From a virus: DNA of 52,785 nucleotides. Every line of letters starts with the position of its first letter. Positions within the stretch are counted from its first letter, which is position 1. Of this stretch, positions 1 to 52,785 are shown one piece after another. The translations under genes were made by a program, and so were the position numbers. The stretch lies in the IMG/VR virus record IMGVR_UViG_3300042291_002130, positions 1 through 52,785 of that record; one strand, given 5' to 3'. The notes beneath the pieces were generated by a model, which searched no databases, was not told the DNA's origin, and saw only the letters and a program-made list of their open reading frames with translations.

Positions 1-267
1 AGTACTTATTGGGTTGACTGCTATATGGCAACCAAATCGCCAGAAGGTGTAATTACTAAATGGATTATTGAAGTAAAGCCTAATAAGTATTTGACTCCTC
101 CTGAACCACCAAAAAGATTAACTGAGAAATCTACTCTAAATTATGCTAGGCATGCTAAAGCATATATTATAAATGATGCTAAATTTAAAGCAGCTAAAGT
201 ATATGCTAAAGAGAATAATATGCGATTTGGTATAATCACTGAAAACTTTCTATTCAATAAGGTGTAG
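1..267 (+). CDS. 4: gp4-type head completion nuclease, C-terminal part
   Basis: The frame is open from base 1, so the gene begins outside the window; the ATG at 25 is internal. Reading from base 1 gives STYWVDCYM, then IIEVKP at the position where T4 gp4 has VEIKP, then PPEPPKR, KFKAAK and FGIITE. This is the TnsA-like endonuclease fold of T4 head completion protein gp4, where the E-x-K pair of the IEVKP strand belongs to the active site. In T4 gp4 acts on filled heads before tail joining. It is followed closely by an unknown gene and the portal gene on the same strand. Family assignment is by motif memory, not alignment. Confidence 0.75.
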   Translation, partial: STYWVDCYMATKSPEGVITKWIIEVKPNKYLTPPEPPKRLTEKSTLNYARHAKAYIINDAKFKAAKVYAKENNMRFGIITENFLFNKV

Positions 268-278
268 AATATTAAACG

Positions 279-896
279 ATGGATTTCAATAAACTAGAAA
301 AGAATAATGGTACTCTTCCACTAAATGTAGTGTCTGACCAGTATGGGATAACACAAACTAGAGGTCAAGTTATACCAGGTAGATTTTATTCACTCAAAGT
401 AGTTGCGGAAGTTCCAGCTATTACTGAATCGTATGTATACCAAAAGACTGGTAAAGCTTATTTAGATCTAAATCCAACTGGCTTACTCCTGTTTCATGAT
501 AATTGGAAAGAAGTTGCACTGATTTTAAATATTAAGATTATTCCGCCAGTCATACAATCGAAAGTAATGGAAGCATATTGGGCTTTTTCTAAGTTAAATG
601 GATTAAATCATCTATTTGATAAAGAGGATAAATTAAAAGATCTAAATGAACGAAGATTACTTGATCATCGATTTTATTTGATTACTCCAACTGCTCTTAG
701 CAATTTCATTGGAGTAAATAACTTAAACTATGCAATAAATAACTATAATATGGACACTATCGCTGAAGCCAAATTAATTGATTGGGATAACTTTGGAATG
801 TTAGTTAATCCAAAAATATCAACACATGGATTCTATCCAGATCCAATAAATCTGGCTAAAGTTTATGAAAACTTTTTAACAAATACCCTAGTATAA
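279..896 (+). CDS. Putative virion protein between gp4 and portal
   Basis: A 205-residue soluble protein with no signal peptide or membrane segment. The N-terminal half is beta-rich with the stretch PGRFYSLKV; the C-terminal half is helical and Asn-rich. It lies 11 bases after the gp4-type gene and 1 base before the portal start, so the three are almost certainly co-transcribed. In T4 the gp4 gene is next to baseplate wedge gene 53 (196 residues), and the similar size and location make a wedge or connector role possible, but I see no decisive motif. Function unassigned. Confidence 0.6.
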   Translation: MDFNKLEKNNGTLPLNVVSDQYGITQTRGQVIPGRFYSLKVVAEVPAITESYVYQKTGKAYLDLNPTGLLLFHDNWKEVALILNIKIIPPVIQSKVMEAYWAFSKLNGLNHLFDKEDKLKDLNERRLLDHRFYLITPTALSNFIGVNNLNYAINNYNMDTIAEAKLIDWDNFGMLVNPKISTHGFYPDPINLAKVYENFLTNTLV

Positions 897-897
897 T

Positions 898-2610
898 ATG
901 GCAGGATTTTTAAATACATCAAGTGCAAGAGTAGGAAGCGCACTATCTAATTTAAGTAAGTTTGGAACTCGACATGAAGACCTTCTACTTAAAAATTCAC
1001 AAGCGATAGGTTTTATTGAGAGTCAGCTACAAGCAAGGGCAGGTCGATCAAGTATGAATGATGACCTGATGAAATTCTCAATGGCAATTTCAGATACGAC
1101 ATCACAATTGAGAACAAAGGCATTGGCTTTTTTCCAATTAGACTATGTTGTAAAGAGGGAACGCCTTCGTGATATTGCTGCAAATGGTGAAATTGAATTT
1201 GTATTAGAAACAATCGTTGACGATATGATTGTATACGATGATGAAAATCGATTCGTATATCCAAAGGATCTTACTGGTAAAATGTTATATCGTGGAGATA
1301 CTAAAGAGGAGCGTTTAAACTTTCAAGAAAAAGTAGTTAGAAAGTATAATGATAACTTTGAAAAAATTTATAATGCTTGGGGATTTGCCGATGGTATTGC
1401 ATCATGGCAATATGCATTTCAATACTTAATTGAAGGCCATCTTACTTTTGAAATTATTTATGATAATCTAGAAAAACCTAAAGAGATTATTGGATTTAAA
1501 GAATTAGATCCTGCAAGTATTGCTCCACAATTACAAAAGGATGCTAAAGGTAAAATCTTTATGCAATGGTTACAATACGATCAATTGACAGGATCAACTC
1601 GAGTACTTAATGACTCTCAAGTAATTTACATATCTTATTCAAATCATTTTAGAACAAAAAGAATATCTTTTGTTGAAAGATTAATTAGATCATTTAACTT
1701 ACTTAGAATTATTGAACATAGTAAAGTTATTTGGCACGTAATGAATGCACCAATCAGATTAACAACGTCTGTTCCGATTGGAAGTAAAAGTTTTCAAAAA
1801 GGTCAAGAGGATGTTCGAGAATTCTTAAATATGTTTAAAGAAGATATTATCTTTAATGGAGATACTGGAGAACTTCAAGTAGATGGTAAACCAAATGTAT
1901 TATTCTATAAAAACTATGTAACTCCAATTAATGATCAAAACCAGCAAGTTAAAATTGAGCCATTAGCTATGCCTGGCCCAAACCTTTCTGGTTCTGAATT
2001 ACTTAATTATTTCTATAAAAAATTAAAAATGGATTCCAAAATTCCATATTCTCGTTGGGAAGGTCAATCTGGAATGGGTGCATTTACTCTTAATGCTGAA
2101 GGTATTACTAGAGAGGAAATTAGATATCAAAAATTTGTTAATCGACTAAGATCTGCTTTTTCTGAATTACTAGTTAAACCTTGGTATTTACAAATGTGTT
2201 TAGATTTTCCAGAATTAGGAGATGACTATAAATTTAATAATGCAATCGGTCTTACTTATAATAACGATAATGTATTTGAAGAGATGAAGAAGAATGAAAT
2301 TGAAGCTAAGCGAATAGCTGCATTCCAAGCTAAGAAAGGAGTAATGAATGATGATGGAACTCCATACTTTGCTACTGAATACTTAATTAGAGAAGAACTT
2401 AAAATGACTGAATCTGAAATCAAATCAAATCAACAGTGGTTTGATCAGGAGATAGATGAAGAGGTTGAAGAGCCTGCAGCTGGTGCTGCTCCTGCCGCTG
2501 GTGCTGCTCCTGTCGGCGGAGCCGCTGTTCAACCGACTGAAGCCGCTCCTACTGAAGGAAGTAGTGAAACTATTGAAGGTGGTGAAACTAAAGGTGAAGG
2601 CGGCTTATAA
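898..2610 (+). CDS. 20: Portal vertex protein (gp20 family)
   Basis: A 570-residue protein, near the usual T4 gp20 length (524), forming the dodecameric DNA channel at one head vertex. Typical portal features are an N-terminal helical part, an alpha/beta clip/stem region with DDMIVYDDENRFVYP at about 102-116, a conserved segment SRWEGQSGMGAFTLNAEGITREE at about 384-406 and a helical crown. T4 gp20 carries comparable signatures around residues involved in the stem and tunnel loop. The last 50 residues are an Ala/Gly/Pro/Glu-rich tail (several AAGAAP-like units) not expected in T4, likely a disordered extension. Start ATG lies directly after the stop of the preceding gene (TAATATG). A strong terminator follows. 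Confidence 0.88.
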   Translation: MAGFLNTSSARVGSALSNLSKFGTRHEDLLLKNSQAIGFIESQLQARAGRSSMNDDLMKFSMAISDTTSQLRTKALAFFQLDYVVKRERLRDIAANGEIEFVLETIVDDMIVYDDENRFVYPKDLTGKMLYRGDTKEERLNFQEKVVRKYNDNFEKIYNAWGFADGIASWQYAFQYLIEGHLTFEIIYDNLEKPKEIIGFKELDPASIAPQLQKDAKGKIFMQWLQYDQLTGSTRVLNDSQVIYISYSNHFRTKRISFVERLIRSFNLLRIIEHSKVIWHVMNAPIRLTTSVPIGSKSFQKGQEDVREFLNMFKEDIIFNGDTGELQVDGKPNVLFYKNYVTPINDQNQQVKIEPLAMPGPNLSGSELLNYFYKKLKMDSKIPYSRWEGQSGMGAFTLNAEGITREEIRYQKFVNRLRSAFSELLVKPWYLQMCLDFPELGDDYKFNNAIGLTYNNDNVFEEMKKNEIEAKRIAAFQAKKGVMNDDGTPYFATEYLIREELKMTESEIKSNQQWFDQEIDEEVEEPAAGAAPAAGAAPVGGAAVQPTEAAPTEGSSETIEGGETKGEGGL

Positions 2611-2637
2611 AAAGCTAAAATTAATTTAATATTATAG

Positions 2638-2667
2638 AATGGTTTAGTATCTTATTACTAAACCATT
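2638..2667 (+). terminator. Rho-independent terminator after portal gene
   Basis: A perfect 12-bp stem (2638-2649 with 2656-2667), six-base loop, followed by TTTTT. It ends the head operon and lies just before the coiled-coil gene at 2675. Confidence 0.85.
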
Positions 2668-2674
2668 TTTTATT

Positions 2675-3058
2675 ATGAAAGAAAAAATAAAAGAATTTTC
2701 AGAAAGGTTATTAAGTTTACCTAATGAGATCGCTACCCTACAGGAATCCCTGATTGAATTCAATGATGAATTACAGAAAGTAGATAATGAAATATCTGAA
2801 CGCACTTCTGAGATTAAGACCATTATCAACAACGCATTAGATGATAATGGCAAGAAACTATATTCAAATGCTGAGATGAGAGAATCTGCATTTATCTCTG
2901 ATTCTAAAAATGATATATTGTTGCCTTCTCTATATGTAGAACACAGTAATATTCAAAAAAGAATTCAAAAGGTAAAAATAGGAATTGAGAACCTAAGTAA
3001 CTATCAAAGAAACTTACGAACCCTAATTGCGTATATGACTGAACAGACGATTGATTAA
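2675..3058 (+). CDS. Small coiled-coil protein, unknown function
   Basis: A 127-residue, charged, almost wholly helical protein. Heptad-like repeats run through residues 5-55 and 85-120, so a coiled-coil hairpin is likely. It starts right behind the portal terminator, so it needs read-through or its own promoter, and it ends tail-to-tail with the baseplate gene: the stop codons of both strands overlap in ATTAATC. Possible roles include a chaperone or scaffold, but nothing in the sequence decides this. Confidence 0.6.
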   Translation: MKEKIKEFSERLLSLPNEIATLQESLIEFNDELQKVDNEISERTSEIKTIINNALDDNGKKLYSNAEMRESAFISDSKNDILLPSLYVEHSNIQKRIQKVKIGIENLSNYQRNLRTLIAYMTEQTID

Positions 3059-3432
3059 TCGTAGAACATTGCAATACTATTCTTAAGTTCAGGTATGTCG
3101 ATTAGTAGAACTAAGATGTCACGATTTGATTTATCATCTGGATATAGTGATGGTGATGCTGTGATTTGACGTTTTCGTGCTTCAGCGACATACTTGTTTA
3201 TTTGACTAGTAGCTTCATCACTTAGGTTAAATGGGTCTACTGAGTATTCAAATAAGTAACTATCTAAATTTAATCCAAAATCAGGTTCGCCTAATACTTC
3301 TCCTTTTTGTGTAAAAAGAGTCATCTTTACTTGCTGTATTGCTGATTCTAATTCGTCTCCAATTTCAACTCGATCATTTAAATATCGTGGATCCCCATCA
3401 GTTCGTGTATAAAAATCTCTAAGATTTGCCAT
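3055..3432 (-). CDS. 25: Baseplate wedge protein (gp25 / lysozyme-like fold)
   Basis: A 125-residue protein of the GPW/gp25 family, the sheath-initiator/wedge component conserved in contractile tails. Diagnostic segments are the N-terminal DFYTRTDGDPRYLND, the central ESAIQQVKMTLFTQKGEVLGEPDFG at about 29-53 (the family signature with L-x-T-x-x-GE and P-x-FG) and the following S-YLFEYSVDPF. Length equals T4 gp25 (132). It is last in a minus-strand virion operon that starts near 5.8 kb. Confidence 0.85.
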   Translation of the reverse strand: MANLRDFYTRTDGDPRYLNDRVEIGDELESAIQQVKMTLFTQKGEVLGEPDFGLNLDSYLFEYSVDPFNLSDEATSQINKYVAEARKRQITASPSLYPDDKSNRDILVLLIDIPELKNSIAMFYD

Positions 3433-3444
3433 AATTGTCTTATT

Positions 3445-4179
3445 TTAATAGTGGGCAAGGAACATCCAATCTGTAGTATTCTCACCTTTCATCATTGTCT
3501 TAACATCCTCCATTTCCTTTTCAGCAGTTGCAACAATATTTTGATAGTTTACTGTAACTCCTCCAGGAAGAGTATAATTAAATGTTTGAAGCATATGTGA
3601 TAATCTTACTTTTGCATGAGCTCTGACGTATCTTTGAAATAGCTCATCTTCATACAATTTACTAGGATCAAGCTTTTTAAATACTCTCAATACTGCTGCA
3701 GTTTTAGGCGTTCTTCCTAATACCCCAAGCTGTTTAGTATTTTTATTATAGTCATATGCAATAGTATCAATTAACATTGATTTGGTTAAATCTAAGAAAG
3801 AAAACATTACTGTTCGATACATGATACTCTCCCCAATAAAAGGAGTTAAGAATATTTCAGCACCAATAAATTTTTGTTCTGAAAAATCTCTATCTAATGT
3901 ACCAAAAATAGTTCCTCCCTTCGCCTCTTTAAAATCAACAACAAATTGTACACAGTCTGGTAATTGAATCTGCCTAAGTTTTTTAAAATTAGGGTGATCA
4001 AATACTTCAGTTGGAAGTAATAAATATTGACTCTCTACTGCATGTTTCCAGTTGTCCCAGAAAAATTTACAGTCATTTGCTATTATACGCTTAACTTCTT
4101 TTTCAGGAAGGCCATATGGTAATGCTCCTGAGAAAGTAATTTCGTCATTTATGTCCTGGATAAGTTCTAATTCGGTCAT
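3445..4179 (-). CDS. Putative virion structural protein
   Basis: A 244-residue protein, no membrane segments. The N-terminal part reads MTELELIQDINDEITFSG then LPYGLPEKEVKRII, a pattern I associate with neck or wedge proteins of T4-like phages, but I cannot name the T4 counterpart. An ATG at 4224 would add 15 residues overlapping the upstream gene; I chose 4179 because it has the usual AATATAACATG context and lies just behind the upstream stop. Its place directly before gp25 in the transcript supports a tail or baseplate role. Confidence 0.6.
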   Translation of the reverse strand: MTELELIQDINDEITFSGALPYGLPEKEVKRIIANDCKFFWDNWKHAVESQYLLLPTEVFDHPNFKKLRQIQLPDCVQFVVDFKEAKGGTIFGTLDRDFSEQKFIGAEIFLTPFIGESIMYRTVMFSFLDLTKSMLIDTIAYDYNKNTKQLGVLGRTPKTAAVLRVFKKLDPSKLYEDELFQRYVRAHAKVRLSHMLQTFNYTLPGGVTVNYQNIVATAEKEMEDVKTMMKGENTTDWMFLAHY

Positions 4180-4186
4180 GGTTATA

Positions 4187-4630
4187 TTATTGATTTGATC
4201 CAGAGCCTGCGCCCTTAGTATCACTAAATCTTACACTTGATTTATCGATATCTACATTAAATTCTTTATCTCCCATCGATCTTCCTAAAGCTCTTTGGTT
4301 TTTCTTAGCAACCATATCATCTTGTTTTCCAGCACGGTCAACTGATAACCTCATTACTTGATCAAGAGATTGAGCTTTCATCTTCTTCTTCCAATCACTA
4401 TGAAAAATCATATTCATTGCTCGAGTAATATCAACTTCTTGTATTTCTCCACTGTATCTGCTTGGATTTCTTGCAGCTTTTTCATTAGCTAATTCTCTAG
4501 CTATTGCAATAACCGCAGTATATAGTCCGCTAAGTGCGCTTTGCACCATACCCTTAAAATTAGTTGGGTATACCACCTCTTTAGTAGATTCATTGATAAA
4601 TTGACGATATGTTTTTATGTTTCTTTCCAT
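4187..4630 (-). CDS. Leader-tagged virion protein (capsid-targeting type)
   Basis: A 147-residue protein that opens with MERNIKTYRQFINESTKE. TYRQFINES closely resembles the T4 capsid-targeting leader (TYQEFIAEA), which directs internal proteins into the prohead and is cut after the glutamate by protease gp21. The rest is helical with an Ala-rich segment at 35-60 and a disordered Gly/Ser tail. It overlaps the next start by one base and belongs to the minus-strand virion operon. Function unknown; head internal protein is the best inference. Confidence 0.6.
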   Translation of the reverse strand: MERNIKTYRQFINESTKEVVYPTNFKGMVQSALSGLYTAVIAIARELANEKAARNPSRYSGEIQEVDITRAMNMIFHSDWKKKMKAQSLDQVMRLSVDRAGKQDDMVAKKNQRALGRSMGDKEFNVDIDKSSVRFSDTKGAGSGSNQ

Positions 4631-5004
4631 TATTTGGAAGTAGCTGCTTTTTGTAATGCTCCATTTAATGCAGTTGTTGCATTATTAACTACTACGTTTT
4701 GGTCTGATTTTAATTTTTCAAGTTCAGCTTGCTTTGCTGCTACTGCTCTATCTCTATTTGCAGAGGCAGTCGCTAATGCAGATCTTGCTGCAATTACTGC
4801 AGGATCAGCTTCAACCATTGGCGGTTCAGCTGGAGTTGTTGCAGGATCTGCTTGATTTTGAGTAGTATCAGTTGGAGTAGCTGGTGCAGCAGCTGGAGCA
4901 GTTTGCTCAGTAACTACTGGGTTCGCACCTGATTCAACACTAATTTCTTCAGATGCTTTCTTTTCAGCATTTTGAAAACTCTTAAAAGATTTTACATATG
5001 ACAT
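4630..5004 (-). CDS. Leader-tagged Ala/Pro-rich coiled-coil protein
   Basis: A 124-residue protein starting MSYVKSFKSFQNAEKK, a weaker version of the leader seen in neighbours (SFKSFQNAE). Residues 25-65 are low complexity, rich in Ala, Pro, Thr and Glu; residues 66-124 are Ala-rich helix likely to form a coiled coil. It overlaps the previous gene by one base, so translation is coupled. Composition resembles an internal or scaffold-type protein; no enzyme motif is visible. Confidence 0.55.
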   Translation of the reverse strand: MSYVKSFKSFQNAEKKASEEISVESGANPVVTEQTAPAAAPATPTDTTQNQADPATTPAEPPMVEADPAVIAARSALATASANRDRAVAAKQAELEKLKSDQNVVVNNATTALNGALQKAATSK

Positions 5005-5012
5005 ATCTTTAA

Positions 5013-5291
5013 TTATTTAGTTTTATTAAATTCGTTTGAAGTTTTTACAAATTCCTCATACGAAAGTATTTTAATCTTTTTATCCATTCTAGGATTAGAG
5101 CCAAATGCACTAGTTATTCTTCCACCAGTTAAGAAAGGAGAATTATTCCAGTGTGTTGGAATAGTACCCGACGCGCCAGCATAAAACATCATTGCGTTTG
5201 CTCGTTTAGTGTCAGGTCTCAATATTCGTTCAGTATTATCTAACTCAATCGAATTTGCCCCAATTCCTTCAACTAATCTCTTTAATTTCAT
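5013..5291 (-). CDS. Small virion-type protein, unknown
   Basis: A 92-residue protein. The first ATG of the frame (5321) lies inside the upstream gene; I chose 5291 because it follows the upstream stop immediately (TAATATG), the standard junction here. It begins MKLKRLVEGIGANS, where LVEG could be a minimal leader and cleavage site, and ends with SYEEFVKTSNEF, a leader-like motif at the wrong end. The middle (RPDTKRANAMMFYAG) has no recognised domain. Operon position suggests a virion role. Confidence 0.5.
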   Translation of the reverse strand: MKLKRLVEGIGANSIELDNTERILRPDTKRANAMMFYAGASGTIPTHWNNSPFLTGGRITSAFGSNPRMDKKIKILSYEEFVKTSNEFNKTK

Positions 5292-5292
5292 A

Positions 5293-5760
5293 TTATTCTT
5301 GTGGAAATTGTAAATCGTCAACTGGTTGATCTAATGAGAATTCAGGAGCCTTTGGTTCCATTTGTTTTGAAAAATTAATATCTTCTTCACCATCGATTGG
5401 TGCATCATTAGGGGTCTCTTCTGGTGTTCCTCCACTAGGTATCGCAAGTAGTTGATCTCTATTTGAATCAATAAATTGTTGTAATCCCATACAAACTAAT
5501 GGATTTACTTGTTGACATCTATCCATTAACTCTTGAACAGTTAATGTCATTACATCAGATTGAGGTAATAGGTTTTGATCTTGTGGCTGTTCTTGTTGAG
5601 CTTGAACTTGGTCAAAACTTGGAATTTCTTCAATATTTGTTACCACATGTACAGGCGCTTCTTGCGCAGGTGGCATTTGAATATCTGGCGCGTGTTGCAT
5701 TGGAGCAGGTTGTTGAATATCATCCGCTTCATATAATCTTTTAATAGAAGTCTTTTGCAT
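5293..5760 (-). CDS. Leader-tagged Pro/Gln-rich protein, first in late operon
   Basis: A 155-residue acidic protein beginning MQKTSIKRLYEADD, a short leader with a possible LYE cleavage site. Residues 15-70 are Pro/Gln/Ala-rich; 75-110 contain MTLTVQELMDRCQQVNPLVCMGLQQ; the C-terminus is acidic. A longer frame opens at 5832, but 5760 puts the start a short leader after the late promoter at 5786-5794 and puts the leader motif at the N-terminus. First gene of the operon that runs down to gp25. Confidence 0.55.
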   Translation of the reverse strand: MQKTSIKRLYEADDIQQPAPMQHAPDIQMPPAQEAPVHVVTNIEEIPSFDQVQAQQEQPQDQNLLPQSDVMTLTVQELMDRCQQVNPLVCMGLQQFIDSNRDQLLAIPSGGTPEETPNDAPIDGEEDINFSKQMEPKAPEFSLDQPVDDLQFPQE

Positions 5761-5785
5761 CTTTTTAAATTTATTTTTTATAGTA

Positions 5786-5794
5786 TTATTTATC
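5786..5794 (-). promoter_or_regulatory. Late promoter GATAAATAA
   Basis: Minus-strand GGATAAATAATA about 25 bases before the start at 5760. One of about a dozen GATAAATAA sites placed before virion or leader-tagged genes in this window; T4 late promoters use TATAAATA. Confidence 0.65.
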
Positions 5795-5830
5795 CAGAAA
5801 CCAAGTATACGTTTTAAGATATAAAGAAAC

Positions 5831-6076
5831 ATGAAAGAAAAAGATATTAATGCTGCCGCTGTTGCTCTTGAAGAAGAGTTAAGAAAATCAATTATTAAAA
5901 AATTGGATACAATTAAAGAATCTGTAGTATTGCAAAAAGGTTCAAACCAATCTTCATATTATCAAATGTTAATGATGATTGACGATGATCTTGATGATGT
6001 GTTACTTAATTGGGAATATGATTCAATCGATCCGTCTCTTTCATTTAATAGAGAAGATGATGGTGATGATTATTGA
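5831..6076 (+). CDS. Small acidic protein, unknown
   Basis: An 81-residue protein with a helical N-terminus (EEELRKSIIKKLDTIKE) and a very acidic C-terminus (several DD pairs, ending DDGDDY). It is transcribed away from the late operon at 5760 as a single plus-strand gene among minus-strand virion genes. Its start ATG follows AAGAAAC. No family recognised. Confidence 0.5.
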   Translation: MKEKDINAAAVALEEELRKSIIKKLDTIKESVVLQKGSNQSSYYQMLMMIDDDLDDVLLNWEYDSIDPSLSFNREDDGDDY

Positions 6077-6095
6077 TTTAGGTCAAAGTGATATA

Positions 6096-6701
6096 TTAGT
6101 GAGTACTAATTAATACTCCACCTAATGCAGTTGCATGATTAGTAATATGATTTAAATCATCTGGACTTAATTTAGTTTTTCTTTTAGTATAGTCCAATCC
6201 TAGTACACCAATAAATTTTTCATCAATTGTTTTTATAGCAAATAAGTAACCTGCTTTACACCCAGTATCTTCTGCAATGTATTTTAATCCATATGTTGCT
6301 ATCTCTTCATCAGTAAAATCTGAAATTGCAATTAAATCTTTTTCAAGTAATCTATTCATTGACTTTGAAAATAAATTAATTGGTATATTTTGGAAATTCG
6401 ATTGAATTGAAGTAGTGTTTAATGCAACAGTTTCATATATTACACTAAATTTAGCAATTGATTTTCCAGTAGGATAAAAGTGTCCGCCGTTATGGAATTG
6501 AGTAATCCATACACGATCTGCTTTAAACTCTTCTCTAATCTGGTCAATTTTTGATGTAACCCTTTCTCCTATTCTAAGAGAATCAGATAACATATCTGGA
6601 GCAGCTGCCTTCTTATCTAATTTATTTTTAATAATAATAATTAAAATAGGCCCAAGTACTCCTGTAATAAAAGCAATTATAATTGGTATGATTGATTCCA
6701 A
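6096..6701 (-). CDS. Membrane-anchored GAF-like domain protein
   Basis: A 201-residue protein with one N-terminal membrane helix (about 4-25, ESIIPIIIAFITGVLGPILIII) and a cytoplasmic domain. The domain has GAF-like features: RVWITQFHNGGHFYPTG at about 63-79, SVIYETV, and YLFAIKTIDEKFIGVLGLDY at about 152-171, where the GVLGLDY strand is typical of GAF domains. GAF domains bind small ligands such as cyclic nucleotides, but no catalytic output is attached here. It sits between late virion genes, so it may act on infected-cell membrane sensing or be part of the particle; both are inference. Confidence 0.65.
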   Translation of the reverse strand: MESIIPIIIAFITGVLGPILIIIIKNKLDKKAAAPDMLSDSLRIGERVTSKIDQIREEFKADRVWITQFHNGGHFYPTGKSIAKFSVIYETVALNTTSIQSNFQNIPINLFSKSMNRLLEKDLIAISDFTDEEIATYGLKYIAEDTGCKAGYLFAIKTIDEKFIGVLGLDYTKRKTKLSPDDLNHITNHATALGGVLISTH

Positions 6702-6718
6702 AATAGTATTAATTAATT

Positions 6719-7357
6719 TTACATATTACACCCACATGAATACCCGTATTCATTACTAAGATATTCTTCTCCACATTCTTTACATGTATCTTCCTCTTCG
6801 GCATATTTATCACCATTCATATATTCTGAATCTCCGCAAGTATCACACTCAACATCTTCATTAATAAATTGAATAAAGCTTTTAACTAGAGTAATACCTT
6901 CGTCTACTTTCTTTTTAGGATTTGCTCCAGCTTCAGGATTTCCTTCCTCACGCTCTTCATCATCTTCCTCTTCATTAGATTCTTCCTCTTCGTCAGACTC
7001 TTCATCATCATCTTCAGAACTAGGAGCAGGTAGTGGTTCATCTTCTTCAGTTGATTCATCTTCTAAATCTTCTTCAGTTGTATCCATTGTAATATTATCA
7101 GTTGGTGCTTTCATATCGTCTGAATTATCTGATGAAAATGAAGGAGCTCCCTCCTCTCCAGGACCAGCCGGTACCATTTCATAGTTTCCAGAGATTGGAC
7201 GGTTTGGGCTAATTTGCGGTTGGTCATATGTTTCATCATCAAAACCTTCTTCAAAATTAGCTGCAGCATTTTTCATATCATCTAAACTAACTGGCTCGTC
7301 GCTTCCATTAGAATATTTATCAGAAAATTCCACAAAATTTAAAACTCTACCTGGCAT
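6719..7357 (-). CDS. Acidic protein with internal leader motif and C-terminal zinc ribbon
   Basis: A 212-residue protein in three parts. Residues 1-155 are disordered and extremely acidic (long Glu/Asp/Ser runs at about 93-140). Residues 159-168 (KSFIQFINED) match the capsid-targeting leader but lie internally. Residues 171-210 carry Cys171, Cys174, Cys192, Cys195, Cys208 and Cys210, probably binding zinc. The N-terminus NFVEFSDKY is a weaker leader-like motif. The layout suggests cleavage at the internal site, releasing a zinc-ribbon peptide from an acidic scaffold-like part. A late promoter precedes it. Confidence 0.6.
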   Translation of the reverse strand: MPGRVLNFVEFSDKYSNGSDEPVSLDDMKNAAANFEEGFDDETYDQPQISPNRPISGNYEMVPAGPGEEGAPSFSSDNSDDMKAPTDNITMDTTEEDLEDESTEEDEPLPAPSSEDDDEESDEEEESNEEEDDEEREEGNPEAGANPKKKVDEGITLVKSFIQFINEDVECDTCGDSEYMNGDKYAEEEDTCKECGEEYLSNEYGYSCGCNM

Positions 7358-7375
7358 TGTGTATAATTATTTTAG

Positions 7376-7384
7376 TTATTTATC
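7376..7384 (-). promoter_or_regulatory. Late promoter GATAAATAA
   Basis: Minus-strand GAGATAAATAACTAAAA, 18 bases upstream of the start at 7357. The same GATAAATAA with a following CTAAAA is shared by the sites before 32290 and 42692. Confidence 0.7.
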
Positions 7385-7434
7385 TCAACGAAATAATCGT
7401 TTTGAGCAGGTAACATAAAAATAAAAAATTCGAT

Positions 7435-7638
7435 ATGTTAGTAAAAGATCAATTTAGAAAAAATGGGTTAAGCTTGGCTCCAGGAGGATCAACTTTAACT
7501 GCAATTACAAAAGACGGTAGGGAGTTTTCGTATGATAAAATTAAGAATGTCGATGCATATTGTAGAAAACTTGCATCCGATCTTAATGTTATTGAAATAA
7601 TGGAAGGTACAACAAGTTTGTGGAAACGTAACAACTAA
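7435..7638 (+). CDS. Small hypothetical protein
   Basis: A 67-residue protein with a likely beta-beta-alpha-beta layout: LSLAPGGSTLTAITKDGREFSYD then an alpha helix DAYCRKLASDL and the strand NVIEIME. No membrane segment. First of three closely spaced plus-strand genes ending at a strong terminator at 8326. No family recognised. Confidence 0.5.
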   Translation: MLVKDQFRKNGLSLAPGGSTLTAITKDGREFSYDKIKNVDAYCRKLASDLNVIEIMEGTTSLWKRNN

Positions 7639-7649
7639 AAACTAGAAAT

Positions 7650-8042
7650 ATGACAGCTCAACTCGAAGCATTAGTAGACTCATATTATGAGGATTCTATT
7701 GAATTATACGATGGACGATTCTTATGTTTTAAAAGACTATTTGACTATCGATGTACTAATCGACATGCAATAGAAGTTTCAATTGAAGATATTGAAAATC
7801 AAACTATCACGAGTATCTCTACCTATTTTGATGGCAGATGGGTATTTTCAACTCCTCTTCATGAAAGCATGTTTTGGACATATATTAAACCAAATTTTGA
7901 TAGAGTTAAAGCAATTACTACTCGAATGAAAGAGGCAGGTCAAAGTAAAGATATGTTTGCATATCGTATACAATTAAATAAAGCAGCACAATCAATAGCA
8001 AGTCCAATCTCTAAGTTATTTGAAATTTTTAAAGGAAAATAA
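7650..8042 (+). CDS. Hypothetical protein
   Basis: A 130-residue mixed alpha/beta protein. Aromatic-rich beta segments (ELYDGRFLCFKRLFDYRC, ISTYFDGRWVFS) precede a basic helical C-terminus. It lies 11 bases after the previous gene with the common AAATATG start context. No motif recognised. Confidence 0.55.
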   Translation: MTAQLEALVDSYYEDSIELYDGRFLCFKRLFDYRCTNRHAIEVSIEDIENQTITSISTYFDGRWVFSTPLHESMFWTYIKPNFDRVKAITTRMKEAGQSKDMFAYRIQLNKAAQSIASPISKLFEIFKGK

Positions 8043-8043
8043 T

Positions 8044-8325
8044 ATGGCAAAATATACATATAATACTGAAGTTTTCGTAGACGTTGAAATTACAGTAGAT
8101 GAAGTAGTCGAATTTATTGAAGACTATGCAGATCGTAATGATCTTGAAATGATAAAAACAGCTATTAAAAATGCAGGTTGGAGTTTACCCAATAGTCATA
8201 CATTTAAAAGCGCAGATGGTACTTATATCAAAGATGAAAAATTACAATTATTATCTAAAGCATTTTCAAGATATACACTAGAAGAGCTTGAACAAAGACT
8301 TGGAAATAAATTTAATTTAATATAA
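8044..8325 (+). CDS. Hypothetical acidic protein
   Basis: A 93-residue protein starting MAKYTYNTEVFVDVEITVDEVVEFIEDY, a beta hairpin then an acidic helix. The ATG at 8020 lies inside the previous gene; I chose 8044 because of the TAATATG junction with the preceding stop. Last gene before a bidirectional terminator. Confidence 0.6.
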   Translation: MAKYTYNTEVFVDVEITVDEVVEFIEDYADRNDLEMIKTAIKNAGWSLPNSHTFKSADGTYIKDEKLQLLSKAFSRYTLEELEQRLGNKFNLI

Positions 8326-8353
8326 AAAAAGCCGAATAATAACTCGGCTTTTT
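8326..8353. terminator. Bidirectional terminator between convergent genes
   Basis: A perfect 10-bp stem, AAAAAGCCGA (8326-8335) with TCGGCTTTTT (8344-8353), and T-tracts on both strands. It separates the plus-strand operon ending at 8325 from the minus-strand gene ending at 8367. Confidence 0.9.
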
Positions 8354-8366
8354 AGTTATTCTAGAT

Positions 8367-8693
8367 TTACTTATTAATAAAACTTTCAAATGTTTTTATA
8401 AAACTCTCTTTTTCTTCAAATGGGTCCTTTTGGATATTTGGAGAATCTGAAATATTTGTTAAAAAATTATATACTTCTTGGATGTCGTCTGCTGATGATG
8501 CAATATGATCAACTGCCCATTCATGACCATTCTTTAAAACTTGATCTACTTGAGTATGGTCCATTTCAATAAGTTCATCAATCATTCTTTTTATAGTTTT
8601 AAGATTTCCAAAAAACATATAATTTATTTCTGAATTTTTTCTACATGAATTAGAGGATCCTCCGCATCCACATGAACATTTATAATCTTCCAT
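8367..8693 (-). CDS. Cys-rich N-terminus, leader-like C-terminus; unknown
   Basis: A 108-residue protein. The N-terminus has six cysteines in 19 residues (CSCGCGG, SNSC), likely a metal site or disulfide knot. The middle is helical; the C-terminus reads SFIKTFESFINK, similar to the leader of neighbouring proteins but at the end of the chain. It is 2 bases downstream of the 283-residue leader-tagged protein, so the two are co-expressed. Function unknown. Confidence 0.55.
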   Translation of the reverse strand: MEDYKCSCGCGGSSNSCRKNSEINYMFFGNLKTIKRMIDELIEMDHTQVDQVLKNGHEWAVDHIASSADDIQEVYNFLTNISDSPNIQKDPFEEKESFIKTFESFINK

Positions 8694-8695
8694 AA

Positions 8696-9547
8696 TTATT
8701 TTTTCTTTTTTTGAGCATTTAATAAATTAAGAGCTAACGTATTGCGTTTATGAGTCTTTGCATCCTTAGCATCGAGTTGAAGTCCAGGCTTCTTTTTATC
8801 TTTGTCTTTCTTTGTAAGTTCAGCTTCCTTCTTTGCAATTTTAGTTTTAGTAACTTTTCCACCTAATTCTTTTTTAAGAGCTCCTTTTTTAACATCCTTA
8901 AGTACATCAGCAATCCAGTCTCCTTTTTTACCTTCATTTACAAATTGATCAAAACTCATAATTTTTTTAGGGGATACTGATTCATTTGGTATAGTATTGA
9001 TATTTCCACTAACTGCTTCTGGTGTAACTGCTCCCATTTCCACTTGTTCATCTGATGCTGGTTTAACTACTTGTGAATCCTCAGTTGAAAGTTCGTTTGA
9101 CTTAATAAAGTTTATAGTAATTCCATTAATAATTTTAGGACTAATTGCAGAGAGGCTTTCAGTAACCGTTCCTCCATCTTTAATTCCATCAATTATTCTA
9201 TTTGCAGTATCAGTATCAATTTTAAAGATAATCGAATCATCTCCTTGAGAAACTTGGTGATCGCCTACATTAATAATTAGAGATTTAATATCTTTAATAT
9301 CAGTTTGGTTTTCAGCTTTTTTCCACTTAGCCTCATTTGTTGAATATTCTCCATCATTTATTAAATTATCCATATCAGCTTGAGTTAGCATTATTTCGAT
9401 TTGATATCCAGCATTTTTAAGTGCCTCAAAATCTTCAAGCTTAGGCTCAGTTAACTCAGTCGCTGACATTCCCATTTCTTCTGGGTTTAATGGAGCGCCC
9501 GTCTGTTCAGCTTCATATATTTTTGAAAAATTATAATATTTATGCAT
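8696..9547 (-). CDS. Leader-tagged protein with second internal leader and Lys-rich tail
   Basis: A 283-residue protein beginning MHKYYNFSKIYEAEQ, with a possible IYE cleavage site. Residues 35-160 form an alpha/beta domain (including SLIINVGDHQVSQGDDSIIFKID). A second leader-like motif, MSFDQFVNEG, lies at 197-206, followed by a strongly basic Lys-rich tail (about 208-283) suited to DNA binding, as in phage internal head proteins. Two leaders in one chain suggest a precursor cut into two packaged pieces; this is inference. It lies 14 bases downstream of the nucleotidyltransferase gene. Confidence 0.6.
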   Translation of the reverse strand: MHKYYNFSKIYEAEQTGAPLNPEEMGMSATELTEPKLEDFEALKNAGYQIEIMLTQADMDNLINDGEYSTNEAKWKKAENQTDIKDIKSLIINVGDHQVSQGDDSIIFKIDTDTANRIIDGIKDGGTVTESLSAISPKIINGITINFIKSNELSTEDSQVVKPASDEQVEMGAVTPEAVSGNINTIPNESVSPKKIMSFDQFVNEGKKGDWIADVLKDVKKGALKKELGGKVTKTKIAKKEAELTKKDKDKKKPGLQLDAKDAKTHKRNTLALNLLNAQKKKK

Positions 9548-9561
9548 AGTTCTTTATTTTT

Positions 9562-10302
9562 TTATTCTGAATATATTTTAGAGTATAGATCAGACATTGT
9601 TTCAATAATATCCTCAATTGTTCCATCTCTTCTTAGTTCCTTAAATACTAGATTTTCAACTGAAAACTCTCCGCCACTAGCTAATCCTTCTTTTCTAGAT
9701 TGCATGACTTTCTTCTTTAGTCTCTCTAGATAATCATACAGTTGTTGCGCAGCCATTCCATCAGCAGATCTCATCTTTTTCTTAATTAGTCTAAGTTCTG
9801 CTTTAATTACTCTCATCTTTTCATTAATATCCTTTTGATCAATTTCAGGTTCATTCCATTTAGGAACAATAATCCATTTATTATTAAGGACTGAGAAGAG
9901 ACCGGAGGCAATATGTTGTTCATCTTTATGTTGTACGTAACACTCTACATCATGTCCTCTAAGAACAACGTGATGGCGTTGATTCCACATAAAGCGCTGA
10001 CCGTCTAATGCTTTGCGAACAAGTTCAACATTTGTATCGATTGATGCAAAGTCAATAATTATGTGTACATCTAAATCTGAATCTGCATTCCAATTAAAAT
10101 TAGCCAATGATCCAGTTAATTGAATATCTAAAATAGGTACTTCTAATTTTAGAGTATTCCAAAAGTCTTGTGCAATTGCAAGTAACTTTGTTCTAATTTC
10201 AGGATCCATTTTACCCTCTTCCCAAAATTTAGAAGAGAGATCTTTATGATATTCAACGTCTTCATTAATCCATGAAATAAACGTTTTTGCTCTATTTTTC
10301 AA
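9562..10302 (-). CDS. Leader-tagged nucleotidyltransferase (Pol-beta superfamily)
   Basis: A 246-residue protein. It opens with MKNRAKTFISWINEDVE, matching the capsid-targeting leader (TFISWINED). A nucleotidyltransferase domain follows: the helix-strand with Gly64-Ser65 (LTGSLANFNWN), then Asp76-x-Asp78 in DSDLDVHIII as metal ligands, and Glu120 in VECYV as the likely third carboxylate. The C-terminal part is a basic coiled coil (about 145-185) and a small acidic end. Such enzymes transfer NMP to nucleic acid, protein or small molecules; the substrate cannot be read here. The leader and late promoter suggest it is packaged and injected. Confidence 0.75.
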   Translation of the reverse strand: MKNRAKTFISWINEDVEYHKDLSSKFWEEGKMDPEIRTKLLAIAQDFWNTLKLEVPILDIQLTGSLANFNWNADSDLDVHIIIDFASIDTNVELVRKALDGQRFMWNQRHHVVLRGHDVECYVQHKDEQHIASGLFSVLNNKWIIVPKWNEPEIDQKDINEKMRVIKAELRLIKKKMRSADGMAAQQLYDYLERLKKKVMQSRKEGLASGGEFSVENLVFKELRRDGTIEDIIETMSDLYSKIYSE

Positions 10303-10321
10303 AGGTTGATAGTAATTTATG

Positions 10322-10330
10322 TTATTTATC
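10322..10330 (-). promoter_or_regulatory. Late promoter GATAAATAA
   Basis: Minus-strand AAGATAAATAACATAAATT, about 20 bases before the nucleotidyltransferase start at 10302. Confidence 0.65.
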
Positions 10331-10343
10331 TTATCAATATTCA

Positions 10344-10352
10344 GATAAATAT
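10344..10352 (+). promoter_or_regulatory. Possible late promoter GATAAATAT, very short leader
   Basis: CAGATAAATATTATT directly before ATG at 10357, only 4 bases apart, so the transcript would start at or near the ATG. It pairs back-to-back with the minus-strand late promoter 14 bases away. Confidence 0.45.
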
Positions 10353-10356
10353 TATT

Positions 10357-11259
10357 ATGAACAAGTATATTAAATCATACATTCCAATTAATGAATCAGT
10401 CCAACAACATGGAATAATCTTAATTAAAGGAAAACCAAAAGGAAAATCTGGAGATCAAATGCTCTATGCAACTCATGTTAATTCATCAGTCGAGATTAGA
10501 CCAGGTGCAACCATGTTACTTTTATCTGATACTTTTTATCGAATAATTAAGGGTGATTCTGGGAAGTTAAAAGGGGTTAAAATAAATTGGCGAGATGAAG
10601 ACTCTTTAAAGTCTGTACTTAATTTTAAATCTCCAGGTAAATTAAGCGTTGTTAGAAATAATAATAAGACTCCATATCATTGGAAGACCTTAAAGCATAC
10701 TAATTTGACGGCTGCTCTATCTGCAGTTGATGGAGATATTAATACTTCATCGTATATTTTTGAATCAGTTGAACAGATTAGTCCTAAATTAACTACTCAA
10801 CTTCTTTCAGATACACTCAATTCAATTTTTTTAGGAACAGATAACTCAGTTATTCTACTTGATTGTCACGTACCTACTAGTGCATTAGAAGATTCTCTTT
10901 CAGGAGATGATGATCGAGGCCATCATGAAACAGAGTGGGAATTTTCACTAGATTGTTTATATATCGGTCGACCTGAACTAGACCAAGAATTAAAATCGAC
11001 AGGTATGCGGCGATTTACCGTAGAATTTCAACTAACTACTGAATTTAATTATAATTCATGGTATGATCCAGGAGACAGAGATACTCCTGGAGATGGTGGG
11101 ACTGACCTTGAGGATTTCCGTACATCAATTAATATGATATATTTAGATGGCGAAGAAACAAATTTTGAACCGTCTGAAAAGTTTATTACTACTATCTCTG
11201 AATATTCTGATGGTGATGTTGATTCATGGATAAAAAAGAATAATGTAACATTTATTTAA
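10357..11259 (+). CDS. Leader-tagged virion-type protein, unknown
   Basis: A 300-residue protein beginning MNKYIKSYIPINESVQQ, with the leader-like SYIPINES. An upstream ATG at 10306 would add a hydrophobic stretch encoded by promoter sequence; 10357 has the usual ATTATTATG context and is preferred. Beta-rich middle with repeated acidic loops (DCHVPTS, WYDPGDRDTPGDGG) and no transmembrane helix. It is divergent from the nucleotidyltransferase, with both late promoters between them. No domain recognised. Confidence 0.6.
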   Translation: MNKYIKSYIPINESVQQHGIILIKGKPKGKSGDQMLYATHVNSSVEIRPGATMLLLSDTFYRIIKGDSGKLKGVKINWRDEDSLKSVLNFKSPGKLSVVRNNNKTPYHWKTLKHTNLTAALSAVDGDINTSSYIFESVEQISPKLTTQLLSDTLNSIFLGTDNSVILLDCHVPTSALEDSLSGDDDRGHHETEWEFSLDCLYIGRPELDQELKSTGMRRFTVEFQLTTEFNYNSWYDPGDRDTPGDGGTDLEDFRTSINMIYLDGEETNFEPSEKFITTISEYSDGDVDSWIKKNNVTFI

Positions 11260-11313
11260 TCTAAAATTTTTAATTAATCCAAATAATTGTGTATTTTAAT
11301 AAAAAATATAATT

Positions 11314-11691
11314 ATGGATTCTTCTTTAGCTAGTTCCGATTTTAATAAATTTTTAAAATCAATCAGTGGTCTAGAAAACGGATTTTTTTCTGGGCGCGCG
11401 CCTATTATGGATCGTGGATTTTTTCAAGTTAGTGATGGGTGGTTACCTCTTATCCAATTACTAATTGAAGATCTAATAAAATTAGGTTGGGATAAACAAT
11501 TATGCGACTCCAAAGAAAAATTCGGCGGTCTGCGATTTTATATTAATTCAGGAAGTGATGAAATTCACCAGCGAATAAGTCAAGCTGAACGTGAAAGTTA
11601 TCTGATTTGTGAAAAATGTGGTAAACCTGGAGAATTACGAAAGGATTCTGGCTGGTGGACTACTCTATGCGATACTCACCATAAACATTAA
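11314..11691 (+). CDS. Zinc-ribbon protein, conserved phage type
   Basis: A 125-residue protein. ATG 11287 is possible, but 11314 (ATAATTATG) fits local start context better. The core KFGGLRFYINSG (about 62-73) is followed by CEKCGKPGELRKDSGWWTTLC, then DTHHKH: two CxxC-like ligand pairs for zinc with a final Cys/His-rich end. I recall this KFGGLRFY plus zinc-ribbon pattern in uncharacterised proteins of many phages and bacteria. Role unknown. First gene of the long plus-strand metabolic operon. Confidence 0.6.
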   Translation: MDSSLASSDFNKFLKSISGLENGFFSGRAPIMDRGFFQVSDGWLPLIQLLIEDLIKLGWDKQLCDSKEKFGGLRFYINSGSDEIHQRISQAERESYLICEKCGKPGELRKDSGWWTTLCDTHHKH

Positions 11692-11699
11692 TACAAACA

Positions 11700-12095
11700 A
11701 TGAAAAATTTATTTTTAGATGATTTTCGACAACCTCGGGATGCATGTTATATTGTTAGCAATCCTAAGATTTATTGGGATGGAGAATGGGAAATAGTAAA
11801 AAACTATTTAGAATTTTGTGGATGGATAAAGAGACATGGCTTACCTAAAATAGTAAGCTTTGACCATGATCTCGCTGATATACATTATGAAATTGACTTT
11901 AACGATTGGAATGATGCGACTGCTGACCAACTTGGAGTTGAAGAAACTGGTTTAGATTGTGCAAAATGGCTAGTCAATTACTGCATGGACAATGGTTTTA
12001 AATTACCTGAGTATTATGTACACTCAGCAAACCCAGTTGGAAGAAAGAATATTCAACTATATTTAGATAATTCAAAACAACACTTAGATTTATGA
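11700..12095 (+). CDS. Cyclic-phosphate-processing-type receiver domain protein
   Basis: A 131-residue, single-domain receiver-like fold: LFLDDFRQP at 4-12 (acidic pair Asp7-Asp8), VSFDHDL at 52-58, TGLDCAKWLVNY at 83-94 and HSANPVGRKNI at 108-118. The DDxRxP, FDHDL and HSANPVG triad identifies the divergent REC family linked by comparative genomics to cyclic phosphate processing (cREC). In bacteria it is often stand-alone with nucleotide or RNA-repair genes. Here it is in an operon with nucleotide and ADP-ribose enzymes. Exact reaction unknown. Confidence 0.7.
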   Translation: MKNLFLDDFRQPRDACYIVSNPKIYWDGEWEIVKNYLEFCGWIKRHGLPKIVSFDHDLADIHYEIDFNDWNDATADQLGVEETGLDCAKWLVNYCMDNGFKLPEYYVHSANPVGRKNIQLYLDNSKQHLDL

Positions 12096-12502
12096 TAGAG
12101 GTAAATAAAAAACTAGAGAAATTAAAAGCTTTCCTAGCTTCAGAAGAAGGACAAAAAAAATTAGAAGAGCTTGCCATTACGATGGACCTTGATAATAAAC
12201 ATAGACTTCGTTGGGTTGAACGCTTTAAAAAATATTCAGAAGGAAGATTAGATGAAGTACTTGAAAAAATAATTAACAAGTATGGCTCAGACGAGTATGT
12301 TAGATCGGAATACAGTAGAGGATATCAACCGCGTGAAGAACTTTTATGGGTGGCTTATGAATTTGCAACACATTATTGTCTTCCATGCGAAGATGAAAAA
12401 TACTTAAATTCATTTACCGCAGACGCATATTATATTGGATCGTATGTAATTCAATTAATGAATGGCCAGGGATCAGTAATTAAAATACAAAATATATGTT
12501 AA
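12092..12502 (+). CDS. Hypothetical protein
   Basis: A 136-residue, mainly helical charged protein; its start overlaps the previous stop by 4 bases (ATGA). N-terminal helix EVNKKLEKLKAFLASEEGQKK, central FKKYSEGRLDEVLEKIINKYGS, C-terminal YLNSFTADAYYIGSYVIQLMNGQGS. No motif recognised. It overlaps the YqeY gene by 7 bases, so all three are translationally coupled. Confidence 0.55.
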   Translation: MIEVNKKLEKLKAFLASEEGQKKLEELAITMDLDNKHRLRWVERFKKYSEGRLDEVLEKIINKYGSDEYVRSEYSRGYQPREELLWVAYEFATHYCLPCEDEKYLNSFTADAYYIGSYVIQLMNGQGSVIKIQNIC

Positions 12503-12903
12503 GAGAACAAATTTATGCAGATTATATGACATCCTTTAAAGAGAGAGATACTGTCAAGAAAAATCTATTATCCGTAGTTAAAGGAGAGATCCAAACACTC
12601 GAGAAAAATTTAGGAGTTGACTCGCTAGATGATAATGAAGTAACTAAGATTTTAAATAAAGTTGCAAAATCATTACGTGAAGTTTTAATAACTGATAGTG
12701 CAACCGTTATTTCAGATGTTAGAGTTGAATTAGATATTATCGAAGCTTATTTACCAAAGCAAATGACTGAAGAAGAAATCAAATCTAAGATCAATGAATT
12801 AATTAATAATGGTGCTGGAAATGTTGCAGAAATTATGAGAGCTTTTGCTACTCTTCCAGCTGACCGAAAACAAGTTTCACAAATTTATCAAACTTTAAAA
12901 TAA
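12496..12903 (+). CDS. YqeY/GatB-tail-like protein
   Basis: A 135-residue protein with the YqeY layout: an N-terminal helical bundle (DYMTSFKERDTVKKNLLSVVKGEI, where most family members have KNxLRLLxAEIK) and a C-terminal helical domain (IIEAYLPKQMTEEEIKSKINELI). YqeY domains resemble the tRNA-binding tail of GatB, but the free-standing protein has no settled role. Length matches the family (about 150). Phage versions are known. It sits before the PRPP-synthetase gene. Confidence 0.75.
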   Translation: MLREQIYADYMTSFKERDTVKKNLLSVVKGEIQTLEKNLGVDSLDDNEVTKILNKVAKSLREVLITDSATVISDVRVELDIIEAYLPKQMTEEEIKSKINELINNGAGNVAEIMRAFATLPADRKQVSQIYQTLK

Positions 12904-12904
12904 T

Positions 12905-13822
12905 ATGAGTAACGTATATCTTCTTAATTTAGCATATCCTGAAAAATCGAAAGTTTCCTTTGAAAAAACTAAATTTCCAGACGGACAGCAATCCATTCGG
13001 ATAACTTCTGATATTTCATCAGCTGTTGCAGTTAAAATCTATTCTAGATTTAATAACTTTAAAGATCTTGAATTAATACTATGTGCGACTTCTGCTTTAA
13101 AGAATTTAGGATTAACTGATATCTTTCTCTATATTCCATATTTCTTAGGTGGACGTAGTGATCGTAAATTTGAAGACGGCTCAATTAATTATATTAAAGA
13201 TATTATTGCCCCAATTATTAATGCACAACATTATAAGGGAGTTATTGTCTTAGATCCTCATTCTGACGTTATTGAGGCATGTATTGATAACTTAGATAAA
13301 ATAGACAATACTTCACTAGTTAAGGCTGCTCTTGGTGAAATAGTAGACTCTTTGTCTAAATTTCAATTTGATATATCATCTACTTCTCAAATTTGCATGG
13401 TTTCTCCAGATGCTGGCGCACTTAAGAAAATATATTCAGTTGCTAAGGACTGTGGAGTATCAAATGTTATAACTGCATCAAAGGTCAGAGATCTCTCTAC
13501 TGGTAAAATATTACATACTGAGGTTCCATTAGTGAATATCAAGTCTAGTCCTACCGTTTTTGTAATCGTTGATGATATTTGTGATGGAGGTAGAACTTTT
13601 ATTGAAGTGGCAAAAGCAATTCGTACACGCCGACCTATGCCAGAATATCAAGATAAAATATTCTTAATCGTTAGTCATGGAATATTTTCAAATGGGCTAT
13701 ATGACTTATCCAAATGGGTCGATGGAATATATTCGACTAATAGTCGCGCTGATATTAAAGCTGACGAGTTTTCAGAATACACAGTTCCTTCTACTTTTTT
13801 AACTCAATTTAACATATATTAA
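12905..13822 (+). CDS. prs: Ribose-phosphate pyrophosphokinase family (Prs / Adps-like)
   Basis: A 305-residue PRPP-synthetase family protein. Recognisable parts are FPDGQQSIRI at 24-33, the flexible-loop region YFLGGRSDRKF at 79-89, the metal-binding LDPHSD at 116-121, SPDAGALKK at 167-175 and the PRPP loop IVDDICDGGRTF at 221-232. Bacterial Prs makes PRPP from ribose 5-phosphate and ATP. In the phage NARP1 pathway a relative (Adps) pyrophosphorylates ADP-ribose, and a NAMPT homologue (Namat) then makes NAD+. A NAMPT-family gene lies 5.3 kb downstream, so either NAD salvage or NARP1 is plausible; sequence alone does not separate them. Confidence 0.85.
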   Translation: MSNVYLLNLAYPEKSKVSFEKTKFPDGQQSIRITSDISSAVAVKIYSRFNNFKDLELILCATSALKNLGLTDIFLYIPYFLGGRSDRKFEDGSINYIKDIIAPIINAQHYKGVIVLDPHSDVIEACIDNLDKIDNTSLVKAALGEIVDSLSKFQFDISSTSQICMVSPDAGALKKIYSVAKDCGVSNVITASKVRDLSTGKILHTEVPLVNIKSSPTVFVIVDDICDGGRTFIEVAKAIRTRRPMPEYQDKIFLIVSHGIFSNGLYDLSKWVDGIYSTNSRADIKADEFSEYTVPSTFLTQFNIY

Positions 13823-13823
13823 T

Positions 13824-14291
13824 ATGAGAGTAATTAAACCGCCACACTCTTTATCTAAAGCTGGTGCAAATATTTCAACAATATTTTTAGCAGGAAGTAT
13901 TGAAATGGGATCGTCCGAAGATTGGCAATCTAAAATTGAAGAACGCCTTAATTCTCGCGGAGATGAACTAGTTATTTTAAATCCACGTAGGGATAGTTGG
14001 GATTCAAGTTGGACTCAAGAGTTTACAAATCCTCAGTTTTATCAACAAGTAAATTGGGAACTCTCTTGTTTAGATACAGCTAGCTTAATTATTATGTATT
14101 TTTCGCCAGATACAAAATCCCCAATCTCTTTACTTGAACTTGGATTATATGCAAGCTCTGGAAAAATAGTAGTATGCTGCCCTGATGGTTTTTGGAGAAA
14201 GGGTAATGTTGAAATAGTTTGTGAAAATTATGGAATTCCTTTATATGAAACATTTGAAGATCTTTTAACTTTTATTGAAACGGTAGTATAA
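13824..14291 (+). CDS. Nucleoside 2-deoxyribosyltransferase-like protein
   Basis: A 155-residue protein with the fold signature FLAGSIEMGSSEDWQSKIE at about 21-39, ILNPRRDSWD at about 52-61, a WELSCLDTASLIIMYF stretch and SLLELGLYASSGK at about 106-118, whose Glu fits the nucleophile of deoxyribosyltransferases. The family cleaves or exchanges N-glycosidic bonds; related members act on modified nucleotides or NAD-like molecules. It follows the PRPP-synthetase gene after one base, so a joint role in base or ADP-ribose handling is likely but unproven. Confidence 0.75.
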   Translation: MRVIKPPHSLSKAGANISTIFLAGSIEMGSSEDWQSKIEERLNSRGDELVILNPRRDSWDSSWTQEFTNPQFYQQVNWELSCLDTASLIIMYFSPDTKSPISLLELGLYASSGKIVVCCPDGFWRKGNVEIVCENYGIPLYETFEDLLTFIETVV

Positions 14292-14307
14292 TAATAATAA
14301 TAATAAT

Positions 14308-14481
14308 ATGGAATACTTAAAATTTATATTTTCAGGAGTTTGGATATTTTTAGGAATCTTGATATTGGTGGTAACTATCTTAAATTTCGTATATGATTGT
14401 TGGAATTCCTTTTGGAAGTATATTACTTCTGGAATGAGAGAACCTAAAACTAAAAATGATAATTTAACTAATATCGATTAA
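14308..14481 (+). CDS. Small single-span membrane protein (57 aa)
   Basis: A short frame of 57 residues starting MEYLKFIFSGVWIFLGIL, with one membrane helix at about 7-29 (all Ile/Leu/Val/Phe/Trp), then aromatic residues and a hydrophilic charged tail. Start after a run of TAA repeats (AATAATATG); stop two bases before the next ATG, so spacing supports real coding. Candidate for a small membrane modulator; too little to assign holin or inner-membrane function. Confidence 0.6.
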   Translation: MEYLKFIFSGVWIFLGILILVVTILNFVYDCWNSFWKYITSGMREPKTKNDNLTNID

Positions 14482-14482
14482 T

Positions 14483-14920
14483 ATGAAACTTGAAGATATT
14501 TCCCAAGAAATAAAAAACTTACCTACTTATATTGGTACCGGTTTTAGAACCATGGCAGAAGGTAGAAACATTATTGAAAATACTAAAGAGTATACTTCAA
14601 ATATGAAAGACTCTACTAAAAAATACTATGGACGCGGTGGAGCTGGCGGATTTATCTGTAAGCATGGAATCTATAATCAGTTTATTGATCTCTCTAAACA
14701 GGATGGCAAATGGGATAATCGATTTATTGGAGACCGTTTTATTGAATCTTGGAAAAATCCAAATGATGTTGAAGAAATTGATGAATGGAAAGAAGGTAAA
14801 AAAGATATGATTATTCGACTATTTATAAAAGAAGTCAGCGAATCAAAATATATGGGCCAAGGAATTTATTATTATAATGGCTCTTCTCAAACTGGGGTAA
14901 TGTGGTCCCTTTTAAAATAA
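14483..14920 (+). CDS. Hypothetical protein
   Basis: A 145-residue soluble protein. A Gly-rich segment YYGRGGAGGFICKHG at about 49-63 sits between charged helices; the C-terminus is YNGSSQTGVMWSLLK. It is closely spaced in the metabolic operon. I do not recognise a family. The Gly-rich loop might bind phosphate, which is only a guess from composition. Confidence 0.55.
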   Translation: MKLEDISQEIKNLPTYIGTGFRTMAEGRNIIENTKEYTSNMKDSTKKYYGRGGAGGFICKHGIYNQFIDLSKQDGKWDNRFIGDRFIESWKNPNDVEEIDEWKEGKKDMIIRLFIKEVSESKYMGQGIYYYNGSSQTGVMWSLLK

Positions 14921-14925
14921 AATAT

Positions 14926-15501
14926 ATGATACTTAACAGAACAAGAATTAGACAATTACTAGACGAAACTCGAATGGGTTCAGCTAGAACTGACTTTAAC
15001 CAAGTAGATAGACTATATGGTTTAAAAATGTTAATTGATGACCATGTAACTCGGGACTCAGTTATTGTTGAGATCGGATCATTTTCAGGAAAGAGCAGTG
15101 AACTATTTGCATTACATTGTAAGCAATTAATGTGTGTTGATGTTTGGCAAGAATATTGGGAACTTGATGGAGTTACTTTAAGTAACGCTGAATTAGTTTT
15201 TGATGAAATGCTTAAGAATTATGATAACATTCATAAATTAAAGATGAATAGTGTAGCCGGCTCTATGGAATTTGATAATGAATCACTAGATCTTGTCTAT
15301 ATTGATGCTGCTCATGATTATGAGAATACTATGAATGATATTCGCTCATGGTTTCCAAAAGTAAAAAAGGGTGGAATTGTTGCAGGTCATGATTATCGAT
15401 ATGATCCAAATATTAAAGTATATGAGGTCGTAAATGAAGTATTTGGGCAAGATTATAAAATAGAAACTTATCCAGATAGTAGCTGGACTATTCGAAAATA
15501 A
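14926..15501 (+). CDS. Class I SAM-dependent methyltransferase
   Basis: A 191-residue methyltransferase of the Methyltransf_24 type. The SAM-binding motif I is IVEIGSFSGKSSELFA at about 46-61, motif II is QLMCVDVWQ, and motif IV-like LDLVYIDAAHDYENTMNDI at about 116-134; KKGGIVAGHDY follows. The start at 14926 (AAATATATG) is preferred over 14902, which lies in the upstream gene. These enzymes often act on sugars or small molecules; the substrate is not apparent. Confidence 0.8.
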   Translation: MILNRTRIRQLLDETRMGSARTDFNQVDRLYGLKMLIDDHVTRDSVIVEIGSFSGKSSELFALHCKQLMCVDVWQEYWELDGVTLSNAELVFDEMLKNYDNIHKLKMNSVAGSMEFDNESLDLVYIDAAHDYENTMNDIRSWFPKVKKGGIVAGHDYRYDPNIKVYEVVNEVFGQDYKIETYPDSSWTIRK

Positions 15502-15506
15502 TTTAT

Positions 15507-15755
15507 ATGGAAAGTCCAGGATCTTACATCGGCGCAATAATCGGTATGATTATTGTTGGTGTTTTAGGAACACTTATGGTAATTGATATTCGCAAAGACA
15601 TGACAGTAATTGATACTCGAGTTGAAACTGTGGATGGAAAAACATATGATTGTACTGAAGCAAACTCAAGTGATAATGGTATGACTTATATCAGAAAGCC
15701 TTATTACATAACAATGCCTTCAAGAAACATTAAACTAATTAAAAGAATAAAATGA
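15507..15755 (+). CDS. Small membrane protein, unknown
   Basis: An 82-residue protein with an N-terminal membrane helix (about 7-27, YIGAIIGMIIVGVLGTLMVID) followed by a soluble, basic C-terminus. It overlaps the macro-domain gene by 4 bases. No signal-cleavage site is obvious. Role unknown. Confidence 0.6.
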   Translation: MESPGSYIGAIIGMIIVGVLGTLMVIDIRKDMTVIDTRVETVDGKTYDCTEANSSDNGMTYIRKPYYITMPSRNIKLIKRIK

Positions 15756-16225
15756 ATTATCAAGAAGTAGACGGAGACTTAATTACACTTGCTACGGCTG
15801 GTACATTTGATGTTATTGCTCATGGGTGTAATTGTCATTCAACCATGGGTGCAGGGATTGCTCCACAGATGGCAAAGGCTTTTGGATGTGATCGTTTTAT
15901 AATGGAACGTATAGGATCCGATGTTAACAAATTAGGTAACATTGATTACCAAACATTAAATTATAATGAAAAGGAACTTACTGTTGTAAATGCCTATACT
16001 CAATTTAACTATGGAAGGAATCATGCTGATGGTGATGCTAAACCTTTAAGCTATGAAGCACTTACACTGTGTATGAAAAAGATAAACATGCTATTTGCAG
16101 GAAAACATATAGGTCTACCTAAAATCGGTGCTGGTCTTGCTGGTGGCGATTGGGAAAAGATTAAAGCAATCATTCAAAGAGAACTTAGAGATTGTCAAGT
16201 AACTATTGTAAACTATAAGAAATAA
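15752..16225 (+). CDS. Macro domain protein (ADP-ribose binding)
   Basis: A 157-residue stand-alone macro domain: DGDLITLATAGTFDVIAHGCNCHSTMGAGIAPQM at about 7-40 contains the characteristic GDL, AHGCN and MGAGIA adenosine and distal-ribose loops; IGLPKIGAGLAGGDWEKI at about 120-137 is the second phosphate loop. This subtype resembles ADP-ribose 1''-phosphate phosphatase (Poa1-like). Macro domains bind or hydrolyse ADP-ribose, its phosphate ester or ADP-ribosyl groups. It shares an operon with the PRPP-synthetase family gene and the deoxyribosyltransferase-like gene, so it may recycle ADP-ribose derivatives made by host defence. Confidence 0.85.
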   Translation: MNYQEVDGDLITLATAGTFDVIAHGCNCHSTMGAGIAPQMAKAFGCDRFIMERIGSDVNKLGNIDYQTLNYNEKELTVVNAYTQFNYGRNHADGDAKPLSYEALTLCMKKINMLFAGKHIGLPKIGAGLAGGDWEKIKAIIQRELRDCQVTIVNYKK

Positions 16226-16656
16226 TGAGAACTATTGATTTTGACGTTAGTCTTATAAATAAGATTCATTTTAGACCTTCATATCATGATACAGATTATG
16301 TATGGAAAGCTGATTTAACTAAACCTAAATACAAAATAATTTTCTTTGGCCTATTTACTGTTAAAGACGGGTTTTACTCCCGTACTGAAGGCTTTTATAG
16401 GCTTGACTATCAGTATGGCAGCGACACTTATATATGGGATCATGTGAGTCTTGAAGACTTTGAAAAACTCGGCTACCTCATAAAAATTGTTAATCATACA
16501 AAAGAAGCTTGGAAAAAAGCTTATGTTGAAGTAGATTTAGGTTATCGATCTGCGATAAGTAGACTTTTTGATACTGATGAAGAAGCAAATGCTTGGATTC
16601 GACGACTAACAAATTTGTCAAATAAGACATTTGAAACAATTGAATATGAAAACTAG
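16225..16656 (+). CDS. Hypothetical protein
   Basis: A 143-residue soluble protein with many aromatic residues (Tyr/Phe/Trp in beta strands, about 10-80) and a C-terminal helical part DTDEEANAWIRRLTNL. It overlaps the macro-domain stop by one base (TAATG), so is translated with it. No family recognised. Confidence 0.55.
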   Translation: MRTIDFDVSLINKIHFRPSYHDTDYVWKADLTKPKYKIIFFGLFTVKDGFYSRTEGFYRLDYQYGSDTYIWDHVSLEDFEKLGYLIKIVNHTKEAWKKAYVEVDLGYRSAISRLFDTDEEANAWIRRLTNLSNKTFETIEYEN

Positions 16657-17038
16657 AAAAATACCGAGTTTAACTAATTCATTACTATTTTTTATGAAAG
16701 ATCAGTCCAATTTTTCTATTGAAGAATATGAAAAAACTATGATTAAGTTAGAAAAGAAGATTGAACAGTCTTTAATAAAATTACTTTCTAAAGTAGATAT
16801 TCAAGCTATTGTTAAAACTGATAGATACTCACTTCCATACACTGAAGAAATCATATACACTGCATTTGGTTACTCATATTTAAATGGAGCATTTGAATCT
16901 GCTCCATTTAAAAGAAAAATATTAACTACTCTTCTTAATGAAGATTTATATAAATTAAGATTTTATGTTTTTGCAGAAATTGAAGACCACTTTCCTATGG
17001 GAAAAGTGAGATACTGTTTTAGATACTATAAACATTAA
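16646..17038 (+). CDS. Hypothetical protein
   Basis: A 130-residue protein, mainly helical and Lys/Leu-rich. ATG 16631 is also in frame; 16646 is chosen for its TGAATATG context. It overlaps the preceding gene by 11 bases. The C-terminus (FYVFAEIEDHFPMGKVRYCF) suggests a small beta unit. No domain recognised. Confidence 0.5.
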   Translation: MKTRKIPSLTNSLLFFMKDQSNFSIEEYEKTMIKLEKKIEQSLIKLLSKVDIQAIVKTDRYSLPYTEEIIYTAFGYSYLNGAFESAPFKRKILTTLLNEDLYKLRFYVFAEIEDHFPMGKVRYCFRYYKH

Positions 17039-17053
17039 AAAATATAATTAATT

Positions 17054-17242
17054 ATGGAAGATAATATAGAAAATTTATACGATAGCTCGGTACCTGAACA
17101 TATAACTAGGTATGAATTTGATTTTGATAAAATCAAAACAATTGATGATGTTATTAGGATAATTAAAGGATTACAAATATCCTTCACTGATCAATATACT
17201 GCATTCGAAGAAATTAAGGACCTTTTAAAAATAAAAGAATAA
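17054..17242 (+). CDS. Small acidic protein
   Basis: A 62-residue acidic protein, beginning MEDNIENLYDSSVPEHITRYEF. It ends the metabolic operon; its stop codon lies in the stem of the terminator. No family recognised. Confidence 0.5.
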   Translation: MEDNIENLYDSSVPEHITRYEFDFDKIKTIDDVIRIIKGLQISFTDQYTAFEEIKDLLKIKE

Positions 17243-17276
17243 TAAAGAGACTCTAATGTACTAGAGTCTCTTTATT
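17241..17276. terminator. Bidirectional terminator, 15-bp stem
   Basis: AATAAAGAGACTCTA (17241-17255) pairs perfectly with 17262-17276 around a six-base loop. It covers the stop codons of both convergent genes (plus ending 17242, minus ending 17253). Confidence 0.85.
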
Positions 17277-17852
17277 AATTGTCTTTAAAATATGATCGTT
17301 AATCTCTTCAATTTTCTTTAAATTTAAAGAGCTTACTTCTGATCTAATTTTAGTGATATGATTTTTTATATGAGTAAGATCAGTTATTTCTAAATATCTT
17401 GATTTAACTGGGTTAGCTGAAATATTGTTATTTTTTAAGATATTATTTAATTTCATTATTGCAAAACGATCAGCTACTTGTTCAACTCTTAATAATTTTC
17501 GAGCAGCTTTATCTATATTTAAGTCATTTAAATATACATCTAGTACAATATTTTTACCATGTTTAGTATATTGATATTGGTGTGAAACTTCATGCAAGAT
17601 TACATATATTAAATAGTGTAGCGGTAGATCAAGTATTTTTGTGCTAATTACACATTTATCAGTTTTTGAAATTCCAAGTGCTCTATTTGACATTCGTTCA
17701 AATCCTATCTGTTTACAGCCTGACTTTTTAATAAATTCTCCAAGTTCATTTAATAATTTACTTGATACATCCAATCGATTTAGGTGTATTCCATAAAGAA
17801 AGTCTTCAAGTCCTCTAGTATTATATCTCTTGGGTTTTAAAGTTATCTCCAT
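17253..17852 (-). CDS. Zinc metallopeptidase-like protein (HExxH)
   Basis: A 199-residue protein with the zincin motif His87-Glu88-x-x-His91 in VILHEVSHQYQYTKHGK and a downstream glutamate in RVEQVADRFAIMKLN (Glu124), the ExxAD pattern of gluzincins. The glutamate 88 would be the catalytic base. No signal peptide, so cytoplasmic or virion-associated. Its start overlaps the neighbouring gene at 17821 by 32 bases. Phage zincins of this small type have been proposed to trim virion or host proteins; substrate unknown. Confidence 0.7.
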   Translation of the reverse strand: MEITLKPKRYNTRGLEDFLYGIHLNRLDVSSKLLNELGEFIKKSGCKQIGFERMSNRALGISKTDKCVISTKILDLPLHYLIYVILHEVSHQYQYTKHGKNIVLDVYLNDLNIDKAARKLLRVEQVADRFAIMKLNNILKNNNISANPVKSRYLEITDLTHIKNHITKIRSEVSSLNLKKIEEINDHILKTINKETLVH

Positions 17853-18210
17853 CTAATATACTTAATAGTTTTCTAACTGAATACATTAATGCATCTAGTG
17901 CATCTGAATAAGTTTTATGCTGCTCATTAGTTAAGTTCCCAGCAATTAGCCCATTCCAAAAAATAACACCAGCAGCCGTGAGAATACCTTTATTATCAAA
18001 GTATTCTTGCTTTAATACTTGTATTCTATCTGAACACGGTGATTCACATATTTCAGAAGTTGGTATCCACTCTTCAAATGCTTTAAAGAAAGCATCACGA
18101 GTTGCTCCATATGCGGTTGCATTATTTTCCCAGGTTTGTGGACTTAATGGACTAACTTGGTTAATTCCAATTACTCCATCATTATAATAATCTTCTAAAT
18201 CAAATAACAT
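17821..18210 (-). CDS. Putative virion protein, unknown
   Basis: A 129-residue protein, helical, with PTSEICESPCSDRIQVLKQEYFDNKGILTAAGVIFWNGLIAGNLT in the middle. It lies one base after the 274-residue gene, which has a late promoter, so it is a late gene. No domain recognised; tail or baseplate chaperone are possible. Confidence 0.5.
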   Translation of the reverse strand: MLFDLEDYYNDGVIGINQVSPLSPQTWENNATAYGATRDAFFKAFEEWIPTSEICESPCSDRIQVLKQEYFDNKGILTAAGVIFWNGLIAGNLTNEQHKTYSDALDALMYSVRKLLSILDGDNFKTQEI

Positions 18211-18211
18211 A

Positions 18212-19036
18212 TTATAAATTATCTTTTTTTATTCTAAATTCCGGTATGTATTTTGCAGCCCAAAGAAATGGTTGCAATGAAAGTGCTAATTCATTTTTAG
18301 CTTTAATTGCAGCATCACGTTGAGCCGCCATTGCTAAATGAGTAAATGATATTGTATCAAGATAGAAGCTAATAGAAAATTCACTTTCTGCTGGATCCCA
18401 TGCATACCATGCAATATCATTAATTACATAAATAATATCTCCAGGTAATCCAACCAACGGAATATCACCTACACTTGAAACTGCAGGTAGTGTTCTTAAC
18501 TCAGTAACTCCAGGTAAAGCAATATCTGCTGCATGAATAGACCATTCTTCATATTCATTAACCTTTTTACAAAAGTATGTAGTCGGCGTATCGATCACTA
18601 AATTTGTTTTATAAAAAAGAGTAGATGCTGGGACTGGTGCTGGCAACTCCTGATAAGCTGGTCGATTTTCAAAATTAATCGCTAATATATTTTCACTATT
18701 TTTCTTAATCCAATCATCTCTAAATGCACGAAAAGTAGTATCTGAGTTACCGTTGTCTGATACCCAAGTATCTAGATCTTCATATGTTGGTTGATATAAT
18801 TTATCTAGTAATACATCGAATCCCCAATGTCTAAAGATTGGCCGAAGTTTATCTCCTCCACAATATCCTGGTCTACTTTCTCCAGGTAAACTTGCACCAG
18901 CTGCTGCTCCGCCAGAAAGGGATCCGGTTGTTCTAGACATTCTAACTGCTTGTTCAAATAACATTTGCTCTTCTTCAAAGCGTCTTCGATTTTCTTTTTG
19001 GTTAGGAGATTCTTCTCCCCAATTAATAAATGACAT
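18212..19036 (-). CDS. Putative virion structural protein
   Basis: A 274-residue protein. The N-terminus MSFINWGEESPNQKENRRRFEEEQMLFEQAVRMSR is a charged helix, followed by a Gly/Ala/Ser linker and a larger alpha/beta domain with HWGFDVLLDKLYQPTYEDL and LPGDIIYVINDIAWYAWDPAE. No signal peptide. The late promoter 20 bases upstream and the downstream late genes point to a virion component. The small helical head with a Gly-rich linker is common in phage tail or baseplate proteins; the exact role is not visible. Confidence 0.55.
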   Translation of the reverse strand: MSFINWGEESPNQKENRRRFEEEQMLFEQAVRMSRTTGSLSGGAAAGASLPGESRPGYCGGDKLRPIFRHWGFDVLLDKLYQPTYEDLDTWVSDNGNSDTTFRAFRDDWIKKNSENILAINFENRPAYQELPAPVPASTLFYKTNLVIDTPTTYFCKKVNEYEEWSIHAADIALPGVTELRTLPAVSSVGDIPLVGLPGDIIYVINDIAWYAWDPAESEFSISFYLDTISFTHLAMAAQRDAAIKAKNELALSLQPFLWAAKYIPEFRIKKDNL

Positions 19037-19055
19037 ATTATTTCAAATATTTTAA

Positions 19056-19064
19056 TTATTTATC
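19056..19064 (-). promoter_or_regulatory. Late promoter GATAAATAA
   Basis: Minus-strand CAGATAAATAATTAAAAT, 19 bases before the start at 19036; the same ATTAAAA follows the late promoter of the recombinase gene at 43545. Confidence 0.7.
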
Positions 19065-19120
19065 TGAATAAAATTTTAATATCTATATTAAATATAGTAG
19101 AATAGTTAAAAATATAAATT

Positions 19121-20845
19121 ATGTTTAAACCAAATCCTTTAGGCTTAACCGATGGTTACAAAGTCGGACATAAGTCAATGTTAGCACCAGGCACAGATTT
19201 CTTATATGGAACGTGGATTCCTAGAAGTTTAAAGTATGCTGCTCCGGGAATCGAAAAAATACTTTCATCAGGTCAACAACTTGCATGGATGTGGCTTCAT
19301 GATCAATTTGAAGATAACTTCTTTAATCAATCAATTGAAATTGCTCAGAAATTTGGTAGAGATATGTCAAAATATTTAGGATTAACTTATGATTCTACCC
19401 ATTTTGAAGACCTTCACAAGTTAGGTTACTTACCAATAAAAGTTAAAGCTCTTCCTGAAGGATGTGAGACTTTACCTAATATTCCACATCAAACATTTGT
19501 TAATACTGTCCCCGGATATGCCTGGTTAACTCTATACTTGGAAACTCCAGTTTCATATGCTTCTTGGAAAACTCCAACTAATGCAACTTTAGCATTACAG
19601 TATCGTAGGAATGCAACTGATTGGGTAATGAAAACAGATTCAGATAATGCATGGTTTATTGATTATTCATGTCACGATTTTGCTTCTCGAGGATTAGATC
19701 CATTCTCAGTAATTTCTTCTGGCCTGGCTCACTCATTCTCTTTTATTGGATCAGATACCCTTATTGTAATTGACGCTGCTCGTTATTTCTATGGAGTTGG
19801 TGAAGATGAAGTATGTATCGCATCAGTTAATGCATCCGAACATAGCGTAACGTGCACAGGGATTTTCTACTTCTTAGATAAATTAAAATCTGGTGAACTA
19901 GATCATGAAATCGATACTTATTACTCTTATGATATTTCAGCGACTGCTTCAACTCAAGAGAATCCAGATTTTATGGCAATTGCTGAATGGTTAAATTTAA
20001 AGAGATGGTTAGAGATATTTCCAGTTGGAATCCTATCAGTCGTATCTGATACCTTTGACCTATTCCGAGTTATTTCTGAAATCTTACCTCGTTTAAAAGA
20101 TCAAATTATGGCACGTGATGGCAAATTAGTTATCCGTCCTGATTCTGGTGATCCGGTTGATATTACTTGCGGAATTAATACGCAAGATAATATTTCAATT
20201 CGAATACAAGGTTTAGGCGAATATTATTCAAGAACTAATAAAAGTGGCCAAACTATATCAGACTGGACTAAAACAGCTGTTACTGAATGTAAAGGAGTAA
20301 TTGAATTACTTTGGGATATTTTTGGAGGTACCATTAGTAAAGAAGGATTTAGAGTTTTAGACTCGCATATTGGTGCAATTTATGGAGACTCAATTAATTT
20401 AGAGAGACAAGTCCAAATTTATAAAAGGCTTGCATCAAAAAGATTTGCAGCAACAAATATTGTTTTAGGAGTCGGTTCATTTACATACCAATTTAATACT
20501 CGAGATACAAATGGTTATGCTGCAAAAGGTGCTCAATTTGAAGCAAATGGCGTATCGTTTGATATCTTCAAAGATCCTGTAACTGATGATGGTACTAAGA
20601 AATCTTTAAAAGGATACTGTCAAGTTATTAATACTCGACCAGATGCAAAATCTGATGAATTATTATATGATGGATTAGATCAAATAGAAGTTCGAATTAG
20701 TTGTACTAAAGAAGAGGAAGATTGCGGATTATTACAAACTATTTATGAAAATGGTAAATTCTATAATCAAGTAACTCTAGATGAAATTAGAAATAGAGTT
20801 CGTACCTTATCTACTGTACGCCAATTAGAAACTGCACACCAATGA
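19121..20845 (+). CDS. nadV: Nicotinamide phosphoribosyltransferase family (NadV / Namat-like)
   Basis: A 574-residue protein of the NAMPT family. Signatures are DGYKVGHKSM (11-20), the tunnel segment WIPRSLKYA, the catalytic-base region EHSVTCTG at about 243-250, SVVSDTFDLFRVI, LVIRPDSGDP at about 337-346 and GFRVLDSHIGAIYGD at about 408-422, then AAKGAQFEANG. NAMPT adds the phosphoribosyl group of PRPP to nicotinamide to give NMN. In phage NARP1 the homologue (Namat) uses ADPR-pyrophosphate to give NAD+ directly. Together with the PRPP-synthetase homologue at 12905 both salvage and NARP1 fit. It heads the operon through 22866. Confidence 0.88.
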   Translation: MFKPNPLGLTDGYKVGHKSMLAPGTDFLYGTWIPRSLKYAAPGIEKILSSGQQLAWMWLHDQFEDNFFNQSIEIAQKFGRDMSKYLGLTYDSTHFEDLHKLGYLPIKVKALPEGCETLPNIPHQTFVNTVPGYAWLTLYLETPVSYASWKTPTNATLALQYRRNATDWVMKTDSDNAWFIDYSCHDFASRGLDPFSVISSGLAHSFSFIGSDTLIVIDAARYFYGVGEDEVCIASVNASEHSVTCTGIFYFLDKLKSGELDHEIDTYYSYDISATASTQENPDFMAIAEWLNLKRWLEIFPVGILSVVSDTFDLFRVISEILPRLKDQIMARDGKLVIRPDSGDPVDITCGINTQDNISIRIQGLGEYYSRTNKSGQTISDWTKTAVTECKGVIELLWDIFGGTISKEGFRVLDSHIGAIYGDSINLERQVQIYKRLASKRFAATNIVLGVGSFTYQFNTRDTNGYAAKGAQFEANGVSFDIFKDPVTDDGTKKSLKGYCQVINTRPDAKSDELLYDGLDQIEVRISCTKEEEDCGLLQTIYENGKFYNQVTLDEIRNRVRTLSTVRQLETAHQ

Positions 20846-21222
20846 AGCATTTAATATTCTTAATTGATATTGATGGCACAATATGCGAAGATATTAAAAA
20901 TGAAGATTCCCACTTATATTCAACTGCAAAAGCTCTGCCTGGAGCAGTTGAAAGGTGTAATCAATGGCATAAGAGTGGAGCTCAAATCCATTTCTTCACT
21001 GCTCGAGAATCTAAAGATCGTGAAGTAACTGAATCATGGCTAACTGATAATGGTTTCAAATATCATGGTCTTATAATGGATAAACCTAGAATTAAAGATG
21101 GCCAAGAGTATATTTGGGTAGATAATCGAAAAGTACGAGCTATTACTTTTAAAGGTATCTGGTCAGACTTAGTTAAATATACCAAGAATATTTTATCTTT
21201 TCGAGAAGACTACCATGATTAA
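20842..21222 (+). CDS. HAD-superfamily phosphatase-like protein
   Basis: A 126-residue HAD hydrolase without a cap domain: LIFLIDIDGTICEDI has the DxD motif I, FFTARES motif II, and YIWVDNRKVRAI the C-terminal acidic motif. A small phosphatase acting on nucleotides or sugar phosphates is likely. It overlaps the NAMPT-family gene by 4 bases (ATGA), so it may process a product or intermediate of that reaction. Confidence 0.75.
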   Translation: MKHLIFLIDIDGTICEDIKNEDSHLYSTAKALPGAVERCNQWHKSGAQIHFFTARESKDREVTESWLTDNGFKYHGLIMDKPRIKDGQEYIWVDNRKVRAITFKGIWSDLVKYTKNILSFREDYHD

Positions 21223-21565
21223 AGTAATTATTGCAGGTGGTCGAGATTTTAAAGATTACGAAAAACTTAAAAACATTTGTGATATTGCATTTAAGAGTTA
21301 TCCTCAAGTTGAGATCGTTAGTGGCACAGCACACGGAGCTGACTTGCTAGGGGAACAGTATGCTAATGATAGAGGACACCTGATAAAACGATTCCCTGCA
21401 GATTGGGATAATTATGGCAAGGGAGCAGGGTTTCGCAGGAATGTCGAGATGGCCGAATATGCTGGTGCACTATTAGCCTTTTGGGATGGGTCAAGTCGAG
21501 GTACACAACATATGATTAACACAGCAAAGAAAAAAGGATTAAAGATAAAAATAATAAAATATTAA
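21215..21565 (+). CDS. SLOG-family protein (YspA/DUF2493 type)
   Basis: A 116-residue Rossmann-like SLOG domain: VIIAGGRDFKDYEKL at about 4-18, then EIVSGTAHGADLLGEQYANDRG at about 36-57, then ADWDNYGKGAGFRRN (the family's basic residues) and LLAFWDGSSRGTQHMI. The GGRDF and SGxAxGAD motifs are the nucleotide-binding hallmarks. SLOG domains bind nucleotides or nucleotide-derived ligands such as ADP-ribose or NAD products. It overlaps the HAD gene by 8 bases and belongs to the NAMPT operon. Confidence 0.8.
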   Translation: MIKVIIAGGRDFKDYEKLKNICDIAFKSYPQVEIVSGTAHGADLLGEQYANDRGHLIKRFPADWDNYGKGAGFRRNVEMAEYAGALLAFWDGSSRGTQHMINTAKKKGLKIKIIKY

Positions 21566-21573
21566 ATTTAATT

Positions 21574-21583
21574 TAGTATAATA
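21574..21583 (+). promoter_or_regulatory. Middle-type promoter TAGTATAATA
   Basis: TTTAGTATAATAATATTAAG nine bases before ATG 21592. The TAGTATAATA ten-mer is repeated before several transcription units in this window; surrounding sequence is AT-rich without a clear -35. Confidence 0.55.
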
Positions 21584-21591
21584 ATATTAAG

Positions 21592-22002
21592 ATGAAAGTA
21601 TATTGTAAAAGTTGTAAGAAACCTACAGAACACCGTCAAAAGTTAGGAGGAACTGTTTGTAATTCTTGTGATGTTATAAACTATCCAGTTTATCTTGAAA
21701 GAATTAATGATGGTAGAAGTAATATTGGAAACACTGCTATTTGGATAGAGTGGACCGACGACGGTAGAGGTAAAGCAAGTCATCCTGATCCGCGGATAGG
21801 ATATAGCCTATGTTTAGATCCATATGTAATCAAACCGGATTTTCCTGGATTAGAGGATCATATAACTACTCCAGGATATGGCTGGCTTACTACATCAGTT
21901 ACTGAAATAATTGAAGATAAAAAAATAAAGTCAGTTCGTCAAATTCACTTTAAAACTAAAAATTCAGAATATATTTTACACTATAGTACACCAAAATCAT
22001 GA
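21592..22002 (+). CDS. Zinc-ribbon-headed hypothetical protein
   Basis: A 136-residue protein with an N-terminal zinc ribbon (CKSC at 4-7 and CNSC at about 22-25) followed by a beta-rich domain (IGNTAIWIEWTDDGRGKASH, GYGWLTTSVTEI). Its own middle-type promoter lies just upstream. It overlaps a 59-residue membrane gene. No family name recognised. Confidence 0.55.
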   Translation: MKVYCKSCKKPTEHRQKLGGTVCNSCDVINYPVYLERINDGRSNIGNTAIWIEWTDDGRGKASHPDPRIGYSLCLDPYVIKPDFPGLEDHITTPGYGWLTTSVTEIIEDKKIKSVRQIHFKTKNSEYILHYSTPKS

Positions 22003-22178
22003 CAAAAGTAGCACTCATAATCGTCCTGTTAATATGTTCAATACTTTGTTGGTTATTTGCAACAACCGCTCGAGTAAATAATGAACATAATAAGACAGCA
22101 TTTATTATTAAATCAATTTTCTATTGGCTTGCGATCACTATTGCATTTTCAATAGGTTACTTAATATCTAGCATATGA
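21999..22178 (+). CDS. Small two-span membrane protein (59 aa)
   Basis: A short frame of 59 residues, MTKVALIIVLLICSIL..., with membrane helices at about 4-22 and 40-57 and a short charged loop (RVNNEHNKT) between. It overlaps the preceding gene by 4 bases (ATGA) and the following by 4, a strong sign of coupled coding. Two helices and small size would fit a holin-like protein, but there is no adjacent lysis gene. Confidence 0.65.
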   Translation: MTKVALIIVLLICSILCWLFATTARVNNEHNKTAFIIKSIFYWLAITIAFSIGYLISSI

Positions 22179-22381
22179 AACAATTAGAATGGAAAGAAAT
22201 TAAAAGCACAGTTCAATGCTTTCAGCTTGATGGTGAACCTGAACTGATTCATGTTATTAAGACAGGATTTAATGATATGTATATGATAGTGCATGAAGAT
22301 GCGTATGAGTTTTCTCTAGGTCTAGTTGAGTATGGGACTAGAGAATTAATTGAACACAAATATAATATAAAATTAAATTAA
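22175..22381 (+). CDS. Small hypothetical protein
   Basis: A 68-residue acidic protein, likely beta-alpha (QLEWKEIKSTVQCFQLDGEPE). Coupled to the previous gene by a 4-base overlap and followed two bases later by another gene. No family recognised. Confidence 0.5.
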   Translation: MKQLEWKEIKSTVQCFQLDGEPELIHVIKTGFNDMYMIVHEDAYEFSLGLVEYGTRELIEHKYNIKLN

Positions 22382-22383
22382 TT

Positions 22384-22866
22384 ATGGAAAAAGAAATTAT
22401 CTTAAATCAAATTAAAACACCAGATGGAACTATCCTAATGTCTATGCATCGTCACGATTATGTAACGTATGATGATGCAAATGGATTAACTTATATGGTA
22501 GATGGAGGTAGTGAATATCTACGTAGAAATATTCATAGAACTGAGTTAACTCCGATTAACCGTATTATAGTTAAGATTAAATCAATGCTTGGTATAAAAT
22601 GGCGTGATCCATTAGAATATACTGAACTTTCAATATTTAGTGATGCCCCATTTGAAGTAATTCGTGAGAGCTTTCATAGAGGAGGTCGTGGAAAGGATGG
22701 CACTGAACCTTTAACTTGGGTACCAATGGATAAGATGAGTGACGATTGGTTATTAGCGTGTATTAAGTATAATAATGATCATGGTAGAATGGATTGCTTT
22801 GCAAATACATTATATTCAAAGGAATTAGAATATCGCCAAGAAAATAATATACATATTGCAGATTAA
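22384..22866 (+). CDS. Hypothetical phage protein
   Basis: A 160-residue protein. A central segment SFHRGGRGKDGTEPLTWVPMDKMSDDWLLACIKYNNDHG is reminiscent of uncharacterised phage proteins I have seen in large myovirus genomes, but no function is known to me. Its end overlaps the lysozyme gene on the other strand by 4 bases (GATTAATC). Confidence 0.55.
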   Translation: MEKEIILNQIKTPDGTILMSMHRHDYVTYDDANGLTYMVDGGSEYLRRNIHRTELTPINRIIVKIKSMLGIKWRDPLEYTELSIFSDAPFEVIRESFHRGGRGKDGTEPLTWVPMDKMSDDWLLACIKYNNDHGRMDCFANTLYSKELEYRQENNIHIAD

Positions 22867-23426
22867 TCTACCTCAGTATCTACTGAGGTTTCAGTTGAAG
22901 TAGTAGCAATCGGTGGTTCCATTTGTGTATCCTGTTGAGAAATATATTCATCGTATATTTCTCTAGCACTAGCAGTACGTAGTATACTTGATGCAGCACC
23001 TTCATATTTAATAGCAATAATCGATGCTGCTGACTCAACAGTTGGAGCCGCTTCTACTAATTGTTTAATAGGTTTAGTTACAGTAAAATATTTACTATTT
23101 AATTCAATATTAATAAATTCAAGTTGACCATCAATTGATTGCCACTTAGGTAACTTCTTTAAGCTACTTAATCTTGAATCTCCCCATTGAACTAATCCGT
23201 AGTGGCCAGAAGTAGCCTTTAGATTAGGTTCAAATTTAGATTCTGCAAAAATATTTCCACAAAGAGCTGCTGCTAGCTTTGGAGAATATTCATATTTAGT
23301 AACGAGTTTATCCATTATAGATAACGCAATATTAAAAAGGTGGGAGTATTTCCCACCTTTTTCTTTATTAAAATATGAAGCTTCATTTAGTCGCTTCCAT
23401 TGTTTAAATTCTAAAATATATCCCAT
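22863..23426 (-). CDS. Leader-tagged virion lysozyme (Phage_lysozyme2-like)
   Basis: A 187-residue protein beginning MGYILEFKQWKRLNEASYF, with the leader-like FKQWKRLNEAS. A lysozyme domain follows (about 28-140): SPKLAAALCGNIFAESKFEPNLKA with Glu62 as likely catalytic acid, then HYGLVQWGDSRLSSLKKLPKW, the pattern of the phage-tail lysozyme family (PF18013-like). The C-terminus is Thr/Glu-rich. It probably cuts peptidoglycan during entry. The leader would imply head packaging, unusual for such enzymes. Confidence 0.75.
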   Translation of the reverse strand: MGYILEFKQWKRLNEASYFNKEKGGKYSHLFNIALSIMDKLVTKYEYSPKLAAALCGNIFAESKFEPNLKATSGHYGLVQWGDSRLSSLKKLPKWQSIDGQLEFINIELNSKYFTVTKPIKQLVEAAPTVESAASIIAIKYEGAASSILRTASAREIYDEYISQQDTQMEPPIATTSTETSVDTEVD

Positions 23427-23432
23427 TAGTTA

Positions 23433-24812
23433 TTAGAATAACCAGCTTTCTGAATCTTCTTCAGGTCCAGTGGCTGATGATTTTTTAAATATGTTGTCAG
23501 TGTCAGCTGATTTAATTCCTAATGCACCTGCAATACTTACATTTGGTGTTTTAATTTTACTAGTAACTAAAAATGCTGCAAATTTATCAATTACTCCATC
23601 TAATGTGTGTTTAGCAATCATACTTGGAATTGATGCATAGTCACCAGCCGTAGGTAAGTCCCTTCTGTATTTTTCAGGCTGAGCTTCTCTAAATCCTGTT
23701 TCAGGTGATCTGCTCTCTTCATCTGGACTAAATTTCTTACGTTGAACCGTGTATCGACCTGTCCATGAAATACCTACCTCATTCTCTTGTTCTAATTCAA
23801 AACCTGAAGTTTTTTTATATGCACTCGGAGCTCCTTCTACTCCACCTCTACCTTCATTGTATAATTCTTTTCTAAAATCTCTAAATTTTGAAAATAACCA
23901 AGCCTGTACTTTAGCAGGATTCCCGCCGATCGCAGTAGATAATTCATTTATTTCAGGGAATAGTGCACCTCTAAAACCATTTTCATTATTAGCGTCAGCT
24001 TCAATCTTATTCTTAATTTGAGTATTTAATTTAGGAACGATCTTTGAAAAACGATTAGCAAAAACTCTTAAAAAGTCAGGTGATAATACTTGACCTTTAG
24101 CAGACGTCCTAGTTTCCCGAGTAACTCTAGGTTCTTCTTGTGGTGCAACTGGGATATTATATATAAATAACGGTTTTTCTAGAGAAGGTGCATACTTTTT
24201 CTCTCCTTGTCTAGTCATTGCTCTTACAAACTCTTGGATCTTACCATTAGTGTTTCCGCCTTTAGTATCATGTACTCCTCGTAATTGTAAACGGTCAACT
24301 CCACTAGTTGTTAATTCAGAATATCCATAATCAACTGCTTTCTTTTTTTCAGGATCCCATGCAATGACAGCATACTGTTCTCCAGTTGCACCTTTACTTG
24401 GTTGTTTATGATAAAGAAACATAAAGAAATCGATCTCTGGATTTACTACAAAGATTCTGATTTCACCAAATGGAATTGATTGAAGATACCAAGCAAAATC
24501 AGTATATTCACTTTTAACCTCCTTGTTTTGGAATGGGCTACTATTTGATTTACGACCTCTTAATTTAATTGGATCAGGTATTTCAACATTTGGTGAAGGA
24601 ATAAAATAATTATATGGCATTGGAACAGCTGCTCTAGATTTATAAGTATGTCCCATTTGAGGATATTGATTACTATAGTGTTCCTCCTTTGTGTGGATAG
24701 TCCTAATCATTTCTTTAGGTAATCCAATTTGACTTAAATTTGAATCTTCAAAAATCGCATTGTTTACATACGATTCAAATTCTTTAATTAATCCGCCTTC
24801 TTTATTAAGCAT
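23433..24812 (-). CDS. Large leader-tagged late protein, unknown
   Basis: A 459-residue protein starting MLNKEGGLIKEFESYVNNAIFEDSN, with an extended leader-like motif (FESYVNNAIFED). A charged low-complexity region follows, then alpha/beta segments such as SEYTDFAWYLQSIPFGEIRIFVVNPEIDFFMFL and YAVIAWDPEKKKAVDYG at about 100-165, and a disordered C-terminal part with KAYKKTSG-like charged stretches. Late promoter 16 bases upstream. It lies immediately before the lysozyme gene. No domain recognised; a packaged protein or tail component. Confidence 0.55.
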   Translation of the reverse strand: MLNKEGGLIKEFESYVNNAIFEDSNLSQIGLPKEMIRTIHTKEEHYSNQYPQMGHTYKSRAAVPMPYNYFIPSPNVEIPDPIKLRGRKSNSSPFQNKEVKSEYTDFAWYLQSIPFGEIRIFVVNPEIDFFMFLYHKQPSKGATGEQYAVIAWDPEKKKAVDYGYSELTTSGVDRLQLRGVHDTKGGNTNGKIQEFVRAMTRQGEKKYAPSLEKPLFIYNIPVAPQEEPRVTRETRTSAKGQVLSPDFLRVFANRFSKIVPKLNTQIKNKIEADANNENGFRGALFPEINELSTAIGGNPAKVQAWLFSKFRDFRKELYNEGRGGVEGAPSAYKKTSGFELEQENEVGISWTGRYTVQRKKFSPDEESRSPETGFREAQPEKYRRDLPTAGDYASIPSMIAKHTLDGVIDKFAAFLVTSKIKTPNVSIAGALGIKSADTDNIFKKSSATGPEEDSESWLF

Positions 24813-24828
24813 TATTCAAAGTTTTTTA

Positions 24829-24837
24829 TTATTTATT
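24829..24837 (-). promoter_or_regulatory. Late promoter AATAAATAA
   Basis: Minus-strand CGAATAAATAATAAAAAAC before the start at 24812; one base differs from the GATAAATAA consensus. Back-to-back with the plus-strand site at 24839. Confidence 0.6.
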
Positions 24838-24838
24838 C

Positions 24839-24847
24839 GATAAATAA
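24839..24847 (+). promoter_or_regulatory. Late promoter GATAAATAA
   Basis: TTCGATAAATAATAAAAAAT on the plus strand, followed by the TTG start at 24866. With the overlapping minus-strand site it forms a divergent late promoter pair. Confidence 0.65.
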
Positions 24848-24865
24848 TAAAAAATATTTTATATT

Positions 24866-26074
24866 TTGATAAAGGATTTTAAAAATTTCATATTAGAAGC
24901 CCTAACTTTAAAGAAGAGTGGTGGTGCACACTACTTGGAAAGAGTAGATACTCGATTATCTAATCTTAAAATAGTTGGATTTACTGATTCTGCTGGAAAA
25001 AAAGTAAACGTTTCTAATGAGGAAACTCTTGCAGCTCAATCATTTTATCGAAAGGCTCTTGCTAAGATTGCTAATCCTGAAGAGAGTAAAATATTTAGTG
25101 AATTAGATATTAAACCTGGGCATATTGGAATTATTCGATTAGGTAAATCTAAAGTGACACTATCTTCTGGCGAAATAGTTGAACCTGTGTTTAAAGTATA
25201 TGAACGCACTGATAAAATAACTGGTGCCCCTATTTCAAGAACAGGTAAATGTTTTTGGTTATTTACAATAGGTTCACAAGTATCAACTATTAAATTATAT
25301 AATATTGACGGTAACTCCCCATCTGAAAAGGAATACTTAGTTAATAAATCAATTGAGCATTTAAAATCAGATCGTGAAGCTGAACTTGCTAAAATATCTA
25401 GAGTATTTTCAGTTAGTATTGATTCAGTTGAAGATCTTGCTAAAAGACACAGCATTGTTTTAACTCCAGCCGGAATATCAATTATTGGATTGCATCTTAA
25501 TTCAGATGAATCAATTGATACTCAACTTAAATCATTTTTCTCAGGTTCATTAAATAAGAAAGAGGAAAAAGTTACACTTATTCCTAATATAGATTTAGAT
25601 GCTGACTTTAGTCTTGAAATGGTTCCTAAGCAAATGAATATTACTCCTGATAAAGTATGGCTGCTTGAGAAAAATACTAAATTTAATACTTGGGGAGCAA
25701 TGCCTATTATAGGATCTAAGCAAACTAAAGGACTATCTGGAAATGAAATTCAAATTAAAGTGGGTAAAAAATGGCTACATTGGCTAGATAACCCAAGCTT
25801 TAATACTCCTATGCAAATTGATAGAATTATTAAAAAAGGAGATTCTATTTCATTAGGCAAAGAATTAGGAAATGGGGACTGGCTTATTAATACTGGAGTT
25901 ATTACAGATATTGCAACTGACTCTCGATCAATAGATCCATATGTAAAAACTAATGGTTGGGCATCAACTGATATAATTAATAAAGAGGATGCTGCAATAA
26001 TCTTTAAAGATTATCGAGCAACTAATGAGGCTGAGAATCCTTTGTTAGACTTTAATAGTTTTATTAATCTCTAA
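24866..26074 (+). CDS. Leader-tagged late protein, unknown (TTG start)
   Basis: A 402-residue protein. The frame opens with TTG 24866 and reads IKDFKNFILEAL, a very good match to the T4 leader (FKNFILEA); no ATG gives this leader, so the unusual start is likely real. Two later regions look alpha/beta (KVTLSSGEIVEPVFKVYERT at about 91-110; VGKKWLHWLDNPSFNT). The C-terminus LDFNSFINL echoes the leader. It is divergent from the 459-residue protein, sharing a bidirectional late promoter. Function unknown. Confidence 0.6.
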   Translation: MIKDFKNFILEALTLKKSGGAHYLERVDTRLSNLKIVGFTDSAGKKVNVSNEETLAAQSFYRKALAKIANPEESKIFSELDIKPGHIGIIRLGKSKVTLSSGEIVEPVFKVYERTDKITGAPISRTGKCFWLFTIGSQVSTIKLYNIDGNSPSEKEYLVNKSIEHLKSDREAELAKISRVFSVSIDSVEDLAKRHSIVLTPAGISIIGLHLNSDESIDTQLKSFFSGSLNKKEEKVTLIPNIDLDADFSLEMVPKQMNITPDKVWLLEKNTKFNTWGAMPIIGSKQTKGLSGNEIQIKVGKKWLHWLDNPSFNTPMQIDRIIKKGDSISLGKELGNGDWLINTGVITDIATDSRSIDPYVKTNGWASTDIINKEDAAIIFKDYRATNEAENPLLDFNSFINL

Positions 26075-26387
26075 ACTTTCCAGGATAAAATCTTCTTAAT
26101 GGATCTCCTTGTGGAATATATTTAGTTTTAATTCCAAAAATCTTTTTATCTTCACCAGAATAATTTGAATCTTCTATTTTAAAACCATGACGATTTGCCC
26201 ATCCTTTAATAAAAGGTAATTGTAAAGGTTGACCTATTGTAAAATCAGGTTTAAGCTGAGTTCTATTATCAATTGATTGTATTGCACCATGTTCAACACG
26301 TAATATAATCTTACCTTTAATTGGAGATGTAAGTGTAATTGTTTGTGACCTTTGCCAGCTTTCATATAATTGAATATATTGTTTCAT
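26064..26387 (-). CDS. Leader-tagged small late protein
   Basis: A 107-residue protein beginning MKQYIQLYESWQRSQ, a short leader with LYES as possible cleavage site. The rest is basic and beta-rich (TITLTSPIKGKIILRVEHGAIQSID), with KGWANRHGFKIED. It ends overlapping the plus-strand gene by 11 bases and has a late promoter right at its start. Possibly a packaged or particle protein; family unknown. Confidence 0.55.
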   Translation of the reverse strand: MKQYIQLYESWQRSQTITLTSPIKGKIILRVEHGAIQSIDNRTQLKPDFTIGQPLQLPFIKGWANRHGFKIEDSNYSGEDKKIFGIKTKYIPQGDPLRRFYPGKFRD

Positions 26388-26392
26388 ATACT

Positions 26393-26401
26393 TTATTTAT
26401 C
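26393..26401 (-). promoter_or_regulatory. Late promoter GATAAATAA with near-zero leader
   Basis: Minus-strand GAGATAAATAAAGTATATG: only about 5 bases separate the motif from the ATG, so the mRNA would be leaderless or nearly so. Similar spacing before 10357 and 44310. Confidence 0.6.
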
Positions 26402-26410
26402 TCAATAAAC

Positions 26411-26436
26411 AAAAAAGGATCTCAATGGAGATCCTT
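26411..26436 (-). terminator. Terminator of the zinc-ribbon virion gene
   Basis: AAGGATCTC (26415-26423) pairs with GAGATCCTT (26428-26436), loop AATG; on the minus strand it is followed by TTTTTT. It ends transcription from the gene starting at 27143 before the late promoter at 26393. Confidence 0.85.
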
Positions 26437-26456
26437 AGTAAGCCTGACATTAAAAG

Positions 26457-27143
26457 TTATATTTTAGTTCCACACGCTGGACAAAACTTCCAGTTTGATT
26501 TTTTATGACGTTGACCACAATTTGAACAATAGTTTCGAATATTATTAGATTCGATTGGAACCATGCCTTCCGGTAGAATTTGTAAATTCACTAGATTTAT
26601 CGGCCATGTATTATACTTTGAAAATTCACTAGAGAATTTTTGATTTGAATTCTCACCTTTTTCAGTTCTTCCAGTTTCAACGTATGATGCATTTGCTCCA
26701 ATAATAGTTGTACTTAAATTATTGACTGTTGTTCCTCCAAATGAAGGCATTTGAGTACTACCATATGTCCAAACCATTGGCATTGGTGCAACATTCGTTA
26801 ATTCACTATAGAAAGAAACATCCACCTTTCCATTATGTTCAATTACTTTACTTGAAGCAGTAGATTCATATGTTTCAAATAGAAATTTATGTGGAGAATC
26901 TATCCACCGATCAAGGAAAACTCTTTCCCCTGGTCGAATACTTATTCCAGTTTGAGAAACATCAGCTCCATCAATTTTAATCTGAGCTAATACTTTAGTT
27001 TGAGTTGGATTAAATAATTCTATTTCAAAATGAGTTCCGCCTTTTAAATAGACTATTCCATTTGTGTAATGTTTTAATCGATTACGATTTACTGCAATAT
27101 TTGCAGATGGGCTCGAATAGCCAGTAGTTAAAGAATGATACAT
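26457..27143 (-). CDS. Beta-rich protein with C-terminal zinc ribbon
   Basis: A 228-residue protein. Residues 30-125 are beta-sandwich-like (YLKGGTHFEIELFNPTQTKVLAQIKIDG; GISIRPGERVFLDRW; HKFLFETYE). The C-terminus YCSNCGQRHKKSNWKFCPACGTKI (about 205-228) is a four-cysteine zinc ribbon. I have seen this beta-plus-zinc-ribbon layout in uncharacterised proteins of phages. It has no leader and is followed by a strong terminator. A surface or decoration role is possible; unassigned. Confidence 0.6.
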   Translation of the reverse strand: MYHSLTTGYSSPSANIAVNRNRLKHYTNGIVYLKGGTHFEIELFNPTQTKVLAQIKIDGADVSQTGISIRPGERVFLDRWIDSPHKFLFETYESTASSKVIEHNGKVDVSFYSELTNVAPMPMVWTYGSTQMPSFGGTTVNNLSTTIIGANASYVETGRTEKGENSNQKFSSEFSKYNTWPINLVNLQILPEGMVPIESNNIRNYCSNCGQRHKKSNWKFCPACGTKI

Positions 27144-27330
27144 AGTTTTACCTGTTATTTTTTATTAAGTTGACGTCATTATGGCGATTAAACCATTCGA
27201 AAGTTACATTAACTCGACGCCAACTAGAGTGCCAGGCTCTAATAAATTAAACTATTGATCCTAATAAAGTTTTAAAAAATATTTTTTATAGTATAATATC
27301 AGCATATTGTTAAACCTAAAAACTTAAATT
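27144..27330. other. 187-base divergent intergenic region
   Basis: Between divergent genes. It contains a middle-type TAGTATAATA at 27289-27298 for the plus-strand gene and a small inverted repeat AGAG...CTCT near 27228-27242. No open frame above 30 codons. A small RNA cannot be excluded. Confidence 0.4.
27289..27298 (+). promoter_or_regulatory. Middle-type promoter TAGTATAATA
   Basis: ATTTTTTATAGTATAATATC, 32 bases before the endolysin start at 27331. Same ten-mer as at 21574, 37157, 41103 and, on the minus strand, 43164, 43182, 47543 and 51876. Confidence 0.6.
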
Positions 27331-27888
27331 ATGTTATACAAATTTGATAAACGTAAATCTAGATACGTTGTTGCTACTAAATTTTATGTTAGGGCAGCCT
27401 TTAGTCTTGGACTAATTTGTTTTATAACTTATTTACTTACATCATTTCATATATCTAGAAAGCTAACTGACTCTGGCAATATTTCTGAGGAGATCCGAAC
27501 ACTTGTCATAAATTCTGAATATAAGTTTAGTCGAGCTAAATTAAAGGAATACTTAGTTGAACTAAATGTTCGATTCCCACATATTGTTTTTGCACAAGCT
27601 CAACTTGAGTCAGGTAATTTTAAATCCAATATCTTTTTAGAAAATAATAATCTCTTTGGAATGAAGGTGGCTAAACGAAGACCTACTACAAATAAAGGAG
27701 AAAATAGAGGACACGCTTATTTTAATTCATGGAAAGAGTGTGTAGTCGATTATGCTTTTTATCAAGCTGCTTATTTACATGATTTAAAAAATGAACAGGA
27801 TTACTTACAATACCTTAAGTCAAATTATGCAGAGGACCCTAATTATTATCAACGACTTACTGAATTATTAAAAAAGAGAAAGCGATGA
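27331..27888 (+). CDS. Membrane-anchored glucosaminidase-type endolysin
   Basis: A 185-residue enzyme. Basic N-terminus and a membrane helix (about 22-38, AAFSLGLICFITYLLTS) form a signal anchor. The catalytic domain starts near 65: FPHIVFAQAQLESGNFKSNIFLENNNLFGMK contains Glu93, the conserved acid of GH73/FlgJ-type endo-beta-N-acetylglucosaminidases, and ends with YYQRLTELLKKR. It cleaves the glycan chain of peptidoglycan after anchoring. As an anchored endolysin it would act after membrane release or across the inner membrane. Its end overlaps the next gene by 4 bases. Confidence 0.85.
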   Translation: MLYKFDKRKSRYVVATKFYVRAAFSLGLICFITYLLTSFHISRKLTDSGNISEEIRTLVINSEYKFSRAKLKEYLVELNVRFPHIVFAQAQLESGNFKSNIFLENNNLFGMKVAKRRPTTNKGENRGHAYFNSWKECVVDYAFYQAAYLHDLKNEQDYLQYLKSNYAEDPNYYQRLTELLKKRKR

Positions 27889-28271
27889 AGGTATCATTTG
27901 ATTTCGACTCAACATTAAGTAGAAGGGACGTTCAGGAATATGCAACTTCTCTAGTTAATAGTAACTATGAAGTATGGATAGTAACCTCACGGTGTGCAAC
28001 TGAACCAGCTCTTGAGAAGGGTTGGCATTGGGTGACTAAACAGAATCAAGAACTATATGATGTTGCAGAAGCTTGCGGAATTCTTAAAGAAAGAATTGTA
28101 TTTACTGATCATGTAGATAAGATAGTTTACTTAAAAGGAAAAGGTTTTGCTTTTCACTTAGATGACGATCCTGATGAACTTATTTATATCTTTGAAAGCG
28201 GCGATCCATGTATTCCAATAAACGTTGATTACTTTGCATGGAAAGAAGAATGTGATAAAATATTAAAATAA
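27885..28271 (+). CDS. HAD-like phosphatase
   Basis: A 128-residue HAD-fold protein: VSFDFDSTLSRRDV at 3-16 gives the Asp6-x-Asp8 motif, VWIVTSRC at about 29-36 motif II, and HLDDDPDELI at about 93-102 a motif IV-like acidic pair. Cap region is minimal. Substrate unknown; phage members of this size are usually nucleotide-related phosphatases. Co-translated with the endolysin. Confidence 0.7.
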   Translation: MKVSFDFDSTLSRRDVQEYATSLVNSNYEVWIVTSRCATEPALEKGWHWVTKQNQELYDVAEACGILKERIVFTDHVDKIVYLKGKGFAFHLDDDPDELIYIFESGDPCIPINVDYFAWKEECDKILK

Positions 28272-28279
28272 AAAGTAAC

Positions 28280-29068
28280 ATGACTGAAGAAGAATTAAAA
28301 ATGAATCATTCAATTGCATTATTCATGGATGATTATTATGATACTGGTTTAGAACCTGCATATTATATTAGAAACAACAAAGTGTATTCTTTAAATGATG
28401 CACAATATCACTCTTCTTGGGACTGGCTAATGACCGTAGTTGATAAAATAGAGGATCTTGGGTTCAGAGTATATATTACTCAGTATTCATGTCAGATTTA
28501 TCAAGTTGATAAAACATTCCCTGATAGTTTTATTATAGATGCAGATTTTAAACTAACTCGATTAGAAAATGCAATCGACGGAATTTCCTCTTTTGCTGAA
28601 TGGTGGAATAAAAAAGCGATTCAGCCTGCAATTGACAAACGATCAAATCTTATTGGAGACGTGAATGAATTTATTGATGATTGGTTACTTGACAAAATAA
28701 GATTCGATGAGGATCATATTTTTGAAAAGGAAATACGACCTGGAAAGACCAGAAAATATTATGAGATCTATCCTAAAGGTTCGTCAACTCGTAAATATCT
28801 TGAAGAAAGAATGAGAAATAGTATCGAAAGACTTTTTAAAATCAGAGGAAATGAGTATAATAATCTAAAGGAAGATGAAATGGTTTTTATTCTAGATTCT
28901 GATCAAGTTGCAGCATATCGTGAATGGGCAAAAAATAAAACTCTGCCATCTACTACAATCGGCGGAGCATATGAAATATGTTTTACTCAAACAGATATAG
29001 GCACTTTTGCTGAAGTCAAATGTGTAGATGGAACTACATTACAACTTACTGATTATTCTAAGCTTTAA
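28280..29068 (+). CDS. Hypothetical protein
   Basis: A 262-residue protein. N-terminal part acidic and aromatic; central charged helices (about 110-185) including IRPGKTRKYYEIYPKGSSTRKYLEERM; the C-terminal domain contains FILDSDQVAAYREWAKNKTLPSTTIGGAYEICFTQTDIG, a small alpha/beta module I have seen alone in other phage proteins. No function assigned. Confidence 0.55.
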   Translation: MTEEELKMNHSIALFMDDYYDTGLEPAYYIRNNKVYSLNDAQYHSSWDWLMTVVDKIEDLGFRVYITQYSCQIYQVDKTFPDSFIIDADFKLTRLENAIDGISSFAEWWNKKAIQPAIDKRSNLIGDVNEFIDDWLLDKIRFDEDHIFEKEIRPGKTRKYYEIYPKGSSTRKYLEERMRNSIERLFKIRGNEYNNLKEDEMVFILDSDQVAAYREWAKNKTLPSTTIGGAYEICFTQTDIGTFAEVKCVDGTTLQLTDYSKL

Positions 29069-29085
29069 TTTAAAACCCAAATAAT

Positions 29086-29979
29086 ATGAGCCACTTTTGT
29101 GTACTAGTTGTGTCAACGATTAATGATGACATTGATGAAATTTTAGAACCATATAATGAAAACCGTCGAGTTGATAGGTATGTCAGCCAAACTAAAGCTG
29201 AAGTTATTAAATTAGCAGTTGATCGACGTGAAGAATATAAAAACGGAAGATATGCTGAGTTCTTAGCTGACCCTATAAAATATGAAGAGGGCTGCACCAA
29301 CCCAGGTCACATTGAATTTATTAAAGTAACTTTTCCTAAGCTTCTTGAAATGAATGATGAAGAGCTATATCAAGATGAAATAAAATACTATGAGCCTAGT
29401 GATATTGGACCAAATGGAGAAATATATTCAACTTATAATCCAGACTCTAAATGGGATTGGTATGAAGTCGGAGGCAGATATGCAGGTATGCTTAGAGTAA
29501 AAGATGGAACTCCTTTCCATGAACCTAATTTTTCTTGGGATGTTGAGCCTGATGAGCAAGAAAAAGTAATTGGTGATTTTGGAACGGATGTTGCTGTTGC
29601 CGGAACAGTTGATTTTACTAAGATACATAGAACTGACGAAAGTTATACAGCTTCGCTAAGATACTGGGAATTAATGGTAGAAGGTGCTAAACCTAAAACT
29701 GAAGATGAAAATGAAATGGTCAGCCATAGCTTTTATACTCCAGAATTTTATATTGAACGTTATGGAAATAAAGAGACTTATGCAAAGTGTCAATCATCAT
29801 TTTCAACTTGGGCAGTCTTAATGGATGGAGCATGGTATGAAAAAGGTAGCATGGGAATGTTTGCGCTATCTGATGAGACCCATGACGAGGCAATTGACTG
29901 GGAAATAAATTATTACGATCGTTTTATTAAAAACCTTCCTGAAAAGTCGATATTAACCATTATTGATTGCCATATATAA
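29086..29979 (+). CDS. Conserved phage protein of unknown function
   Basis: A 297-residue protein with MSHFCVLVVSTINDDIDEILEPYNEN at the start, NPDSKWDWYEVGGRYAGML at about 124-142 and MDGAWYEKGSMGMFALSDETHDE at about 246-268. The SHFxVLV and SKWDWYxxGGR motifs belong to a widespread uncharacterised phage/bacterial family. No enzyme residues are known to me. It is in the endolysin operon and shares its middle-type promoter. Confidence 0.65.
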   Translation: MSHFCVLVVSTINDDIDEILEPYNENRRVDRYVSQTKAEVIKLAVDRREEYKNGRYAEFLADPIKYEEGCTNPGHIEFIKVTFPKLLEMNDEELYQDEIKYYEPSDIGPNGEIYSTYNPDSKWDWYEVGGRYAGMLRVKDGTPFHEPNFSWDVEPDEQEKVIGDFGTDVAVAGTVDFTKIHRTDESYTASLRYWELMVEGAKPKTEDENEMVSHSFYTPEFYIERYGNKETYAKCQSSFSTWAVLMDGAWYEKGSMGMFALSDETHDEAIDWEINYYDRFIKNLPEKSILTIIDCHI

Positions 29980-29980
29980 A

Positions 29981-30301
29981 ATGAAAAAAGCAACTATCTC
30001 ACTTAAAATGAAAATTGGAATTGTTGAATATGATTTCAAAAAAATAATTAAAGAATGGATAAAAAAAGAGTGTCGGTCAGAGGCAGAAGAGATAATTGGC
30101 TTGATCTTGCGTTGGGATACTCGATATACTTATACTCTACTGGTAGAATTTATTATCTATCATGAAAATAAAATGGGTAATCAAGTTTGCAGTCAACTAG
30201 ATTTTATGAAATATAAACTTGTTGATCATGGCCGTATGAAACACGAAGGATGCTTTGGTGCACCATTCATTGAAGTTAATGATCATGACTATGAAAAATA
30301 A
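29981..30301 (+). CDS. Hypothetical protein
   Basis: A 106-residue basic protein beginning MKKATISLKMKIGIVEYDFKK. ATG 29963 is in frame but inside the upstream gene; 29981 has the AAAATG start used here. C-terminus is HGRMKHEGCFGAPFIEVND. It overlaps the next gene by 11 bases. No family recognised. Confidence 0.5.
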   Translation: MKKATISLKMKIGIVEYDFKKIIKEWIKKECRSEAEEIIGLILRWDTRYTYTLLVEFIIYHENKMGNQVCSQLDFMKYKLVDHGRMKHEGCFGAPFIEVNDHDYEK

Positions 30302-30548
30302 TTACCTTGGCCCTAAGAAAAGAGAAGCTCGAGAAAGAGCAGTTAACCTCTATAAAGCTAATATAAAAACATTACGTGAACGTGGATTTGAAGTATTTCC
30401 AGTTAACTATCATGGAAAGGTTCCAATGGGATGGACATTTGCTCTTAATGGAAATAGATCAGTTTATGCTTGGGATTGTGAATCGTCAGTTATTAACTAT
30501 CTATTAGAATTAAAAGAAGGTGAATTGCCAGCTGGATTAACAGTATGA
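30291..30548 (+). CDS. Small hypothetical protein
   Basis: An 85-residue protein (MKNNYLGPKKREARERAVNLYK...), basic helix then beta strands with YHGKVPMGWTFALNGNRSVYAWDCESS. ATG 30255 would lie further inside the previous gene; 30291 is preferred. Last gene before the inverted repeat at 30550. No family recognised. Confidence 0.5.
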   Translation: MKNNYLGPKKREARERAVNLYKANIKTLRERGFEVFPVNYHGKVPMGWTFALNGNRSVYAWDCESSVINYLLELKEGELPAGLTV

Positions 30549-30549
30549 T

Positions 30550-30585
30550 AGAATATTAAACAGTAAATTAGCTGTTTAATATTCT
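30550..30585. terminator. 14-bp inverted repeat between convergent genes
   Basis: AGAATATTAAACAG (30550-30563) pairs perfectly with 30572-30585, eight-base loop. It separates plus-strand gene 30548 from minus-strand gene 30568 and overlaps the stop of the latter. It lacks the T-tract of a classical terminator on either strand, so termination is likely but not certain. Confidence 0.6.
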
Positions 30586-32025
30586 CCAAACTTTATATGA
30601 AAGAATCATTGATTCTCCTAAGTATTCTTTACGTAATCTTTTAACTTCTTCCATATCTCCTTTTTCGTATGCATCAATAATTGCGTTACTTACTTCCGCT
30701 TTAGAAAGATCAGATCTATTTTGAATATCTGTACCCATTTTTGGTTCTTCTTCATAATTAGGTGAAGAATAGTCAGAGTCTCCTTTTAAAGATCTTTGAT
30801 ATTCATCCTCTTGATTAAGATCATTTAAAACTTCTTCTATAATTGGATCACAAAGCTCAACTGATTCTGGTGATTCAGAAAGAATAGCATTTACTACGTC
30901 TAACATTTCTTTAGCATCTTCTTGTCCAAGCATTGCAATTTTACCAAAGAATAAGAAATTTACTTTTTCTTGAAATGATGCAATTTCTACATCACTAGAA
31001 TCAGTGTCAATTAATGACTCAACAACCGCTTTTACTTTAGGATGTTCTGCAACGACAGTAAAGAATGCATTTTGCATTTGACGACCGTATTTAATTTCTT
31101 GTAATTCATCAAATAAAGTATCAGTATTCATTACAACTTTTTCAGCATCACCTCCATATAGAGATTCAAGACTTGCTTGAGTAACTAACATATAAATACC
31201 TTTAATTGATTCATGAATAAGAACAGATAAGTCAACTCCTCGAGCTCTAACTGTTACTCCTACTCCTGATACTAAATCCTCAGCATCTTCATTATTTAAG
31301 ATATCATCACCGTTTGCTAAATTGTCTAATACTTTTTGTGCAATATCTTCTTTTTCTTCTCCTTGCTCTTCTTCAAATTCAATAGCACAACTTCCACTAA
31401 ATCCTTCACGATTTTGCCACATTCCTTTTTGCATTTCTTCAGGTATTGTCCAATCAAAGAATTGAGCAACCGCTGATATTTTATTTAATGTAGCTAAATA
31501 CTCAGTTGCATTAGATCCCATTATTTTGGAAATACCATCCTTAAAGATTGAAAGATTTAGGATTGATTTAACACTAAGTCCTTTTCCTTGTTGAATAGTT
31601 CTTAGGATCTTTCTTTTATTAATTTGATTAATTAAGTCAGTGTCTAAAATCTCTTCAAGCTCAGGTTGTTCAGTTGGAGTCTCTTCCATTTCTTGTTTAA
31701 CTCCTCGGCGATCTTCAATTTTAAGATCAAGAGTCACATCATCAAGTAGAGAACCGTATAGTTCTTGAAGTGCAGCTGTTACTAAATCAGATAGATCCGC
31801 TTCATTACCTCTCTGTAATTGTTGAGATCGTTGAACTAATCCCATAAAATTTTGAATATCTTGGCGATTCTGCATTGCAAAATCTCTTGATTCTCTATCA
31901 GATCCTTGTGAAATCTTATTTAACCATGATTCTTTACTAGATCCCTCTTCTCCTGGGATACCGATATTTCCTCTAAGATCAGCTTCAGCGATAAATGATT
32001 TAAAATCGAATACTTTATTTTGCAT
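30568..32025 (-). CDS. Large leader-tagged acidic late protein
   Basis: A 485-residue protein starting MQNKVFDFKSFIAEADLRG, one of the best matches to the T4 leader (FKSFIAEA). The body is acidic with long helices (for example about 225-260 and 300-345) and Glu-rich stretches; no catalytic motif is evident. Acidity and helix content are compatible with a scaffold-like or internal head protein. It overlaps the 91-residue gene upstream by 11 bases. Confidence 0.65.
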   Translation of the reverse strand: MQNKVFDFKSFIAEADLRGNIGIPGEEGSSKESWLNKISQGSDRESRDFAMQNRQDIQNFMGLVQRSQQLQRGNEADLSDLVTAALQELYGSLLDDVTLDLKIEDRRGVKQEMEETPTEQPELEEILDTDLINQINKRKILRTIQQGKGLSVKSILNLSIFKDGISKIMGSNATEYLATLNKISAVAQFFDWTIPEEMQKGMWQNREGFSGSCAIEFEEEQGEEKEDIAQKVLDNLANGDDILNNEDAEDLVSGVGVTVRARGVDLSVLIHESIKGIYMLVTQASLESLYGGDAEKVVMNTDTLFDELQEIKYGRQMQNAFFTVVAEHPKVKAVVESLIDTDSSDVEIASFQEKVNFLFFGKIAMLGQEDAKEMLDVVNAILSESPESVELCDPIIEEVLNDLNQEDEYQRSLKGDSDYSSPNYEEEPKMGTDIQNRSDLSKAEVSNAIIDAYEKGDMEEVKRLRKEYLGESMILSYKVWRILNS

Positions 32026-32290
32026 ATTTGTTATATAAATTTTTAATAATTTTAGTACCTTCTGGTGTATCTTTAATCTCTGCTAATGTTTCAAAGAATA
32101 GATCTATCATCTCTTGATATTCTGCCATTGGTTTACCCTGTTCCTTTTCTCCAGGTCTCTTAGTTGGAATAGGTCTTCCTGGTCGAGTGATTGGAGTTGC
32201 AGGTTTAACTGGTGTTTGTATTCCAGGTCTAGTCTGAGTATCGTCCATTACAAATCGTTCATAGATTGATTGTATATGTCTTTTCATCAT
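32015..32290 (-). CDS. Small leader-tagged Pro-rich protein
   Basis: A 91-residue protein (MMKRHIQSIYERFVMDDTQT...), with a short leader (QSIYER). Residues 17-55 are low complexity, rich in Pro, Thr, Arg and Lys. The C-terminus is a helix. Adjacent ATG codons make 32290 or 32287 equally possible. Late promoter 20 bases upstream. Function unknown. Confidence 0.5.
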   Translation of the reverse strand: MMKRHIQSIYERFVMDDTQTRPGIQTPVKPATPITRPGRPIPTKRPGEKEQGKPMAEYQEMIDLFFETLAEIKDTPEGTKIIKNLYNKYAK

Positions 32291-32310
32291 AAATATTTAA
32301 TTTATTTTAG

Positions 32311-32319
32311 TTATTTATC
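32311..32319 (-). promoter_or_regulatory. Late promoter GATAAATAA
   Basis: Minus-strand AAGATAAATAACTAAAAT before the start at 32290. Confidence 0.7.
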
Positions 32320-32368
32320 TTAATATTTACTATAATTATAGTTTTAATTGAGAGAATGTTAATTTAGA

Positions 32369-32377
32369 GATAAATAA
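32369..32377 (+). promoter_or_regulatory. Late promoter GATAAATAA
   Basis: GAGATAAATAAGTATATAAA on the plus strand, 25 bases before ATG 32403; divergent with the site at 32311. Confidence 0.7.
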
Positions 32378-32402
32378 GTATATAAAACAATTTATTTTAA
32401 AT

Positions 32403-33896
32403 ATGAGTACAATATTATCTTTTTCTAATTGGTCTAGAGACAATCAATTAAATGAAAATATCCAAGCAGCAAAAGCCTTTTTATTAAAAAAAGCAGCTGA
32501 TCACCGTGGATTGGGAGTATCCGATATCTCAGTTGAGGATCAACAAAAGATTTTAAATAATCCTGATTATAAAGCTATTCTTGAATTATTAAAGAGCAAT
32601 CACGGATATGTATTTCCATTTGTTAAATTTAGATTTGAGCATGGCGCAGACTTATCTCAACTTAGAGAACTATATCAAAAAATAAAAGATAATGCTGGGT
32701 CACTTTCTTCTTTGTCAATGACCATTGAAGAATATTCAAATCAATCTACTGTTAATGGAGTCCCTTCAATTGAAGCACTGATTGATGAATTTTATAAGAT
32801 TGAATCTCGTAGAAAACATAAATGGGTTATTGATAAAGTAAATGGAGATCTTCGTAGAAGTATTAAAGCCTTACCTCTAGATCAAATTGATCGATTATAT
32901 AGAGCCGCTGCACTTATTGATAAAGCAGATGCGGACGCTGGAGATTTTACTGATCCTGAAACTGGCCGAGTTACAAATAATCGACTTGCTCTACTTTCTA
33001 AAACTAATGCATTTAGTGATGGTGCTAAATATATTACTTGGGTTGAAGAATATACACAAGGAGTAGCAAATTCTGATGTAACTGCAAAGATTGCTGAACT
33101 TAGAAAACTCGAGCCTGAAGCAGGGCTTATTTATAATAAAGATGGATACGTAGTACTTGGTATTCGAACTGAAAGTGCTCAAAAGGCATTGTGTTCAGTA
33201 GGTATATGGTGTATTAATCGCGGTGCGTGGTCAAGTTATGGCGGAAAACCGAAGGCTATTCAAATTAATATATTTAATTTTAATAAACCTATCACCGATG
33301 TTATGCATATATCTGGTACTACAATTACGGATGATCGAGTTACTGCCTCTCATGATAAAAATGATGATTCGATTATAAGATCTACTAATCCGAGAGATCA
33401 TTTCTTAGGATTAGGATATTCTCAAGAGTTAGTTGATGCAATTGTTTTAAATATCCCAAGGGAATATGCAATAAAAAAACTGGTTACTGACTTTAATATT
33501 GATACTAGCAATCCTGAAAAACTATTAACTGATTTAATTAAAGCTAGTTATCAATTAGACAATACTTCAGATAATTCAATTACTCGTATAATTGATCTTG
33601 TAAAAAATAATATATTAAATAACTTATCTGAGGATCAAATTATTGAAATATATAAATCAATTGGTATACTTTCTCAAGTGTCAGCGATGTTTCTAAATAA
33701 TGCGATTCCTAATTTATCACTTGATACTAAAAATAAATTAATTGAAATAAATGATAAAAAAGTATCTCAATTAAAAGCTATTTTTTCAAGAGTTGGTGCA
33801 GATTTTAATAAAGCTCTTACTTCAGTCATATCAAATGAGGAAAATATTAAAAATATATTAATGTCTGGCGATACTATTTCTAATGATAGTAATTAA
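32403..33896 (+). CDS. Large leader-tagged late protein with WCI motif
   Basis: A 497-residue protein beginning MSTILSFSNWSRDNQLNENI, a variant leader (SFSNW then NE). Residues 240-310 form an alpha/beta core: YNKDGYVVLGIRTESAQKALCSVGIWCINRGAWSSYGG then KAIQINIFNF. The ...SxxWCI...Y...I pattern resembles modules in large proteins of phages and conjugative elements, but no activity is known to me. The C-terminal 150 residues are helical. Expressed from a late promoter divergent from the previous gene. Confidence 0.6.
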   Translation: MSTILSFSNWSRDNQLNENIQAAKAFLLKKAADHRGLGVSDISVEDQQKILNNPDYKAILELLKSNHGYVFPFVKFRFEHGADLSQLRELYQKIKDNAGSLSSLSMTIEEYSNQSTVNGVPSIEALIDEFYKIESRRKHKWVIDKVNGDLRRSIKALPLDQIDRLYRAAALIDKADADAGDFTDPETGRVTNNRLALLSKTNAFSDGAKYITWVEEYTQGVANSDVTAKIAELRKLEPEAGLIYNKDGYVVLGIRTESAQKALCSVGIWCINRGAWSSYGGKPKAIQINIFNFNKPITDVMHISGTTITDDRVTASHDKNDDSIIRSTNPRDHFLGLGYSQELVDAIVLNIPREYAIKKLVTDFNIDTSNPEKLLTDLIKASYQLDNTSDNSITRIIDLVKNNILNNLSEDQIIEIYKSIGILSQVSAMFLNNAIPNLSLDTKNKLIEINDKKVSQLKAIFSRVGADFNKALTSVISNEENIKNILMSGDTISNDSN

Positions 33897-33947
33897 ACTT
33901 TTTTATTTTAATTAGTATTATAGTTAATATTACTAAACTAAACTAAA

Positions 33948-34238
33948 ATGAAACAGAGTAAAATTGATGAAGCTCTATTCGATTGTTATCGAGAGCTTTT
34001 TGCTAATTCAACACCAAAGGGAGATTTTGATAAACTTGTTGAGACTGCTGAGATCAATGACCGAGGCCAAAAAGAGATTCCTTTTAGGGATTATGAGTTA
34101 CCTGAAGAAAAGTTTCAGCAGATCATAAAAGATACTTTAACTAAGCATAAGGTACCTAAAAGTTTACATAGATCCTTCAGTGTAGCAATACATTTAGGTT
34201 GTTCTCCAAAATTTACTAGGAAAGATGCAGCACTCTAA
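33948..34238 (+). CDS. Small conserved phage protein
   Basis: A 96-residue protein with LPEEKFQQIIKDTLTKHKVPKSLHRSFSVAIHLGCSPKFT, a compact alpha/beta unit. An imperfect middle-type promoter (TTAGTATTATAG) lies about 35 bases upstream. It overlaps the next gene by 14 bases. Unknown function. Confidence 0.55.
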   Translation: MKQSKIDEALFDCYRELFANSTPKGDFDKLVETAEINDRGQKEIPFRDYELPEEKFQQIIKDTLTKHKVPKSLHRSFSVAIHLGCSPKFTRKDAAL

Positions 34239-34416
34239 TTTTATCTTACCTAATTATACTGAGAGTAAACCTACCCCTGGTCCAAAATCAGGTGGAGTCG
34301 TTTTACCTGAATTCATAGTTCGCTGGGAATATGATGGAGATGGCAAAATTGTAGTTTATCTAAATGATGAAAACGAAAATCAGCTTGATAAAATAGTCTG
34401 GCATGAGAGACATTAA
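34225..34416 (+). CDS. Small hypothetical protein
   Basis: A 63-residue protein with a Pro/Gly-rich first third and a beta-rich last half (FIVRWEYDGDGKIVVYLND). Overlaps the previous gene by 14 bases, in another frame. No family recognised. Confidence 0.45.
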   Translation: MQHSNFILPNYTESKPTPGPKSGGVVLPEFIVRWEYDGDGKIVVYLNDENENQLDKIVWHERH

Positions 34417-34440
34417 AGTAGCATAATTAAAAAATTTGAG

Positions 34441-35136
34441 ATGAGTAAAAACTACATTATATGGAAGGCAATTGACGTCGATCAGATAGAAAACATAAAA
34501 CATCTGATTGAGGTTGGTGAGTGGCATCCAGGATATAAGACTTTTCCAAATATGGATCCTATTACAGGTATTTCGATGGCATCAAACAAAGAATACTCAC
34601 AAAGCAATCATAACTACCAAATAGTTGCAAAAATTGTCTATGATGCAATGGACAAATCGGAAGATTTTGATATTTTTTGTTTTCCAAAAACAAGCAGTCC
34701 TATTCTGATATCAAAATACGATGTTGGCGAGAAGATGAGTATACATGAGGATAATCCAAAAAACGGAGATTTTAGCACCACACTATTCCTAAACGATCCT
34801 TCCACCTATGAAGGCGGTGAGCTGTGTCTCTACATCAATGGAAAAGAAGAGAAAATAAAATTAGACGCAGGGTACGCTATAACTTATGAGACTGGAATAC
34901 CTCATCGAGTCAACCGACTGGAGAATGGGCAGAGACTAGTTATTGCATTGTGGTCGAAAAGTTATACGATTGACCCGTTACATAGAGATATTTTAAATGA
35001 TATATTCAAACTTGAAAAAATGATACAGGACGATGATCAAGTTTACTCAGATTTTGAATTATATCTAAATTCACCAAGGAAAATAATAAAATCTATAAAA
35101 AATAAAATTCTCAGGAAATACCAATTATCTAGCTAG
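34441..35136 (+). CDS. 2OG-Fe(II) oxygenase (prolyl-4-hydroxylase-like)
   Basis: A 231-residue protein with the double-stranded beta-helix residues: YDVGEKMSIHEDNP gives His102-x-Asp104, TTLFLNDPSTYEGGELCL the conserved core strand, and PHRVNRLENGQRLVIALW gives His155 and the 2-oxoglutarate-binding Arg165. This is the PKHD-type dioxygenase pattern, which hydroxylates prolyl or related residues using iron, oxygen and 2-oxoglutarate. T4-like and cyanophages often carry such enzymes; their protein targets are unknown. The C-terminal 60 residues are extra and basic. Confidence 0.85.
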   Translation: MSKNYIIWKAIDVDQIENIKHLIEVGEWHPGYKTFPNMDPITGISMASNKEYSQSNHNYQIVAKIVYDAMDKSEDFDIFCFPKTSSPILISKYDVGEKMSIHEDNPKNGDFSTTLFLNDPSTYEGGELCLYINGKEEKIKLDAGYAITYETGIPHRVNRLENGQRLVIALWSKSYTIDPLHRDILNDIFKLEKMIQDDDQVYSDFELYLNSPRKIIKSIKNKILRKYQLSS

Positions 35137-35226
35137 CGAATGGGTCTATGTTAGTTATCGTAAAACCAGTTGCTCACATTTAATAATTAAATCTATTTGT
35201 GTATAATATAATTAAAATCAATACAC
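35137..35226. other. Short intergenic with TATAAT promoter-like site
   Basis: The 90 bases contain TTTGTGTATAATATAATT about 15 bases before ATG 35227; it resembles the middle-type promoter but lacks the TAG prefix. No terminator is obvious. Confidence 0.35.
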
Positions 35227-35967
35227 ATGTACGATAAAATATTTGAATTCTGCAAAGTTAAAAATCAAGGAACCGTTTATAAAAATGGTACTTCGGTTAC
35301 GCCAAGAGTTAAATTTTTAATTAATTTACTTAATGATCTTGATTTACCATATGAACTTGACTCTTTTCCTGTTGATGAAGATACTATGGGATATAATCTT
35401 GTTCTTAGAGGAACTTCAAAAAAGATGATAACTGCACATCATGATATCGTAAATCCAAATATTGATAATGCAAACGATAATTCAGCATCCGTAATTAATG
35501 CAATTGCGACCAAACTTCTTCATCCGGGACTACATGTAGTTTTATTAGATGGCGAAGAAGTTGGAGGATTGGGATCACAGAGATTATCTGAAGAGATTAA
35601 TGAAGGCTCATTTGGAACAATTGACTGGATTCTTAATCTTGAATTGACTGGTCGAGGTGGAGATACTTTCTTTATTGGCAACTATCCTGGTAAATTAACA
35701 GATCACATTAGAGGGATCTTTGATTGTCCAATAGTAAATACTCCATTTAATGATTCATCAATCTTTAGAAATAATGGAATTGATTCAGTCGTAATTAATC
35801 CATTACCTATCTTAGAAAGCGGTGAGAGTCCAGTAAAATGGGGAGATCAATATTTAGATTTCTCAATGCTTCACAACTGCCATAATGAAAAAGATACACT
35901 CGATACAATTAGTGTAGGGGATATGAAATTATTTGTTGAAAATGTAATTAGTCCAATTATTAAATAA
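35227..35967 (+). CDS. M28-family zinc aminopeptidase-like protein
   Basis: A 246-residue M28-type metallopeptidase. Predicted zinc ligands are in AHHDIV (His71/His72), ANDNSASV (Asp84), DGEEVGG (Glu110 base, Glu111 ligand), LNLELTG (Glu139) and HNCHNEKDT (His218). All di-zinc residues appear to be present, so activity is likely. No signal peptide, hence cytoplasmic. Such peptidases are rare in phages; likely substrates are small peptides from host proteins or cell-wall material. It has its own promoter-like site. Confidence 0.8.
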   Translation: MYDKIFEFCKVKNQGTVYKNGTSVTPRVKFLINLLNDLDLPYELDSFPVDEDTMGYNLVLRGTSKKMITAHHDIVNPNIDNANDNSASVINAIATKLLHPGLHVVLLDGEEVGGLGSQRLSEEINEGSFGTIDWILNLELTGRGGDTFFIGNYPGKLTDHIRGIFDCPIVNTPFNDSSIFRNNGIDSVVINPLPILESGESPVKWGDQYLDFSMLHNCHNEKDTLDTISVGDMKLFVENVISPIIK

Positions 35968-35976
35968 TAAAGTATT

Positions 35977-36261
35977 ATGGAAAATCTAGAAGAATTATCT
36001 AAGAAATACCCAAATGATATGGATTTTGGGAGAGTCGTACGTCAATTAAAACCTTCAGATCAGGCAATTGAGCTCTTAAAAGAAATTATTGCTCTTCATG
36101 GATTTGGTGGGTATGGGTATGAAAATGCTCTATTAGAGAGAGGAAAAACTCATTATATGGATGAGGATGGAAAACCATTAGTTTATCGACATTCAATTGA
36201 TGCAAATAAGATGAATGAAGTTGATGATAAAATTATTGCATATTTAAAATCATTAAAATGA
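35977..36261 (+). CDS. Hypothetical protein
   Basis: A 94-residue, charged helical protein (LEELSKKYPNDMDFGRVVRQLKPSDQAIELLKEI) with a Gly-rich loop HGFGGYGYEN. Nine bases after the M28 gene. No family recognised. Confidence 0.5.
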   Translation: MENLEELSKKYPNDMDFGRVVRQLKPSDQAIELLKEIIALHGFGGYGYENALLERGKTHYMDEDGKPLVYRHSIDANKMNEVDDKIIAYLKSLK

Positions 36262-36902
36262 TTGAAAACTTAGAATTAATCAAACCTTTACTTAACTTTT
36301 CAGAAAAAGGAGATTTCTATATGCTTTATGTCTTTAAACGTAAAAAGGACCAGCCTGAAGAAGAACGTTCTAATCATCAATCAGTAAGAACTATTAAATC
36401 TTATTGTATCGAAAGCCTTGATCACTTAGAGAGAAGGTATGCCGAAATCAAACAGCTTTGTGAGATGTTTAAAGCTCGAGCTTATATTCATGTACAAAAA
36501 CAAAATCATACTGATGTCGGTTTAAATATGTTGGCTGGATTAGCTGAGAGAATTAGAGACGGTGTCACAAATCAAAAGGGTCTATTTGATTCAGTTGTTG
36601 GCCAATTAAAAACCAATGAAAAACGTTGGATTATTGATGTTGACGGAATGAGTGAACCTAGTCCATTAATGATGGCATTTATTGAGTATCACTGTGAGCC
36701 TATTACTATAATAAACTTTGATGAAATAGGGATTCCGATTGAGTATATAAATGGTCCAAAAATAGAAGCGATTATTCCAACTAAGAATGGACATCATCTA
36801 ATCACAAAAAAGTTTAATGTAATGGCCTTTAAAAAAGAATATCCAGAGATTGATATTCAAAAAAAGAATCCTACTTTATTATATTATCCTAATTCACTAT
36901 AA
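36258..36902 (+). CDS. Putative primase-like (AEP-pattern) protein
   Basis: A 214-residue protein. Residues 115-205 show RWIIDVDGMSEP (a hydrophobic-D-x-D strand), IEAIIPTKNGHHLITKKFNVMAF (Lys-Asn-Gly-x-His) and DIQKKNPTLLYYP. A DxD strand followed by an sxH-type strand is the layout of archaeo-eukaryotic primase cores, and the closing NPTLLYYP is seen in phage relatives I recall as uncharacterised. The assignment is tentative. The gene overlaps its neighbour by 4 bases. Confidence 0.45.
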   Translation: MIENLELIKPLLNFSEKGDFYMLYVFKRKKDQPEEERSNHQSVRTIKSYCIESLDHLERRYAEIKQLCEMFKARAYIHVQKQNHTDVGLNMLAGLAERIRDGVTNQKGLFDSVVGQLKTNEKRWIIDVDGMSEPSPLMMAFIEYHCEPITIINFDEIGIPIEYINGPKIEAIIPTKNGHHLITKKFNVMAFKKEYPEIDIQKKNPTLLYYPNSL

Positions 36903-36903
36903 T

Positions 36904-37140
36904 ATGTCACCAGAAAAAAGTTATATTTCAATGGTTAAACGCATTGGGATTCCATGGAAGATAGAATTAGCTGAGAGTCAAGATATCCAATCTCATCTTG
37001 ACTATATTGAAAGTATTAAAGAGGATCCTGTCATTGAAGAAGCAAAAATATTAAAGTTTAATAAAATTGCAGGATTCACAATATTAACTGAAACAGATGA
37101 CCTCTTTTTTGAGGGAACAATATTACCTAAATATTATTAA
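36904..37140 (+). CDS. Small hypothetical protein
   Basis: A 78-residue protein (MSPEKSYISMVKRIGIPWK...), one base after the previous stop. ATG 36850 lies in the previous gene and is not used. C-terminal part is beta-rich (ILKFNKIAGFTILTETDDLFFEG). No family recognised. Confidence 0.5.
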   Translation: MSPEKSYISMVKRIGIPWKIELAESQDIQSHLDYIESIKEDPVIEEAKILKFNKIAGFTILTETDDLFFEGTILPKYY

Positions 37141-37156
37141 AACTATTAAAAATTAA

Positions 37157-37166
37157 TAGTATAATA
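37157..37166 (+). promoter_or_regulatory. Middle-type promoter TAGTATAATA
   Basis: AATTAATAGTATAATAATTT, 18 bases before ATG 37185 of the lipoprotein gene. Confidence 0.6.
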
Positions 37167-37184
37167 ATTTAAAACTTATATACT

Positions 37185-37505
37185 ATGAAAATATTTTATA
37201 TTTTACTTGCATGTACTTTAGCAAGTTGCGTAACTGATAGAAATATCCTAACTAGTGTTGAAAAAAGTGAATGGACTAATCGACATGACACTATTTTTCA
37301 TAAAAACATACCAGTTGCAGTATTCACCCATTTTGAATATGAATTATATAAGGGTGATCAAACAATTGAATTATGTTTATCCCAAATCAATGATACTTTA
37401 AATGATATTGATGGCTTAATTAATTATGTGCATACTGTTCATTCAAAGGAAAAAGTTCAGATACGTGCAATGTATCCAAATACAATGTTTAATCGTAAAC
37501 CATAA
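37185..37505 (+). CDS. Predicted lipoprotein
   Basis: A 106-residue protein with a lipoprotein signal: MKIFYILLACTLASCVTD, lipobox LASC with Cys15 (an alternative LLAC Cys10 also present). The mature part is beta-rich and acidic. It could be a lysis accessory (spanin-like), a superinfection exclusion lipoprotein or moron; none can be singled out. Followed 5 bases later by a basic small protein. Confidence 0.65.
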   Translation: MKIFYILLACTLASCVTDRNILTSVEKSEWTNRHDTIFHKNIPVAVFTHFEYELYKGDQTIELCLSQINDTLNDIDGLINYVHTVHSKEKVQIRAMYPNTMFNRKP

Positions 37506-37510
37506 GTGAT

Positions 37511-37708
37511 ATGAAAAAGAAAATTAAAGTGCAATTTGATACTAAAATCATTGAAGCGATTTATCCAGGTGCAAAAGCATTAGATTATTTGCCTAGAAAA
37601 AAGAAGAAAGCACTTAAGAAAAAAGTAGCACAAACAATTATCGATATCGCTGGTGATGAAGTACTTAGGCTTAAATTAATCGATAGATTATCAAATGACT
37701 CAATTTAA
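37511..37708 (+). CDS. Small basic protein
   Basis: A 65-residue strongly basic protein (about 16 Lys), with DYLPRKKKKALKKKVAQTII in the middle. Likely binds nucleic acid. Overlaps the next gene by 14 bases. No family recognised. Confidence 0.5.
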   Translation: MKKKIKVQFDTKIIEAIYPGAKALDYLPRKKKKALKKKVAQTIIDIAGDEVLRLKLIDRLSNDSI

Positions 37709-37889
37709 TGAAATGAAGAAAGCTATTATTGAACATCTTAATTCAGTTCAATATGAGCATGGTGATACTTCAGATATTGGCAATGAGATAGGATATGCAA
37801 TAGGTAAATGGTTAGACCACGATAATAAAGATGCATTCATTATAGGTTTAAATCATGGCATATCACTAATTGATGGAACTCATTTTTAA
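37695..37889 (+). CDS. Small acidic protein
   Basis: A 64-residue acidic protein with EHLNSVQYEHGDTSDIGNEIG. Overlaps the basic protein by 14 bases, so the pair may be co-translated. No family recognised. Confidence 0.45.
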   Translation: MTQFNEMKKAIIEHLNSVQYEHGDTSDIGNEIGYAIGKWLDHDNKDAFIIGLNHGISLIDGTHF

Positions 37890-37898
37890 ATATTAATT

Positions 37899-38510
37899 AT
37901 GAAATCGCTTATACATATAGTTTTACTATTTATTACAACTCTTGCCTTTTCTCAATGGAGTAGAAGCTTTAGATTTAGTGATGATGTATATTATGAAAAT
38001 CATATTTATAAAACGGTTGAGATAGCCTTTGAAAATAGTTATGATAACACAATTGAGTGGAAAGTATGGATGTTGTCAGATATTTTAATAGAACATGAAC
38101 TAGATAATTTACTTGACTATCGAACTCAACGTGGACAAGTCGGACTAGGTAATATAATTAGTCCAGTATTGGATAGCATATATTTTAATGTCGCGGCTGC
38201 ACATAAAGTATGTCCACTAGATTGGAGGTTACCTAGGATAGGAGAATGGGATACGTTAATGATATCTACGAGTCGATCTCAAAAGGAGTTTATGTTTCCA
38301 AATCTTCTTGGATATCGATCATATTCAATAGAAAATGTTGGAGATGCAGTATACAAAAGAAATAAATATCTAATCGGTGGATATTGGTGGGCAGAACCGA
38401 ATGAATTAAATACTAATTCAATTCAATTAGATACTAATTACAATTATAATAAAGGTAGTGGCGACGCTTGGGATAGAGCGACCGTCCGGTGCATTAGAGA
38501 AAAATATTAA
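37899..38510 (+). CDS. Secreted FISUMP-domain protein
   Basis: A 203-residue protein with a cleavable signal peptide (about 1-18, MKSLIHIVLLFITTLAFS) and a FISUMP (Fibrobacter succinogenes major paralogous) domain. Diagnostic parts are EWKVWMLSDIL, HKVCPLDWRLPRIGEWDTL at 102-120 and a C-terminal GDAWDRATVRCIREKY. Cys105 and Cys198 probably form a disulfide. The fold is common in surface and secreted proteins of Bacteroidota and rare elsewhere, so this gene points to a Bacteroidota host and was probably acquired from one. Function unknown; surface display or exclusion possible. Confidence 0.8.
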   Translation: MKSLIHIVLLFITTLAFSQWSRSFRFSDDVYYENHIYKTVEIAFENSYDNTIEWKVWMLSDILIEHELDNLLDYRTQRGQVGLGNIISPVLDSIYFNVAAAHKVCPLDWRLPRIGEWDTLMISTSRSQKEFMFPNLLGYRSYSIENVGDAVYKRNKYLIGGYWWAEPNELNTNSIQLDTNYNYNKGSGDAWDRATVRCIREKY

Positions 38511-38520
38511 ATACTATACT

Positions 38521-38604
38521 ATGAAAAAGACTATTATTGGATTGCTTGCATTTTTAGCTGGATTTATTATTACTCAAATTATTTTTTACTATTTACTAAA
38601 ATAA
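38521..38604 (+). CDS. Tiny membrane protein (27 aa)
   Basis: A 27-codon frame, MKKTIIGLLAFLAGFI..., all hydrophobic after two lysines, ending YYLLK. It starts 11 bases after the FISUMP stop and ends 3 bases before the next start, suggesting real coding. A single membrane span; function unknown. Confidence 0.45.
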   Translation: MKKTIIGLLAFLAGFIITQIIFYYLLK

Positions 38605-38607
38605 TTT

Positions 38608-38853
38608 ATGACTACTGAAATGTTAGAAGAGGTTGCTGCAAACTTAGCAAACCCAAATGTATGTAAAACTCAAAATTGGATTGAAGGAGCTCAATGGGCA
38701 TTAACTAATCAATTCAGTAAAGAAGAAATTAAACTTATTAAAAAATCTCTTGATTTTTATTGGGACCAATGGAATGCTTCTCATGACAGCAATAAAAAGG
38801 ATTGGGATACTACTCAAGTATTATTTAAAAAAATAAAAGAAAATGAAAGATAA
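38608..38853 (+). CDS. ETLEEAAE-family small protein, paralogue 1
   Basis: An 81-residue protein beginning MTTEMLEEVAANLAN, with WIEGAQWALTNQFSKEEIKLI at about 24-44. It shares the scheme xTLEEAAE...F..GAxWQ...FSxEE with the proteins at 39029, 39647 and 40359. Probably a short adaptor or regulator; no function known. It overlaps the next small gene. Confidence 0.55.
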   Translation: MTTEMLEEVAANLANPNVCKTQNWIEGAQWALTNQFSKEEIKLIKKSLDFYWDQWNASHDSNKKDWDTTQVLFKKIKENER

Positions 38854-39004
38854 TCCATTTGTAGATAAGTGCATTGCTCAATCAAAATTAATTGAGTTAT
38901 ATGAACAACAGCTTGTAGATTTAAGTATGCTGTCTAAAATTGAATTGGGTGATGATGTAATTGCAGAGATCATACGATTAAAAGCAGATATTAATATAGT
39001 ATAA
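38843..39004 (+). CDS. Small protein (53 aa)
   Basis: A 53-residue frame overlapping the previous gene by 11 bases (AAAATGAAAGATAA). MKDNPFVDKCIAQSKLIELYEQQLVDL is a likely amphipathic helix. Spacing and overlap argue for coding. No family recognised. Confidence 0.45.
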   Translation: MKDNPFVDKCIAQSKLIELYEQQLVDLSMLSKIELGDDVIAEIIRLKADINIV

Positions 39005-39028
39005 CAATAATACATAAATATTATTGTT

Positions 39029-39286
39029 ATGAAACAAGAAACATTAGAAGAAGCAGCTGAAAATTATGGATGGAGAATCAAAACAAATACATTCTCTGAT
39101 CCAGTAAAAGCAAATGACTTAGCCAATTCTGCTAAACACGACTTTATAAATGGTGCTAATTACCAAGCTGAAGGAATGTATAGTGAGGAAGATTTAAGGC
39201 GAGCATATACAGTTGGAAAACATGGTGGAGTAAATCAAACGTATTATGATTTTGATGATTGGTTTAAACAAATTAAAAAGAAATAG
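39029..39286 (+). CDS. ETLEEAAE-family small protein, paralogue 2
   Basis: An 85-residue protein with MKQETLEEAAENYGWRIK at the start, FINGANYQAEGMYSEEDLRRAYTVG at about 35-58 and DDWFKQIKKK at the end. The order ETLEEAAE, F-x-GA-x-x-Q, MYSEED and a basic tail is shared with three other genes nearby. Such short repeats of this kind are frequent in flavobacterial phages and seem to evolve by duplication. Confidence 0.6.
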   Translation: MKQETLEEAAENYGWRIKTNTFSDPVKANDLANSAKHDFINGANYQAEGMYSEEDLRRAYTVGKHGGVNQTYYDFDDWFKQIKKK

Positions 39287-39288
39287 TT

Positions 39289-39603
39289 ATGGAAAAAGTA
39301 ATTAGAGATGGTAAAGTAGCTGTTCTTATTTCAAGAGGATTTGGTGCAGGCTGGTCTACTTGGAATACTGAATTTCCAGAACTTATATTCCACCCTAAAA
39401 TTGTTGAATTAGTTGAACAAGATAAAGCTACGACTATACTTGAAGATGACTGGATAGCAGAGAACTTAGGTCACCGTGTCTATACTGGTGGTGCACTCGA
39501 TTTAGAGATCGTATGGTTACCTGAAGGAACCAAATTTATGATTAATGAATATGACGGGTCTGAAAGTATTATTACCTTAGATGATTTAGTATTTACTGCA
39601 TAA
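39289..39603 (+). CDS. Conserved phage protein of unknown function
   Basis: A 104-residue protein: MEKVIRDGKVAVLISRGFGAGWSTWNTE then ELIFHPKIVELVE and VWLPEGTKFMINEYDGSESI. This GFGAGW...LxFHPxxVELVE...PxGxxFxxxEYDGSE pattern is a widespread phage-linked family with no known role. It lies 2 bases after the previous gene. Confidence 0.65.
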   Translation: MEKVIRDGKVAVLISRGFGAGWSTWNTEFPELIFHPKIVELVEQDKATTILEDDWIAENLGHRVYTGGALDLEIVWLPEGTKFMINEYDGSESIITLDDLVFTA

Positions 39604-39646
39604 CTACTTGAGGTAACTCAGTTATATTATTATAAAAAGAAATAGT

Positions 39647-40357
39647 ATGAAAAATATATTTATATTACCAACAGACCAACCAAGTAGATTGAGATTTTTT
39701 TGCGGTAGATTAGAGTTAATGAGATTAGTACCTAAAAAATCTGATATAATTTTTCAACACATCTATATCACATCTGATGAAGAGATTAAAGATGGAGATT
39801 GGATGATTAGAGGTAATGAACAACCAACATTAGTTACTCCTAATTTCTTTTGGGATTTTGGGGTTAGATATTATAAAATCATCCTAACAACAGACCCAAC
39901 TCTAATTGCAGATGGTGTACAAGCTATTGATGATGAGTTCTTAGAATGGTTTGTAAAGAATCCTACTTGTGATTTTGTTGAAGTTGATAGAGACGAAAGA
40001 GAAGTTGGAAATCACTTAGGTGGAATTGCTACTGAATATGGTTATTACAAAATCATCATACCAGAAGAAGAACCTAAAAAAGAAACATTAGAAGAAGCTG
40101 CTGAAAAGTATGCTAATAAAGAATTAAATAATGAAGTAACTTCAAAAGTTGGAAATTTCTATGGGTTTAGTAGTTCATTTATGGAAGGTGCTAAATGGCA
40201 ATCTGAAAAACTGTATAATGAAGAAGATGTCAGAGAATTACTTATGAAAGCTTTAACACATAATGACCATAATCTTTGTGGTTCATTGGTTACAGTAGAA
40301 GGTGAAATAAGAACTGCAAATTTTGGAGTTTGGTTTGAAGAAAATAAAAAGAAATAG
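39647..40357 (+). CDS. ETLEEAAE-family fusion protein, paralogue 3
   Basis: A 236-residue protein with two parts. The N-terminal 140 residues are beta-rich (FILPTDQPSRLRFFCGRLELMRLV; IIFQHIYITSDEEIKDGDWM; YYKIILTTDPTLI) resembling phage-encoded conserved domains found elsewhere in Bacteroidota phages. The C-terminal part, KKETLEEAAEKYANKE... FMEGAKWQSEKLYNEEDVRELL, is the same short module as in 39029 and 40359. A fusion of a larger domain with the repeat module. Confidence 0.55.
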   Translation: MKNIFILPTDQPSRLRFFCGRLELMRLVPKKSDIIFQHIYITSDEEIKDGDWMIRGNEQPTLVTPNFFWDFGVRYYKIILTTDPTLIADGVQAIDDEFLEWFVKNPTCDFVEVDRDEREVGNHLGGIATEYGYYKIIIPEEEPKKETLEEAAEKYANKELNNEVTSKVGNFYGFSSSFMEGAKWQSEKLYNEEDVRELLMKALTHNDHNLCGSLVTVEGEIRTANFGVWFEENKKK

Positions 40358-40358
40358 C

Positions 40359-40568
40359 ATGGAAAAAGAAACATTAGACGAAGCTGCTGAACGACATGAC
40401 TCAGATAGAGATTCATTTATATCTGGTGCTAATTGGCAAGCCCAAAGAATGTACAGTAGGCAAGATATAATCGACTTTGTGTACTTCATTAATAGTAGAC
40501 ACTTCAATAGGTATACAGTAGATACCGATGAAGTTGATTTATTTATTGAACAATTTAAAAAAGGATAA
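40359..40568 (+). CDS. ETLEEAAE-family small protein, paralogue 4
   Basis: A 69-residue protein, MEKETLDEAAERHDSDRDSFISGANWQAQRMYSRQDIIDFV..., identical in plan to the module at the C-terminus of the preceding gene. The start at 40359 (AATAGCATG) is one base after the preceding stop. ATG 40323 would lie inside that gene. Probably produced by duplication. Confidence 0.55.
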   Translation: MEKETLDEAAERHDSDRDSFISGANWQAQRMYSRQDIIDFVYFINSRHFNRYTVDTDEVDLFIEQFKKG

Positions 40569-40588
40569 ATTTTTAGTAAGTGGTATTT

Positions 40589-40705
40589 AGTCAGGTGGCG
40601 GAATGGAGTGGGGTGTCCTCGCTCGTTGGTAGACGCACATATCCATACAGGGATGACACAGTACTGTATTACTGTGTCTTACAAGTTCGAATCTTGTCCT
40701 GACTA
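40589..40705 (+). tRNA. Degenerate tRNA-like element A with D-loop and variable-arm expansions
   Basis: Acceptor AGTCAGG (40589-40595) pairs with CCTGACT (40698-40704), discriminator A; T-arm ACAAG-TTCGAAT-CTTGT is intact. The D-arm is leucine-like (GCGGAATGG ... TAGACGC), but a 23-base segment sits in the D-loop at 40607-40629 compared with element C. A 9-bp stem (40655-40663 with 40670-40678) replaces a normal variable arm. No canonical anticodon stem of five pairs plus seven-base loop can be formed: TATCC/GGATG gives a six-base loop. Probably not a decoding tRNA. Confidence 0.5.
40607..40629 (+). repeat. 23-base insertion in D-loop of tRNA-like element A
   Basis: Relative to element C (GCGGAATGGTAGACGC) the segment AGTGGGGTGTCCTCGCTCGTTGG is extra; it is flanked by TGG on both sides (AATGG and GTTGG), suggesting insertion with duplication of three bases. 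Confidence 0.4.
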
Positions 40706-40725
40706 CAAAAATTAAGTAGAGAAAA

Positions 40726-40923
40726 ATGAAGTTATTAAAGGTTGAAGAGTGGAATTATCATATCATATACATAAATGACAATGAAAATTACCAGGTATAT
40801 CGAAGAATAGACCAAACCCGTTGGGAAAAGTACCATAAGAATCAATGGAGACCGATTACTGACTACTCAGCATTAGAAAAACTATTTACCCAAAGGGATA
40901 CCACAAGAGACCAGGTAAAATAA
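40726..40923 (+). CDS. Small protein between tRNA-like elements
   Basis: A 65-residue, Trp/Tyr-rich and Arg/Gln-rich protein (YRRIDQTRWEKYHKNQWRP). It lies between tRNA-like elements A and B. ATG follows a short AT-rich leader. Real coding is plausible because it is the only intact frame here. No family recognised. Confidence 0.4.
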   Translation: MKLLKVEEWNYHIIYINDNENYQVYRRIDQTRWEKYHKNQWRPITDYSALEKLFTQRDTTRDQVK

Positions 40924-41023
40924 TCTGATTATGGACCATCACCCTACCTATTGGGGTTCACCGGCCACTCTACTTGATCCCCAAACTAGAAAAAATTGAA
41001 CCCTAAATAGACAACTAGTCTCG

Positions 41024-41037
41024 GGACTACGGAGTCC
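41024..41037 (+). repeat. Hairpin repeat 1, GGACTACGGAGTCC
   Basis: Perfect 5-bp stem (GGACT/AGTCC) with ACGG loop. First of eleven copies of the ACTACGGAGT core between 41.0 and 52.8 kb. Confidence 0.85.
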
Positions 41038-41102
41038 AGCGTTAGACTCACACTTAAAATATAAACAAGTAATCCTAGAGACTTTTTATTGTCTAAAATC
41101 TT

Positions 41103-41112
41103 TAGTATAATA
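41103..41112 (+). promoter_or_regulatory. Middle-type promoter TAGTATAATA
   Basis: AATCTTTAGTATAATAGTTT about 20 bases before tRNA-like element B. Confidence 0.55.
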
Positions 41113-41132
41113 GTTTTATAAATGATAACTTT

Positions 41133-41208
41133 AGTCAGGTGAATGGTAATTGGTAACCGAAACCGTCCAGGTGATGTTGAGATGCAGGTTCGAATCCTGT
41201 CCTGACTA
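41133..41208 (+). tRNA. Degenerate tRNA-like element B
   Basis: 76 bases, normal tRNA length. Same acceptor AGTCAGG/CCTGACT and discriminator A as A and C; T-arm GCAGG-TTCGAAT-CCTGT. A D-arm of the form TGGT-AATTGGTA-ACCG is possible but is displaced by two bases. The region 41159-41182 (AACCGTCCAGGTGATGTTGAG) forms no five-pair anticodon stem; the only stems are CGTC/GATG or ACC/GGT. A decoding anticodon cannot be assigned. Confidence 0.5.
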
Positions 41209-41233
41209 CTAACTTAAAATAAAAATAAAAATT

Positions 41234-41506
41234 ATGAAAAAATTTGAAGACTTAGAGTTTGAAAAAATTGAAAACGATACATTCAAAACCGGTGTGACTA
41301 GTAGAATGGTGTTTGAAAATGGGTATGGAGTATCTGTCGTTTCGCACACATATTCATATGGTGGTAAGGAAGGTTTATATGAAGTTGCGGTATTAGGTAA
41401 AGATGGAGACTTAACTTATGATACACCAGTAACAAATGACGTAATTGGATATTTAGAACCAGTAGAAGTTACTGATATTATGAAACAAGTTCAAGAGTTA
41501 AAATAA
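41234..41506 (+). CDS. Small protein between tRNA-like elements
   Basis: A 90-residue protein (MKKFEDLEFEKIENDTFKTGVTSRMVFENGYGVSVV...), beta-rich, with ETLE-like acidic ends and a clean AAAATTATG start. It lies between elements B and C. Likely real; family unknown. Confidence 0.55.
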   Translation: MKKFEDLEFEKIENDTFKTGVTSRMVFENGYGVSVVSHTYSYGGKEGLYEVAVLGKDGDLTYDTPVTNDVIGYLEPVEVTDIMKQVQELK

Positions 41507-41510
41507 CATC

Positions 41511-41596
41511 AGTCAGGTGGCGGAATGGTAGACGCTATACTTAAGCAGTTGAAGCTGGGTAATTCAACGATACAGGTTCGAATCCTGTCCTGACTA
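41511..41596 (+). tRNA. tRNA-Leu-like element C
   Basis: 86 bases, right size for tRNA-Leu. Acceptor AGTCAGG/CCTGACT, leucine-like D-arm GCG-GAATGGTAGA-CGC, T-arm ACAGG-TTCGAAT-CCTGT. The region TATACTTAAGCAGTTGAAGC would offer anticodon TAA (CTTAAGC loop) or AAG (TTAAGCA loop), both leucine, but the anticodon stem has only two or three pairs; a stronger 6-bp stem GTTGAA/TTCAAC forms a variable arm instead. Best of the three, yet still aberrant. Confidence 0.55.
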
Positions 41597-41615
41597 CTCT
41601 AATATCGAGAGAAAA

Positions 41616-41882
41616 ATGATAAACCTAGAAGAGATCAAGGAGATCCGAGCCTACACCAGTGGTATTGTTGAAATGGGCTCAGTAACTATTATTATCAATA
41701 ACCGGGAATGGCAGTTTGATATAGAGGAATGGGCAGTACACGGCAACTTGGAATTTCGGGTCTACTTAGCTAGATGGCAAGACTCTAAAGACCTAGCACT
41801 AGAATTAGAAGAAGGTAGAGTAGTAGACAACCACTTTTGCAGATTTATCCAAGATGAATATTACAGGATTACAGCCAAATAA
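41616..41882 (+). CDS. Small protein after tRNA-like cluster
   Basis: An 88-residue acidic protein (MINLEEIKEIRAYTSGIVEMGSVTIIINNREWQFDIEEW...) with mixed alpha/beta layout. It follows tRNA-like element C by 20 bases. No family recognised. Confidence 0.5.
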   Translation: MINLEEIKEIRAYTSGIVEMGSVTIIINNREWQFDIEEWAVHGNLEFRVYLARWQDSKDLALELEEGRVVDNHFCRFIQDEYYRITAK

Positions 41883-41898
41883 TCACTAGTCTATACCG

Positions 41899-41912
41899 GG
41901 ACTACGGAGTCC
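41899..41912 (+). repeat. Hairpin repeat 2, GGACTACGGAGTCC
   Basis: Perfect stem as in repeat 1; it begins the first copy of the duplicated non-coding cassette. Confidence 0.85.
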
Positions 41913-42046
41913 AGCTACTAATACTACTATACTAAATAACTAGAGATAAAGATAAGAGAAAAGATCTCTAGATAGAAGAGACCCCAATAGAGATACGCAA
42001 TAACCAGGAACGGAGATCCTAGAGACCCCAACCAACCAGTCAGCTA
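41899..42046 (+). repeat. Duplicated non-coding cassette, copy 1
   Basis: About 150 bases starting with GGACTACGGAGTCCAGCTAC, then AAGATAAGAGA, AGATCTCTAGATAG, GAGACCCCAAYAGAGATRC, ACCAGGAAC and GAGATCCTAGAGACCCCAA. The same order occurs at 43197-43348 with interspersed substitutions. No open frame; it lies before the ART-like gene's 3' end. Confidence 0.65.
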
Positions 42047-42082
42047 TACATCAGCCGTGCATCAGCCGTACATCAGCCCATG
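42045..42082. repeat. 11-base tandem repeat at the 3' end of the ART-like gene
   Basis: On the minus strand GCTGATGTACG, GCTGATGCACG, GCTGATGTATA and GCTGAC follow each other. The first copies encode the last residues ADVRLMHG and the stop; the later copies are just downstream. Repeat number changes would shift the frame and change the C-terminus. Confidence 0.65.
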
Positions 42083-42692
42083 CCCTAAACCCATCAATAT
42101 CTGCTCTCGACCCAAGTATATGTATGTCCTTTGGATCAAATACCGCTAACTCTACCCGGTCTCTACGATTTGCTTTCAAATGACTAAGATCGACTTCAAT
42201 GCCGCCTCCTTGTTCTAAACTCTTCTTGACAGAATCAAGTTCTCCCTCGTCTTTTAGTTCATTTGGATAACCCAATATTGAATCATATTGACTCATATCA
42301 AAGTGCTGCTTAAGTTTTGCAACGCTCTGAGTAGTCAAACCGGTCTTTTTAAGTATTTCAGCAGCGTTCTCCCTGTTAATTATTAGAGGATTTTTTACGT
42401 TTACTTTAGCAAGTAGTGTTCTTGTTTTAAGAAGTTTTTCAATAAACTTGGGAAGATTGCTCTGCACATCGTAAAAAGAAAAGTAGGCACCTCCTAAATA
42501 GCTCAGTCTAAACTCATCAAACTTTTTAGCGCTTGTTTTGTGAAACATGACCTGTTTTATCCTACTTTCTGGAAATACTGTTTCAAGATATTCCAAATAA
42601 TCTTGATCAGTGCCTATTTCTCGAAGGATATCATCAATTTCTTCTAACTTTATGTGATTTTCATTAATAAATTCATTAAAGCTAACTAACAT
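42051..42692 (-). CDS. Leader-tagged ADP-ribosyltransferase-like protein (ART-PolyVal type)
   Basis: A 213-residue protein. Leader MLVSFNEFINEN at 1-12. Downstream, VMFHKTSAKKFDEFRLSYLGGAYFSF at 48-73 corresponds to the FHGTxxxFxxF...GxYF segment of polyvalent-protein ADP-ribosyltransferases (His51 in the NAD pocket), AKVNVKNPLIIN at 95-106 is the following strand, YDSIL at 136-140 and VELAVFDPKDIHIL at 180-193 complete the fold; the Glu in this last strand fits the catalytic position. T4 packages and injects the ADP-ribosyltransferase Alt, which modifies host RNA polymerase; this looks like an unrelated-sequence counterpart. Late promoter upstream. Confidence 0.7.
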   Translation of the reverse strand: MLVSFNEFINENHIKLEEIDDILREIGTDQDYLEYLETVFPESRIKQVMFHKTSAKKFDEFRLSYLGGAYFSFYDVQSNLPKFIEKLLKTRTLLAKVNVKNPLIINRENAAEILKKTGLTTQSVAKLKQHFDMSQYDSILGYPNELKDEGELDSVKKSLEQGGGIEVDLSHLKANRRDRVELAVFDPKDIHILGSRADIDGFRAWADVRLMHG

Positions 42693-42708
42693 GTTTTCTC
42701 TTTTTTAG

Positions 42709-42717
42709 TTATTTATT
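42709..42717 (-). promoter_or_regulatory. Late promoter AATAAATAA
   Basis: Minus-strand AGAATAAATAACTAAAAA before the ART-like gene start at 42692. Confidence 0.65.
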
Positions 42718-42726
42718 CTAGTCACG

Positions 42727-42740
42727 GGACTACGGAATCC
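42727..42740 (+). repeat. Hairpin repeat 3, GGACTACGGAATCC
   Basis: One base departs from the family (AGTCC to AATCC), breaking one pair of the stem. Followed by the terminator at 42759. Confidence 0.75.
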
Positions 42741-42758
42741 AGCTCTAGCTATACTAAA

Positions 42759-42786
42759 AGAGTCTCTACTATTGGGCAGAGACTCT
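42759..42786 (-). terminator. Terminator after the 111-residue leader gene
   Basis: AGAGTCTCT (42759-42767) pairs with AGAGACTCT (42778-42786); on the minus strand it is followed by TTTTAG. It ends the transcript of the gene at 42800. Confidence 0.8.
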
Positions 42787-42799
42787 ATTATAATTAGTA

Positions 42800-43135
42800 T
42801 TAGTTAAACTGAACTCTAGCAGTTCCTAATTGTATTTTGTTAGCCCACTTCTTAACTTCAGCTTTAGATCCTGTAAAAGAAACCTCGAACTCAGCATCAT
42901 ATGGTTCATCGTATTTTGGAGTACTGCCTCTTCTTCCCCAACCAGTAAGAGCAGGTTTGCCTACTAATTTTAATCCTTCCGGAAAACCTATTCTATCAAA
43001 GTCTTCTTTAAGAGCTTTAGCTGCTTCTGATTTACTCATTTGATCAGCCCAAGTCCAGTCAAACTCTAATTCAATAGTAGCTTTTCCAAGGGTCTCTTTG
43101 CTTTCATTAAGCCATTCAGTAAATTGTTTAATCAT
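42800..43135 (-). CDS. Leader-tagged late protein
   Basis: A 111-residue protein beginning MIKQFTEWLNESKETLG, a clear leader (FTEWLNES). The remainder is alpha/beta (KATIELEFDWTWADQMSKSEAAKALKEDFDRIG, then FEVSFTGSKAEVKKWANKIQLG), a small ferredoxin-like arrangement. It has two middle promoters and one late promoter upstream. Function unknown; likely packaged. Confidence 0.6.
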   Translation of the reverse strand: MIKQFTEWLNESKETLGKATIELEFDWTWADQMSKSEAAKALKEDFDRIGFPEGLKLVGKPALTGWGRRGSTPKYDEPYDAEFEVSFTGSKAEVKKWANKIQLGTARVQFN

Positions 43136-43154
43136 CTTCTAAAAATTTTTTATT

Positions 43155-43163
43155 TTATTTATT
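43155..43163 (-). promoter_or_regulatory. Late promoter AATAAATAA
   Basis: Minus-strand AATAAATAAATAAAATAAAA before the start at 43135. It overlaps a string of AATAAATA repeats, so the exact site is uncertain. Confidence 0.45.
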
Positions 43164-43173
43164 TATTATACTA
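43164..43173 (-). promoter_or_regulatory. Middle-type promoter TAGTATAATA, proximal copy
   Basis: Minus-strand TAGTATAATAAATAAATA, about 29 bases before the start at 43135; the second copy lies 18 bases further upstream. Confidence 0.6.
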
Positions 43174-43181
43174 TATTTATT

Positions 43182-43191
43182 TATTATACTA
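43182..43191 (-). promoter_or_regulatory. Middle-type promoter TAGTATAATA, distal copy
   Basis: Minus-strand GTTGTAGTATAATAAATAAA; together with the copy at 43164 it forms an exact tandem of TAGTATAATAAATAAATA. Confidence 0.6.
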
Positions 43192-43196
43192 CAACA

Positions 43197-43210
43197 GGAC
43201 TACAGAGTCC
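43197..43210 (+). repeat. Hairpin repeat 4, GGACTACAGAGTCC
   Basis: The loop is ACAG rather than ACGG; stem intact. It starts the second cassette copy. Confidence 0.75.
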
Positions 43211-43348
43211 AGCTACCCAGTATCAGTATACCAGAGAATCAAGATAAAAAGAAATAGGTGAAGAGTCTCTAAATAGACGAGACCCCAACAGAGATGCCTA
43301 ATCACCAGGAACAGAGATCCTAGAGACCCCAATCTACTACCTGACTAC
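43197..43348 (+). repeat. Duplicated non-coding cassette, copy 2
   Basis: Second copy, with the same order of blocks (hairpin, AGATAAA, GAGTCTCTAAATAGACGAG, ACCCCAACAGAGATGCC, ACCAGGAACAGAGATCCTAG). Substitutions are spread throughout, so the duplication is not recent or both are under different constraint. Confidence 0.6.
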
Positions 43349-43434
43349 CCATGCCCCTGATCTAGAACAGTCTTTACCCCTGACCCAGAACTACTTTTAA
43401 ATGCGCCGTCATGTCGCTCCGGCCACCTACGTTT

Positions 43435-43444
43435 ACTACGGAGT
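43435..43444 (+). repeat. Hairpin repeat 5, ACTACGGAGT hybrid flanks
   Basis: Reads GTTTACTACGGAGTCCCG: the left flank is of the TTTACT type while the right flank is of the GTCC type, so only a 3-bp stem forms. A hybrid of the two arm types. Confidence 0.8.
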
Positions 43445-43544
43445 CCCGAACGGGAACTTCTCGAGGGGCTCAACTTAGGGGTTCAACTTGCCAATTGGGT
43501 ATCACACCGGTGCCACCAACTTTCAAATGAACCCCTAATCTCGG

Positions 43545-43553
43545 GATAAATAA
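43545..43553 (+). promoter_or_regulatory. Late promoter GATAAATAA
   Basis: CTCGGGATAAATAATTAAAA, 16 bases before ATG 43570 of the IS607-type recombinase gene. It places this mobile-element-type gene under late control. Confidence 0.7.
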
Positions 43554-43569
43554 TTAAAAAAGTTAAACT

Positions 43570-44259
43570 ATGTGGAGACCAGAGGCACTTGAAGTTCTTG
43601 GATGCAGTATCAGCACATTCAAGAGATATGTAAAAGCTGGCAAGATCAGGTATGATCAAGTCGGGAACCGTTACTTATATTGGGACGATGACGTCTATAA
43701 GCTTAAAGGAAAGCACCTAATCAGGGGTCACTGGTCAGTAGCTTATTGCAGAGTAGCCGGGACTACGGAGTCCGACCGGAGGCTTATGCTCCAACAGCAG
43801 CAGCTAGTCAGGAACTGGTGTGCACAGCGAGGTATCTCTCTAGATAAGTTGTACGATGACTGGGCTCCCGCTACAGACTTCTCGCTAGACTGGAGACCCG
43901 CTCTGCATGACCTGATCCAGGACGTGATCAAAAAGAGGGTGTCAGTAATTATAGTAGAGACTACTGACAGACTGGCCCGAGTTGGCTGGGAGCTCTTTCC
44001 TGCCTGGTTCCAATATTATGGGGTAGAGGTAGTAGTAATCAACTCGGCCATCACCGTGCCAGAATATCAGCTAGAACAGGAAAAGGATCTCACGAATCTC
44101 TTACTTAAAGCTGGTGTAGATCGACTAGACAAGCTTGGTGCTGACTCCTTGCCTAAACCTAAGAAGAGGGAGAAGCGTGAACATCCTGGCAAGATAACTC
44201 CAAACTGGGAAGGAAAACCAGAGGAGCCAACTAAACGGGATCTTTCAGATCTAATGTAA
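43570..44259 (+). CDS. IS607-type serine recombinase, catalytic serine missing
   Basis: A 229-residue TnpA of the IS607 type. An N-terminal MerR-like helix-turn-helix (residues 5-45, EALEVLGCSISTFKRYVKAGKIR...) precedes a serine-resolvase domain with YCRVAG at 59-64, VIIVETTDRLARVGWELF at 126-143, YYGVEVVVIN. The conserved RVS has become RVA (Ala63, GCC at 43756), and the next codons (Gly64-Thr-Thr-Glu-Ser68) are encoded by the hairpin repeat at 43760. A serine five residues on (Ser68) could or could not replace it. No tnpB partner follows. Late promoter upstream. Possibly a DNA-binding remnant. Confidence 0.8.
   Translation: MWRPEALEVLGCSISTFKRYVKAGKIRYDQVGNRYLYWDDDVYKLKGKHLIRGHWSVAYCRVAGTTESDRRLMLQQQQLVRNWCAQRGISLDKLYDDWAPATDFSLDWRPALHDLIQDVIKKRVSVIIVETTDRLARVGWELFPAWFQYYGVEVVVINSAITVPEYQLEQEKDLTNLLLKAGVDRLDKLGADSLPKPKKREKREHPGKITPNWEGKPEEPTKRDLSDLM
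43760..43773 (+). repeat. Hairpin repeat 6 inside the recombinase active site
   Basis: GGACTACGGAGTCC lies in frame across the codons for Gly64, Thr65, Thr66/67, Glu67, Ser68, immediately after Ala63 that replaces the catalytic serine. Confidence 0.85.
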
Positions 44260-44295
44260 TTCTTCAGTTCTTTAGCAGAGACACTCGCCAGCCAA

Positions 44296-44304
44296 GATAA
44301 ATAA
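44296..44304 (+). promoter_or_regulatory. Late promoter GATAAATAA with near-zero leader
   Basis: AAGATAAATAAACAATATG, 5 bases before ATG 44310. Confidence 0.65.
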
Positions 44305-44309
44305 ACAAT

Positions 44310-44729
44310 ATGAAATCATTTATAGAATTTATAGCAGAGAGTCGGGCATTTGACCTAGACCACTTGCCTAGACTAGGGGAGATTCTTAGCTCGGCTGAAA
44401 GGAACATGCGGGCTCCATACACTTGGGCATTTGTAAGATTTATAGCAGATCAACTAAGGCTGAGCCAAACCGGAGATATTGTAGAGATTGGACCTAGCCA
44501 CTTTAGATTTAGAGACATGCAGGAGATCTACGCCAAGGATCCTCTTTCTTGGGGTCAAAAATCATACAATAATTCATGGTTTAAATATTTTACCGCAAAG
44601 ATAAGATATGTCTGCGAGATGAGTGAAGGCTTAAGATCGGAGGCTATAACTTTCTGGCTCTCTACAGAGGAATATGAAAAGGTATTTGGTATGCCCCAGG
44701 AAATAGATACTATATTCGCTGATTTTTAA
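44310..44729 (+). CDS. Leader-tagged late protein, unknown
   Basis: A 139-residue protein with the cleanest leader of all, MKSFIEFIAESRAFD (compare MKTYQEFIAEA of T4). The rest is helical with Trp/Tyr residues (KSYNNSWFKYFTAKIRYVCEMSEGL) and a C-terminal acidic helix. It is 50 bases after the recombinase gene with its own late promoter. Function unknown; packaged protein is the inference. Confidence 0.65.
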   Translation: MKSFIEFIAESRAFDLDHLPRLGEILSSAERNMRAPYTWAFVRFIADQLRLSQTGDIVEIGPSHFRFRDMQEIYAKDPLSWGQKSYNNSWFKYFTAKIRYVCEMSEGLRSEAITFWLSTEEYEKVFGMPQEIDTIFADF

Positions 44730-44950
44730 ATAGGTCCTCCTAAGGGACTCTCCCTTTCTGGATATTAGAATATACTAGTGAGATGAGCTAGCCTCGCCAT
44801 AGGAAAGAGTACCTCTCTAGATTGGGCTCCGGATTCCATGGCATACTAGGCACCCAAACGTCCCAGCGGGCAGGGAAATCCAGAGACTCGGCTCGCTCCC
44901 GTGTACAGGCGGGTGTCACGACGACGCGCGATAGCAGAGACTCGGTAGGG

Positions 44951-44964
44951 TTACTACGGAGTAA
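44951..44964 (+). repeat. Hairpin repeat 7, TTACTACGGAGTAA
   Basis: Arms changed together to TTACT/AGTAA with ACGG loop; with neighbouring GGG and ACCC the stem extends to about 8 pairs with one bulge. Confidence 0.85.
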
Positions 44965-44980
44965 ACCCCTTAACCCAAAA

Positions 44981-45004
44981 AATGGGAACCTACTGGCTCC
45001 CATT
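44981..45004 (-). terminator. Terminator of the 391-residue protein gene
   Basis: Minus strand AATGGGAGCC-AGTA-GGTTCCCATT, 10 bp stem with one G-U pair, followed by TTTTTT. Confidence 0.85.
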
Positions 45005-45024
45005 CCTAGTCGTCAAACTACCTC

Positions 45025-46200
45025 TTATAATTGCGCGTACTGAGCGAATTGAAGGTCGTAACCTGCATTTACGCCTTTAGCGAAAAGTTCTCCTGCTTGT
45101 GCTTTCAATTCCCACTGATCGGCTAATTCAATTCCTGAATTGTTTGAACCTAGGTAGGTAAGTGAATTTACAACATCCCATATTGACATTCCTGTCTTGA
45201 TAAAACTTTTTTGTTTTTCATTTAACTTGTATGGGTCTTGGCCTTTTTGCATAATGCGGGCCATTGTATCTCTGTGTCCATCAAAGTAGTTACGTTCGAT
45301 AGTATCAATAAAGTTCTTTTTATATTGTGGGTCAGACTCTCTTACTTTACGTTGAGCCAACATCATAGCACTGTCAACTTCAAATAAGCTTGCCTTAGTG
45401 CCAACAGCTGTTGCTAGGGATCCGGCGAATGCAGCAGGTACGAAGCCAGACTTTTTCATAGTATCTACTTTATTTAAGAAGATTCGGATATCGTCGCCAC
45501 TAGTTCCACCTAGTTTAAACTTTTCTTCAAAGTGTAGGTCACGGTTAGAACCAATAGATCCGCTACCGAAACTTACTCTTAATCCATTAGAGCATACTAG
45601 GCGGGTATTATAAGTCTCAATAATAGTATCTTTACTCGACTGGGTAATTGAGAACCCAAATTTAAAGAACTCGTCTTTGCCTGCTCCTGGGAAACCTACC
45701 TCTTCTGAGTTTAGGAAGTTAATGGATGAGGTTCCGCCATTTGGACTGTGGTCAACCGTCTCTATAATTAGGGAAGGGTGTTCGTTCATGATTTTACTAG
45801 TCATATCGAATAGTGAATCATTAGTCAATCGTCGGTATCTCTTAGGATCGCAGATATCAATTACTTCTCGAGTTTGGGTATTAGCAATCAGCAAGACATC
45901 CTTTGCTCCAATACCTCGACGGTATTCGTTTAGTGCATTCATAAATGCTGCAGCCACTTTACCATTGTCGTTCTTAATAAACTCTCTAGTCAAGGAAGCA
46001 TTCATCTTCAGCATGCCAGCAAGTTTCAAGAAAAAGTTAGGGCCAACCTTTACTAGTGTTCCGCCGATTTCAAGTTCATTACGGCTGAACGAAGTGTCAG
46101 TTAATTTAAGTGCAGAAATTGGCACCTGTTTTGTTGCGTGCTCATTAGCTACCATTACTTCTCTGATTGCATCGAACTGGGAATTTGTTACTTCTTTCAT
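45025..46200 (-). CDS. DUF932-like conserved protein
   Basis: A 391-residue protein. Parts such as KVGPNFFLKLAGMLKMNASLTREFIKNDNGKVAAAFMNALNEYRRGIG at about 50-97 and TYNTRLVCSNGLRVSFG resemble the DUF932 family common in phages and plasmids (function unknown, sometimes linked with anti-restriction, not proven). The C-terminus is helical (YLGSNNSGIELADQWELKAQAGELF). A promoter-like AATAGTATTATAATATT lies upstream and a terminator follows. Probably a highly expressed early/middle gene. Confidence 0.55.
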   Translation of the reverse strand: MKEVTNSQFDAIREVMVANEHATKQVPISALKLTDTSFSRNELEIGGTLVKVGPNFFLKLAGMLKMNASLTREFIKNDNGKVAAAFMNALNEYRRGIGAKDVLLIANTQTREVIDICDPKRYRRLTNDSLFDMTSKIMNEHPSLIIETVDHSPNGGTSSINFLNSEEVGFPGAGKDEFFKFGFSITQSSKDTIIETYNTRLVCSNGLRVSFGSGSIGSNRDLHFEEKFKLGGTSGDDIRIFLNKVDTMKKSGFVPAAFAGSLATAVGTKASLFEVDSAMMLAQRKVRESDPQYKKNFIDTIERNYFDGHRDTMARIMQKGQDPYKLNEKQKSFIKTGMSIWDVVNSLTYLGSNNSGIELADQWELKAQAGELFAKGVNAGYDLQFAQYAQL

Positions 46201-46265
46201 AATTAAATTTTTTTTAGGTTAGTTTGACTAATATTATAATACTATTTTGGTTTTAACTTTTAAAA

Positions 46266-46295
46266 TTTGGGGAGCATTATTTTTAACTCCCCAAA
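46266..46295 (-). terminator. Terminator after RecA-fold ATPase gene
   Basis: TTTGGGGAG (46266-46274) pairs with CTCCCCAAA (46287-46295), loop of 12; minus strand continues with TTTTAAAAG. It lies between the ATPase gene end (46303) and the next gene. Confidence 0.8.
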
Positions 46296-46302
46296 GATAT
46301 TT

Positions 46303-47508
46303 TTATCGACCCATTGAGATAGCTACGTCTGTTCCTAAGTCATCGCTCTCGCCATTGATATAATCAATTATTTCAACCATCTCATCAGTTACCTCTTCTA
46401 CGGAGTGATCTTCTTCGACTGCTCGTGAACCGCCTAGGAAGATATTCTCAAACTCGCGAGTCAAGTCTTGTTGACGTAGGGTTTCAGTATTCTCAAAGCT
46501 TCTAATCTCTTCAGTCTCTTGGAATCGAGCAGTATCGTATACTACTGCACCAGTCTCGTCCAGCTTGTAGTAGAGTCTCTTGCCAGTGCCGCTACCTCCT
46601 CGTCTGTTCTTTGAGAACTCAATATAACGTTGGCCAGCCAAGTCGAAGCGTATCTCTAGCATGGCAGTAGTTGCGTGCTTAAGATAAGTAGAACCTACAT
46701 ACTGACCACCTTTAGTCATGTGTTGAATTGCCAAGACTGCGTTACCGCATTTCTCTGCAGCGTCTATCATCATGTTAGTTAACCAGCTTTCTGCTTTAGT
46801 TGACTTCCAGCCATGCACCTCTTTTAATTTTACTAAGACATCTTGGTAAGAATCTAATAGGATAATATCATGGTCGCCATTGAAACTCTTCTCTAAGACT
46901 TGGGATAATTGACCGTTCTTAACATAGTCCATTAGGAGTAGGGTAGGAACCTTGCCAATAGCTGGGGTCTTGCGGTAATAGAACATAATATCGTTACGTG
47001 TCATCTCGCTAGAAATGTAGAGTATCTTCGCCTCTGGATTTTGGTCTACGATAGAAGCTAAGAGATCTAGCATGACAGTTGACTTGCCGACGCCTGACTC
47101 TCCAATTACAATATTAACTGTTCCGCCATAGAGTCCACCACCTTCTTCGTGATCAGAAAAGAGATCGTCGATCTTCTTGCCTGCCTTGAATAATCCAAAG
47201 CTTGGGAATTCCATGTCCTCTACTCGGATAATATTAGGCTCGTCAGTTACTACGGAGTGACCTATGCGTGGCTCAGCAGGTGTCTCTACAACCGGCGTAC
47301 TTGCTACTGAACTTGCACCATGACCCTCTGCCTGAATCTTTTTGATTACTCCATTAAATAGTCCATAAGAGATATCTTCGTCTTTAGGCACCTTATCAAA
47401 TGCTGTGAATAGATCCAATACCTTAGCTCTTGGTACAACTCCTTCATGGGTATCGTTAAACCATTGACGAACTTCTTGCTCTTTCTTTCCTCCTTTAATC
47501 TCAATCAT
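46303..47508 (-). CDS. RecA-superfamily ATPase (RadA/DnaB-like)
   Basis: A 401-residue protein. An N-terminal charged helical part (1-65), a linker, then a RecA-fold ATPase: Walker A GESGVGKST at 136-144, IILLDSYQDVL (Walker B) at about 215-225, and KNRRGGSGTGKRLYYKL near 325 with arginine residues. It resembles DnaB/RadA/KaiC-type ATPases, so replicative helicase or recombination ATPase is possible. Flexible segments at about 66-92 and 355-380 both contain HSV encoded by the hairpin repeat. A middle promoter is upstream at 47543. Confidence 0.75.
   Translation of the reverse strand: MIEIKGGKKEQEVRQWFNDTHEGVVPRAKVLDLFTAFDKVPKDEDISYGLFNGVIKKIQAEGHGASSVASTPVVETPAEPRIGHSVVTDEPNIIRVEDMEFPSFGLFKAGKKIDDLFSDHEEGGGLYGGTVNIVIGESGVGKSTVMLDLLASIVDQNPEAKILYISSEMTRNDIMFYYRKTPAIGKVPTLLLMDYVKNGQLSQVLEKSFNGDHDIILLDSYQDVLVKLKEVHGWKSTKAESWLTNMMIDAAEKCGNAVLAIQHMTKGGQYVGSTYLKHATTAMLEIRFDLAGQRYIEFSKNRRGGSGTGKRLYYKLDETGAVVYDTARFQETEEIRSFENTETLRQQDLTREFENIFLGGSRAVEEDHSVEEVTDEMVEIIDYINGESDDLGTDVAISMGR
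46398..46406 (+). repeat. Hairpin repeat 8 within the ATPase gene (C-terminal linker)
   Basis: Reads CTTCTACGGAGTGATC; on the coding strand it encodes HSVEE in the segment before the C-terminal acidic tail. The first base of the core differs (T for A). Confidence 0.7.
47249..47258 (+). repeat. Hairpin repeat 9 within the ATPase gene (N-terminal linker)
   Basis: Reads GTTACTACGGAGTGAC, 6-bp stem with one G-T pair; on the coding strand it encodes GHSVVTD at about residues 83-89, in the flexible linker before the ATPase core. Confidence 0.8.
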
Positions 47509-47542
47509 AATTTCTAATTTTTTTAGGTTAGTTTGACTTAAT

Positions 47543-47552
47543 TATTATACTA
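47543..47552 (-). promoter_or_regulatory. Middle-type promoter TAGTATAATA
   Basis: Minus-strand TTTTTTAGTATAATAATTAAG, 35 bases before the ATPase start at 47508. Confidence 0.6.
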
Positions 47553-47567
47553 AAAAACTGTTGTACT

Positions 47568-48005
47568 TTAAAACTTATTACGACTTAATTCATGTAATCT
47601 TGTTAGTTCTTCAGCGGTTAAACTTTCGACTCCTCCTCTGTCACTGATAAGCTCTAACAACTCGTCTAGGTTAAGAGTACACTGCTCGTCTCCATACAGG
47701 TGGTCAAAGTCTGCATTTGCTTGAGCAAAAGCTGGAAACATCAGGTGGCATAGGTGTACGCCGGTGTCTCCAGCTGGGTCCCATACAATTACAGGTAGTG
47801 AGTCTCCATGCTCGTCAGCAACCTTTTTATAGAGGTCTACTATCTCGTCAGGTGTAAAGTCTGTTTTAATAATAGATATCACGCCAAATGGAGTACCGCA
47901 TCCTACACCTTTTTGGGAACGCCCGCTGATAGTCTGAATAATTGCGTATTCTTTTTGAGTTGGCATATTAGAACCAAAGCGAAAGATAACTAATTTCTTT
48001 TTCAT
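47568..48005 (-). CDS. Hypothetical protein (early)
   Basis: A 145-residue protein; alpha/beta with MKKKLVIFRFGSNMPTQKEYAIIQ at the start and a SQKGVGCGTPFGVISIIKT segment, then acidic helices. An early promoter lies just upstream. No family recognised. Confidence 0.55.
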   Translation of the reverse strand: MKKKLVIFRFGSNMPTQKEYAIIQTISGRSQKGVGCGTPFGVISIIKTDFTPDEIVDLYKKVADEHGDSLPVIVWDPAGDTGVHLCHLMFPAFAQANADFDHLYGDEQCTLNLDELLELISDRGGVESLTAEELTRLHELSRNKF

Positions 48006-48030
48006 AATCGTTTTGTTTTTAAGTTATATA

Positions 48031-48064
48031 GTAAATATAACCAATCACTATTAATCTTGACAAT
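48031..48064 (-). promoter_or_regulatory. Early promoter E1
   Basis: Plus-strand view GTAAATATAACC...CTTGACAATT; on the minus strand a TTG box, about 21 bases, then TATATTTAC. It serves the gene starting at 48005. A run of A (plus AAAATCTTTTT) and CCAGAGAC lie further upstream. Confidence 0.7.
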
Positions 48065-48122
48065 TGGGTGAAAATCTTTTTGCACAAAAGTCCAGAGACA
48101 CTTGGCCTGTCTGCATGAAAAA

Positions 48123-48146
48123 AGCCAGTCTCCTTAGAAACTGGCT
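48123..48146 (-). terminator. Terminator after 137-residue gene
   Basis: AGCCAGT (48123-48129) with ACTGGCT (48140-48146), and T-tract TTTTTT on the minus strand. Confidence 0.85.
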
Positions 48147-48172
48147 CGACTCGGAAAAGCAGCAACCTTAGT

Positions 48173-48586
48173 CTAAATTTTTATTTCATGGTTAATTTCT
48201 TTTGCTAATTCAAATGGAGATCCTCCGTGACTTGCTGCCCACCATCTCCCATCTAATCCAATCACATAACCGTACTCTTCATAGTCTGATTTAAAAAAGT
48301 CTTCGACACTGTTATCGATATGGAAGGTTAGGTCTTCTCCACGGTCTCTGTGATATGCGACAGTTACTCCACCTTGAGGAGACCCGAATGAGTGGGGTCC
48401 ATTTGGCTCTACCTGCTCGTCTAATGAAGCGAGATCTCCCAACTCCACCAAGGCTAGAGTCTTTGCTCTATCATAACACTCTAATAGGATCTTACCATTA
48501 TGTGAGACGTATCCATCAAAGTGACAGTAAACTGATTTTACTGTGCCGTCTTCTAATTCGATTCCAATTCTGCTTCTAGTTGCCAT
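48173..48586 (-). CDS. Conserved phage protein of unknown function
   Basis: A 137-residue protein beginning MATRSRIGIELEDGTVKSVYCHFDGYVSHNGKILLE. The MATRSRIGxxxxDGTxxSxYCHxDGY signature is found in many phages and plasmids; role unknown. Mid-part GGVTVAYHRDRGEDLTFH and C-terminal YGYVIGLDGRWWAASHGG. Beta-rich, no membrane segment. A terminator follows. Confidence 0.7.
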   Translation of the reverse strand: MATRSRIGIELEDGTVKSVYCHFDGYVSHNGKILLECYDRAKTLALVELGDLASLDEQVEPNGPHSFGSPQGGVTVAYHRDRGEDLTFHIDNSVEDFFKSDYEEYGYVIGLDGRWWAASHGGSPFELAKEINHEIKI

Positions 48587-48597
48587 AGTATCTCTTT

Positions 48598-48792
48598 TTA
48601 TTGGTTAGGTAATTTCTTTTTTAAGGTTCTTAATCGAGCCTTTAATTTTTTAATCTCTAATTTACGAAAGTAAGGTCCGTGATTCCATGGTGTACATCCT
48701 TCAGGCTGTGCCCAGACACTAACTATTTTAGTCTTGTCGTTTTTAAGAAATTCAATTCTTTCTTCGATGGCTTTGATTTGTTCAAGTATCAT
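48598..48792 (-). CDS. Small basic coiled-coil protein
   Basis: A 64-residue protein with two basic helices (ILEQIKAIEERIEFLKNDKTKI and RKLEIKKLKARLRTLKKKL) around a Trp/Pro-rich loop. Helical hairpin likely; nucleic-acid binding possible. Early promoter E2 precedes it. Confidence 0.5.
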   Translation of the reverse strand: MILEQIKAIEERIEFLKNDKTKIVSVWAQPEGCTPWNHGPYFRKLEIKKLKARLRTLKKKLPNQ

Positions 48793-48815
48793 AGGTTATT
48801 GGGTTAAGTGCTTAA

Positions 48816-48849
48816 GTAAATATAACCATTATTCTTTAATCTTGACAAT
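48816..48849 (-). promoter_or_regulatory. Early promoter E2
   Basis: GTAAATATAACC...CTTGACAATC (plus-strand view), preceded on the minus strand by an A-rich AAAAAAATCTTTCAC box; upstream of the start at 48792. Confidence 0.7.
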
Positions 48850-49036
48850 CCTGTGAAAGATTTTTTTGCTTTTGATATTCTTCATGGCACTGTTCAAATT
48901 CTTCAGTTGTGAATACCTTTACTATACTTCCTCCTTCAATCGTTTTAAGACGCTCTCTTAATTGAACCGATTCTACTATTTCAAAGTGTCGGTCTCCTCT
49001 TGGTGAGATGATTAACACAATTCTGATTTCTTCCAT
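48836..49036 (-). CDS. Small hypothetical protein
   Basis: A 66-residue protein (MEEIRIVLIISPRGDRHFEIVESVQLRERLKTIE...), a ferredoxin-like beta-alpha-beta layout with a disordered end. Its 3' end overlaps early promoter E2 of the next gene. Early promoter E3 precedes it. Confidence 0.5.
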   Translation of the reverse strand: MEEIRIVLIISPRGDRHFEIVESVQLRERLKTIEGGSIVKVFTTEEFEQCHEEYQKQKNLSQDCQD

Positions 49037-49059
49037 GATTTGTATGTTTTAGGTTATAA

Positions 49060-49093
49060 GTAAATATAACCATTACTTTTTAATCTTGACAAT
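49060..49093 (-). promoter_or_regulatory. Early promoter E3
   Basis: GTAAATATAACC...CTTGACAATT (plus-strand view), before the gene starting at 49036. Confidence 0.7.
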
Positions 49094-49110
49094 TCTATTA
49101 AAACTATTTT

Positions 49111-49395
49111 TTAAAAACTTCCAGCACGTTCTACTGCAAATGTTAACTCTATTCCCCATGGAAACTTGTATGCTCTGAAACCACCAGTACCTGCGTTTGA
49201 ACTTGGCTCTTCACTCTCTATTACTGTGGCTAAACTGAATCTAGCAGTACCTCTTAATTCAAAGATAGTCGGTCTTCTGTACTCGTCAGAGGATTGCCAT
49301 TTCCAATCAACTTGATCCATGTGAGCTAACACCTTTTCAAAATCAAAGCGATCCATTATCTTGTCTCTCTGTTCGTATAATTCTTCTTTAGTCAT
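49111..49395 (-). CDS. Small hypothetical protein (early)
   Basis: A 94-residue protein with alpha/beta character (FEKVLAHMDQVDWKWQS, then FRAYKFPWGIELTFAVERAG). Early promoter E4 lies upstream. Acidic. No family recognised. Confidence 0.55.
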   Translation of the reverse strand: MTKEELYEQRDKIMDRFDFEKVLAHMDQVDWKWQSSDEYRRPTIFELRGTARFSLATVIESEEPSSNAGTGGFRAYKFPWGIELTFAVERAGSF

Positions 49396-49417
49396 AATAA
49401 GATATTTAAGTTATAAT

Positions 49418-49450
49418 ACAAATATAACCAACTCTTTTTAATCTTGACAA
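49418..49450 (-). promoter_or_regulatory. Early promoter E4
   Basis: ACAAATATAACC...CTTGACAA (plus-strand view); the GTAAATATA of other copies is replaced by ACAAATATA. Before the start at 49395. Confidence 0.65.
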
Positions 49451-49468
49451 TCTAGCTGGATAAAAAGT

Positions 49469-49651
49469 CTAGAGACCCTCGTCCTCGGTGATTGCGGATA
49501 TTGAATCCAATAAGGAGATAAGTTCGGCCCATACAAAGCGTTCAACGTCGGTCTCTGCCGTGCTCAACTCTTGTTGGTACATTTCTTTGCGGTTAGCTAC
49601 AAATTCAGAGACGCGCTCTAGCTTAGTTACACTTAAATCTTTTACTATCAT
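49469..49651 (-). CDS. Small helical protein
   Basis: A 60-residue, helical acidic protein (LERVSEFVANRKEMYQQELSTAETDVERFVW). It is one base after the previous gene. No family recognised. Confidence 0.45.
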   Translation of the reverse strand: MIVKDLSVTKLERVSEFVANRKEMYQQELSTAETDVERFVWAELISLLDSISAITEDEGL

Positions 49652-49652
49652 A

Positions 49653-49883
49653 TTAATAATGTTTTACTTTTACAATGGTTGCCGCTTGCTGGCCACCTAC
49701 TTGTTTAATGGTATAAGCACCTTTTACTTTAATCCATTCTAATGTTTTGCGATACGTTGAGTCAGGTTTACTTATCTCTCCAAGAAAGAGAGCGATTTGA
49801 TATGCTTGTTTTACTGTATGACAAACGCCGAGTGTTTCTCTCAGCGCTTGCTCCCATTCAATATCGGGTTCTTTATTACTCAT
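49653..49883 (-). CDS. Small hypothetical protein
   Basis: A 76-residue protein (MSNKEPDIEWEQALRETLGVCHTVKQAYQIALFLGE...), helical then basic beta. The alternative start 49910 overlaps the upstream gene by 17 bases; 49883 falls just behind its stop. No family recognised. Confidence 0.45.
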   Translation of the reverse strand: MSNKEPDIEWEQALRETLGVCHTVKQAYQIALFLGEISKPDSTYRKTLEWIKVKGAYTIKQVGGQQAATIVKVKHY

Positions 49884-49893
49884 TACAAGATAC

Positions 49894-50151
49894 TTATCCC
49901 TTCTTTCCATCCTCTATCTTTTTTTGAAGGTCGAGAATAAACGCGCAATCTTCGTAGTCTTCCTTCTCTTCTAAATGGTTTAAGATTACTTTCATTGCTG
50001 TTAATTTATTCTCTATTGGTGCATCATCTTCTACTGCAAAGTCAGGAAAAGTTTTTAGAGATGTCAAGACTAGATCCATAAATTTATCGTAGTCTCGATC
50101 CCGAACTTCCATCAACATTTGAATAAACTCTTGCTCGCTAAAATCATCCAT
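49894..50151 (-). CDS. Small acidic helical protein
   Basis: An 85-residue, strongly acidic protein (MDDFSEQEFIQMLMEVRDRDYDKFMDLVLTSLKTF...), helical throughout. Overlaps the next gene by 8 bases. Could be an inhibitor-type or DNA-mimic protein; only composition supports this. Confidence 0.5.
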   Translation of the reverse strand: MDDFSEQEFIQMLMEVRDRDYDKFMDLVLTSLKTFPDFAVEDDAPIENKLTAMKVILNHLEEKEDYEDCAFILDLQKKIEDGKKG

Positions 50152-50473
50152 TCTTTTCTAGGTTTATTGAGTTATGTGCATCTACTATAATCAAGCAAGC
50201 GGTATCCTCGCCAAATGTCTCCATCAATTGATTGACTAACATATGGTATCCGCTATTAACAAGCTCTATTCGTAGGTCAGTTAACTCTTCATCATTAACG
50301 GTCAGCACAGATTTGCCGTGGTCGTCGATGAGGTCCCTCATAACATCTCTATAAATAGCTGTTGCATGAAAATATTGCACTAATTGTTTTGGAGATACTT
50401 TCCCAATCTCCTTTACCTGGTCAACAGTTAAAACTACCTCATCTTCACTGTTAAATATAATTCCCTGTTTCAT
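50144..50473 (-). CDS. Hypothetical protein
   Basis: A 109-residue acidic alpha/beta protein (EDEVVLTVDQVKEIGKVSPKQLVQYFHATAIY...). It lies 22 bases downstream of the sigma factor gene; those bases are almost wholly the hairpin repeat. Probably co-transcribed with sigma. No family recognised. Confidence 0.5.
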   Translation of the reverse strand: MKQGIIFNSEDEVVLTVDQVKEIGKVSPKQLVQYFHATAIYRDVMRDLIDDHGKSVLTVNDEELTDLRIELVNSGYHMLVNQLMETFGEDTACLIIVDAHNSINLEKNG

Positions 50474-50477
50474 ATCG

Positions 50478-50491
50478 TTACTACGGAGTAA
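50478..50491 (+). repeat. Hairpin repeat 10, TTACTACGGAGTAA
   Basis: Perfect 5-bp stem; occupies nearly all of the 21-base gap between the sigma factor stop (50495) and the next start (50473). Confidence 0.85.
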
Positions 50492-50494
50492 AAT

Positions 50495-51214
50495 TTATAA
50501 TACTTCTAATTTCATTTTTTGAATCGATGCCTTTACGATTTGAGAAACTCGGACGTTAGTCATCTCGTATTTTTCTGCAATAATATCGGTTGGCATCTCA
50601 TAGTCTCGGCCTATTCCAAAGTAATCCATAATAATTGCTCGGTCTCGGTCTTTAAGAAGGTTTAACGCACACTTAACTTTAAATCGGATTGAATCCATCT
50701 CTATATTGAACTCAACTTCTGATCCAGATTTTAAGACAATATCTCCAATGGTATTTCCACCTTCATCTCCAATTGGTGCATCGATGTCTACCTTACGCGG
50801 AATCTCAATGTCTTCGCCTTTCATCTTTGCTTTATAGATAGCATACTCTTGATTGTGAGGCAGTCTTACAATACGACCAGTCTTAGCAACAGACTCGTTT
50901 AGTTTTTTACGAATCCACAACTGAGCATAGTTAATGAATCGCTGACCGTCTCTAGGTTTGAAATTAAGAGCTGCTTCAAGTAGACCCATGTTTCCTTCTT
51001 GGATTAAGTCATCGATTGGCACACCTTGTCCAATGTGGCGATTTGCAAGCTTAACGACAAACTTTAAGTTTGCGCTTACTAATTTTTCTACTGCTTTAGC
51101 GTCTCCCTCTTGGATTGCTACTACTAATTGTTTCTCTTCGCCGATAGTAAGGGGCGCGTTCTTTTGTATTGTTTTAAAATACTTAGGTAGGTTTTCTGAT
51201 GTTTCGAATTTCAT
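50495..51214 (-). CDS. RNA polymerase sigma-70 factor, compact
   Basis: A 239-residue sigma-70 family protein (RpoD-like group). Region 1.2 (LTIGEEKQLVVAIQEGD at about 21-37), region 2 with the core-binding and -10 recognition helices (LVSANLKFVVKLANRHIGQGVPIDDLIQEGNMGLLEA and INYAQLWIRKKL), region 3 (GRIVRLPHNQE) and region 4 with a helix-turn-helix (PTDIIAEKYEMTNVRVSQIVKASIQKMK). Region 1.1 and the non-conserved insert are missing. It can redirect host RNA polymerase to phage promoters, perhaps the TAGTATAATA set. Its own early promoter E5 is divergent in box sequence. Confidence 0.88.
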   Translation of the reverse strand: MKFETSENLPKYFKTIQKNAPLTIGEEKQLVVAIQEGDAKAVEKLVSANLKFVVKLANRHIGQGVPIDDLIQEGNMGLLEAALNFKPRDGQRFINYAQLWIRKKLNESVAKTGRIVRLPHNQEYAIYKAKMKGEDIEIPRKVDIDAPIGDEGGNTIGDIVLKSGSEVEFNIEMDSIRFKVKCALNLLKDRDRAIIMDYFGIGRDYEMPTDIIAEKYEMTNVRVSQIVKASIQKMKLEVL

Positions 51215-51241
51215 AAGTTCTATTTGTTTTTAAGTTATATA

Positions 51242-51275
51242 GTAAATATATCTATAAGTTTAATAAAAGTACAAT
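51242..51275 (-). promoter_or_regulatory. Early promoter E5 (sigma gene)
   Basis: GTAAATATATCT...AGTACAATCC (plus-strand view). Shares the TATATTTAC box; the -33 part is ATTGTAC rather than ATTGTCA, and the upstream GTTTTCACC/A-tract is the same. Confidence 0.7.
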
Positions 51276-51333
51276 CCTGGTGAAAACTTTTTTAAAATAA
51301 TTCCAGAGACTCCAAACCAGCAGACAAAGAAAA

Positions 51334-51349
51334 AGCGGATTGCTCCGCT
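51334..51349 (-). terminator. Terminator after the zinc-ribbon early gene
   Basis: AGCGGA/TCCGCT, loop TTGC, T-run on the minus strand; lies just downstream of the gene ending at 51356. Confidence 0.8.
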
Positions 51350-51355
51350 CTTTAC

Positions 51356-51568
51356 CTATTCTTCTTCATCTGAAGTACAGGTTATTAGCTTTCCGTGCTT
51401 GACGGCTTCCCAATATTCTGACTCTGTCATGGAGTATCCACCATTTAAATCTTTTTGTACACAGTCTGAGCAAGTAATTGCATCTGCATCGATGTCAACA
51501 TTACTAACTACTTCTCCACAACACTTGCATGCGAGATTTTTAAATCCTAATGTTCTCTTCTTACTCAT
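51356..51568 (-). CDS. Small zinc-ribbon protein
   Basis: A 70-residue protein with CKCCG at about 15-19 and CSDC at about 33-36, a four-cysteine zinc ribbon with acidic ends. Overlaps the next gene by 4 bases. Often seen among phage early genes; function unknown. Confidence 0.6.
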   Translation of the reverse strand: MSKKRTLGFKNLACKCCGEVVSNVDIDADAITCSDCVQKDLNGGYSMTESEYWEAVKHGKLITCTSDEEE

Positions 51569-51870
51569 AACCTAGATTTTAATTGTGATAACTCAGAGCA
51601 TAATTCATACTCCTCTATTTCTGTGTAATATTCAATACATCCGTCAACTGCGGTTGCCATTGCTGGTCGGTCTAACATAAAGACAGACTCGGTCTCTTCT
51701 ATCATAAATACTGGAATCTCGTCCAGTTCATGCTCAATCATTCGGCATACAGCTAGGAACACGGCATCTGCTATCTCTGCACGATAGTGTATTGCAAAAG
51801 CATCCCCATCTGTTAGGCCTTCCGCGCTAAACGTTGGGAAAGATAATTCTATGTTTTCATCCTCTTCCAT
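51565..51870 (-). CDS. Acidic hypothetical protein
   Basis: A 101-residue, very acidic protein (MEEDENIELSFPTFSAEGLTDGDAFAIHYRAEIADAVFLAV...). Its start follows a middle promoter at 51876 by about six bases, so the mRNA leader is very short. No family recognised. Confidence 0.5.
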   Translation of the reverse strand: MEEDENIELSFPTFSAEGLTDGDAFAIHYRAEIADAVFLAVCRMIEHELDEIPVFMIEETESVFMLDRPAMATAVDGCIEYYTEIEEYELCSELSQLKSRL

Positions 51871-51875
51871 TACTA

Positions 51876-51885
51876 TATTATACTA
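51876..51885 (-). promoter_or_regulatory. Middle-type promoter TAGTATAATA
   Basis: Minus-strand AATAGTATAATATAGTAATG, about six bases from the start at 51870. Confidence 0.55.
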
Positions 51886-51889
51886 TTGA

Positions 51890-52132
51890 TTAGTCTTGGG
51901 TTTTTATTAGACCTATTTTTTGTGCAGCATAGAATCTTTCTAATTCAATCTCGGCTCTTAGCTTGGCTCCGTCCAGCGTCTCTTCAAACTGGTCAGCTGG
52001 CAAGAACTTAGATACTTCAGTAATCTTAAGATAGATGCCCAATACTTTTTCCTTGTGATTAAGGAGAAGCCAGACTTTATCCTGCCCGGCTCTTCCCTCG
52101 ACTATCCTGTCTCTAAGCGGTCCCCACTCCAT
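51890..52132 (-). CDS. Small hypothetical protein
   Basis: An 80-residue protein (MEWGPLRDRIVEGRAGQDKVWLLLNHKEKVLGIYLKI...), alpha/beta. Adjacent genes overlap by one base at 52132. No family recognised. Confidence 0.5.
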   Translation of the reverse strand: MEWGPLRDRIVEGRAGQDKVWLLLNHKEKVLGIYLKITEVSKFLPADQFEETLDGAKLRAEIELERFYAAQKIGLIKTQD

Positions 52133-52434
52133 TAGAGAACAGTTTGTAAGAATCCACGATGGTCGTATACTCGAGAGCGGCCATCCGACTCTCTAACAAC
52201 AACATTACTTCCACTCCAGCGAACAGTTAATCCATCTCGACTATAGACATTATCCACTGTTTGTAAGTGTCCTACTAGCGACTCGACTGTCCCATCTCTC
52301 CTTACCACCAGCCATTCACCTAATTGACTATTATAGTCAGCATCAATAACTCCTCGAGTAATTGCAACTTCCTGAATCCTACGATTTGGGTCTAACCAAG
52401 TAAGTAGCTCTCCATCTTTAATCCAATATTCCAT
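52132..52434 (-). CDS. Beta-rich hypothetical protein
   Basis: A 100-residue protein; GEWLVVRRDGTVESLVGHLQTVDNVYSRDGLTVRWSGSNVVVRESDGRSRVYD is a run of short beta strands with RDG turns. The start at 52434 follows early promoter E6; ATG 52494 lies in the previous gene. No family recognised. Confidence 0.55.
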   Translation of the reverse strand: MEYWIKDGELLTWLDPNRRIQEVAITRGVIDADYNSQLGEWLVVRRDGTVESLVGHLQTVDNVYSRDGLTVRWSGSNVVVRESDGRSRVYDHRGFLQTVL

Positions 52435-52453
52435 AGCTTTTGTTTTTAAGTTC

Positions 52454-52666
52454 TTAAGTAAATATAAAGTCTGTGTGGAAATAGCCTCCATCACTTTGGC
52501 GACCCCATTCTCCTTGAGCTAACTCGTCAGTCCACTTAACTTTTACTAGGCGTGTCTCAGACGTATCGCAATCTTCGATTACCGTTACCTTAGCTCCTGG
52601 CGATGCTGCGTAATATTGCGGAATTAGAGTATTCCATTCTCCAATCGTTCCTGTCTTAATTATCAT
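52454..52666 (-). CDS. Small hypothetical protein (early)
   Basis: A 70-residue protein (MIIKTGTIGEWNTLIPQYYAASPGAKVTVIEDCD...), beta-rich. Early promoter E7 precedes it. Its last codons overlap the TATATTTAC box of E6, so the downstream gene's promoter is inside this gene. Confidence 0.55.
   Translation of the reverse strand: MIIKTGTIGEWNTLIPQYYAASPGAKVTVIEDCDTSETRLVKVKWTDELAQGEWGRQSDGGYFHTDFIFT
52458..52466 (-). promoter_or_regulatory. Early promoter E6 (partial, inside gene end)
   Basis: GTAAATATA (plus-strand view) with TATATTTACTTAAG on the minus strand, but no upstream TTGACAAT block; it lies in the 3' end of the gene at 52454. Confidence 0.5.
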
Positions 52667-52689
52667 ATCGTTTTGTTTTTAAGTTATAA

Positions 52690-52723
52690 GTAAATATAAC
52701 CATTACATTTAAACAAGTACAAT
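52690..52723 (-). promoter_or_regulatory. Early promoter E7
   Basis: GTAAATATAACC...AGTACAAT (plus-strand view), with AAACTTTTTT and TAGAGACT further upstream; before the start at 52666. Confidence 0.7.
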
Positions 52724-52751
52724 CTTATTGAAACTTTTTTACTAGAGACTC

Positions 52752-52767
52752 TTTACTACGGAGTAAA
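52752..52767 (+). repeat. Hairpin repeat 11, TTTACTACGGAGTAAA
   Basis: Six-bp stem TTTACT/AGTAAA with ACGG loop, just upstream of early promoter E7. On either strand T/A-rich flanks give it a terminator-like look. Confidence 0.85.
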
Positions 52768-52785
52768 AAGAAAAGGGTCAGCTTG

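Follow-up and report, generated by a model that had tools for sequence, protein, structure and literature searches.

A serine-less IS607-TnpA-type protein of large T4-like phages and a decamer conserved as DNA in its former active-site loop

The regulator TldR descends from TnpB. The IS607 transposase TnpA recognises 9-bp motifs in direct repeat and keeps its active sites away from the DNA (PMC6188088). Stoperators are asymmetric sites whose orientation follows transcription (PMC9283540), and PeSLs are promoter-terminator cassettes of T4-like phages (Arbiol 2010 and Comeau 2014, as cited in PMC4503421). The analysis of a 52,785-nucleotide stretch of phage DNA (the window) revealed a gene coding for a domesticated IS607-TnpA-type protein that lacks the catalytic serine. 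Purifying selection maintains the protein across a clade of large T4-like phages, and its gene carries a decamer that is conserved as DNA, overriding the coding of the former active-site loop. That both hold together, the recombinase being dead and the repeat being a site at the DNA level, we consider very probable. The features of the gene are as follows.

43545-43553, + strand, T4-type late promoter motif GATAAATAA, ahead of the recombinase ATG by about 16 bp
43570-44259, + strand, catalytically dead IS607-TnpA-like protein of 229 aa (ORF; Pfam, phrog and structure matches)
43756-43758, + strand, codon 63, GCC (Ala), where IS607 TnpAs have their nucleophilic serine (alignment; A, P, G or D in orthologues)
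43759-43778, + strand, 20-nt block GGGACTACGGAGTCCGACCG, which contains the decamer and is identical in six orthologues

The protein consists of three parts, an N-terminal HTH, a serine-recombinase domain and an unusual charged C-terminal tail. Its match to Pfam Resolvase (1.6e-10) was above the cutoff, the match to HTH_17 was weak, and phrog_6620, a transposase family, was matched at 1.3e-18. The NCBIfam IS607 equivalog model scored the protein at 80.1 bits, below the cutoff of 110, while the ordinary TnpA of another phage contig, L034, scored 173.9. The AlphaFold model (mean pLDDT 71, about 85 across the HTH and the first half of the recombinase core) gave as best Foldseek matches the IS607 TnpA catalytic domains 3lhk, 6dgc and 3ilx; Pfam, AlphaFold and Foldseek thus indicated the IS607-TnpA architecture, a MerR-type HTH at the N-terminus followed by a serine-recombinase catalytic domain. 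The HTH, which an earlier note on this DNA took to be intact, is kept, and so are R61, D97, R109, R134 and R137 when the protein is aligned with four IS607 TnpAs. The late promoter proposed in the same note is present upstream as a T4-type motif, and motif matches similar to GATAAATAA were found ahead of the gene in 6/7 orthologues. The gene that follows is a 139-aa ORF with no transposase match, and hence no tnpB is adjacent.

Codon 63 had been read in the earlier note as GCC, followed by GGG ACT ACG GAG TCC (43759-43773), and this reading was confirmed, in frame within the 229-aa ORF. Alignment with the four IS607 TnpAs placed Ala63 in the nucleophile column. Across the seven orthologues this column holds A in the window and in contigs G001, G006 and G007, G in G005, P in G010 and D in G002, and serine in none (0/7). 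The SG motif after D97 is absent from all of them, PA or PS standing in its place, and DRL has become CRL in two. The loop is two residues longer in all seven orthologues than in ordinary TnpAs. The orthologue of G002 (41% identical) has no internal repeat, and its loop has the same length with Asp at the place of the serine. The serine has thus been lost throughout the clade, whether or not the repeat is present.

The same orthologue contradicts the suggestion that the repeat was inserted and moved the serine by five residues. Nor did Ser68 prove acceptable as a displaced nucleophile. In the AlphaFold model beta strand 1 spans residues 55-62 and helix A residues 67-86, so that Ser68 lies in the first turn of helix A and not after the strand. 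A further possibility, that alignment would place another serine in the active site, found no support, no other serine being conserved in the loop. Homologues sharing the GTTES sequence with proven recombinase activity had been named as grounds for refutation; such homologues exist, all of them lack Ser63 and none is proven active. Searches of viral contigs with a single protein and with two sequences gave few relatives, and the wider family was obtained with a degenerate motif pattern and a six-sequence alignment. The pattern search found the GTTES segment also in an orthologue of 49% identity, and further scans added orthologues at 65, 70, 76 and 77% identity, plus the 41% one in G002; searches of prokaryote genomes gave no relatives. 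The dN/dS of the recombinase was about 0.1 (range 0.07-0.17, for the orthologue pairs where it was computable), indicating strong purifying selection. Such selection on a protein without the serine makes a dead but functional protein likely, which backs the idea of a catalytically dead enzyme put forward in the earlier note.

Comparison of six orthologues at the nucleotide level revealed that GGGACTACGGAGTCCGACCG is an identical run of 20 nt, the next longest identical run being 6 nt, and that the other synonymous sites are near saturation. Codons of invariant amino acids were identical in 7/8 cases within residues 62-70 vs 6/76 elsewhere (Fisher p = 2.8e-6; since the phages are related their counts are not independent, and this p-value and the one given below overstate the evidence). 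The degenerate search admitted synonymous variants, and the exact decamer was present in every match. In G001 the recombinase gene carries two extra decamers, which arose by substitution at aligned codons with the length unchanged.

The large T4-like phages that carry the dead recombinase form a poorly known clade. The portal of the window phage is T4-like and most similar to portals of very large uncultured phages. Genes at 42051-42692 (- strand), 42800-43135 (- strand) and 44310-44729 (+ strand) lie on either side of the recombinase gene and carry late promoter motifs; N-termini such as MKSFIEFIAES among them may resemble the capsid-targeting peptides of T4 internal head proteins. Two tRNAs lie at 41133-41208 and 41511-41596 (+ strand), both detected by Rfam and one by ARAGORN, and they were the only known RNA families that Rfam gave in 40000-52785. 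A third tRNA-like 3' end, a repeat, is seen at about 40682. A direct repeat of 72 nt, 86% identical, occupies 41965-42036 and 43266-43337 in non-coding stretches near the recombinase, and an 11-bp short tandem repeat lies at 42040-42078, at the 3' end of a 213-aa gene. Elsewhere in the window, 19121-20845 (+ strand) codes for a nicotinamide phosphoribosyltransferase (phrog_448, 2e-144).

Scans of the window with GGACTACGGAGTCC, allowing up to 3 mismatches, gave 13 matches vs 0.74 expected, and with its core ACTACGGAGT, allowing up to 1 mismatch, 12 matches vs 1.24 expected; matches so far above expectation indicate that the repeat is not due to chance. The copies in the window, with one associated terminator, are listed here.

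41026-41035, + strand, decamer, intergenic
41901-41910, + strand, decamer, intergenic
42729-42738, + strand, variant decamer ACTACGGAAT ahead of a leftward gene
43199-43208, + strand, variant decamer ACTACAGAGT at about -370 of the recombinase, in a similar place in most orthologues
43435-43444, + strand, decamer at -135 from the recombinase ATG, at about -124 to -144 in 7/7 orthologues, that of G010 being the TCTACGGAGT variant
43762-43771, + strand, decamer ACTACGGAGT in the recombinase gene, at +192 here and at +195 in five orthologues
44953-44962, + strand, decamer just past the intrinsic terminator of a leftward 391-aa gene
44977-45005, - strand, intrinsic terminator at the end of the leftward 391-aa gene, which transcription reaches just before the decamer
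46397-46406, + strand, variant decamer TCTACGGAGT in a leftward 401-aa P-loop ATPase gene (SVE)
47249-47258, + strand, decamer in the same ATPase gene (SVV), position kept in six phages
50480-50489, + strand, decamer separating the leftward sigma-factor gene from the one that follows
52755-52764, + strand, decamer upstream of a leftward early-type promoter

The repeat had been described as a hairpin; the invariant element is the decamer [A/T]CTACGGAGT, and the stem is not conserved. Pairing in the stem extension was 0.44 vs 0.36-0.40 for shuffled flanks, which is not clearly above them, and no compensated stem changes were found among the decamer copies, so it is the sequence that is conserved and not the hairpin. 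The commonest variant, TCTACGGAGT, breaks the outer pair, and the hairpin was rejected as a conserved object. In a count over eight distinct phage contigs 90 of the 91 exact decamers were on one strand, and the near-duplicate contigs G003, G008 and G011 agree with it; the contigs are metagenomic fragments with mechanical gene calls. Within the decamer fields the + strand holds 85 exact and 17 one-mismatch decamers, 12 of the latter being TCTACGGAGT, and the other strand no exact and a single one-mismatch decamer. The sole opposite exact decamer, at 25475-25484 of G010, lies in a small leftward ORF and may be due to chance; no link to a local gene flip was found. A scan of viral contigs with TTTACTACGGAGTAAA gave 50 stretches, mostly chance-looking single copies, and yielded G002-G004. 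Among the matches listed in a literature search for ACTACGGAGT, all of them unrelated studies on mammals or animal viruses, no name for the decamer was found.

Analysis of two longer contigs showed that the decamers of G008 (128.5 kb) and G002 (125 kb) are confined to one block of less than 30 kb in each. The block of G008 also holds leftward early-type promoters (TATATTTACT, minus strand), which, like the early and late promoters throughout, were assigned as motif matches. Over the fields of eight phages 87 copies of TATATTTACT were counted, with 0 on the opposite strand. The window has a family of early-type promoters at 48018-52740, on the minus strand and all leftward, of the approximate form TTGTCAAG ... 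GTTATATTTACTTATAA.

The decamers may be regarded as putative polar protein-binding sites that would act on leftward early transcription. Those behind terminators would reinforce the stops, those inside genes would act as down-regulators, and those at the junction with the late region would form a terminal barrier. The dead TnpA, made from its late promoter, might bind the decamers through its HTH, as IS607 TnpAs bind direct 9-bp repeats, and once bound could shut off or insulate the early genes and control its own locus in the manner of the L5 stoperators. That the dead TnpA is the reader is suggested by the clustering of sites at its gene, by the habit of IS607 TnpAs and by the analogy with stoperators. 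Between -600 and +300 of the recombinase 21 decamers were counted in 6.3 kb, a density of 3.33 per kb, compared with 0.61 per kb in the remainder (p = 7e-9), and the sites recur at about -133 in 7/7 phages, at about +195 in six and at about -370 in most. Also in keeping with the model are the loss of the serine with or without the repeat, the purifying selection, the DNA-level conservation of the internal site, the strict orientation and confinement of the decamers, their places behind terminators and in the ATPase linker, their origin by substitution in G001 and the late promoter motif. Binding of the decamer by the recombinase is a proposal drawn from sequence and analogy. The full model, in which a late-expressed dead TnpA reads a stoperator-like network of polar decamers, is one that we favour tentatively, at somewhat less than an even chance, because, of the parts measured, conservation is lowest in the recognition helix (residues 13-22), with a mean identity of 35% vs 63-70% in the recombinase core.

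The contrast between this variable helix and a decamer that does not change is the chief evidence against the recombinase as reader. It favours a reading in which the decamers are real elements of polar control of the early region and are read by something else (a phage protein, the phage sigma factor or RNA polymerase), the dead recombinase being present for other reasons and its gene merely including some of the field's final sites. Consistent with this, decamers occur at terminators, at stop codons and ahead of promoters, and further conserved genes share the decamer block. That the recombinase and the decamers occur together is not specific to them, since the neighbours (the 391-aa gene, the ATPase and the sigma factor) are shared too. 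In all six phages examined (6/6) the P-loop ATPase gene has a decamer in the same variable linker, and in five a second one in the tail. In the window this 401-aa ATPase (46303-47508, - strand) shows weak similarity to DnaB/UvsX, the linker decamer being read as SVV and the tail decamer as SVE. The strong clustering at the recombinase speaks against another reader, as do the conserved positions there, one of which is found also in the 41% identical orthologue. We regard such a reader as a serious possibility, and a doubtful one.

A hairpin with a T-tract, a predicted terminator, stands directly before the decamer in the leftward direction in 26/103 cases vs about 1% of random positions. Among decamers to which a leftward promoter could be assigned, about 30% have it at a distance of 30-100 bp downstream, compared with 10% for random positions. 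Some decamers precede an early-type -10 motif by 74-100 bp, others lie between a stop codon and the next start codon, and many have neither a terminator nor an early promoter beside them. In the window a decamer separates the stop codon of a phage sigma factor gene (phrog_351, 50495-51214, - strand) from the next start codon. The association with terminators and -10 motifs, together with a small-gene region that resembles a hyperplastic region, would suit decamers that are parts of PeSL-like promoter-terminator cassettes, serving as module boundaries that aid termination and as points of recombination, without a binding protein of their own. We consider this improbable: decamers also stand at fixed positions within genes and arise by substitution within codons, and conservation of only about 10 bp does not fit a recombining cassette.

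The chromosomal orientation of the decamers is strict whichever strand carries the containing gene, and the GC skew of the window switches sign near the start of the field. Both would fit a model in which the decamers served the polarity of replication or packaging (as a fork barrier, an ssDNA hairpin or an origin element) and not transcription. However, other long leftward blocks of G008 with similar skew have no decamers, and the field follows the early-type promoters, which makes a role of this kind very improbable. An integron-like cassette array, considered because the recombinase is near one end of a one-way array, was rejected as a live system since the enzyme is dead and the sites are fixed within genes.

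An active recombinase that attacks the decamer with a different hydroxyl, that of Ser68, Thr65 or Thr66, could draw on the retained fold and active-site arginines and on hydroxyl residues at 65-66 in 7/7 orthologues, but with A, G, P or D for the canonical serine, Ser68 in helix A of the model and aligned with Val in G002, and both the SG and, in two orthologues, the DRL motif altered, it is hardly credible. A selfish palindromic element inserted in frame, like the Rickettsia palindromic elements, would account for many copies, some in frame inside genes, and is just as hard to credit, because there is no change of length relative to the hairpin-less orthologue, the new copies of G001 arose by substitution, the orientation is strict and the hairpin pairing is not conserved. 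Insertion of the repeat was rejected on the equal loop length and the substitution origin; insertion of a Rickettsia element in frame lengthens the gene, whereas the recombinase loop is not lengthened here.

Returning to the dead TnpA as reader, the complete picture would be that of an IS607 TnpA turned phage regulator, which reads some 10-20 polar decamers as barriers to transcription in the early region, and whose own catalytic loop was overwritten by one decamer, the remains of the active site and the regulatory element sharing 20 nucleotides. We put this forward as possible and leaning towards doubtful. The locus clearly exemplifies a serine transposase that has given up catalysis and is maintained by selection in phages, accompanied by a strictly oriented network of sites in an early-type region. 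It also illustrates a DNA signal that takes precedence over the coding of an active-site loop. Should the protein read the decamers, it would be a regulator derived from IS607 TnpA, a counterpart to the nuclease-dead TnpB regulators, and the system would be a stoperator-like one beyond the mycobacteriophages.

Comparison with IS607 TnpA indicated that the N-terminal HTH and the IS607-fold serine-recombinase domain are shared, known members binding direct short motifs (PMC6188088). The protein described here differs in having no nucleophilic serine, no SG motif and no TnpB neighbour, and in scoring below the equivalog cutoff. The IS607 motifs are clustered and helically phased, whereas the decamers are mostly solitary, which counts against the protein as their reader, and spread over more than 20 kb and are not at transposon ends. 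The L034 contig (10001-11915) has an ordinary IS607-type TnpA (RVSS), followed by a 440-aa ORF that is probably TnpB, and has no decamers. TldR resembles the present protein as a transposon protein of the IS605/IS607 world that lost catalysis and was kept by phages, and it is a regulator; TldR is TnpB-derived and RNA-guided, while here it is a TnpA-type protein that lost catalysis. With the stoperators of cluster A mycobacteriophages (L5, the TipsytheTRex repressor) the decamers share the pattern of many short asymmetric sites in one orientation at promoters and in intergenic regions (PMC9283540). The decamer differs from them in its sequence, in its length of 10 bp and not 13, in the type of phage, in having a recombinase as putative reader and in being conserved also inside genes. 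An early-type promoter that follows a terminator and a short element, among the small genes of a T4-like phage, may be a trait that this locus has in common with PeSLs; here, in contrast, the decamer alone is conserved, and it occurs inside genes and in the surroundings of a dead recombinase too.
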